Source: a virus
Virus record (IMG/VR): IMGVR_UViG_3300035199_001025
Coordinates: 1 to 27,556 of that record
Length of the DNA stretch: 27,556 nt
Reading direction: 5' to 3' (one strand)
In this document: piece after piece, positions 1 through 27,556 of the stretch
How positions within the stretch are numbered: the stretch's first letter is position 1
Layout of the letters: every line of letters begins with the position of its first letter
The notes under the pieces: generated by a model
Databases searched by the model: none
What the model was told of the DNA's origin: nothing
What the model saw: the letters and a program-made list of their open reading frames with translations, nothing else
Translations under genes and position numbers: made by a program

Positions 1-31
1 TCGTCACCTTATAGGTGTACGAATGTTCCAT
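1..31 (-). CDS. Unknown phage protein, N-terminal 10 residues only (partial)
   Basis: An ATG at 31-29 is preceded by a good ribosome binding site (GGAG, six bases upstream), just past the TAA stop of the preceding tail gene at 42. The visible peptide is MEHSYTYKVT, and the frame runs off the left edge. Spacing and strand suggest it is the next gene of the late operon. Ten residues are too few to assign a function. Confidence 0.5.
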   Translation of the reverse strand, partial: MEHSYTYKVT

Positions 32-41
32 TATTTCTCCG

Positions 42-605
42 TTAAGTAGAAAGTGTAGCGACGATGGTTCCAGTCGTCGGCATAGGCGTGGCACCTGTCC
101 ATTCCCATCTGGTATGGCCCAAAGCTAGGTGGGAGGTGCTGAAGGTTCCAGCTGGCGTGACTGCGTTCGCCTGATTGAAGGTCGTTCCATTTATGGTCAA
201 GCTGCTGAAGGGCGGATTTCCTACCAGATTGTTTTGAAACCAAACCTGCTGGTTGTAGGAGATGTATCCATAGGTGTTGATCCCATAGATCAGAACCCCA
301 TTAAAAGTCGTGGGAGACCTACTCCCGTACCCGGTCACCGCATTGTAGCCAGAATAGAGCGACGAATTTTTTCCGCCATCGCTGTAACTGCCACAGGTAA
401 CCGTGATATTTGATTGCACACCGCCACTGGTACCGTAAAAATCTGCCAGATCAATTGCACCGTTCGTGGGGACAGCAAGGTTCAGGGTGGTGTTGGGCAC
501 ATAGGCGCCACCGCGATAATATTCGCCTAAATATATGGGGTTTGCGCCACCAAACTCAGCCTGGATCTGTGCCAAGGTGATCGTGCCACTCGCCTGGAGT
601 GTCAT
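42..605 (-). CDS. Short phage tail/appendage protein, paralogue 1 of 4
   Basis: 187 residues with no signal peptide. Residues 1-58 form a module almost identical in all four tandem paralogues (starting MTLQASGTITLAQIQAEFGG and ending AIDLADFYG). This module is common at the start of small virion-associated phage proteins. The remainder is Gly/Thr/Asn/Tyr-rich predicted beta structure. It has a second recurring pattern near residues 125-187: NLVG..PF.SL.INGTTF, then TPAGT, W.W and GTI.ATLS. Such proteins are inferred to be minor tail or receptor-binding components, with a conserved attachment end and a variable outer domain. The start is firm: AAGGGAGG lies about eight bases before the ATG. 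It is co-directional with paralogue 2 (51 bp gap) and with the partial gene at the left edge. The exact virion location is unknown. Confidence 0.8.
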   Translation of the reverse strand: MTLQASGTITLAQIQAEFGGANPIYLGEYYRGGAYVPNTTLNLAVPTNGAIDLADFYGTSGGVQSNITVTCGSYSDGGKNSSLYSGYNAVTGYGSRSPTTFNGVLIYGINTYGYISYNQQVWFQNNLVGNPPFSSLTINGTTFNQANAVTPAGTFSTSHLALGHTRWEWTGATPMPTTGTIVATLST

Positions 606-656
606 TTTTGGACCTCCCTTAGAATGAATTTGGTGCGGAGAGTCTCGCTTTGTCGG

Positions 657-1238
657 CTAGTAATTCAGAGAGAAAGTAGACGTGCCGGTAGCGGGCAAAG
701 CTGACAATCCAGTCCAGGCGAAAGATGTGACATTGTTGACCGTGTCAAAGCCCAGGTCATTCGCGGTGGATACGCCATAGGTTTGACCATTCACCACAAC
801 GCTGGTGAAAGGAAGGGTCGCCTTTGTATAACTACCTTGTACCATCACATAGGTAACTTGTGATAGCGACGAGGCAAGCGTATAGGCACCTCTCACGACC
901 ACAGACCCCATGCTCGCATTGGAAATGGCGCCAAAAGACCGGACTCCAAAATTGATGTTGAGACCACTCGCAAACCCCGCGCAAGTAACTGTCCCGGCAA
1001 CTTTGTCGGAATAGACATAGCTCCCATGGGTCAGTGTGCTGCTCACCGTGTAAGCAGCAGACGCCCCATAGAAGTCAGCCAGATCAATCGTTCCGCTCGT
1101 TGGGATGGCAAGATTTGGCGTGGTGTTGGAGACATAAGCACCACCGCGATAATATTCGCTTAGGTATATGGGGTTCGCGCCGCCAAACTCAGCCTGGATC
1201 TGCGCCAATGTAATTGTGCCACTCGCCTGGAGTGTCAT
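657..1238 (-). CDS. Short phage tail/appendage protein, paralogue 2 of 4
   Basis: 193 residues. The frame is open further upstream, but the true start is the ATG at 1238. There the shared N-terminal module begins, behind AAAGGTAG and the conserved intergenic stretch found before the other copies. The upstream 33 codons lie inside a relic of another copy (1291-1430). Residues 1-58 match the other paralogues. The middle (about 60-130) is unlike them, and the tail keeps only a loose version of the PF.S...NG.T / W.W / GT pattern. A minor tail or receptor-binding role is inferred from family and position, not proven. Confidence 0.8.
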   Translation of the reverse strand: MTLQASGTITLAQIQAEFGGANPIYLSEYYRGGAYVSNTTPNLAIPTSGTIDLADFYGASAAYTVSSTLTHGSYVYSDKVAGTVTCAGFASGLNINFGVRSFGAISNASMGSVVVRGAYTLASSLSQVTYVMVQGSYTKATLPFTSVVVNGQTYGVSTANDLGFDTVNNVTSFAWTGLSALPATGTSTFSLNY

Positions 1239-1290
1239 GACCGGACTACCTTTAAAATGAAATTGATGTAAGGAGCTCTCTGTTCGCACC

Positions 1291-1430
1291 CTAGAACGAG
1301 AGGGTTTCGGTAATATTGCCTGAGGCTGGCATTGCATAACCCCTGTTCACTCCCAGGTGGTATGGCTCAAAACAAGGTGTCAGGTGCTGTAAGTTCCGGC
1401 AGGCGTGACAGCGTTCGCCTGATTGAAAGC
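1291..1430 (-). pseudogene. Displaced C-terminal tip of a short tail protein gene
   Basis: On the minus strand this stretch matches the last part of paralogue 1 at DNA and protein level. It reads FNQANAVTPAGTYST, then stop, HLVLSHT, WE, then stop. After a frameshift it continues MPASGNITETLSF and ends at a TAG at 1293-1291. Paralogue 1 reads FNQANAVTPAGTFST...GHTRWEW...MPTTGTIVATLST. Two in-frame stops and one frameshift make it non-functional. It sits directly after the stop of paralogue 3 (1438), as expected if a new C-terminal tip was recombined onto paralogue 3 and the old tip was left behind. It is followed by the normal inter-paralogue spacer. Confidence 0.75.
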
Positions 1431-1437
1431 CCTCGTC

Positions 1438-2004
1438 CTATTTGGTAATGGTCAGAGTGTAAGTACCGCCATTGGCCAATGTGTTGGCTCCTGAGCTCCA
1501 TACCCACCGCGTCATAGTTTCAGTACTCAGAGGATCAATGGCGCCGTCCGGAGTGATAGAGGCCGTGCGGTATAGCGTAGCCCCGTTAATATTGATGTGT
1601 TCGAAAGGCGCGGTCCCTACCAAATTGCCCAGCAAAGCAAACGAAAGATACGCTGAGGAAGGCGTTGTTACCTGTCTGATGGCATTTCCCTGGAAGCTGG
1701 CGGGCGATACGCTTCCTATATTTGAAGTGAGAAAGACGCCCGAAGCGAATCCCCAAAGTTCAGGAGAGATTTTTCCAGCCGGCTGATATCCTGCAGTCAG
1801 CGTGAATGCCTGCGAAATCAGGTTAGAAGTGCCATAAAAATCAGCGAGATCAATCGCCCCACTTGTGGGGACCGCGAGGTTCGCGGTGGTGTTGGGCACG
1901 TAAGCGCCGCCACGATAATATTCGCTCAGATAGATTGGGTTCGCGCCGCCAAATTCAGCCTGGATCTGCGCCAGCGTAATTGTGCCGCTTGCTTGAAGCG
2001 CCAT
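1438..2004 (-). CDS. Short phage tail/appendage protein, paralogue 3 of 4
   Basis: 188 residues. The start is the ATG at 2004 (MALQASGTITLAQ), preceded by AAAGGGAG. The longer open frame to 2181 would run back through the spacer and into paralogue 4 in another frame. Residues 1-58 are the shared module. The C-terminal part has GNLVGTAPFEHININGATL and a late W.W, so it belongs to the same fold family as paralogues 1 and 4 but with a divergent surface. Its stop (1440-1438) directly abuts the orphan tip at 1430-1291. The role is inferred as a minor tail or adhesin component. Confidence 0.8.
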   Translation of the reverse strand: MALQASGTITLAQIQAEFGGANPIYLSEYYRGGAYVPNTTANLAVPTSGAIDLADFYGTSNLISQAFTLTAGYQPAGKISPELWGFASGVFLTSNIGSVSPASFQGNAIRQVTTPSSAYLSFALLGNLVGTAPFEHININGATLYRTASITPDGAIDPLSTETMTRWVWSSGANTLANGGTYTLTITK

Positions 2005-2056
2005 CGGAGGTCTCCCTTTGGAATGAAATTGATGTAAGGAGCCCTCTGTTTGCAGC

Positions 2057-2620
2057 CTAGAGAGAGATGGTTGCGGCAATACTGCCTGAGGCAGGTATAC
2101 CAACACTCGTGTTAAGCCAATCCCAAGAGGTGTAGCCCGCCGCATTATAGGTACCCGCAGGCGTCGATGCTGAAGCCGCATAGACAGTCACCCCCCCGGC
2201 GACCAGAGAGGTAAACACGGGTACGCCCACCAGGTTGCCCGCGAAGGCAATGCCCCGGGCAGTCACCACACCAAATCCATCCGTCAGAGAGAGTATGGTG
2301 TACCCGTTGAAAGTCGTTGGCGAGATGGCACCAATTGTCGGGCTGAAAGGTGCTGTACGATACCCGTTAATGGTACTCGCGAATTTTCCGGTAGTGCTGA
2401 ATGTCCCACATGTCAGCGTGTAACTCTGGCTGACCGTGTTGGTCGTGCCATAAAAGTCAGCCAGATCGATTGCACCGCTCGTGGGGATGGCTAGGTTCGG
2501 AGTAGTGTTGGGCACATAGGCCCCACCGCGATAATATTCGCTCAGATAGATTGGGTTCGCGCCGCCAAATTCAGCCTGGATCTGCGCCAACGTAATTGTG
2601 CCACTCGCCTGGAGCGCCAC
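2057..2620 (-). CDS. Short phage tail/appendage protein, paralogue 4 of 4 (GTG start)
   Basis: 187 residues. It starts with GTG at 2620-2618. The G of this codon is also the last base of the TAG stop of the upstream S74 tail-fibre gene, so the two are probably translationally coupled. CAGGGAG, inside the end of the upstream gene, serves as ribosome binding site. It carries the shared 58-residue N-terminal module and the C-terminal GNLVG.P.F.SL / TPAGT / W.W / SIAATIS pattern. It is the first of the four tandem copies in transcription order and the one directly linked to the long tail fibres, which supports a tail-tip or appendage role. Confidence 0.8.
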   Translation of the reverse strand: MALQASGTITLAQIQAEFGGANPIYLSEYYRGGAYVPNTTPNLAIPTSGAIDLADFYGTTNTVSQSYTLTCGTFSTTGKFASTINGYRTAPFSPTIGAISPTTFNGYTILSLTDGFGVVTARGIAFAGNLVGVPVFTSLVAGGVTVYAASASTPAGTYNAAGYTSWDWLNTSVGIPASGSIAATISL

Positions 2621-4020
2621 TAACTTGCAGCTCCCTGACGAAGCTCCGCAACCTCTGCTTTCAGTTCCTTGATCGCTTCGATCAGCAACCCCACCATGTT
2701 GCCATAGGCGACGGAATAGTAGCCGTTCTCTTCCAGTCTCACGGCTTCTGGCAACACATCCAAAACATCCTGCGCAATAACGCCGGTCCGGCGTTCACCC
2801 GCAGTTGAAAATGTTACACCGTTTAGCGACGTGACCTTTGCAAGAGCATCGTCAATCTTCTCGATGTCATCTTTCAAACGTCTGTCTGAATAGGCAGCAA
2901 CATTCCCCCCCGCTGTGATGGTTCCGCCAAAATGGGCGTTGTTATTGGTGAGGTGGATATAGAAAGGCCACTGACCGCCATGTTGGGTTAATGCGGTGCT
3001 GTTGGCGCCTGCAGTTCCCATAATATACATGTAGCCGGAATTGCAGTGAATCGCTCCGCTCATATGATCCGTGTCTTGGAAGTGGATTGTTGGCGCTGTA
3101 TTATTAACGACGATACTGGACGTCGTCGTGCTCGGTCCTGCGGGGCCGGTTGCCCCCGTCGACCCTGTTGCACCAGTGGCGCCCTGAATGCCTTGGGTGC
3201 CCTGGATACCCTGAATACCCTGTGCGCCTTGAGGACCAATGAGGTTTGTTGCTGCGCCCCAGGCACCAGCAGCTTTAGGGCCGTAGAGGTTTGACGCCGC
3301 TGTATCGATGTAAAAATCACCATCAGTACCGGTACCACCAGCTGGAGCAATGGTGCCGCTTAGGATCGTGCGACCATCATCCCCGTCCAAGCCCGCAATA
3401 CCTTGAGCACCCTGGATGCCCTGTATCCCTTGAACACCCTGGTCACCCTGGGGGCCTTGAGGGCCTAGCACAAAAGTTCCTGCGTCCCAGGCTCCAGCCG
3501 CCTTTGGCCCATGAAAATTATTGTTGGTAATGTCGAAATAGTAGTCGCCGTCTAGTCCGAGACTTGGAGCAGGGGCACCTGTGCCATTAAAGATCGTGCG
3601 ACCATCGGCACCAGCAGGGCCAGTAGCGCCTGTCGCCCCCGTTGGTCCAACCAACGCTGTGGGGCTTCCCCAATCGTTGCTGGCTTTTGGCCCATAGAGC
3701 GCATTGTTTGTAACATCGATGTAGAAATCATTGGGAAGTCCAATCTCAAGACCGGGAGCACCTGGCCCGTTTCGAATGGTGTAAAGCTGCTCGGCGCCAT
3801 CTTCGGTCCGCACTGCATAGCCCAGTGCTGTGTCCCGGGCGGTCTCCGCCACTGCAACGGCAGCAAGCACAGCTTGGGCTGCGTCGACCACATCGGTGTA
3901 GACCTGCGGGCTGCTGCCGGTCTCCTTGAAAAAGGAAATCGGTTTGTCGGAGGTCCCTTCAGCGGTCGCCGCAAAATCACTGGGGCTCAACCCCGTCTCA
4001 GAGAAAAAGGAAGAACTCAT
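2620..4020 (-). CDS. Collagen-like tail fibre with Peptidase S74 chaperone domain, copy B
   Basis: 466 residues. Residues 1-90 are a conserved N-terminal part, probably virion attachment. After this come three repeats of a GDFYID..N.LYGPKA..W module (about 94-124, 154-185, 231-262). Each leads into a Gly-X-Y collagen-like run (about 125-140, 186-218, 262-297), consistent with a trimeric fibre shaft. Residues 300-370 are a beta-rich tip. The C-terminus (375-466) is an intramolecular chaperone auto-peptidase of the S74 family, with SDRRLK carrying the expected Ser378/Lys383 dyad, then GVIAQDV..VLPEAV and a terminal helix. In known members the chaperone trimerises the fibre and then cleaves itself off. 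The ribosome binding site is encoded in the last codons of copy A. Confidence 0.88.
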   Translation of the reverse strand: MSSSFFSETGLSPSDFAATAEGTSDKPISFFKETGSSPQVYTDVVDAAQAVLAAVAVAETARDTALGYAVRTEDGAEQLYTIRNGPGAPGLEIGLPNDFYIDVTNNALYGPKASNDWGSPTALVGPTGATGATGPAGADGRTIFNGTGAPAPSLGLDGDYYFDITNNNFHGPKAAGAWDAGTFVLGPQGPQGDQGVQGIQGIQGAQGIAGLDGDDGRTILSGTIAPAGGTGTDGDFYIDTAASNLYGPKAAGAWGAATNLIGPQGAQGIQGIQGTQGIQGATGATGSTGATGPAGPSTTTSSIVVNNTAPTIHFQDTDHMSGAIHCNSGYMYIMGTAGANSTALTQHGGQWPFYIHLTNNNAHFGGTITAGGNVAAYSDRRLKDDIEKIDDALAKVTSLNGVTFSTAGERRTGVIAQDVLDVLPEAVRLEENGYYSVAYGNMVGLLIEAIKELKAEVAELRQGAAS

Positions 4021-4022
4021 GT

Positions 4023-5384
4023 TTAGTACTCCTGACCTTCGGCCATCTGTGCCAAAATTGCAGAATTTTGCGAGGCAATAGTCCTGGTCTCACGAAGTTC
4101 CTCCCGCATTTCCTTGATCGCTTCAACGAGCAACCCCATCATGTTGCCATAGGCAAGTGAGAGATATCCGTCCTCATCCTCTGCCACAGCTTCGGGAAGT
4201 ACCTTTTGAACATCCTGCGCAACCAAGCCAGTCATCTGGCTGCCGTTCATGGTGAACGTAACGCCATCGAGCGACGTGACTTTTGCAAGTGCATTATCGA
4301 TCTTCTCTATGTCTGACTTAAGACGGCGATCGGAGTAAGCCGATATGTTGCCCGTCGCGGTAAAGTTTCCACCATCGGTAAATGTAAAGCGCGTGGTTGT
4401 CGTGTCTTGAAGATAGAGGTTCCCAGTATACATACGCATGTACATGTGGGAGCCATTGTGAAACGTGCGGAAGTCGCGATCTGTTCCCCAATCAATCTCC
4501 AAAGAGTCGTTTAGATATAGATGGCCCGCCGTTTTTCTGACTGTTGCATCCGCCCTAAGAAAACTGGCAGAACTCAGACCGTCCACCGTGTCAGCGTCAA
4601 GGCCTGACCCAGCACCATCAACTGTCTTTACAGCAGCAAGAATTTCCGTAGGAGTTTGAGGGGGTGCATCATTTCCCGCCGGGCCAATATCGCCCTGGGG
4701 ACCTTGGACTCCCTGGGGACCTTGGTCCCCCTGGGGGCCTTGGTCCCCCTGAGTGCCTTGGACTCCCTGGATACCTTGAATACCCTGGATACCTTGCAGG
4801 CCCTGGTCACCCTGGGGACCCTGAGGGCCTAGCACAAAAGTTCCTGCGTCCCAGGCTCCAGCCGCCTTGGGCCCATGAAAATTGTTGTTTGTGGTGTCGA
4901 AATAGTAATCGCCGTCTAATCCAAGGCCGGGTCCGGGGGCACCTGCGCCATTAAAGATCGTGCGACCATCGGCGCCAGCAGGGCCAGTAGCACCTGTCGC
5001 CCCAGTTTGTCCCACCAGCGCTGTGGGGCTTCCCCAGTCATTGCTGGCTTTTGGCCCATAGAGCGCAATATTTGTCGTGTCGACATAGAAGTCATTGGGA
5101 AGTCCAATCTCAAGGCCAGGAGCGCCTGTCCCGTTTCGAATGGTGTAAAGCTGCTCGGCGCCATCTTCGGTCCGCACTGCATAGCCCAGTGCTGTGTCCC
5201 GGGCGGTCTCTGCCACCGCAACGGCGGCCAGCACAGCTTCGGCTGCGTCGACCACGTCGGTGTAAACTTGAGGGCTGCTTCCTGTTTCCTTGAAAAAGGA
5301 AATTGGCTTATCTGAATGCCCTTCAGCGGTCGCCGCAAAATCACTGGGGCTCAACCCCGTCTCAGAGAAAAAGGAAGAACTCAT
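4023..5384 (-). CDS. Collagen-like tail fibre with Peptidase S74 chaperone domain, copy A
   Basis: 453 residues. The first roughly 200 residues are nearly identical to copy B (2620-4020). It has two GDYYFD..N..HGPKA modules, a short collagen-like run at about 125-140 and a long one at about 186-237. The common tail-fibre segment AVKTVDGAGSGLDADTVDGL occurs at 251-270. A beta-rich tip differs from copy B, followed by an S74 domain (349-430) with Ser351/Lys356 in SDRRLK. A further helix and the ending MAEGQEY are absent from copy B. The same MAEGQEY-TAA-AC-ATG junction precedes both fibre genes, marking the edge of the tandem duplication. Two fibres with one attachment end but different tips suggest alternative or dual receptor specificity. 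Confidence 0.88.
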   Translation of the reverse strand: MSSSFFSETGLSPSDFAATAEGHSDKPISFFKETGSSPQVYTDVVDAAEAVLAAVAVAETARDTALGYAVRTEDGAEQLYTIRNGTGAPGLEIGLPNDFYVDTTNIALYGPKASNDWGSPTALVGQTGATGATGPAGADGRTIFNGAGAPGPGLGLDGDYYFDTTNNNFHGPKAAGAWDAGTFVLGPQGPQGDQGLQGIQGIQGIQGVQGTQGDQGPQGDQGPQGVQGPQGDIGPAGNDAPPQTPTEILAAVKTVDGAGSGLDADTVDGLSSASFLRADATVRKTAGHLYLNDSLEIDWGTDRDFRTFHNGSHMYMRMYTGNLYLQDTTTTRFTFTDGGNFTATGNISAYSDRRLKSDIEKIDNALAKVTSLDGVTFTMNGSQMTGLVAQDVQKVLPEAVAEDEDGYLSLAYGNMMGLLVEAIKEMREELRETRTIASQNSAILAQMAEGQEY

Positions 5385-5386
5385 GT

Positions 5387-5992
5387 TTAGTACTCCTGAC
5401 CTTCGGCCATGGACGCAACGGTGAGCGGCCCCCCTGAATGGGCTTCGCGATCACCCTGCCCCTGCAGGTCGCTCAATGTGCGATCAAATTTTGCGGTCCA
5501 ATACTGAAAATCTTCCCGCTGAAAATACTCGCTCGCATCCGCCATGGCGCCGGCGATAATCAGATCTTCGGCGATGAGGGAGAGGGGGGTTGTGTCTGTA
5601 TCACTTGTGAAAGGAGCGCTTTCTCCGTAGTAGGAGAACACCACTTCAGCACCGTCGCGCACATAGGGACGGAACAGAAACTTGTTCTGAAACCTCGCAT
5701 AGAAGCAGGCAGACCCGGCTGTATTTTTCTTCAGAAGCTGGCTGTAGCTCACACGCTCCAGCGGTATATTGTCAATGGTAACGTCCATCATCTCCACATA
5801 ATCGGACGGAACGGGCAAAAATGTCACCGCTTCTGTCAGAACTGTCGCAAAGACACGCTCAAAAATGGGAATGCGCAGATAGCGCGAGGCGCGTGTAATC
5901 GCATCGCTGATAAAAGTATCTGCCAGCTCGTCTGTGCAGTCCGTCCGGTTCAAAATGCCGTGGAAACGCGCACGCAATTCAGCCTTATTCAT
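5387..5992 (-). CDS. Head-tail adaptor protein, SU10-like
   Basis: 201 residues from the ATG at 5992 (MNKAELRARF). The frame is open to 6040, but that extension overlaps the end of the upstream gene. The sequence has the typical adaptor layout: N-terminal helices (LADTFISDAITRASRYLRIP), a strand pair ending FLPVPSDYVEMMDV, then RVSYSQLLKK, a beta section (FLFRPYVRDGAEVVFSYYGE), and C-terminal helices (LIAEDLIIAGAMADASEYF). This matches the adaptor family that forms the dodecameric ring beneath the portal in SU10-like podoviruses. It ends in MAEGQEY, the same heptapeptide that ends the next gene, because the tail-fibre duplication reached into this 3' end. Confidence 0.8.
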   Translation of the reverse strand: MNKAELRARFHGILNRTDCTDELADTFISDAITRASRYLRIPIFERVFATVLTEAVTFLPVPSDYVEMMDVTIDNIPLERVSYSQLLKKNTAGSACFYARFQNKFLFRPYVRDGAEVVFSYYGESAPFTSDTDTTPLSLIAEDLIIAGAMADASEYFQREDFQYWTAKFDRTLSDLQGQGDREAHSGGPLTVASMAEGQEY

Positions 5993-5993
5993 G

Positions 5994-6290
5994 TCAAAGC
6001 TTCTTCTTTGTTGTGATGAAGGCATCCAGGCCTTCAGCATTTAGTTTTCGGAGAATGTCTTTTGCGGGCGCATTGTAAAAATCAAACCCCTGCGCCATCC
6101 ATTGATCGATCACGGCGACGGGTACCGACGCTGCGCGTTGATACTCCCCGCGGGCGAGAAGGCTCTCGTCCTTTTCGCGTTTAAGCTCGCGCAGGTAATC
6201 GTCAGGAATTTCCTGGGCGTAATGCACCGCCGCGTCGCCCATCGATGTGACAAGGCGGTTCTCGCTGTCGAGCAGCTTTTCATCAGACAT
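5994..6290 (-). CDS. Small conserved phage protein upstream of adaptor, function unknown
   Basis: 98 residues, charged and mostly helical. Distinctive segments are IPDDYLRELKREKDESL..RGEYQRAASVPVAVIDQW and GFDFYNAPAKDILRKLNAEGLDAFITT. I recognise this pattern from small proteins that sit next to head-tail adaptor genes in podophages, but I know no experimentally assigned function. A head-completion, internal virion or assembly role is inferred from position only. GGAG lies six bases before the ATG. The TGA stop is one base before the adaptor ATG, so the two are coupled. Confidence 0.7.
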   Translation of the reverse strand: MSDEKLLDSENRLVTSMGDAAVHYAQEIPDDYLRELKREKDESLLARGEYQRAASVPVAVIDQWMAQGFDFYNAPAKDILRKLNAEGLDAFITTKKKL

Positions 6291-6309
6291 GGGGTTCTCC
6301 AGTCATGGG

Positions 6310-6326
6310 TTTCCAGTAAGTGGAAA
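6310..6326. repeat. Short inverted repeat upstream of the 98-residue protein gene
   Basis: TTTCCA and TGGAAA form a perfect 6 bp stem with a five-base loop, in the 64 bp gap between the spike-fibre stop (6355) and the next start (6290). There is no long T-run, so it is a weak attenuator or processing hairpin at most. Confidence 0.3.
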
Positions 6327-6354
6327 TGTTGGAAGGGCTGAGGGCGGGAACGGT

Positions 6355-8310
6355 TTAAAGACCGGCCCATTGGCTGAAATAGTCACCATTCGCCAAGGCA
6401 AGCTCGCTCACCTCGCCGTTCAGTTGCGCCGTTGGTGAGCCATTATTGTAATGACCCACCTCAATGATCCCCAACTCCGTGGGAAATGTAGGCTCAACAG
6501 AGGTCACGGCGGCACCACCATCTACGCTCAACTTCAACGTCTTCGTGTCCAGATCGACGAACCCAACAACGCTGTGCGGCCCACCATCATTAAAGCCAGC
6601 ACCGGCACCAGGACCGCCCTGCCACGCACCGGCACCATCGGCCACACCAAGGTTCAAATTTGAGATCGTGTTCTCAAAATAGAGCAATGCACGATTATTG
6701 CCATTCACCCCATGAGTGGCTGCGTCATGAAACTGCAGGATGGTTTTGTTCGCCCCAATTTCAGTGGACACATTATCAATCTGTACGGCGAAGGTGATTT
6801 GCTTGTCGTTTGTGACGCGACGGATTGACAATTCTTCGATGGCCGTTGAAAACAAAGACCCGTCACCGAAGAACTCTAAGTGTGCGCTCCCAGCGACCTG
6901 CTCTGCAGAAAACACACCCGTTGCCGGGTTGTACGACACTGGGTTGTTCGACCCCATGACGGCAAGGCGAATACCGCCAATCGCGCCTATATCGCCACTC
7001 AAGCGACCTTCCACTTTGTACCGGCCGTCGACAACAAGCCCCAGATCGAACTGAAATCTGGGATAGCCGCCTGGACCGGTGTTGGTGTTGGACATGATGT
7101 GGGTGGCGCTATCATACGCACCGGCACTGCCCGACCAGTCTGCGATGACGGCAACATCTGGAAAGGACCATAATTCCGGCCCCAACTCGTCTGCAACACT
7201 CGCACCCTGAAAAGGGAGAGCGCGTTTAATACGTACTGCGATAGACGAGAGGAGAATATCGCCTATGAAACCGTTGTAACTATTAAACAACAGGCGATCA
7301 GGTTGCGACGGGCCTACAGTTATCTCCTGGCTCACGAGGCCATTGCTGGAGGTGAGCGTCACCGCCGGCGTAGGATTCAAACTGACAGATAGCGAAATGT
7401 CGCCCTGAACGTAGTTTTCTAAAGCGTAAGAGATCTCGACCACATCCCCCTCTACAGTGGGTAGGCCAAAAATGCGTACGGCCAATGAGGCATCGTCCTG
7501 CGTCCCATCGTAGCTGATGTGACTTGCCGTCTGGGTGACGCCGCTAATCACATTCCAAGTTTGGCCTGTGTAAAGATTTTCTCCGAATGCTGTGCCCTGC
7601 ACGAGCGTTGGTGCTGCGGCCGGGCGCGTAACAGGCGCTCCGTTCGTGACAATGGCGGGGCCCGCGACATCGCCGTTCTCGACCATTGCAAACGCGACAA
7701 GGACGTCACACACAAGCGCTGTCGTGTGGCCTTCGCGCAAGCCAAAGCCCGGCTGCACGGTGGAGGTAGCTGCTGTCTGCGCGTAGCTGATGGTGCTCCA
7801 ATCAGCAGTCACAGCATGCTCGGATATCCCCGCTCGGGTCCCATAGAGAGCAATATTTTGCGGGGAGCCGTCAAAGCTCTTGACCCGAAAAGACACTGTT
7901 GAGTTCATAACAGTAGAAACCGATGAGGTGATCGCCGTTAATCTTGGAAAAGAACCGCCAGGCGTTGCGTCAATCTGCACGCGGCAGGCTGACGTACCAC
8001 CGGCACCATCATCAAATCCTGGCGTCACTGTAATGCTGCCACCACTTGCGGTCAGGATCCACGACGCCCCCGAGACATTGCTGTCTGCGTAGAGGTTGGT
8101 TGACGCACCATAAATCTCAAAGCCAGAACCAGTTGGGCCATTGTCGGGCAGAGCGTCCACCAACTCCGCAGCAGCGCTGCGGGTCTGACCTTCGCCATAA
8201 TAGCGGTTGTTTGCAAAATCGTGATAGGTGGCGACACCTGGAAAGCGGGCCAGCACATCTGCCAGTGCCGTGCGTTGCAGGTTCGTGACGGATAGCGAGG
8301 CCCCAATCAT
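6355..8310 (-). CDS. Head-spike fibre-like protein with LamG-like C-terminus, copy 2
   Basis: 651 residues. Residues 1-55 (MIGASLSVTN..., RFPGVATYHDF, AAELVDALP) are nearly the same as in the copy at 8683-11004. After this comes a beta-sandwich region starting near ASTNLY (about 68-225), like the domain seen in phage head-spike fibres. Further beta-rich segments follow. The C-terminal LamG/concanavalin-like domain (about 500-651) has ITFAVQI, FNDGGPHSVVGFVD, LKLSVDGG and GEVSELALANG. It is translationally coupled (TGATG) to a head-spike base gene, which supports a fibre mounted on that base. In RcGTA the equivalent spikes bind the recipient capsule polysaccharide, so glycan binding is inferred. 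The middle and the tip differ from the other copy. Confidence 0.7.
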   Translation of the reverse strand: MIGASLSVTNLQRTALADVLARFPGVATYHDFANNRYYGEGQTRSAAAELVDALPDNGPTGSGFEIYGASTNLYADSNVSGASWILTASGGSITVTPGFDDGAGGTSACRVQIDATPGGSFPRLTAITSSVSTVMNSTVSFRVKSFDGSPQNIALYGTRAGISEHAVTADWSTISYAQTAATSTVQPGFGLREGHTTALVCDVLVAFAMVENGDVAGPAIVTNGAPVTRPAAAPTLVQGTAFGENLYTGQTWNVISGVTQTASHISYDGTQDDASLAVRIFGLPTVEGDVVEISYALENYVQGDISLSVSLNPTPAVTLTSSNGLVSQEITVGPSQPDRLLFNSYNGFIGDILLSSIAVRIKRALPFQGASVADELGPELWSFPDVAVIADWSGSAGAYDSATHIMSNTNTGPGGYPRFQFDLGLVVDGRYKVEGRLSGDIGAIGGIRLAVMGSNNPVSYNPATGVFSAEQVAGSAHLEFFGDGSLFSTAIEELSIRRVTNDKQITFAVQIDNVSTEIGANKTILQFHDAATHGVNGNNRALLYFENTISNLNLGVADGAGAWQGGPGAGAGFNDGGPHSVVGFVDLDTKTLKLSVDGGAAVTSVEPTFPTELGIIEVGHYNNGSPTAQLNGEVSELALANGDYFSQWAGL

Positions 8311-8576
8311 CAGGACAAAGCCACAATGTCGGCAGCTGTTGTGCCGGTTGCGTTCACTCGGGCCACACGAAGGGCCAGAACGGAACCACCAATCACGCCC
8401 TTCAGCGTCACAGTGCTGCCTGCTGCCATAACAACTGACAGATCACCGCCCTTGCCCACATAAAGAGCGCGGGAAAGTGTTGCGAGGTCTGTCACGTCGG
8501 ACGGTGTCACAGCTTCTGCAGCCTCTGCCGGGTCAAGTGTGGAGCGCTTCACCCCATCATAGGTGTTCTTAGACAT
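8310..8576 (-). CDS. ghsA: Head-spike base protein, RCAP_rcc01079 family, copy 2
   Basis: 88 residues from the ATG at 8576 (MSKNTYDGVK). The open frame extends upstream to 8636, but the duplicate gene at 11270 has only this start, and both share the leader GGAACATTTTCATG. The core VTPSDVTDLATLSRALYVGK, GGDLSVVMAAGSTVTLKGV, GSVLALRVARVNATGTTAADIVAL is the signature of the spike-base family named after Rhodobacter capsulatus rcc01079, a base of the gene transfer agent head spikes. It is almost identical to the copy at 11004-11270. Its stop overlaps the fibre start, giving a base-fibre gene pair. Confidence 0.82.
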   Translation of the reverse strand: MSKNTYDGVKRSTLDPAEAAEAVTPSDVTDLATLSRALYVGKGGDLSVVMAAGSTVTLKGVIGGSVLALRVARVNATGTTAADIVALS

Positions 8577-8682
8577 GAAAATGTTCCATCTATCTGATTT
8601 GAATTGAGAGTGAGGCAAGGGTCCTTCCACCGACACGGGGTACGTGCGATGTGGACGAATGCCGGGTTAAGCTCAGACCGGC

Positions 8683-11004
8683 CTACTGCCAGTCTTCACC
8701 ATGCAACCCATTGGCTGCAGCAAAGAGAGAGATGTTTCCACCGAGTTGCTCTGTGCCCCCACCATGGCCAAGTTCAGCAAGTAGAAGCTCACTCGGCATG
8801 GTGACGCCATCGCGAGAATATTGTGCCCTGATAGAGACGTTATCAATCCAGCCGCCAGGTTGTGACCCATAGAACAAGGGACGTTGAGGGTATCCTGCAT
8901 GGTCGAAGCGAAAGGTGTTTGCACCTGTGCCTAACAATCCAAATTCATATTGCTCCGTGTAGTAGCCCACACCCGCCGCACCACCTTTTTCAACATTCAT
9001 GCTGTAGTGGAGACCTGCAATCAAAGAAGAATATGTGCTCGTTAGGAGAGCATTGTGATAGGTGGTTCCCGTGCGGTGGATACGCTGATTGGCAGCATCA
9101 TAAGCCCAGTCAGTGCCAAGGCTCCATCCGTCGACATTGCTATCAAACGTTCCATTGACAACAAGCTCAGGTCCTTCGAGGCCCTGCCCATCCGCGTTGA
9201 GCGAGAGCCTGCCCGTGTCATAATCTATCTCGCAGATGAAACTATGCTCGCCCCCATCGTCAAAGCCGGAGACGGCAACGTGCCCTTGGGCAAGGCCTGA
9301 GACAAAACTCTCAAGCCTGAAGAGGCCGGTTGCCCCTTCCCGCCAGAGTTTCACATGGCTCGTTGGATCACTCGAGACCCAGGCTTTAACCACCCGGTCA
9401 GTGCCATCGACCGGAATGTTTGTGACGTCGATCGCGGCAGTGACCTGCCGATGGTTCGTGATGCGCTTTGCCGACAAGGAAGTAGCTGTATCGGCTGCAC
9501 CACCACCGCCACCGAGTTCATCCAAGAAATAGTAAATCCGCATCTGCTCAGCGCCAGCCGGGACGATAATCTCGCCGTCCGGGGCGCTGTCGTTTGTTGA
9601 GACACCCGCTTGGTAACTAATCACCCCGCCGGAGCGCGTTTGAACCCGGCGGCGCGAGGCCGTGCCACCCAAGGCTTCTAACTTGAGACGTGAACCTGGC
9701 GTAACTGAAAACCATTCTGTCGTGCGTGTCAGGTTACCATCGTTGCTAAGGGTTTCCGACGCGCTACCACCGACAATAAATCCGGCCTCCCCTGCGCCGC
9801 CCAGCTCCGCCGACAGTTGGTCTTCCGTCAAAAAACCAGGATATGGCAGAACTTCCTTGACCGAAACCGTATCGACGATGGCAGTAGCTGCCTGCGTGCC
9901 ACTTGTAATAACCACAAACTGGAGCCGAAGGTTCGTGGTGGTGGCAATACCTTCGTATTCAACATCAATAGGTGACGTTGAGATGGTGTTGTCTGCGCCG
10001 GTGTTTCGCGCAATCGCATCAGTTAGCGCTAAACGGACTTGCTCACATGTACCACAGCGCAGGCTCCCCACCCCAATTTTGTATGTTTTTCCAACCTCCA
10101 CCGGAACATTTGCGTTGGCGTAACCATAGTTGCCACCAGCATTTTTAGTGACCACCATCTCGCCGTCAACGGCCGCGAGCGCGGATGTTTGTTCAGACCA
10201 CCCAGCGACATCTGTTTCGAAATGGCCATTCTCTAGAAGCTCACTCCCCAGCCCCTGCACCAATATTGGTCCGGCAGCTGGGCGGGTGACGGGTGACGTT
10301 GTGGTCTCAATCCACGAGCTCGCAACAGAGCCCACCTCTGCCTGGCCCTTTGTCACATAAACATTCAGCTCCGACGACAGGGGTTCATGCACATAGACCA
10401 CGGGATAGATTGGGCCACTGCCCGCATGGGTGGCTGTCACGGAGAGGCGAACAAGTTTCCCAACGAATTGCGCTGAGTTTACCGCTGTGATGTCAATAAG
10501 CGGGGATGCATCTGACCCAGTCCAATAGTAACGAATGCGTTCAGAGCCAACCAGGCCCCGGTCCAGCCCCAGATAGAGGGAATAGGTTTGAGTGGTGGCT
10601 GTGAAAGTGGCATCGTTCGCCGCGCCATCCTGCGCCAGGCGCGAACCGGCAAACAATGTGTCACTGTTCTGATCGAATGTCGCGCGCGCACAAAGCTCAC
10701 CGTCAAACAACACCGGGGAGGTAATCGTCGGAGGAGTGGTTCCTCGCCCTCCTACCGTCCCCGTGTTCATTCGAGACTGGTTCAGCAGGTTTGTCGCGGC
10801 TGGTTCAACCAGCAGCCCAGCACTTGTCAGCTCACCGCTCGGCAGGGCATCCACCAGCTCGGCAGCAGCGCCGCGGGTTTGGTTGTCTGCGTAATAGCGG
10901 CCGGTTTTGAAATCGTGATAGGTAGCAACGCCTGGAAAGCGGGCCAGCACATCTGCCAACGCCGTGCTTTGCACTTTTGTGACTGACAGTGCGGCCCCGA
11001 TCAT
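8683..11004 (-). CDS. Head-spike fibre-like protein with several carbohydrate-binding-like domains, copy 1
   Basis: 773 residues, longer than copy 2. Residues 1-55 are the shared base-binding module. Near residue 67 EPAATNLLNQSRMN starts a beta-sandwich typical of head-spike fibre domains. Around 260-395 is a segment opening ELLENGHFETDVAGW, the pattern of CBM4/9-type carbohydrate-binding modules. A LamG-like part (about 540-610) has FDDGGEHSFICEIDYDTGRLSL. A second CBM-like segment opens ELVVNGTFDSNVDGW and ends GGWIDNVSIR. Function is inferred as a capsid-surface fibre binding host polysaccharide. It follows its spike-base gene with a TGATG overlap. The C-terminal architecture is unrelated to that of copy 2 in detail, so specificity probably differs. 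Confidence 0.7.
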   Translation of the reverse strand: MIGAALSVTKVQSTALADVLARFPGVATYHDFKTGRYYADNQTRGAAAELVDALPSGELTSAGLLVEPAATNLLNQSRMNTGTVGGRGTTPPTITSPVLFDGELCARATFDQNSDTLFAGSRLAQDGAANDATFTATTQTYSLYLGLDRGLVGSERIRYYWTGSDASPLIDITAVNSAQFVGKLVRLSVTATHAGSGPIYPVVYVHEPLSSELNVYVTKGQAEVGSVASSWIETTTSPVTRPAAGPILVQGLGSELLENGHFETDVAGWSEQTSALAAVDGEMVVTKNAGGNYGYANANVPVEVGKTYKIGVGSLRCGTCEQVRLALTDAIARNTGADNTISTSPIDVEYEGIATTTNLRLQFVVITSGTQAATAIVDTVSVKEVLPYPGFLTEDQLSAELGGAGEAGFIVGGSASETLSNDGNLTRTTEWFSVTPGSRLKLEALGGTASRRRVQTRSGGVISYQAGVSTNDSAPDGEIIVPAGAEQMRIYYFLDELGGGGGAADTATSLSAKRITNHRQVTAAIDVTNIPVDGTDRVVKAWVSSDPTSHVKLWREGATGLFRLESFVSGLAQGHVAVSGFDDGGEHSFICEIDYDTGRLSLNADGQGLEGPELVVNGTFDSNVDGWSLGTDWAYDAANQRIHRTGTTYHNALLTSTYSSLIAGLHYSMNVEKGGAAGVGYYTEQYEFGLLGTGANTFRFDHAGYPQRPLFYGSQPGGWIDNVSIRAQYSRDGVTMPSELLLAELGHGGGTEQLGGNISLFAAANGLHGEDWQ

Positions 11005-11270
11005 CAGGACAAAGCCACAATGTCGGCAGCTGTCGTACCGGTTGCGTTTACACGAGCAACGCGCAACGCAAGAACGGAACCACCAATCACGCCCTTCAGC
11101 GTCACGGTGCTGCCAGCTGCCATAACAACCGACAGATCACCGCCCTTGCCCACATAAAGAGCGCGGGAAAGTGTTGCGAGGTCTGTCACGTCGGACGGTG
11201 TCACAGCTTCTGCAGCCTCTGCAGGGTCAAGTGTGGAGCGCTTCACCCCATCATAGGTGTTCTTAGACAT
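11004..11270 (-). CDS. ghsA: Head-spike base protein, RCAP_rcc01079 family, copy 1
   Basis: 88 residues, practically the same protein as the copy at 8310-8576. The DNA is also nearly the same, including the leader GGAACATTTTCATG and the TGATG coupling to the fibre gene. Family signature as described for the other copy: VTPSDVTDL, RALYVGK and ARVNATGTTAADIVAL. It is the first gene after the major capsid gene, which fits a capsid decoration or spike component. The copies differ mostly at synonymous positions, suggesting selection on the protein or a fairly recent duplication. Confidence 0.82.
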   Translation of the reverse strand: MSKNTYDGVKRSTLDPAEAAEAVTPSDVTDLATLSRALYVGKGGDLSVVMAAGSTVTLKGVIGGSVLALRVARVNATGTTAADIVALS

Positions 11271-11536
11271 GAAAATGTTCCATCTATCAAAATTGGGGTG
11301 CGGGACAAGTCGGCGCTGCGATGTTTCGCGCGCCCCTAAAAGCCCAAAGGGGGGAATTCACAAAGTGGGATTTCAAAAAATCGGGACGAAGCGAGGGAAG
11401 CCGGAGAAAGCCTCGCCTCCCTTGAAGCCACCCACCGAGGCACTTCATCCCGAAACTTCGGGGCGCGGCTATGCCCGCCCCAAAACAGAGAGAGGCCGCA
11501 CCAGCGCATTGCCAGCGCGGCCCCGCGACCCTGAAA
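11271..11536. other. Gene-free GC-rich spacer between capsid and head-spike genes
   Basis: 266 bases without a credible gene. On the minus strand it holds the short leader of the spike-base gene (11271-11285), two GC-rich hairpins (11394-11422 and 11460-11481) and a T6 run. It could set capsid versus spike expression by partial termination and a fresh promoter. I could not identify convincing -35/-10 boxes. Confidence 0.5.
11394..11422 (-). terminator. Possible (partial) terminator after the major capsid gene
   Basis: On the minus strand AGGGAGGC pairs with GCTTCCCT (one G-T pair), with an inner GAG/CTC stem. A T6 run follows about 13 bases later (11380-11375). The distance to the T-run is longer than in a classical intrinsic terminator, so it may be only an attenuator. 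A second GC-rich hairpin (GGGGCG/CGCCCC, 11460-11481) lies nearer the capsid stop. Confidence 0.35.
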
Positions 11537-12445
11537 TTAGCTCAGGTTCGTGATGAGGGCTGAGCCCTTCTCATTTTTGTGACGGAGCGAGAATTCGCCC
11601 ACAACCATGATGCGGGTGCTGTCACCAATCTTGGCAAGCGTCTCGCGCTGCCAGTTGCGCAGGTAGCACCGTTCCCACATGGACGGATCAAAGATCAGCG
11701 CATCGGTCGCTCGGATGAAGCGGTTGATGACAACTTTCTGCTCACCGTATGGCGAGACATACAGGTCAACAACGTTCACGAGCTTCGTCTTGCCCTGTAG
11801 GTCCCGTGTCCGGCCAGAAGCTGCACCAAAGTCCGCAATGACGCGGGCGTCGCGTGGCTTCACCATGATCACGGTTGCCTCTGAACCCTCGTCATAGAGG
11901 TTTTCATTGGCGTCGAGCAATGCAGTCTCGGTCAGTGGACCAGCCTGATCACCAGCCGTGCCAGCATCAGAGTCGATCGTGATTGTCACGTCTGCATGGA
12001 TCTGGTTTTGAACACCGGCAAACTTACGCGCCGTTGTTTTGTCACCTGCCACCATGGCCTGGCCTGTGCCCACATAGGCATGTTCCAGGTCCCGCTTCAG
12101 CTCTTTGGAGACATTGTGCAGCTGATGCGCAATTTCGCGCGCGCGGCCATATGTGTCCACTTCGTCTGAAGTTGCAGCAACGTCAATCGTGTCAGAGAGG
12201 ATCTGCGTGACGTTTTCTTTCATCTCGGTCGGCGTACGGGCCGTCGAGGCGGCGACAAAGCCTTCGACCTTGGCATTGTCTGCCACGGCGCGAAGATCTT
12301 CTTCCTGCCATTCGATCTTCTTTGCTTTGTGCTTCTTGCCTTTTACGAGCGACGTAAAGGGCGTTTTGGTCGGCGAGATGTTGGAAATAACGTCACTGAC
12401 GTCTTCCTTAATGCCAACCTGTTCATAGGTAGAGAACTGAGTCAT
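11537..12445 (-). CDS. Major capsid protein, SU10 major head protein family
   Basis: 302 residues, the usual size for this HK97-fold family (often annotated DUF5309 or SU10 major head protein). Recognisable blocks are the N-terminal MTQFSTYEQVGIKEDVSDVI, the SPTKTPFTSLV element, EWQEEDLR, the central helix EIAHQLHNVSKELKRDLEHA, RKFAGVQNQI, and the domain with MVKPRDARVIADFGAASGR, LYVSPYGEQKVVINRFI and FDPSMWERCYLRNW. It follows the scaffold gene, as expected for capsid assembly. AAGG lies nine bases before the ATG. No separate protease gene is visible between portal and capsid genes. The long upstream gap holds a chromosomal-type repeat. Confidence 0.88.
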   Translation of the reverse strand: MTQFSTYEQVGIKEDVSDVISNISPTKTPFTSLVKGKKHKAKKIEWQEEDLRAVADNAKVEGFVAASTARTPTEMKENVTQILSDTIDVAATSDEVDTYGRAREIAHQLHNVSKELKRDLEHAYVGTGQAMVAGDKTTARKFAGVQNQIHADVTITIDSDAGTAGDQAGPLTETALLDANENLYDEGSEATVIMVKPRDARVIADFGAASGRTRDLQGKTKLVNVVDLYVSPYGEQKVVINRFIRATDALIFDPSMWERCYLRNWQRETLAKIGDSTRIMVVGEFSLRHKNEKGSALITNLS

Positions 12446-12480
12446 AAATTATTTCCTTGATACTCAGTGAGAGTGGAGTG

Positions 12481-12565
12481 CCTAGAGCCTTTCCAGGAAA
12501 AGTGCGCAGCGGTTTTCCGTCCGGAAATGCGACGAAAAAGTGCTTAGAGCAATTTTCGCGTTTCC
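12481..12565. repeat. Interspersed palindromic intergenic repeat of the Hyphomicrobiales type
   Basis: The stretch begins CTAGAGCCTTTCCAGGAAAA and includes GGTTTTCCGTCCGGAAATGC. Its wording is that of a very common intergenic repeat in Rhizobiales-type chromosomes (variants of TCTAGAGCATTTTCCAGGAA). It sits in the 138 bp gap between scaffold and capsid genes and contains several short inverted repeats (TTTTCC/GGAAAA, TTCCG/CGGAA). The identification is from memory of the pattern; a genome-wide count would settle it. Confidence 0.55.
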
Positions 12566-12583
12566 GTTCAGGACCAATACGCG

Positions 12584-13627
12584 CTAGAGGGTCGAGAGGA
12601 AGCCATCCATAATCGCGTCTTCATCCGCACCACCGGATTTCCGGATCCTGGCCAAAGCCTTTGCTTTGGCAGACCGGTTGCCTTGGTCAGATGTCGGGGT
12701 CTGCACCCCTTTGACGACGCGTTTGGGCGCTCTGCCCTTCTTTCTGGCGGTCGCCCCGTTCACAGCCCTTTGACCTTTGTCATAAAGGGCTGCTTTGTGG
12801 ATCATGATGATCGCGGCAGGGTCGGTGATGGTCAAAGCCATTTCACCTGGCATACCGGCGTTCACCGCATAGTCCACAACATCCCGGTAGCGCTCTGGGC
12901 CCCAGTCGGGAATAGCTTGTTTGATCACGGGGAGTGCCGATCTCGCCTGTTCATGCATCTGAGCGTGCTGTTGACCACGAAAGGTCTCCACAGCGCTGCC
13001 GGCCGTCTGCTTGAAATATTCGAGATTATTGTAGGCGGCTTCCGCATCTCTCTTCAGCTGTTCAAACTCAGGTTCGGAGAGATGTTTTGAGGCCTCGAAG
13101 AAATCAATTTGAGAATAGGGTTCCCAGGCTGCTGCGGCATTGCCGAGCATGTCCTTTAAAACCAATCCATTTTGTATCGTCGAGTTCTCTAGGCGTTGTC
13201 GCTCTTGCGCGACTTCTTGAGACTTTTGGGTGAGGGCCTTTTCCTGGCCTGCGAGGCGCTTCAGGTCTTTAACAGATACCCGTTCTTCCACACCGTCCAC
13301 TGTCACCGCCACCTCCAGATCATCTGATGCAAGTTGTGCGTCAGCGTCCGTCATGGGGTCGGCAGCGTCTGGTTCTTGATCGGGGTCTATACCGTCCTGA
13401 TCGTCCTCTTCACCGCGTGCATATTCCGCTTCAAAGGCAGCGGTCTCTTCCTGCCTATAAGCGGCTTCTTCTGCTTCATCATCAGATAGGTTGGCACCGT
13501 CTGTTAGATGAGAAAAGAAGGCATCTTCGACTTCGTCATCTGTTTCCAGATATGTGACGTCGTCCTCCATCGCTTCGACAAATGCCTCGTCCTCATGGAT
13601 AGAGTCGTCTTCGCGTATGTCCATCAT
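12584..13627 (-). CDS. Capsid scaffolding protein
   Basis: 347 residues with the typical scaffold build. There is a very acidic N-terminus (residues 1-105, dense in Asp/Glu). A coiled-coil helix runs at about 118-150 (DLKRLAGQEKALTQKSQEVA). A helical middle follows, then a basic capsid-binding C-terminus (about 288-330, RKKGRAPKRVVKG and SAKAKALARIRKS). It lies immediately before the major capsid gene. It acts in procapsid assembly and is normally lost or degraded on maturation; this is family knowledge, not visible here. Two adjacent ATGs exist (13627 and 13624). Both overlap the stop of the preceding gene, showing coupling. Confidence 0.8.
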   Translation of the reverse strand: MMDIREDDSIHEDEAFVEAMEDDVTYLETDDEVEDAFFSHLTDGANLSDDEAEEAAYRQEETAAFEAEYARGEEDDQDGIDPDQEPDAADPMTDADAQLASDDLEVAVTVDGVEERVSVKDLKRLAGQEKALTQKSQEVAQERQRLENSTIQNGLVLKDMLGNAAAAWEPYSQIDFFEASKHLSEPEFEQLKRDAEAAYNNLEYFKQTAGSAVETFRGQQHAQMHEQARSALPVIKQAIPDWGPERYRDVVDYAVNAGMPGEMALTITDPAAIIMIHKAALYDKGQRAVNGATARKKGRAPKRVVKGVQTPTSDQGNRSAKAKALARIRKSGGADEDAIMDGFLSTL

Positions 13628-13893
13628 TCTGTTTCTTCCTCTGCCGTTTCAAGATCGGCCACAGAGGCGGCCGCCGCATCCCACATTTCGAGCGTTTCGT
13701 TCAGCTCGCGCAGAATGGTGATCTTGAAGTAAGCGGTTTCACGCTTTTGCTTTTCCTGCGGGCCAGATTCAACCAGGTCGCGCAAGTAGCTATTGCTGAG
13801 CATGTTCATGACCAGCTTGTAGGGTTCACTGGCCAGCAGCTCGTTTGCTGCTGTGCCTAAGTCAACGAGCTCTTCTTGTGAGAGTTCAGACAT
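13624..13893 (-). CDS. Small acidic phage protein before the scaffold, function unknown
   Basis: 89 residues, acidic and helical (LSQEELVDLGTAANELLASE, LRDLVESGPQEKQKRETAYF, C-terminal EEETE). It has a strong ribosome binding site (CAGGAG, six bases before the ATG) and a four-base overlap with the scaffold gene. Small helical proteins at this place are common in podophage head modules. A role in assembly is inferred from position only. It is the first core gene after the accessory island, so it probably needs its own promoter in the divergent gap 13894-13997. Confidence 0.7.
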   Translation of the reverse strand: MSELSQEELVDLGTAANELLASEPYKLVMNMLSNSYLRDLVESGPQEKQKRETAYFKITILRELNETLEMWDAAAASVADLETAEEETE

Positions 13894-13950
13894 TCTTTCT
13901 CCTGTAACAAATGAATGTGGTGGGGTTTAGGTGGTCGTGATTGCGCCACA

Positions 13951-13974
13951 CCCTTCAGGATGTTTGCTGAAGGG
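13951..13974. promoter_or_regulatory. Perfect inverted repeat in the divergent promoter gap (candidate operator)
   Basis: CCCTTCAG (13951-13958) and CTGAAGGG (13967-13974) are exact reverse complements separated by eight bases. They lie in the 104 bp gap between the head operon (start 13893, minus) and the TPR/GGDEF operon (plus). The arm length and spacing suit a dimeric repressor operator. A hairpin is also possible, but no T-run follows on either strand. Confidence 0.4.
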
Positions 13975-13997
13975 GCGGAACGCGCTAAGCTCACATC

Positions 13998-15680
13998 GTG
14001 AGTTTAGATAGGGGAACATTTGAAATTATGGTTGGTATATCCAAGCGACATGCGGCTATCGCACTGGCTGGCATCGCCTCTATCGCGATTGTATTTTTCG
14101 CTTTGCAATACAGTTCCGAGAGAGATCCATTTCTCCAAATCTCTTCAGATTGTCGCAAGGCCCCAACATCAACATGTCTGGTGGATTTGGGAGTCGGGCA
14201 GCTTCGTCAGAAAGACAGCACGCTCGATAGCGATCTCAATCTCCCAATCGACTATCTCATCACGATGAACCGGATAGAAGATGCGCAGATACTCATCTTT
14301 CGAAACGCGGTAGAGCGCGGACTCCCGACGGGAAGTGCGGAGGAACAAGCAAACACCCGTGTTGCTTCCGCCCGCCTTGCCCGCTCTATCCGCCAAGGAA
14401 CAAGCCTCGACCAGGCAATGGTGGAGCAGCCCAACATCGACCAGATGGCCCTAAGCATCGCAGCGCAACACCTGGTCGGCCAGACCAGGTTTGGGGCGTT
14501 TCGTGGCCCTGACTATCCAGTGAACGAAAACCTGACCAATCTCGCAAAGCAGATGGCAGCTAAGATTGTGGAAATGGACCCAAATGCGCGTGCTGGACCT
14601 CGGGCCTACTATCTCTCTCTTGCAGCGGGCGTTGAAGTTGTCCTTGGTGACAGAGAAGCTGCAATAAATTACCTGCAACAGATCCCGGGAAGGCAGGAAA
14701 CCATCAACGGCTACTCCAAGGAAATGGTTCGCTCTCTTGGCGCTGAAACAGCCCTGCAATTCATGCGTGACACAGGCACCCCCTCGCCGGAGTTTCTTTT
14801 CATCCTTGCCTCCGTCGAGAAAGACCCAGCCCGTGTGCGCGATCACCTGACCGAGGCTTTTCAGCGCTTCGCTACTGAGTGGACGCGGCCCCATTATCAG
14901 TGGATGGCGGTAACCATCTCTGCGTGTATCGCCTTAAATCAGCGGGAATTGGGCTTGTCACTAGCGCAGCAAACGCAGGATATGGCAAAGGCGGAGGGAG
15001 AAGACCTTCTCTTTTTCGACCACCTTTATGTCATTGACGCCCTTGTGGCCGCAGGAGCACCCATTGATGAAATCCGCGAAAACCTCAACGGCGTGAAGGA
15101 CAAATTGCCTGCTGGTCCCCAAGCCTCTTCCGACCCGAACCCGGTTCCTGGCTACACTTACTGGTTTGAGTCACATCTTGATGGTCAGGCCCGCCGTCAC
15201 ATAGCGCGTATTCATGCAAAGCTCGGCGATGTCGAGGAGGCGAAGAACATCGCATATGGGTTTCCACCCTTCACACACGGCAATCCATCCGCGCTGGTTC
15301 TTTGGCTTGAAAGCCTAGAGCCAGGTGTCTCGGTGGAACATCTCAATCGCCTTTTCGTGGCTGCTCGCGGGGGCCTGTCAGATGCTGATGTAGCCTATGT
15401 GAAGGCACGCATGGCGTCCCTCATCATCGCGCATTCTCGCAACGAACCCGCGCGGGAATGGGCAATGAAAGCGGCGACGGACCTTTTGGCCGAGCCCCTG
15501 ATGGCAGGGGCCAATGCGGCAAATGCCTATGGAGAACTTGTTGAGCTTGCAACACACGCCGAAGACCTTGCGATAAGACAGATCGCCATCGACAGGCTCA
15601 CAGCGGCTGCTTTTCACTCACGGGATGGACAAGATCTCATCCGGGCGGGGTTTGAGCACAACCGTCAGGACAATAGCTAG
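13998..15680 (+). CDS. Membrane-anchored TPR-like helical-repeat protein, first gene of cargo operon
   Basis: 560 residues from a GTG at 13998. A shorter form from ATG 14028 (MVGISKRHAA, 550 residues) is at least as likely, with AGGGGAA some way upstream. One N-terminal membrane segment (AAIALAGIASIAIVFFAL) follows positive residues, predicting a short cytoplasmic tail and a periplasmic body. The body is made of TPR-like helix pairs. Examples are GDREAAINYLQQIPGRQ, IALNQRELGLSLAQQTQDMA, HIARIHAKLGDVEEAKNIAY and WAMKAATDLLAEPLM. A Cys pair (DCRKAPTSTC) follows the anchor. There is no enzyme motif. It is oriented against all phage structural genes and lies 42 bp before the GGDEF gene. A sensor or scaffold role is inference. 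I do not recognise a named family. Confidence 0.75.
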   Translation: MSLDRGTFEIMVGISKRHAAIALAGIASIAIVFFALQYSSERDPFLQISSDCRKAPTSTCLVDLGVGQLRQKDSTLDSDLNLPIDYLITMNRIEDAQILIFRNAVERGLPTGSAEEQANTRVASARLARSIRQGTSLDQAMVEQPNIDQMALSIAAQHLVGQTRFGAFRGPDYPVNENLTNLAKQMAAKIVEMDPNARAGPRAYYLSLAAGVEVVLGDREAAINYLQQIPGRQETINGYSKEMVRSLGAETALQFMRDTGTPSPEFLFILASVEKDPARVRDHLTEAFQRFATEWTRPHYQWMAVTISACIALNQRELGLSLAQQTQDMAKAEGEDLLFFDHLYVIDALVAAGAPIDEIRENLNGVKDKLPAGPQASSDPNPVPGYTYWFESHLDGQARRHIARIHAKLGDVEEAKNIAYGFPPFTHGNPSALVLWLESLEPGVSVEHLNRLFVAARGGLSDADVAYVKARMASLIIAHSRNEPAREWAMKAATDLLAEPLMAGANAANAYGELVELATHAEDLAIRQIAIDRLTAAAFHSRDGQDLIRAGFEHNRQDNS

Positions 15681-15722
15681 GGCGCTATTTCTCCCAGCAC
15701 CGATGCTAGCCGACGCGGCAGC

Positions 15723-18125
15723 TTGCAACTATTGCCTGACTGGGAAAACAGACTTGCACAAGCCCTCCTAAAAGGTACTGTGGAATACTCATTTTATGGA
15801 AGTATTCGTATGAATTTAGCCAGATTTGATTGCGTCATAAAAGAACTTGATGGCGATGAAACTCTAATTTCTTCGACAGAAGGGTGGCAGGTGTTTCGCC
15901 TCTTTAAGGGCACGTGGCTCCCACTGGAAGGTGATCCTTTAGTTGATCCGATGACTACTCTAAATCTGAAGAAGTGTCTGGATAATACTGCTTTTTGGAA
16001 GCACCCAAAGTCTAAACAAGCGTTCTTCTCCTTACCTGGGTTTGATGCCGTTCTAGTCGCGCAGTTTGACAAAAACCCCCGTAGCCAAACGAGAAGACGC
16101 ATCGAAAAATGCATCGAATCTTGTCTCTCCGTAGGAGAGAATACGTTCAAGGCAAATTTCAACGAACTGACGAGCCAGTTGAAACGGGAACCTTTTGACA
16201 AGCTTTTGGAGGAGACGATAGCGGGATTCATAACAGACAGGCAAAAATCCCGTGAAGAGGAATCTGGCTCAATCCAGCAAGACAGTAAATCTTCGCCACC
16301 TGCATTAGTTGCATTCGATTTGGATCACTTCAAGCAGGTGAATGATACATTCGGGCATCAATACGGTGACCTCGTATTGCAAGCTTTGGCGAAACGCGTT
16401 GACGAGCTATGTTCAGACTACAACACGAAATGGGCCGATGTATCTCGCGTCACTCCCGCTCATCCGAGCGGTGAAGAGTTCATGATTTTAATCTCTGGCA
16501 AAGTCGGCGGCGAAGCGGTCGAGGAGTTTTCCCAGAACCTAAAAGGCATAATATCGCAGGACCCACTACCCAATAACAATGAGTGGGAAGAGATGTCCGA
16601 AAAGAGAGTTCCAAAAGGAACTCCGCTACCTGACCACTCCCAGCGGGCAATCACCGTTAGTATTGGATATGCTTTTGTTCGAAATGACATTCCAGATGGC
16701 GAAGTTAGTGGCGAGACAAAGGCTATTAAGGATAGAGCTGACATCGCTGTTTACACAGCAAAAAATGCAGGGCGTAATTGTGTCGTGCCTTTTGCAAACA
16801 TCGTCCGTGATTTTGGTCAAGTTCTAGAACACCAAACATCAGCAGGTGTCGTTGCGATCGACATCGGAAAGAAAGTCGGGGTGCAAATTGGCCAAGAATT
16901 CATCGTGCGCCATCCACTTTTCACCGGGGACCGACCATTTATCTCCGGGGACGGTAGGTCGCAAAAACGCCTGGGCATGTACCCAAAAAGAGCCTTGGCA
17001 AGCATTGTAGTTTTCGCTGTGGAACCAGAAGTATCTTTTTGCATTCTATCAGGAGAGCGAAAAGACATCGATATCCCCGTCGGTGCAAAGCTCGAGGCTC
17101 TTACACTTGGGAACATCGCTCACCTCGTGGACGAGGCCTTGGGGACACCAAACCGAAATTCGCAAGACCGCTCCGAAATAGAAAACTTTCTGGCAGATCG
17201 CACATCCGATAACCGAGCCTGTGGCGCCGTCATCGAACTAACGAATTCAGAATCTCTTTCCAACGATTATGGGCAAGGCTATGTAAATAGGCTGCTGGCC
17301 GAAATATTCGAAATTCTCAGGAATGAACTTCGAGGAGCAATCGTCGAACACATCCCCCCTACAGAGTTTGGGGTTGCATGGGGTAGTGAAAGTTCTTCAT
17401 CCGAAGCCTACAACTTCATTGATATCGTAGAGAAAATCTCCAACAGAAGCCAAGGAAAAGCTAAAATCAGAGTTGGCGTCTTCGATCCAAAAATTCTACT
17501 TGAAGGTATTGCGAATAATCCCGACACTGAATTTACGCCATCTGGCGATGGGCGCGGAGCAGTGAAACTAGCGCGTCTGGCACGTGACGAAGCAGCCCAA
17601 GCCGATAAAAATGTCAGATACTTTTCCCGAGATACAGCTCTTGCGGTCCTTGTGTTTTCTCGACAATCGGAAGACTTCACCAAATCTGAAACTGATTATG
17701 CCGTGGTGACGGAATTTGGTTCTGTAGGCGGCTGGGTCGAAAATCAACTTGCCCTAATCCGCTACGAACAAGACCTTTGGGACTCCGCAAGGGAAGCAAT
17801 TGATCGAGCACGCGAAAAACTGCCGGATGATTCTGTTGTTATCCTAAATTCCGCGAGTATCTACAATGAGCAAGAAGATAATGATGGAATGGTATCGGAG
17901 TTGATTGCCCTTGGAGAACTGGAGGGGGATGCCAATATTCCTTCGGTTTACGGGGAAGATTTGGTTCCCAAAATCTGCATGCTTGTTCGCAACGGGATGG
18001 ACCCACAAAAAATTCCGGGAGATGTGCTCAAGACAATGCTGAACCAGTATCTAAAACAACCAGAAGACCACAAAACCGAGGCCGTATCAGCCTTAGCCCA
18101 GGCTTTGCTAATTGACCCACAATAG
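15723..18125 (+). CDS. GGDEF (SGEEF) diguanylate cyclase-like protein with degenerate second cyclase-like domain and TPR tail
   Basis: 800 residues from TTG 15723. ATG 15810 has the clearest ribosome binding site (GGAAG, seven bases before), and GTG 15780 is also possible. No membrane segment. The unknown N-terminal region spans 1-190. A GGDEF domain (about 194-355) has FDLDHFKQVND (metal Asp199, Asn207), GHQYGDLVLQALAKRV, signature SGEEF (249-253), VSIGYA and ADIAVYTAKNAGRN. No RxxD inhibitory site precedes the signature. A beta-rich domain (about 372-462: AIDIGKKVGVQIGQEFIV, PVGAKLEAL) recalls FlgT C-terminal-like folds. Residues 498-640 mirror the cyclase layout without its catalytic motif (PPTEF instead of GGDEF). 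The end (670-800) is TPR-like. It looks more AT-rich than the preceding gene. c-di-GMP or another nucleotide product is inferred. Confidence 0.8.
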   Translation: MQLLPDWENRLAQALLKGTVEYSFYGSIRMNLARFDCVIKELDGDETLISSTEGWQVFRLFKGTWLPLEGDPLVDPMTTLNLKKCLDNTAFWKHPKSKQAFFSLPGFDAVLVAQFDKNPRSQTRRRIEKCIESCLSVGENTFKANFNELTSQLKREPFDKLLEETIAGFITDRQKSREEESGSIQQDSKSSPPALVAFDLDHFKQVNDTFGHQYGDLVLQALAKRVDELCSDYNTKWADVSRVTPAHPSGEEFMILISGKVGGEAVEEFSQNLKGIISQDPLPNNNEWEEMSEKRVPKGTPLPDHSQRAITVSIGYAFVRNDIPDGEVSGETKAIKDRADIAVYTAKNAGRNCVVPFANIVRDFGQVLEHQTSAGVVAIDIGKKVGVQIGQEFIVRHPLFTGDRPFISGDGRSQKRLGMYPKRALASIVVFAVEPEVSFCILSGERKDIDIPVGAKLEALTLGNIAHLVDEALGTPNRNSQDRSEIENFLADRTSDNRACGAVIELTNSESLSNDYGQGYVNRLLAEIFEILRNELRGAIVEHIPPTEFGVAWGSESSSSEAYNFIDIVEKISNRSQGKAKIRVGVFDPKILLEGIANNPDTEFTPSGDGRGAVKLARLARDEAAQADKNVRYFSRDTALAVLVFSRQSEDFTKSETDYAVVTEFGSVGGWVENQLALIRYEQDLWDSAREAIDRAREKLPDDSVVILNSASIYNEQEDNDGMVSELIALGELEGDANIPSVYGEDLVPKICMLVRNGMDPQKIPGDVLKTMLNQYLKQPEDHKTEAVSALAQALLIDPQ

Positions 18126-18165
18126 CTATCACCACCGCCAGTGTATCCGAACGGCTGCCATAACT

Positions 18166-18192
18166 GTGAGCAGCCCAAGGACGTTCGCTCAC
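18166..18192. terminator. Weak hairpin between convergent genes
   Basis: GTGAGC and GCTCAC form a 6 bp stem with a 15-base loop in the 69 bp gap between the GGDEF gene (plus) and the 143-residue gene (minus). There is no clear T-run. It may be a bidirectional stop, at low confidence. Confidence 0.25.
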
Positions 18193-18194
18193 GG

Positions 18195-18626
18195 TCACTG
18201 TCCGCTCAGTTGGCGGAAAACCCTTGTGAAAAAGCCCGGGCGGTTTTTGTAGGCTTCATGGCGCAAGCGCCAATAGGCTACCAGCTCATCGGTGTCTAGT
18301 TCCTGAATGTCGGCTGAGCGAACATCGCCGCGTGCGAAAGCATCAGCCATAGAGCATTCCAAAGCATACTCAAGATACGTCCTTGCAAGGTCAGGGCGTT
18401 TTGCGGCTCCGGATTTGGGTGCGATCTCCGTCTTTTGTGTATCTTCCGGACTGACCAGTTCCCAAAAGGTGCCGTCTGGCTGCACCAGAATGTAGATCTC
18501 GTCGACGAACCAGGGCTCCAGATAGAGCTCAGCCGCTGCGACATTCTCAAAGACCTCAACATCATGGGGAAAATCCCGGTCCGGATCGTAGTTTTGATTC
18601 AGAATGAGAATGTCATCCCGTGTCAT
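18195..18626 (-). CDS. Immunity-like protein, last gene of the toxin-like cassette
   Basis: 143 residues. The segment VEVFENVAAAELYLEPWFVD, then EIYILVQPDGTFWELVS, resembles a pattern found in many immunity proteins of polymorphic toxin systems: an acidic helix with AE.YLE, then a two-strand unit around DG. The C-terminal half is helical, with YLEYALECSMADAF and ELDTDELVAYWRLRHEAYKN. No enzyme motif or signal peptide. It is six bases downstream of the 216-residue gene on the same strand and third in a tight cassette after the putative toxin. The immunity role is inferred from the pattern and gene order, not from a confirmed family match. Confidence 0.6.
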   Translation of the reverse strand: MTRDDILILNQNYDPDRDFPHDVEVFENVAAAELYLEPWFVDEIYILVQPDGTFWELVSPEDTQKTEIAPKSGAAKRPDLARTYLEYALECSMADAFARGDVRSADIQELDTDELVAYWRLRHEAYKNRPGFFTRVFRQLSGQ

Positions 18627-18632
18627 GAAAAC

Positions 18633-19283
18633 TCAATCCGAGAGAATGGAAAATGAGAGCGTGTGGATCTTTGTGATCGTCTGGTCGTATGCATAATACA
18701 CATCCGGCGTTTCTCGCCCAGCCCGCCTGCGCCACCAGCTGGTCATGCCTTTTGTCATTTTCAACGTGCGAGCGGGCGATGTTTCTGGCAGCATTTTGAG
18801 AGACACCTCAAAGCCTTCACCAGTCTCTGACATGGTTCGAAGTTTCTCCAACAATGCATCCCGAGCTTTCAAATTGATATCAAGTGTGACGGATGGTTCG
18901 TCGTGGAAGTTCTTCATCACCGCGCCTGGGGCTTCAACGGGGATATCCTGCTGAACTGCGCCAAAGAATGTGTGACCGTCTTCCGAGCGAAGCTCTTCTT
19001 CTTCATAATAGTCCCAGATAAAGAAGCAAACGGAGTACACCGCTGTGTATTTAGGGTCGGTCCGCTCCTTTGTCAGATACCAACCCTCAGCGAGCCTTCT
19101 ACCAAAGTCCAAATAGTTCCCGCCCATTGGTTCCGGCAACAGATCGGGCAACTCCTCAATAAAGTGTGACAAAGCTTTCTTACTGAAGGCCATTTTGAAG
19201 GTTGCCCCTTCTGCACTGCCCAGCTCTGATGTCAGAACTTCAGCGGTAACAGGACCACCAGGATTGCGTTCCGCTCGCAGCAT
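18633..19283 (-). CDS. Uncharacterised protein, middle gene of the toxin-like cassette
   Basis: 216 residues, soluble, mixed alpha/beta. Notable segments are FIEELPDLLPEPMGGNYLDF, AVYSVCFFIWDYYEEEELRS and LPETSPARTLKMTKGMTSWW. I recognise no family. The ATG at 19283 is one base after the TAA of the 334-residue gene. It has GAGGAAG as ribosome binding site inside that gene's end, so the two are coupled. Tight coupling to a putative toxin and a further immunity-like gene makes an immunity or accessory role plausible. A virion component cannot be excluded, given the position between portal and scaffold. Confidence 0.6.
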   Translation of the reverse strand: MLRAERNPGGPVTAEVLTSELGSAEGATFKMAFSKKALSHFIEELPDLLPEPMGGNYLDFGRRLAEGWYLTKERTDPKYTAVYSVCFFIWDYYEEEELRSEDGHTFFGAVQQDIPVEAPGAVMKNFHDEPSVTLDINLKARDALLEKLRTMSETGEGFEVSLKMLPETSPARTLKMTKGMTSWWRRRAGRETPDVYYAYDQTITKIHTLSFSILSD

Positions 19284-19284
19284 T

Positions 19285-20289
19285 TTATCTTCCTCGGGGT
19301 GGGTAATTCAAAGGTACATCAGGTGCCCATCCAGTTGACAGGTTACGCACTTTTGCGGGCGTTCGAAACAGTCTTCTGGTCGTGCCCGGGCGGTGAAAAC
19401 CCAAATGAGAACCTTTGGGCTCGTCATGCATCAAGTCCAGATTGACACTCCGCCTGTTGGCAGGATTGACATAATTCCCAATGGGAAACCCATGCTCGTC
19501 GTAGCGTAGAGGACCAGGCCGCGTCCTAAACTCATAACCGGCATCGGTAAGTCTCTGGATAATCTGATCACGATCTTTTCCGACAAAGGGGTTTGCGCCA
19601 AGGGACTTTCGATTTCTAAAACTGTCATAGCGGAACCTGGCTTCATTCAACGCCCGCCTCGGATCTTTACCCATTTTGGCAAGGGGGTAGGCTTCCAGAA
19701 ACTCGTCCACGCCGCGACCAAATTGCCTTGCATCCCCCACTGCCCTTGAGATTTTCGGGTTGGAAGCAACAAAATCAAAGGCATTACTCATGGCGTTATC
19801 GAGGGTGTTTCTTCCCGCCGGACTCACAGCGTATCTTGTGAGAGCGACCCCTCCTTTGGCCAAAGCGGTCGCGCCAGAAATGGCTTCCACTGGCCCGATC
19901 GACTCCTCGATCGCATCGATCCTGGGGTCGTTCTGTGCTCTCGCCCAATAGGCCTCATGGTCTGCCCGGTTCAGCGCGTCCTGTTCTGGCGAGATCAGGA
20001 AGGCCGGGTTCATGTTCTGGTCGCGGGGGTCAAACACTGGTGGCGGTGGCAGGTTGAGTGACTGCTGATAAGCCAACAGGTTTTGTTGATCCTGGGCCGG
20101 GTTGGCGAAGGGGGATTGCAGCGGTGGCAGACTGCCGCCACCACCATTTTGGACTCCAGGATGGGTTGCCCCTTGTTGACGCAGCAGGGTTTCAGCCCTT
20201 TGCATCTGGTCAAACAGAGACAGGTCCTGTTGCGGGCTTGGTCCGCGCAGAGTAGCTGTTTGGGGAGCAGCTTCTGGAGAAGAGTTCAT
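19285..20289 (-). CDS. Putative polymorphic-toxin-like or virion-associated effector protein
   Basis: 334 residues from ATG 20289, chosen because AAAGGGGGAG lies just upstream. The in-frame ATG at 20304 lacks such a site. Residues 1-100 are Gln/Pro-rich and disordered-looking (GGGGSLPPLQSPF, LNLPPPPVFDPRD). Residues 130-156 are Ala/Gly-rich and hydrophobic (AISGATALAKGGVALTRYAV). The C-terminal domain, from about 215, is basic with many His/Asp/Asn/Arg (KDRDQIIQRLTDAGYEFRTR, YDEHGFPIGNYVNP, NLDLMHDEPKGSHLGFHR). This three-part build with a compact, polar, nuclease-like C-terminus and two coupled small downstream genes resembles a polymorphic toxin cassette. I cannot assign the toxin family or the catalytic residues. 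Alternatively, it is an internal virion protein next to the portal gene. Confidence 0.55.
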   Translation of the reverse strand: MNSSPEAAPQTATLRGPSPQQDLSLFDQMQRAETLLRQQGATHPGVQNGGGGSLPPLQSPFANPAQDQQNLLAYQQSLNLPPPPVFDPRDQNMNPAFLISPEQDALNRADHEAYWARAQNDPRIDAIEESIGPVEAISGATALAKGGVALTRYAVSPAGRNTLDNAMSNAFDFVASNPKISRAVGDARQFGRGVDEFLEAYPLAKMGKDPRRALNEARFRYDSFRNRKSLGANPFVGKDRDQIIQRLTDAGYEFRTRPGPLRYDEHGFPIGNYVNPANRRSVNLDLMHDEPKGSHLGFHRPGTTRRLFRTPAKVRNLSTGWAPDVPLNYPPRGR

Positions 20290-20368
20290 CGCTCCCCCTT
20301 TCATTTAGAGTGCGGCACTTTTTGACAGTGTAAGAGTGGCTCAGGAATGACCCGACAGGCGCGATGGA

Positions 20369-20415
20369 CGAGAGGCCCAATGGATCCCGCATCAAGTGCG
20401 GGATGACAGCAGAGG
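20369..20415. repeat. 47 bp direct repeat with palindrome, copy 1
   Basis: It begins CGAGAGGCCCAATGGATCCC and is identical over 47 bases to 20578-20624. The core ATCCCGCA-TCAAG-TGCGGGAT is a perfect 8 bp inverted repeat with a five-base loop. This is the look of a REP-type intergenic element. Confidence 0.8.
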
Positions 20416-20523
20416 GTGGATCTACCGCTCCTATGAGGAATGGCACGGCTGTTCGGCCTGTTAACCTCTGTTAGCTTTTTGTCTGCGTTTTGGCCTCTGC
20501 ATTTCTTCCAAACAAAAGCTGTC

Positions 20524-20556
20524 ACCCCGGACGCCAAGACATTGGCGAGCCGGGGT
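20524..20556. repeat. Nested REP-like palindrome
   Basis: ACCCCGG (20524-20530) pairs with CCGGGGT (20550-20556), and inside it GCCAA (20533-20537) pairs with TTGGC (20542-20546). The flank CTTCCAAACAAAAGCTGTCA (from 20505) recurs with one change before the palindrome at 24363, so both are members of one repeat family. Confidence 0.65.
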
Positions 20557-20577
20557 CCATTCTGAAGCTGAACTATT

Positions 20578-20624
20578 CGAGAGGCCCAATGGATCCCGCA
20601 TCAAGTGCGGGATGACAGCAGAGG
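20578..20624. repeat. 47 bp direct repeat with palindrome, copy 2
   Basis: Identical to 20369-20415. It ends seven bases before the portal stop codon triplet, so it lies right at the portal gene's 3' edge. Confidence 0.8.
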
Positions 20625-20630
20625 TATGCC

Positions 20631-22658
20631 TCACCCGTTGGGCGAAACCACAAAGCGCAGGTTCTCTTCCGGCGTCTGAAGACCCAGTGCCATTTCTTCG
20701 CGCGCAATGGCGTAGGAATTATCCGCCTTTTCCTGTTCCAGGTCGTGCTTGTCCGCACGAAGCGCATGGTCGGCCTCGGCGGTCGCCCGCTTCAGCGCAA
20801 GCTCTGCCTGCCAGGACTGTTCGCGGAACGCATGTTCGCGCTCCTTCAGGTCCAGTTCGCGTTCGCGAAGCTCGATCTGTTTTGCCATGACCTGCTTTTG
20901 CATTTCGGTTTCCGGGTTGGGGCCGCGCGGTTTCACATTGCGCGGGTTCTCGATATAGGTATCGATGTCCTCAATCTCGGTTGCCTGGGCCATGCGGCGC
21001 ACGGTCTCATAGCGCTTGTTCATGGGATAAAGAGACTTCAGTTCAGGGTCACTCGTCAGGAACTGATCCAGCGCCATATATTTCTGAACTTCCTTGTCCT
21101 TCTCGCCATAACCCAAATTGAACTCAACAGAGGCGTCTTTGCGGGCCTTCCACGTGGTGGGGTTTACCTCCACCCAATTATTGGCCACCTCAAACACCTG
21201 TTCGCCAGAGAAGTTCTCCAGCGTCAGCTCATAAATACGCAGGAACATTTTGCGCAGGAACATCTGAGCGAAGTTCCGGGCAATTACCTTCTGGCGTACC
21301 TGCGAAACATTGATGAGATTCTCCACCATGCCGGCAGAGTTCTGCGAAGACAGCGCGTCCTTGTTCAGCCCCTGTGACAGGCGGCTAATGCCTGTTGTCT
21401 CTTCCTTATCGTCATCCAGCATTGCAACGGTCTGGAAGACAAACGGGTTGAGGCTTGCCTGGATCAAGGGCGCAATCGCGTCCTGGCGCTTAATGTTGAC
21501 GATGCCGCCAATGCGATTTTCCATCAGCTCGCGCGGATTGGCAAGTCCGCCATTCAAGACCGTGTAGCGCGGATTGTTGGTAATCATCGCATGGTCAATG
21601 ATGGAGCGTGTCAGCAGGGTACGCGCGTTCTGGGTTGGGAACACCCGCTTAGCGTAAGAACTACCCCAGAAACGGTGCGGCACCGGAAGCGGCGCCCAGT
21701 CGATGAAGGGGGTGCGTTCGACTTCTTCTTTGTCGAGAATGTGCCCGCCAGAATAGAACAACTTACAAAGCTTCGCCCGGCCATCATTATTGATGTCAAT
21801 CTGGGTGTAGCACTCATAGATGGTATATTTGCGGGTCGCTTCCTGCATGGAGTCTGAGAGATCAGTGGAGGTGGAATAGCCCTCGCCTGTATCTTCGTGG
21901 CGGGCGTCGCGCAGCTCCTCATCATAGTAGGAGGTTTCATCCGCTGCGGTAAGCAGAGCAAGCTTTGCTTCCTCGATCCCCATGTCGCGCAATTCGCTTT
22001 TGGACTTCAGACACCGCTGCCAGGTGATGTCGGCACTCTCAATGGAGACAGCGCGTTCAGAAATACCAAAGTCCTCATTGGGAATAATCTCAATATTGAT
22101 CTTGTCGTTCTTGCGCTTCACCCGCACCGTGCCGGAATATAGCCCTGTGGCTTCGTCCAGCTCAACATCCAGCTCTCTTACCTTTTCATTGGCATAAAGC
22201 TGTTCAATGGCTTCGGTCGGCAGGCCTTCAATTTCGTGTTCTTCTTCTTCGCATTCCTGCTCGTACCAGACTTTCGCAACACCATTGCGGAACATCAGGC
22301 CATTGTGAACAGCGTCACGAATAATGTGGAAGCCGTCATTCATGCGGTGGAACACATATTGGCTCCACTCGCTGGCAATGCGGGCTGCTTCTACATCGTC
22401 TGCATTTTCCGGTTTGAAATAGGCCCCGCGCTTGTGGGCTGAGAAGGTTTCCAATATCTGGGCCTTCATGCTTTCAACCGCGTCAAACACGTCTTGAGAC
22501 ACATATTTGGAATTGCCCTTATGAAGGGGCTTCGGGCTTTCTCCATCATAGAAGCGTTGGGTCTCTGCCCGTTCGCGTTCCAGTGTGTTGTCCCGCAACC
22601 CACTTGTAAGGTCCAGCCGGCTTTTCACCAGGGCTGCAATATCCTCATCACGGAGCAT
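20631..22658 (-). CDS. Portal protein, SU10-like podovirus type
   Basis: About 675 residues from ATG 22658 (MLRDEDIAALVKSRLDLTSG), four bases after the TerL stop. A longer form from ATG 22688 would overlap TerL and adds ten residues. Portal features are RAETQRFYDGE near the start, KYVSQDVFDAVESMKAQILE and DAVHNGLMFRNGVAKVWYE. Further on are PFIDWAPLPVPHRFWGSSYA, RTLLTRSIIDHAMITNNPRY, the NPFVFQTVAMLDDDKEETTG/LSQGLN stretch and QVRQKVIARNFAQMFLRKMF. The C-terminal roughly 70 residues are a strongly charged coiled coil (KQIELRERELDLKEREHAF). It forms the dodecameric DNA channel at the capsid vertex and docks TerL. It is coupled to terL. Confidence 0.88.
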   Translation of the reverse strand: MLRDEDIAALVKSRLDLTSGLRDNTLERERAETQRFYDGESPKPLHKGNSKYVSQDVFDAVESMKAQILETFSAHKRGAYFKPENADDVEAARIASEWSQYVFHRMNDGFHIIRDAVHNGLMFRNGVAKVWYEQECEEEEHEIEGLPTEAIEQLYANEKVRELDVELDEATGLYSGTVRVKRKNDKINIEIIPNEDFGISERAVSIESADITWQRCLKSKSELRDMGIEEAKLALLTAADETSYYDEELRDARHEDTGEGYSTSTDLSDSMQEATRKYTIYECYTQIDINNDGRAKLCKLFYSGGHILDKEEVERTPFIDWAPLPVPHRFWGSSYAKRVFPTQNARTLLTRSIIDHAMITNNPRYTVLNGGLANPRELMENRIGGIVNIKRQDAIAPLIQASLNPFVFQTVAMLDDDKEETTGISRLSQGLNKDALSSQNSAGMVENLINVSQVRQKVIARNFAQMFLRKMFLRIYELTLENFSGEQVFEVANNWVEVNPTTWKARKDASVEFNLGYGEKDKEVQKYMALDQFLTSDPELKSLYPMNKRYETVRRMAQATEIEDIDTYIENPRNVKPRGPNPETEMQKQVMAKQIELRERELDLKEREHAFREQSWQAELALKRATAEADHALRADKHDLEQEKADNSYAIAREEMALGLQTPEENLRFVVSPNG

Positions 22659-22662
22659 CTTT

Positions 22663-24252
22663 TTAGACCTGCTCGACATACCATTCATCCATGTTTGTTA
22701 TTGGCTCGACATAGCCTTCGTTGATGTGATTGGCGAGAGCCAACGCGATAACGGTGTCGTCGTGACATGCCGCGTCTGCCTCCATACGTCCCTCTTCGGT
22801 GACGATGTAGGTCATCAGTTCTCGAATTGTTGTTTCATCATCAAGCGCAATCTCCTCTTCGCGCAAACTGGCGCGGAGCTCGTCAATGATCAAAGGTTTG
22901 GTTTTTACGTTCACGGAGAAACCAAGCTTCACCGTTTCCTGCTGGGTCAGTCGGTCTATCTGCATTTCGGTATAGAAATTGGGATAGCCCAAATCCTTGC
23001 CCAGGCGGGAACATGTGAGGATGCCGTGATTATTGCTCTCCACAATGATCCGCGCTTCATTATAGAGGTGGCCCAGCGCATTCAACACTTGAGCAAAATA
23101 GTCCGGGTGCACGTGGGCACGGTAGGTGGCGACAACGCGCTTGCGACTGTCCATCACTTGGGCAACGGAATAGTCACCGCCGCGCACCCCCATCGCCACA
23201 TCTGCGCCAATGTAATAGGTCTCAGCGGGGTCATGCTCTGCGTAACAAGCCAGATCGCCGCGAATGTCTTTTTCAAAGGCAAAGCCCCCTGCCTCACTAC
23301 CCACCAGCGCCATGCGGGTGAGCGGTGCTTTGCGGGCTTCCATCTTGGTCACCAGGCGCTCTGGGATAAACACCGGGCGGCCGGTCGTCAGAAACGCTTC
23401 ATCGGGCATGGTGGGATATTCCTGTCTTGTCAGGTCCAGACCGTTCAAGGCAATCTTGTTGCGTCGCCACACCAATTGCTCCTGGTCGAGCCCGTATTTT
23501 TCAACAAGCAGGCTTTCTTCCGGCGCCACTTCAATGCCGGCATCTGGCACTTGCGTTCGATATTCGTCGCTCATGTACCAGGGAATGAAGACCGGCAAAA
23601 AACCGTTCGTGCCTTCCACCGCCCCTTTCCAGATATTGTAAAAGAGGCCGGCCACGCCGTTGGCTGTGCTTTCAATAAAGATGGATGTGCCCGGCGCATT
23701 GGGCACGGCCTGCTCCAGCCCGTTCCAATTGTCAGCGGCCTGGTTTGGTTTCCAGAAAGCCAGTTCTGAGACATGCAGGTCTGTCAGGGTTTCCCCGCGG
23801 CCCACACTGTCCCCGCCCGATGTCGCAACAATGTAAGAACTGTCGAGCCCCGCCAATGACAATTCCCGGCGGGAGGAATATTTGGACTGGGGCTTCAAGA
23901 CATCAGGCAGATTTTCATAATAGCGTTTGGTCATATCAAACAGCGCTCGGGTGCTGTCTGCATGGTGGGTAATCACCATGGCCCGGCGGGCTTTCTGCTG
24001 AGCCACACGCCAGATCATCCGGCCGCCTACATAGGTGGACATGCCCTGCTGGCGGCCTTTCAAAATGATGACGCGGATCTTACCCGTCTTCGCCTGCTGT
24101 TTTTCAATCGCGGCGTGCAGTTTGAGCTGGGCATCGTTGAAGCGCAGCTTCTCAAACGTGCCGGCCTTGGTTCGAATTTGAAGCGCGTGTTCAGCGTAAT
24201 AGCGATAGTCATCGCGCAGGCGCTTGCGGACCGCAAACAAGCGATCATCCAT
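22663..24252 (-). CDS. terL: Terminase large subunit (packaging ATPase and nuclease)
   Basis: 529 residues from ATG 24252 (MDDRLFAVRK), with AGGAG eight bases upstream. The upstream open frame to 24483 is non-coding repeat DNA. The ATPase has a terminase-type Walker A, GRQQGMST (66-73), and Walker B, LTDLHVSELAFW with catalytic Glu163, followed by the ESTANG coupling motif (194-199). The RNase H-like nuclease has its acidic residues in YYIGADVAMG (Asp351), RIIVESNNHG (Glu405) and CHDDTVIALA (Asp498/499). It packages DNA into proheads by docking on the portal, whose gene follows at once. No small terminase subunit gene is recognisable in the window. Confidence 0.93.
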   Translation of the reverse strand: MDDRLFAVRKRLRDDYRYYAEHALQIRTKAGTFEKLRFNDAQLKLHAAIEKQQAKTGKIRVIILKGRQQGMSTYVGGRMIWRVAQQKARRAMVITHHADSTRALFDMTKRYYENLPDVLKPQSKYSSRRELSLAGLDSSYIVATSGGDSVGRGETLTDLHVSELAFWKPNQAADNWNGLEQAVPNAPGTSIFIESTANGVAGLFYNIWKGAVEGTNGFLPVFIPWYMSDEYRTQVPDAGIEVAPEESLLVEKYGLDQEQLVWRRNKIALNGLDLTRQEYPTMPDEAFLTTGRPVFIPERLVTKMEARKAPLTRMALVGSEAGGFAFEKDIRGDLACYAEHDPAETYYIGADVAMGVRGGDYSVAQVMDSRKRVVATYRAHVHPDYFAQVLNALGHLYNEARIIVESNNHGILTCSRLGKDLGYPNFYTEMQIDRLTQQETVKLGFSVNVKTKPLIIDELRASLREEEIALDDETTIRELMTYIVTEEGRMEADAACHDDTVIALALANHINEGYVEPITNMDEWYVEQV

Positions 24253-24342
24253 GGACGTCTCCTTGTTTGTGGGGATGGTGTGGGTGCGAATGAGGCGAGC
24301 AGCGCCAGGGTGCGTCGCCCTTCGGCTCGTCACGCAAGCGTA

Positions 24343-24440
24343 CTTCCAAACAGAAGCTGTCACCCCGGATTCAGTCCGGGGTCTATCCTGCCTATGAGAG
24401 TGACGAAAGAGCCTATGTATCCCGCATCCAATGCGTCTAG
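24343..24440. repeat. REP-like repeat cluster, degenerate relative of the portal-side cluster
   Basis: CTTCCAAACAGAAGCTGTCA (24343) matches 20505 with one difference. Then CCCCGGA-TTCAG-TCCGGGG (24363-24381) is a perfect 7 bp palindrome. GCCTATGTATCCCGCATCCA near 24411 is a decayed version of the 47 bp repeat core. The order of the parts is the same as at 20505-20624. Confidence 0.6.
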
Positions 24441-24506
24441 TTACAACAGCACGTTCACCTTGAATTTTCTCTGCATTTTGCATATGTAGAAACTGAAGCT
24501 CTGTTC

Positions 24507-24549
24507 GCCAATAACTGCCCTGTCTTCAGGGTGGGGTTTTGGTATTGGC
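24507..24549. other. Nested stem-loop of unknown role
   Basis: GCCAATA (24507-24513) pairs exactly with TATTGGC (24543-24549). Inside it CCCTG (24518-24522) and CAGGG (24527-24531) close a four-base loop (TCTT). It could be a structured leader RNA, a binding site or chance in GC-rich DNA. No known RNA family was recognised. Confidence 0.3.
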
Positions 24550-24761
24550 GCTCCCTGCCCTTGGCACTCGGTTCCTGGCGTACGCAGGAGGTGGATGAGG
24601 GGTTTCTCCGGTTGCAGCGTACCGACTAGCTGTATTGGGGGTCGCGCTCCCCTTCAGGGCTTCATTCCTTTTCTCAATGTGAGTTGGGATTAGGGCGGAC
24701 ATTTCCGCAGCCTGTTCGACACTCCAAGCTCTTATCACTCGGTTCTTCGAAAGGTTCGTTC

Positions 24762-25178
24762 GTGTTCAACTTCTTAAAAAAATTCTTCTCGTTTGAGCCT
24801 CGCAGGCACCGGCCATACACCCCTCTCCCGGGACAATATCTTTGTGTGTCTCCGAGAAACTGCGACGAGGATGATCCAGAAGGATGCTTTCAAGGCTATG
24901 ATGGTCTCAGGACGGAAAATCAAGAACCTGTTATGTCAAGTGAATTTCTCATCAGTGAAGAGCTCACTGCACAGTTCCGCGTATGGAGCAGAGACGTTCT
25001 TAAGTTTGAAGACGACCACGTAGATCCTGATAATCCTGACTGGTCAGTTCTTGAAACTGCTGACTATTCAGCACTTGACCAACGCGGGTTAGAACTCGCA
25101 CAGGCACTCAAGCGGGAACTCCCCCATTGCGAGGTTCACTATGGGTCCTCACAAAACGAAGACCATATTTGCAATTAG
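24762..25178 (+). CDS. Immunity-like protein, single-module paralogue (GTG start)
   Basis: 138 residues from GTG 24762 (FNFLKKFFSFEPR). AAAGG lies seven bases upstream, and the whole leader is repeated before the next gene. The amphipathic N-terminus precedes one module at about 57-130: LISEELTAQFRVWSRDVLKF, then PDW, SALDQRGLELAQALKRELPH and EVHYGS. The pattern of a Trp helix, then G.ELA..L..EL, then V.Y is one I associate with small acidic hypothetical proteins often next to toxin genes. Immunity is an inference; no toxin partner lies in the immediate vicinity. The next gene, 47 bp downstream, is a longer paralogue. Confidence 0.65.
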   Translation: MFNFLKKFFSFEPRRHRPYTPLPGQYLCVSPRNCDEDDPEGCFQGYDGLRTENQEPVMSSEFLISEELTAQFRVWSRDVLKFEDDHVDPDNPDWSVLETADYSALDQRGLELAQALKRELPHCEVHYGSSQNEDHICN

Positions 25179-25225
25179 TCGTCTTTTAGAATTTTTCCAC
25201 TGTCAGCTCTTCGAAAGGTTCGTTC

Positions 25226-25978
25226 GTGTTCAACTTCCTCAAAAAGCTCTTCTCGTTTGAGCCCCGCAAGCAACTGCCCTACAGGGACGTTCTCTCAGGA
25301 AAATACCTTCGTGTAACGATGTTGTGGTGCTTGGGCGATGATCCGAAAGGGCTACGCCGAGGCTGTGATGGTATCTGCAGCGACTATGAAAGCCCTGTCA
25401 TGACAAATGCCATTCCCATCAGTGAGGAGCTCACTACAGAATTTCGCAAATGGCGAGGAGACGTTCTTGAGTTCAAAGACGATTGCGTAGATTCTGATAA
25501 CCCTGACTGGTCAGTTCTTGACACCGCTGATTGGTCAGCACTTGAACAACGAGGACTGGAACTCGCACAAACTCTGCAGCGCGAACTCCCTCATTTCGAC
25601 GTTAAATATCGTTCGCGGGAAACGGAGCACGCCCTTGCTATAACGAGTTTTGTGATGTGGGTCTCACCGGAATATTGCTATGCCGATGATGATCGCGGCA
25701 CTGGTGCAGACGGGCCTGTGGATGGGATTTGTGCCGATGCTGGTGGCTTCATCCCCACGCGGGCATTACCCATTAGCGATGAGCTTTCTGAGAAATTCCA
25801 TGCATGGAAAATGGACGTCGTAAAGTTAAGGGAAAGCACAGATTCTGAGACTGCTGATTGGTCAGCGCTTGATCAACGGGGGTTGGAGCTCGCAAAAGCA
25901 CTAAAGCGTGAACTTCCCCATGAGGATGTTCGGTATGAGTCTTCACAGGATAAGGTTCATATCTTTGAGCACCACTAA
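25226..25978 (+). CDS. Immunity-like protein, two-module paralogue (GTG start)
   Basis: 250 residues from GTG 25226, with the same ribosome binding site and leader as the preceding gene. It contains the module twice. The first is at about 63-128 (IPISEELTTEFRKWRGDVLE, DWSALEQRGLELAQTLQREL). The second is at about 181-239 (LPISDELSEKFHAWKMDVVK, DWSALDQRGLELAKALKREL). The first half matches the whole 138-residue paralogue. The second half lacks the FNFLKK amphipathic start, so it arose by internal duplication or fusion. There is no catalytic motif. It is probably a cytoplasmic binding protein; a two-headed immunity or anti-toxin protein is possible but unproven. Confidence 0.65.
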   Translation: MFNFLKKLFSFEPRKQLPYRDVLSGKYLRVTMLWCLGDDPKGLRRGCDGICSDYESPVMTNAIPISEELTTEFRKWRGDVLEFKDDCVDSDNPDWSVLDTADWSALEQRGLELAQTLQRELPHFDVKYRSRETEHALAITSFVMWVSPEYCYADDDRGTGADGPVDGICADAGGFIPTRALPISDELSEKFHAWKMDVVKLRESTDSETADWSALDQRGLELAKALKRELPHEDVRYESSQDKVHIFEHH

Positions 25979-26256
25979 TCTTTATACATATCTATTTCGA
26001 TAAACCTAAAAATCATCGACATCGACATGCTGGAACACACGCGCCCTCTCAGGCAGGAGTATGCATCTGAAATGGTGGTGTGCGCCCCTGCTGGGGCAGC
26101 CACTAAAAATTCGCCATTTTCGTATTAAGTCAAAGGCGGTTCCGCTCCCAGCCCGATGTCCCAAATGGGGGGTGTTTGGCTGCGTAGAGCATGTGGTGTT
26201 AATGCATCCGTGTCTCCCCGGAACCACCTCGCCCTCCTTCGAAAGGCGCATTGCGA

Positions 26257-26330
26257 TTAGTCACCCTTTAGAAGTTTCCCGCCGTTCAATAGGCCCGTCG
26301 GGCCTTTGACGCAGTACTCAATCAATGAGC
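26257..26330 (-). pseudogene. Relic C-terminus of the gene at the right edge
   Basis: The minus strand reads SSLIEYCVKGPTGLLNGGKL, then LKGD and stop (TAA 26259-26257). The intact gene at the right edge ends SHDLIERCVKGPTGLLDGLK and stop. The relic lies just downstream of the HNH gene and has no start of its own. It looks like a 3' end left behind, or carried along, when the HNH gene was inserted. Confidence 0.65.
26281..26324. repeat. 44 bp direct repeat flanking the HNH gene, copy 1
   Basis: GCCGTTCAATAGGCCCGTCG and onward matches 27451-27494 at 40 of 44 positions. It contains the palindrome AGGCCCG-T-CGGGCCT. The sequence is protein-coding in copy 2 (IERCVKGPTGLLDG). The two copies lie exactly 1170 bp apart. 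Confidence 0.8.
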
Positions 26331-26349
26331 TTATTGGTTATCTTGCAGA

Positions 26350-27318
26350 TCACTTTTTTGGAAACCGTTGCAGGCGAGAAACTCGCTCAATCACACTCCT
26401 AGCCAGCTTCTTTCTGTCCTTTCCATGGTGCAATTCCCGATGACAGTTGGGACATGCTGCAATGGCATTTGCAATGGTATCAGGCCCACCTTCCGCCAAT
26501 GGACGAACGTGATGTACTTCCAGGAATGGTCTTCCATCCTCTCTCGCAAATGGTGCGTTCGTGACGCACACTTCACACGCACCATCTGCTGTGTCCAAAA
26601 CCCAGGCTGTAACTTCCGGGTCGCGGACAAATCGCGCTGAAGTTGAGCTCACTCTCTCAACATTCTTGGTACCTGTTGGGGGGACTTTCCTGTTGGAGGA
26701 TTCCTTTGAACGCGCTGAAGAAACTCGCGCCTCAAACGCTTCTGGGTCAGCAGTAGGAGACTCTCTTTGCCCCTCCCGTCCCCAGACTTCGTTAATCAGA
26801 AAAATTAGGGTCTCTTTTGCAGAACCAATGTTCCGAAGTGGCTTGTACCCGTCGAGGGTTTCAAGCCCGAGGTCAATCAGAACAGACGAAATGTTCTGCA
26901 TGCGAAACTCGTAGGCTCCGTCATTTCTGCCGCTTAACTCGAATTCACGAACCCGCCGACGTACTTCTGTCTTATTTGCTTCTTCTCCTCGCCTTTCCAT
27001 CCCAAGCAACTCAAAGTAAGCAACGACACATGCGCGAAGTTCTTCACTTGACCACTTCTCTCCGGAGCGATCTTCCTTTTGTCGGGTGAACCTAACAACC
27101 CGTTCTCCCTGATGCAATTTGGCTGAAAATCCATTGTCCATCCATTGCCGACGACGGGTCAGATGATGATTTTTTACATTTGCCCAGAACTGAAGGGTCA
27201 TTGCCTCGGGAGGAAGCTTTCCGACCAGCTTTTCCAACTGGCTCCATGAAAGGTTTACCTCATCATCAACCGTTGCTCTTAGAAATTCTCCTAAGGGATC
27301 ATACTTTAAGCCAGCCAT
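26350..27318 (-). CDS. McrA-like HNH restriction endonuclease
   Basis: 322 residues from ATG 27318 (MAGLKYDPLG), with AAGGG eight bases upstream. A GTG at 27336 is less likely. The N-terminal domain (about 5-80: YDPLGEFLRA, LSWSQLEKLVGKLPPEA, WMDNGF) is of a type often joined to restriction nucleases. The middle domain (about 88-165: KWSSEELRACVVAYFELLGM, NISSVLIDLGLETLDGYKP) is also typical of HNH enzymes. The C-terminal HNH has CEVC (248-251), EVHHVRPLAEGG, Asn284, CPNCH (289-293) and HH (297-298), so the zinc Cys and catalytic His are intact. Likely a stand-alone nuclease against modified or foreign DNA; no methylase adjoins it. Repeats flank it, suggesting transfer. Confidence 0.8.
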   Translation of the reverse strand: MAGLKYDPLGEFLRATVDDEVNLSWSQLEKLVGKLPPEAMTLQFWANVKNHHLTRRRQWMDNGFSAKLHQGERVVRFTRQKEDRSGEKWSSEELRACVVAYFELLGMERRGEEANKTEVRRRVREFELSGRNDGAYEFRMQNISSVLIDLGLETLDGYKPLRNIGSAKETLIFLINEVWGREGQRESPTADPEAFEARVSSARSKESSNRKVPPTGTKNVERVSSTSARFVRDPEVTAWVLDTADGACEVCVTNAPFAREDGRPFLEVHHVRPLAEGGPDTIANAIAACPNCHRELHHGKDRKKLARSVIERVSRLQRFPKK

Positions 27319-27441
27319 ACCGTACCCTTCGTTCACCCGTTACGCATCACCTGGACTTGGGCCTTAGCGACACCGACAGGCACAAGGACCGTCAGAAAGG
27401 AAAGACAGCCTCGTACGGACATTGAGATAAAACCGTCAGCC

Positions 27442-27556
27442 TCATTTCAGGCCGTCCAACAGGCCCGTCGGGCCTTTGACGCAGCGCTCAATCAGGTCGT
27501 GACTGGAGGACGCATTCGACAGGCTTTCAAAATAGGCAACACCATCTGCACCAGTT
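27442..27556 (-). CDS. Unknown protein, C-terminal 37 residues only (partial)
   Basis: The minus strand is open from the window edge to a TGA at 27444-27442. It ends YFESLSNASSSHDLIERCVK followed by GPTGLLDGLK. A near-copy of this ending occurs as a relic at 26330-26257, and an even shorter trace may exist at 25198-25176. The conserved repetition of the protein-level ending supports that it is truly coding. Too little is visible for a function. Confidence 0.5.
   Translation of the reverse strand, partial: TGADGVAYFESLSNASSSHDLIERCVKGPTGLLDGLK
27451..27494. repeat. 44 bp direct repeat flanking the HNH gene, copy 2
   Basis: GCCGTCCAACAGGCCCGTCG and onward; partner of 26281-26324, with four differences. 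It forms the codons of the C-terminus of the partial gene at the right edge. Confidence 0.8.

Follow-up and report, generated by a model that had tools for sequence, protein, structure and literature searches.

A probable phage-borne diguanylate cyclase and a Rhodobacterales-type membrane protein as candidate morons in the head operon of an SU10-like podovirus

Introduction

GGDEF diguanylate cyclases of the PleD/WspR type (PF00990) share a DxDHFKxxND segment, a GD pair and a G(D/E)EF hairpin. The first position of the signature can vary: SGDEF at this position is active in Pectobacterium atrosepticum ECA3270, and the functional motif was proposed as (G/S/A)G(D/E)EF, while a serine substitution in the first motif position inactivated the cyclase VCA0965 (PMC3974145). 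Azospirillum CdgB, which has SGDEF and no RxxD, was proposed to be free of product inhibition (PMC9683572). In Panoptes, a GGDEF-like polymerase is coupled to a membrane effector; the synthase is an mCpol nearly without a GGDEF motif, and the effector has two membrane segments (PMC12657218). On the phage side, temperate alphaproteobacterial phages linked to the Kuravirus-containing group have been described (PMC10386132).

Here we analysed one virus record over its whole length (27,556 nt, a 27.6 kb fragment; the window), in which an earlier note had pointed to two large plus-strand genes between minus-strand head genes. Both open reading frames (ORFs) were found where it had placed them, and we compared them and their surroundings with these systems.

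Results

The phage and its cargo site

The record belongs to a virus collection and not to a bacterial genome. It encodes an SU10-type portal (assigned by Pfam), major capsid and adaptor proteins, as well as a scaffold, a large terminase and two collagen/S74 fibre proteins. The contig also carries an HNH gene, probably of restriction type. The portal, capsid, adaptor and scaffold families and their gene order are the same as in SU10-like (Kuravirus-type) podoviruses, and by these sequences the phage is an SU10-like podovirus. Its portal is at most about 28% identical to those of isolated phages among the records listed, and reaches 38–46% identity in 12 viral contigs. A temperate alphaproteobacterial phage is suggested by analogy with the published Kuravirus-linked ones (PMC10386132); we infer lysogeny rather than prove it, since neither an integrase nor an attachment site was recognised in the 27.6 kb fragment.

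In 9 related phage contigs, the portal is followed by a gene of 81–91 aa and then by the scaffold without anything between, and the capsid comes after the scaffold in those contigs reaching further. In these contigs, 564–647 bases separate the portal match from the beginning of the scaffold match. The small pre-scaffold gene of our record (37% identical to that of relative L101) is 6.7 kb from the portal, whereas it directly adjoins the portal in relatives. The block between them (13894-20630) contains five genes, two on the plus and three on the minus strand, which are extra genes between conserved phage genes and are absent from all 9 relatives. The cargo status proposed earlier therefore stands, but not its extent, which had been given as two genes.

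The three minus-strand cargo genes are likewise missing from the same site in the 9 related phages, and the 339-aa protein has no relative among phages, plasmids and viral contigs. Near-matches to a 47-nt repeat at the portal side of the block were found in 2 of 240 alphaproteobacterial genomes, both from one family, and these two genomes contain no relatives of the two plus-strand genes. Terminator matches are scattered across the cargo region. Sigma-70-like promoter matches occur at chance level, with none upstream of the gene pair on its strand. The suggestion that the genes are morons is partly supported, by their own orientation and their absence from relatives.

Table 1. Coordinates of the features in and around the cargo block
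Feature	Position	Strand	Evidence or remark
Capsid	11537-12445	-	head gene, scaffold side of cargo
Scaffold	12584-13627	-	head gene on the other side of cargo from the portal
Small pre-scaffold gene, 89 aa	13624-13893	-	cargo-site edge; directly after portal in relatives
560-aa single-pass protein gene	13998-15680	+	ORF; Rhodobacterales homologues
800-aa cytoplasmic GGDEF protein gene	15723-18125	+	ORF; Pfam GGDEF E=1e-17; TIGR00254 E=4.5e-19
N-terminal region, about residues 1-181	15723-16265	+	no known family
Catalytic-type GGDEF domain, residues 183-352	16270-16778	+	Pfam and motif alignment
Probable second, degenerate GGDEF domain, about residues 481-666	17163-17720	+	PPTEF replaces GGDEF
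TPR-like C-terminal helical segment, about residues 677-704	17751-17834	+	TPR_2 E=0.021, TPR_14 E=0.053 (below Pfam cut-offs)
Cargo gene, 143 aa	18195-18626	-	no Pfam/PHROGs family
Cargo gene, 216 aa	18633-19283	-	no Pfam/PHROGs family
Cargo gene, 339 aa	19285-20304	-	no Pfam/PHROGs family
Two identical 47-nt copies with palindrome ATCCCGCATCAAGTGCGGGAT	20369-20624	no strand	between cargo genes and portal
SU10-type portal	20631-22688	-	Pfam SU10_portal E=4.2e-162; near edge of cargo site
Terminase	22663-24483	-	beyond portal on that side of cargo

The 560-aa protein and its Rhodobacterales family

From the sequence, the 560-aa gene could also start at ATG 14028, giving 550 aa. The protein has a single N-terminal hydrophobic segment (KD 2.29 at residue 18) preceded by K-R-H, and a cysteine pair just past it (C42/C50) is invariant in 3 of 3 aligned members. 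By the positive-inside rule, K-R-H together with the cysteine pair points to an N-in anchor and an oxidising compartment, so the protein is predicted to be an N-in signal anchor with a helical body in the periplasm. Structure prediction gives an all-helical protein (28 helices, mean pLDDT 50), for which Foldseek returns mostly helical-repeat proteins, none of them below E 0.001. The TPR matches (TPR-S, E=0.017; TPR_8, E=0.023) are below the curated cut-offs, at 16.1 bits against 27.6 for TPR-S and 15.3 against 25.7 for TPR_8. A helical-repeat fold is weakly supported by the model. Of the earlier description as a single-pass protein with TPR-like repeats, the one hydrophobic segment is confirmed, while the repeats do not reach the family thresholds.

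Among 393 Rhodobacterales genomes, a direct search recovered homologues (26–32% identity) from five, and a three-member profile extended the family to 8 of the 393, at eight chromosomal loci with a sporadic distribution. The best aligned members (G539 and G438), which together with the 560-aa protein make up alignment A1, are 29–32% identical to it over about 510–540 residues. Several copies are decayed, with a split frame in G551, an internal stop in G568, stops in G507 and short remnants in G422. No relatives were found in phages, plasmids or viral contigs. With true homologues, the 560-aa ORF is a real gene rather than a chance ORF. We also considered readthrough of the TAG, the one stop between the two genes, which would join them in the same frame, and rejected it: the homologues of the 560-aa protein terminate at the same point, so this TAG is native.

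To sum up the comparison, the phage protein shares its ending and the invariant cysteine pair with a membrane-anchored helical (TPR-like) family of Rhodobacterales, but the family is chromosomal and has no GGDEF neighbour, whereas here the gene is carried by a phage and adjoins a GGDEF gene. In the 17–19 kb read around each of the eight loci, a GGDEF gene was found at none (0 of 8), using both the GGDEF profile and the 800-aa protein as queries; as a positive control, the same search recovered the GGDEF gene of the phage record itself. By eye, the neighbours include ATP synthase genes at one locus (L115), and one OmpA-like and one LysR-like gene at another (L114).

A probable diguanylate cyclase of 800 aa

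The 800-residue GGDEF protein reported earlier was recovered, with a Pfam score well above the curated cut-off (64.8 bits against 23.8). No ribosome-binding site is visible before TTG 15723, and the other start choices are GTG 15780 or ATG 15810 (771 aa), the latter with GGAAG ahead. Residues 1-181 have no Pfam match, no credible PDB match and no viral relative.

The first GGDEF domain contains FDLDHFKQVND (198-208), GD (215-216), KWAD (236-239) and SGEEF (249-253). The metal- and guanine-binding residues (FDLDHFKQVND, GD) are kept when aligned with solved cyclases, and the inhibitory RxxD is absent, KWAD occupying its usual place. Compared with PleD/WspR-type cyclases, the protein has SGEEF for GG(D/E)EF, no RxxD and an unusual loop insertion; moreover, it has a second degenerate GGDEF region, an N-terminus without known family, and a phage as its carrier. 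ECA3270 and CdgB also have serine in the first position, and CdgB likewise is without RxxD; the 800-aa protein differs from both in its SGEEF, in its other accessory domains and in having no EAL domain. On these residues, the protein is probably a diguanylate cyclase, which allows for the motility or biofilm effect on the host that the earlier note had proposed as the alternative to a signalling or defence system.

Three observations count against reading it as an active cyclase, namely the loop insertion, the HPSGEEF context of the signature, and the inactivation of VCA0965 by serine (PMC3974145).

The region of about residues 481-666 matches, in genomes, only the GGDEF domains of two proteins (a PAS-GGDEF and a receiver-GGDEF protein), and on these matches a degenerate GGDEF domain is probable here. 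The shuffle test of this region against the GGDEF profile and the internal-duplication test on the protein were both not significant. An AlphaFold model of the C-terminal 440 aa, made without relatives, was discarded (pLDDT 34). Pfam found no DNA-binding domain in the protein.

The full-length architecture was found nowhere else in phages, plasmids, viral contigs and bacterial genome samples (with some overlap, about 400 genomes of Rhodobacterales, 385 of Alphaproteobacteria and 274 of Gammaproteobacteria), and outside the GGDEF domain no relatives were found in any of these sets. Among 50,697 phage records, only 10 match the protein, all within the stretch around the GGDEF domain; the remainder of the protein is covered by none of them. 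Two weak Gammaproteobacteria matches were rejected as relatives, being only GGDEF domains of other proteins. The genome-contig scan is not a clean negative, as the matches listed are dominated by the common DHFKQVND motif.

In the genomes sampled, the two genes are paired only here

The two genes are 42 bp apart, on the same strand and in the same frame, a spacing compatible with co-transcription and with a functional link that sampling may have missed. In base composition, the 560-aa gene has 55.0% GC (GC3 0.57) and the 800-aa gene 47.2% GC (GC3 0.45), with the head genes at about 54–56% GC. The predicted compartments are different: the body of the 560-aa protein is periplasmic and the 800-aa protein cytoplasmic. 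No second case of the pair was found in the limited sample of genomes, which leaves room for a rare pairing beyond it.

The earlier note had proposed a signalling or defence pair and a check of co-occurrence in other genomes. As far as searched, the two proteins are paired in no other genome. A paired system is not supported by these sequences, because none of the eight Rhodobacterales loci has a GGDEF gene, neither protein matches a PADLOC defence model, and the compartments differ; the 800-aa protein also has no full-length relative.

Two known systems were tried and rejected. For CBASS, neither protein has a CD-NTase match in Pfam or PADLOC. Panoptes (mCpol OptS and OptE) follows the same two-gene plan, in which a polymerase of GGDEF fold accompanies a membrane protein. 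However, our candidate synthase has a true GGDEF-family domain with SGEEF instead of mCpol, the 560-aa protein has one hydrophobic segment followed by an all-helical body instead of the two-TM beta-barrel architecture of the Panoptes effector, whose ligand domain is rich in beta-strands, and the two genes were found paired nowhere else.

Discussion

In our best explanation, held with moderate confidence, the two genes are morons that an SU10-like phage took up separately at a single cargo site, and the 800-aa protein likely raises host c-di-GMP. The 560-aa gene would be a captured member of the Rhodobacterales chromosomal family. Its protein would act separately in the envelope, where it may be anchored in the inner membrane and probably bind another envelope protein through its periplasmic helical repeats. 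The 800-aa protein would dimerise, so that its first GGDEF domain (SGEEF) could join two GTP into c-di-GMP, while the second degenerate domain, the N-terminus and the TPR-like C-terminus might serve for sensing or docking. Product feedback is probably absent, as the protein has no canonical RxxD. Expression during infection or in a lysogen would let the enzyme increase c-di-GMP, which could move the host towards sessile life or alter its surface.

Alternatively, both genes might be passengers with little function, the cyclase being weak or dead, the 560-aa gene a drifting copy, and both in transit. The decay of the 560-aa family in several of its eight host loci fits this, and so do SGEEF and KWAD, which are off consensus, given that a serine change killed VCA0965 (PMC3974145). 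However, neither ORF is interrupted along its 560 or 800 codons, all catalytic residues but the first glycine are kept, and we consider this alternative rather unlikely.

A two-gene anti-phage defence, in which a nucleotide made by the GGDEF protein would signal to the membrane TPR-like protein as its sensor or effector, would suit the adjoining, same-strand genes 42 bp apart, the HNH gene on the contig and the precedent of Panoptes (PMC12657218). We find it quite improbable, since the eight homologous loci show no co-occurrence, PADLOC gives no match, and the 560-aa protein has a single membrane segment and a body predicted to lie in the periplasm, so that no domain for binding a ligand in the cytoplasm is evident. 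In addition, a GGDEF domain that binds guanine suggests c-di-GMP as the product, and this nucleotide also serves bacteria in housekeeping signalling. Similarly improbable is a version in which the double-GGDEF enzyme, with a sensory N-terminus, raises c-di-GMP during infection or lysogeny and, with the periplasmic repeat protein, remodels the envelope and thereby blocks other phages.

The GGDEF protein could instead be a c-di-GMP regulator of the phage itself, controlling lysis-lysogeny or head-gene expression, as its gene is inside the head operon and transcribed against it; this is just as improbable, for no related phage carries the gene and no DNA-binding domain was found. Least credible of all is an assembly artefact joining host DNA to phage DNA: the block is unique and has host-like repeats at one edge, but the phage gene order is as expected beyond either edge, and the edges fall precisely between two genes that adjoin each other in relatives.

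The portal-scaffold gap of the SU10-like group appears able to take up several unrelated genes, of host origin as well as without known family. A phage-borne cyclase with a probable second, degenerate GGDEF domain would give the phage a direct means of setting the sessile or motile state of its host.

Possible toxin-like and repeat features of the cargo block

By eye, the C-terminal stretch of the 339-aa cargo protein resembles the C-terminal domains of polymorphic toxins, and the 216-aa and 143-aa genes that come next after its gene could be candidate immunity genes for it; this toxin/immunity reading of the three genes found no supporting match in the libraries or collections. Elements similar to the 47-nt palindromic repeat at the portal edge of the cargo are carried by a few alphaproteobacterial genomes. 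On three other viral contigs (L092, L094 and L095), a protein of about 597 aa has a GGDEF domain close to its end and, as judged by eye, a FIST-like sensor at its N-terminus.

Coordinates, strand and features of the genes and repeats in the window
Feature	Position	Strand	Remark
Four successive phrog_30374 genes	42-2620	-	
Two neighbouring fibre genes of similar build	2620-5384	-	Collagen repeat and S74 chaperone
339-aa cargo protein	19285-20304	-	C-terminal stretch NPFVGKDRDQII...GNYVNPANRRSVNLDLMHDEPKGSHLGFHRPG
Two identical 47-nt copies with palindrome ATCCCGCATCAAGTGCGGGAT	20369-20624		Adjoins portal gene
Two neighbouring genes, duplicated family	24684-25978	+	Adjoins terminase
HNH endonuclease	26350-27336	-	DUF7662 at N-terminus

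Duplicated genes and HNH endonuclease

The middle part of the HNH endonuclease matches both type IV restriction models (E=2.3e-31) and the phage-defence candidate PDC-S36 (E=1.4e-21). The two genes beside the terminase share 59% identity over 134 residues, the second holding one more copy of the shared domain, and this duplicated family is possibly immunity-like. At the other end of the window, all four successive genes match phrog_30374, a phage family without known function, and form a tandemly expanded family adjoining the fibre genes. The two fibre genes themselves are probably duplicates of one host-recognition gene.

What the first reader, a model, noticed from the sequence alone, without database searches (positions are those of the whole stretch)
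26257..27494. HNH nuclease gene bracketed by a 44 bp repeat that is a protein C-terminus
Seen: the last codons of the right-edge gene recur, 40 of 44 bases, just past the HNH gene, and remain readable as IEYCVKGPTGLLNG. The copies contain the palindrome AGGCCCG-T-CGGGCCT. Possible causes: an insertion that regenerates the target gene's 3' end, as integrating elements do, or homologous replacement that left the old end behind. Either makes a 1.17 kb restriction cassette with defined borders.
Basis: partly seen in the sequence, partly recalled or inferred. Interest (0 to 1): 0.6.

Follow-up and report, generated by a model that had tools for sequence, protein, structure and literature searches.

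The report
Restriction gene between duplicated gene ends
In an incomplete phage-like DNA record, a gene resembling a known bacterial DNA-cutting defence enzyme sits between two diverged copies of a 50-base sequence, probably a scar from when the gene was captured; this is a plausible but unproven example of a known kind of event.

Summary
A 50-base block (26275-26324 and 27445-27494, 44 of 50 identical, sharply bounded, not chance) brackets a 322-codon minus-strand HNH gene, and both copies hold the 7-1-7 palindrome. In the right copy the block ends at the stop codon of a 37-codon open frame that runs off the record's end. The HNH protein is an McrA-like type IV restriction candidate: DUF7662, a middle domain, and an HNH part closest to EcoKMcrA.

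How the block was doubled is not settled. My best reading is capture of the gene at another gene's 3' end, the incoming DNA bringing its own copy of that end, as the mcrA-bearing prophage e14 does at icd. Against it: no integrase, no empty site and no relative of the edge gene were found, and 0 of 14 HNH relatives have such a repeat. The block is also nearly coextensive with a hairpin, so a doubled terminator or REP-like element is a live rival. An independent locus shows that this gene kind is optional cargo: present in 1 of 45 genomes of a genus, with nearly empty sites in 4 and a different nuclease-like gene in 1. Interest is modest.

The parts
27445..27494 (-). right copy of the 50-base block; encodes the last 16 codons (IERCVKGPTGLLDGLK) before the stop codon of the edge frame
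26275..26324 (-). left copy of the block (88%); frame still open (IEYCVKGPTGLLNGGK, then LLKGD and a stop that ends at 26257), no gene body upstream of it
27461..27475 (.). palindrome AGGCCCG-T-CGGGCCT, right copy
   Evidence: fold
26291..26305 (.). palindrome AGGCCCG-T-CGGGCCT, left copy
   Evidence: fold
27442..27556 (-). 3' end (37 codons and stop) of an unidentified gene cut by the end of the record
26350..27318 (-). HNH gene, 322 aa from the ATG (328 aa from a GTG at 27336): DUF7662 (residues 6-78), middle domain (86-226), McrA-like HNH part (about 179-318)

Best explanation
Shown: an McrA-like HNH restriction gene lies, with about 150 bases of spacer in all, between two diverged copies of a 50-base sequence, and the right copy is the end of an open reading frame up to its stop codon. 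Inferred: the HNH gene is accessory cargo (a moron) that entered at the 3' end of the edge gene. The incoming DNA carried its own diverged version of that end (right copy), so the edge gene stayed whole, and the old end was left behind as a remnant (left copy). The e14 prophage, which carries mcrA, does this at icd. The join could have been made by an integrase now lost or encoded elsewhere, or by ordinary homologous recombination within the shared end; the sequence does not tell these apart. The encoded protein is inferred to cut incoming DNA that carries modified bases, the N-terminal part reading the modification and the HNH part cutting.
For: Sharp 50-base homology block that ends at the stop codon of the edge frame. 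Codon score of the edge frame is gene-like. Same orientation, and frame open in both copies. HNH protein: Pfam HNH and DUF7662, PADLOC mREase_IV 2e-31, EcoKMcrA 6ghc 3e-31 over residues 179-318, Foldseek matches to 6ghc and ScoMcrA 5zmm at low TM-scores. This gene kind is optional cargo elsewhere: present in 1 of 45 genomes of the genus of G002. Of the 6 genomes there in which both flanks align at one place, 1 has the HNH gene, 4 have gaps of 1 to 57 bases, and 1 has about 1.07 kb with a PLD-domain ORF instead. Precedent: passages of PMC6379469 and PMC4444293 on e14, icd and icdC, and passages of PMC10111431 on att identity blocks at gene ends.
Against: 0 of 14 HNH relatives have a comparable flanking repeat. 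No integrase in the 20 ORFs scanned; the unit is only 1.17 kb. No empty site and no relative of the edge gene found. The left copy lacks the stop codon at the same place. The block nearly coincides with a hairpin, which a repeat or terminator element would also give. At the G002 locus the gene is cargo without such repeats, so a repeat is not needed for its gain.
Confidence: 0.42

Rival explanations
1. The block is a small dispersed hairpin element (terminator or REP-like palindrome) that sits behind both the edge gene and the HNH gene, and the readable protein end is incidental.
For: The block is about 10 + 37 + 3 bases around an imperfect hairpin; as minus-strand RNA it folds at z -2.9 (left, 1 of 200 shuffles as good) and z -2.0 (right, 7 of 200). 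The left copy lies 25 bases behind the HNH stop codon. The window holds another REP-like palindrome family (20369-20415, 20578-20624).
Against: Only two copies in the window. No exact copy of the 23-base core in viral contigs or genome contigs, and none of a 19-base core with one free base in viral contigs. No T-run directly after the palindrome on either strand, and the terminator scan did not call it; it called a different hairpin, 27454-27437, over the stop codon. The right copy is in a frame that scores as coding.
Confidence: 0.3
2. Remnant of a tandem duplication: the edge gene was doubled, and the HNH gene replaced the body of one copy, leaving its end.
For: The 27.6 kb window is rich in duplications (12 direct-repeat families, among them 24893-25147/25360-25614 and 8147-8446/10841-11140).
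Against: No similarity between the two copies beyond the 50 bases on either side, so both flanks of the duplicate would have had to be lost exactly there.
Confidence: 0.15
3. Att sites of tandemly integrated elements: the phage to the left and an HNH-bearing remnant both entered at the same gene end, with a third copy of the block beyond the left end of the record.
For: Same anatomy as the best explanation; prophage-like structural genes lie to the left (SU10-type portal, capsid, adaptor).
Against: No third copy in the window; no integrase found.
Confidence: 0.08
4. Template and variable repeat of a diversity-generating retroelement, or an integron attC pair.
For: A gene's end repeated nearby next to a GC-rich hairpin.
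Against: Mismatches are not adenine-specific (alignment, read directly); no reverse transcriptase or integron integrase in the 20 ORFs scanned. By eye I saw no matching pair of attC core boxes; that motif is recalled.
Confidence: 0.02

Closest known systems
E. coli e14 prophage (mcrA) at icd / icdC
   Same: McrA-type HNH restriction gene in an element with a duplicated, diverged 3' end of a protein gene, reading frame kept (passages of PMC6379469 and PMC4444293)
   Different: e14 is about 15 kb with an integrase and a 163-base duplicated end in a known gene; here 1.17 kb, 50 bases, no integrase, unknown gene
EcoKMcrA (6ghc) and ScoMcrA (5zmm), type IV HNH restriction enzymes
   Same: C-terminal HNH part; cysteines and HNH-core His/Asn invariant among 9 aligned relatives
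   Different: N-terminal part differs: DUF7662 plus a middle domain (PADLOC PDC-S36 profile); substrate unknown
Integrative elements whose att identity block is a gene's 3' end (fis, icd; PMC10111431, passages)
   Same: short homology block that reaches a stop codon; replacement sequence keeps the gene whole
   Different: no integrase and no mapped empty site here

Membership tests
McrA-like type IV HNH restriction endonuclease | McrA-type C-terminal HNH domain | tested here: met
   cysteines and HNH core invariant in 9 of 9
McrA-like type IV HNH restriction endonuclease | cuts or restricts only modified DNA | not testable with these tools
   needs an assay
McrA-like type IV HNH restriction endonuclease | known modification-reading N-terminal domain | tested here: inconclusive
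   DUF7662 in 2 of 9 aligned proteins, other or no N-terminal part in the rest; model pTM 0.46
Integrative element with att sites at a gene's 3' end (e14/icd type) | direct repeat whose one copy is the gene's 3' end | tested here: met
   that the frame is a gene is inferred
Integrative element with att sites at a gene's 3' end (e14/icd type) | integrase gene in the element | tested here: not met
   the HNH gene fills the space between the copies; none in 20 window ORFs scanned
Integrative element with att sites at a gene's 3' end (e14/icd type) | empty site in a relative | tested here: inconclusive
   no relative of the edge gene found: 0 of 385, 0 of 61, none in viral contigs
REP-like or terminator repeat | many dispersed copies | tested here: inconclusive
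   two in the window; none elsewhere by exact core, but the host genome is not at hand
Diversity-generating retroelement | adenine-specific mismatches and a reverse transcriptase | tested here: not met
   (20 ORFs scanned)

The most novel reading that the evidence does not exclude
A single-gene restriction cassette that spreads without its own integrase by carrying, at its border, a diverged copy of a target gene's 3' end. Recombination in that end would swap the cassette in while keeping the target gene whole: a minimal e14-like module.
Probability: 0.1. Interest if true: 0.55.

Novelty: new member of a known kind. Interest (0 to 1): 0.3.

Why it matters
If the capture reading is right, it is a very small example of how prophages gain defence genes at a gene end without breaking the gene. 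The HNH protein adds an N-terminal domain of unknown function to the McrA-like enzymes. The related tail-gene site, where one genome holds this HNH gene kind, another a PLD-domain gene and four nearly nothing, suggests exchange of nuclease-like cargo there.

Tried and rejected
Chance match: rejected. Retroelement template/variable repeat and integron attC: disfavoured (see rivals). Coding on the plus strand of the right copy: a frame is open, but its codon score is lower (2.7 against 7.0), and its peptide had only two hits, at E 6 and 8, in plasmids. RNA families: none. tRNA att site: no tRNA. Phage DNA relatives of 24400-27556: none. Plasmid DNA relatives of 26200-27556: three, within the HNH gene only. 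Relatives of the terL gene: 22 viral loci, and 7 of 385 genomes at E 1e-30. Neither the edge peptide (best E 1.2) nor an HNH relative was found in the 22 viral loci, and G215 has other genes upstream of terL. Host search by a REP-like 30-mer: 1 of 385 genomes, 1 copy; its family (0 of 13, DNA of 24250-27556) and order (0 of 27, HNH protein at E 1e-40) gave nothing. HNH protein in the class: 2 of 385 at E 1e-30, one of them G002 itself. The structure model of the HNH protein is of middling quality (pTM 0.46), and low TM-scores go with its fold hits.

Full report
What the record is. The window is the whole of a virus record of 27,556 bases; a search of its own assembly finds only itself. Structural genes are SU10-type: portal 20631-22688, adaptor 5387-6040 and major capsid protein 11537-12445. 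Terminase profiles match 22663-24483 only weakly, but tblastn with 22663-24255 finds annotated terminase genes in phages, best Roseobacter phage CRP-7 at 38%. This protein is 58-62% identical to that of the nearest seven viral contigs and 63% to that of one genome of an alphaproteobacterial class, G215. In G215 and in the viral loci I read (L004, L005, L006, L008, L010), further genes on the same strand lie directly upstream of terL. In the window this place holds REP-like palindromes, two duplicated plus-strand ORFs, the HNH gene and the edge frame. I infer a rearranged prophage in an alphaproteobacterial chromosome; this is not shown.

The repeat. Copies at 26275-26324 and 27445-27494 agree in 44 of 50 positions, with 24 in a row identical. 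Outside the block identity is at background. The two flanks of the HNH gene score 38 against at most 14 in 100 resampled pairs. Both copies have the palindrome. As minus-strand RNA the left copy folds at z -2.9 and the right at z -2.0, so the block is nearly a hairpin with short tails. The terminator scan did not call either palindrome.

The edge frame. On the minus strand the right copy is the end of a 37-codon open frame with its stop codon at 27442-27444. Its codon score is 6.9 bits: 43% of 587 in-frame stretches score no higher, and 2.1% of 828 open off-frame stretches score as high. The plus strand of the same interval scores 2.7. I take it as probably a gene. No relative was found: phages gave one hit at E 7, plasmids none, alphaproteobacterial-class genomes 0 of 385, family of G215 0 of 61, viral contigs 0 confirmed of 40 pattern matches. 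A short peptide is a weak probe, so these blanks show little.

The HNH gene. Residues 6-78 match DUF7662 and 248-298 HNH. Residues 86-226 match PADLOC profile PDC-S36 and 184-318 mREase_IV. NCBIfam gives only hits below its cut-offs. EcoKMcrA is the best solved relative, over 179-318, and the predicted model finds EcoKMcrA and ScoMcrA first, at low TM-scores. Nine aligned proteins share four cysteines and the HNH core; DUF7662 is in 2 of 9, and others have another N-terminal part or none. That the two McrA enzymes share only the nuclease part and differ in the N-terminus is also in a passage of PMC3874153.

Is the repeat part of the cassette? I compared up to 1.5 kb on either side of the HNH gene in 14 relatives (L002, L003, L026-L031, L043-L048). 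None has a flanking direct repeat like the window's; long, low-identity alignments in L027 and L044 are the only ones at E 0.001 or below. L028 has only about 40 bases on one side. So the repeat belongs to this site, not to the gene family.

Is the gene kind cargo? In the genus of G002 the HNH gene occurs in 1 of 45 genomes. With 4.2 kb around it as query, 21 of 45 genomes match at all. In 6 both flanks align at one place: G002 with the HNH gene; G486, G481, G496 and G479 with 1, 57, 30 and 38 bases between the flank matches; and G473, 92-93% identical in the flanks, with about 1.07 kb holding a PLD-domain ORF. The neighbours are a DUF2793 gene and a tail gene with an Rcc01698_C domain, so this is a gene-transfer-agent-like or prophage tail region (inference). 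PADLOC matches of the PLD protein are weak (best E 0.015). Other relatives lie next to a CI repressor (Vibrio phage L9-1) and between a DNA invertase and tail fibre genes (Escherichia phage vB_EcoM-689R6).

Weighing. The block ends at a stop codon, keeps the frame in both copies, and brackets an McrA-like gene; this is the e14/icd pattern (passages of PMC6379469 and PMC4444293; passages of PMC10111431 on identity blocks at gene ends). The lack of an integrase, the tiny size, the missing empty site and the hairpin keep this below one half. A doubled hairpin element is the main rival.

Limits. The right end of the record cuts the key gene. Own or near-identical records may be left out of collection scans, as the tools say. 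I made no literature search for this precise anatomy beyond.

Noticed in passing
window 13998-18125 (+): A TPR-like ORF (560 aa) and an 800-aa ORF with a GGDEF domain lie on the opposite strand inside the structural gene cluster, in a segment of about 6.7 kb between portal and the next shared gene that L004, L006, L007 and G215 lack.
   Followed up: partly
window 20369-20624 and 24343-24489: REP-like palindromes (one 47-base unit twice, 100% identical) beside portal and terL; an exact 30-base piece occurs once in 1 of 385 genomes of an alphaproteobacterial class.
   Followed up: partly
window 24684-25178 and 25226-25978 (+): Tandemly duplicated gene of unknown family with its upstream region also duplicated; a third partial copy lies inside the second ORF. 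No relatives in viral contigs.
   Followed up: partly
window 42-5384 and 6355-11004 (-): Repeated duplication among tail-fibre-like genes: a 289-base unit four times, two collagen/Peptidase_S74 genes, two long paralogous ORFs.
   Followed up: no
L027 5884-6726; L072: Cargo site between a DUF2793 gene and an Rcc01698-like tail gene: HNH in G002, a PLD-domain ORF in G473, nearly nothing in four congeners.
   Followed up: partly
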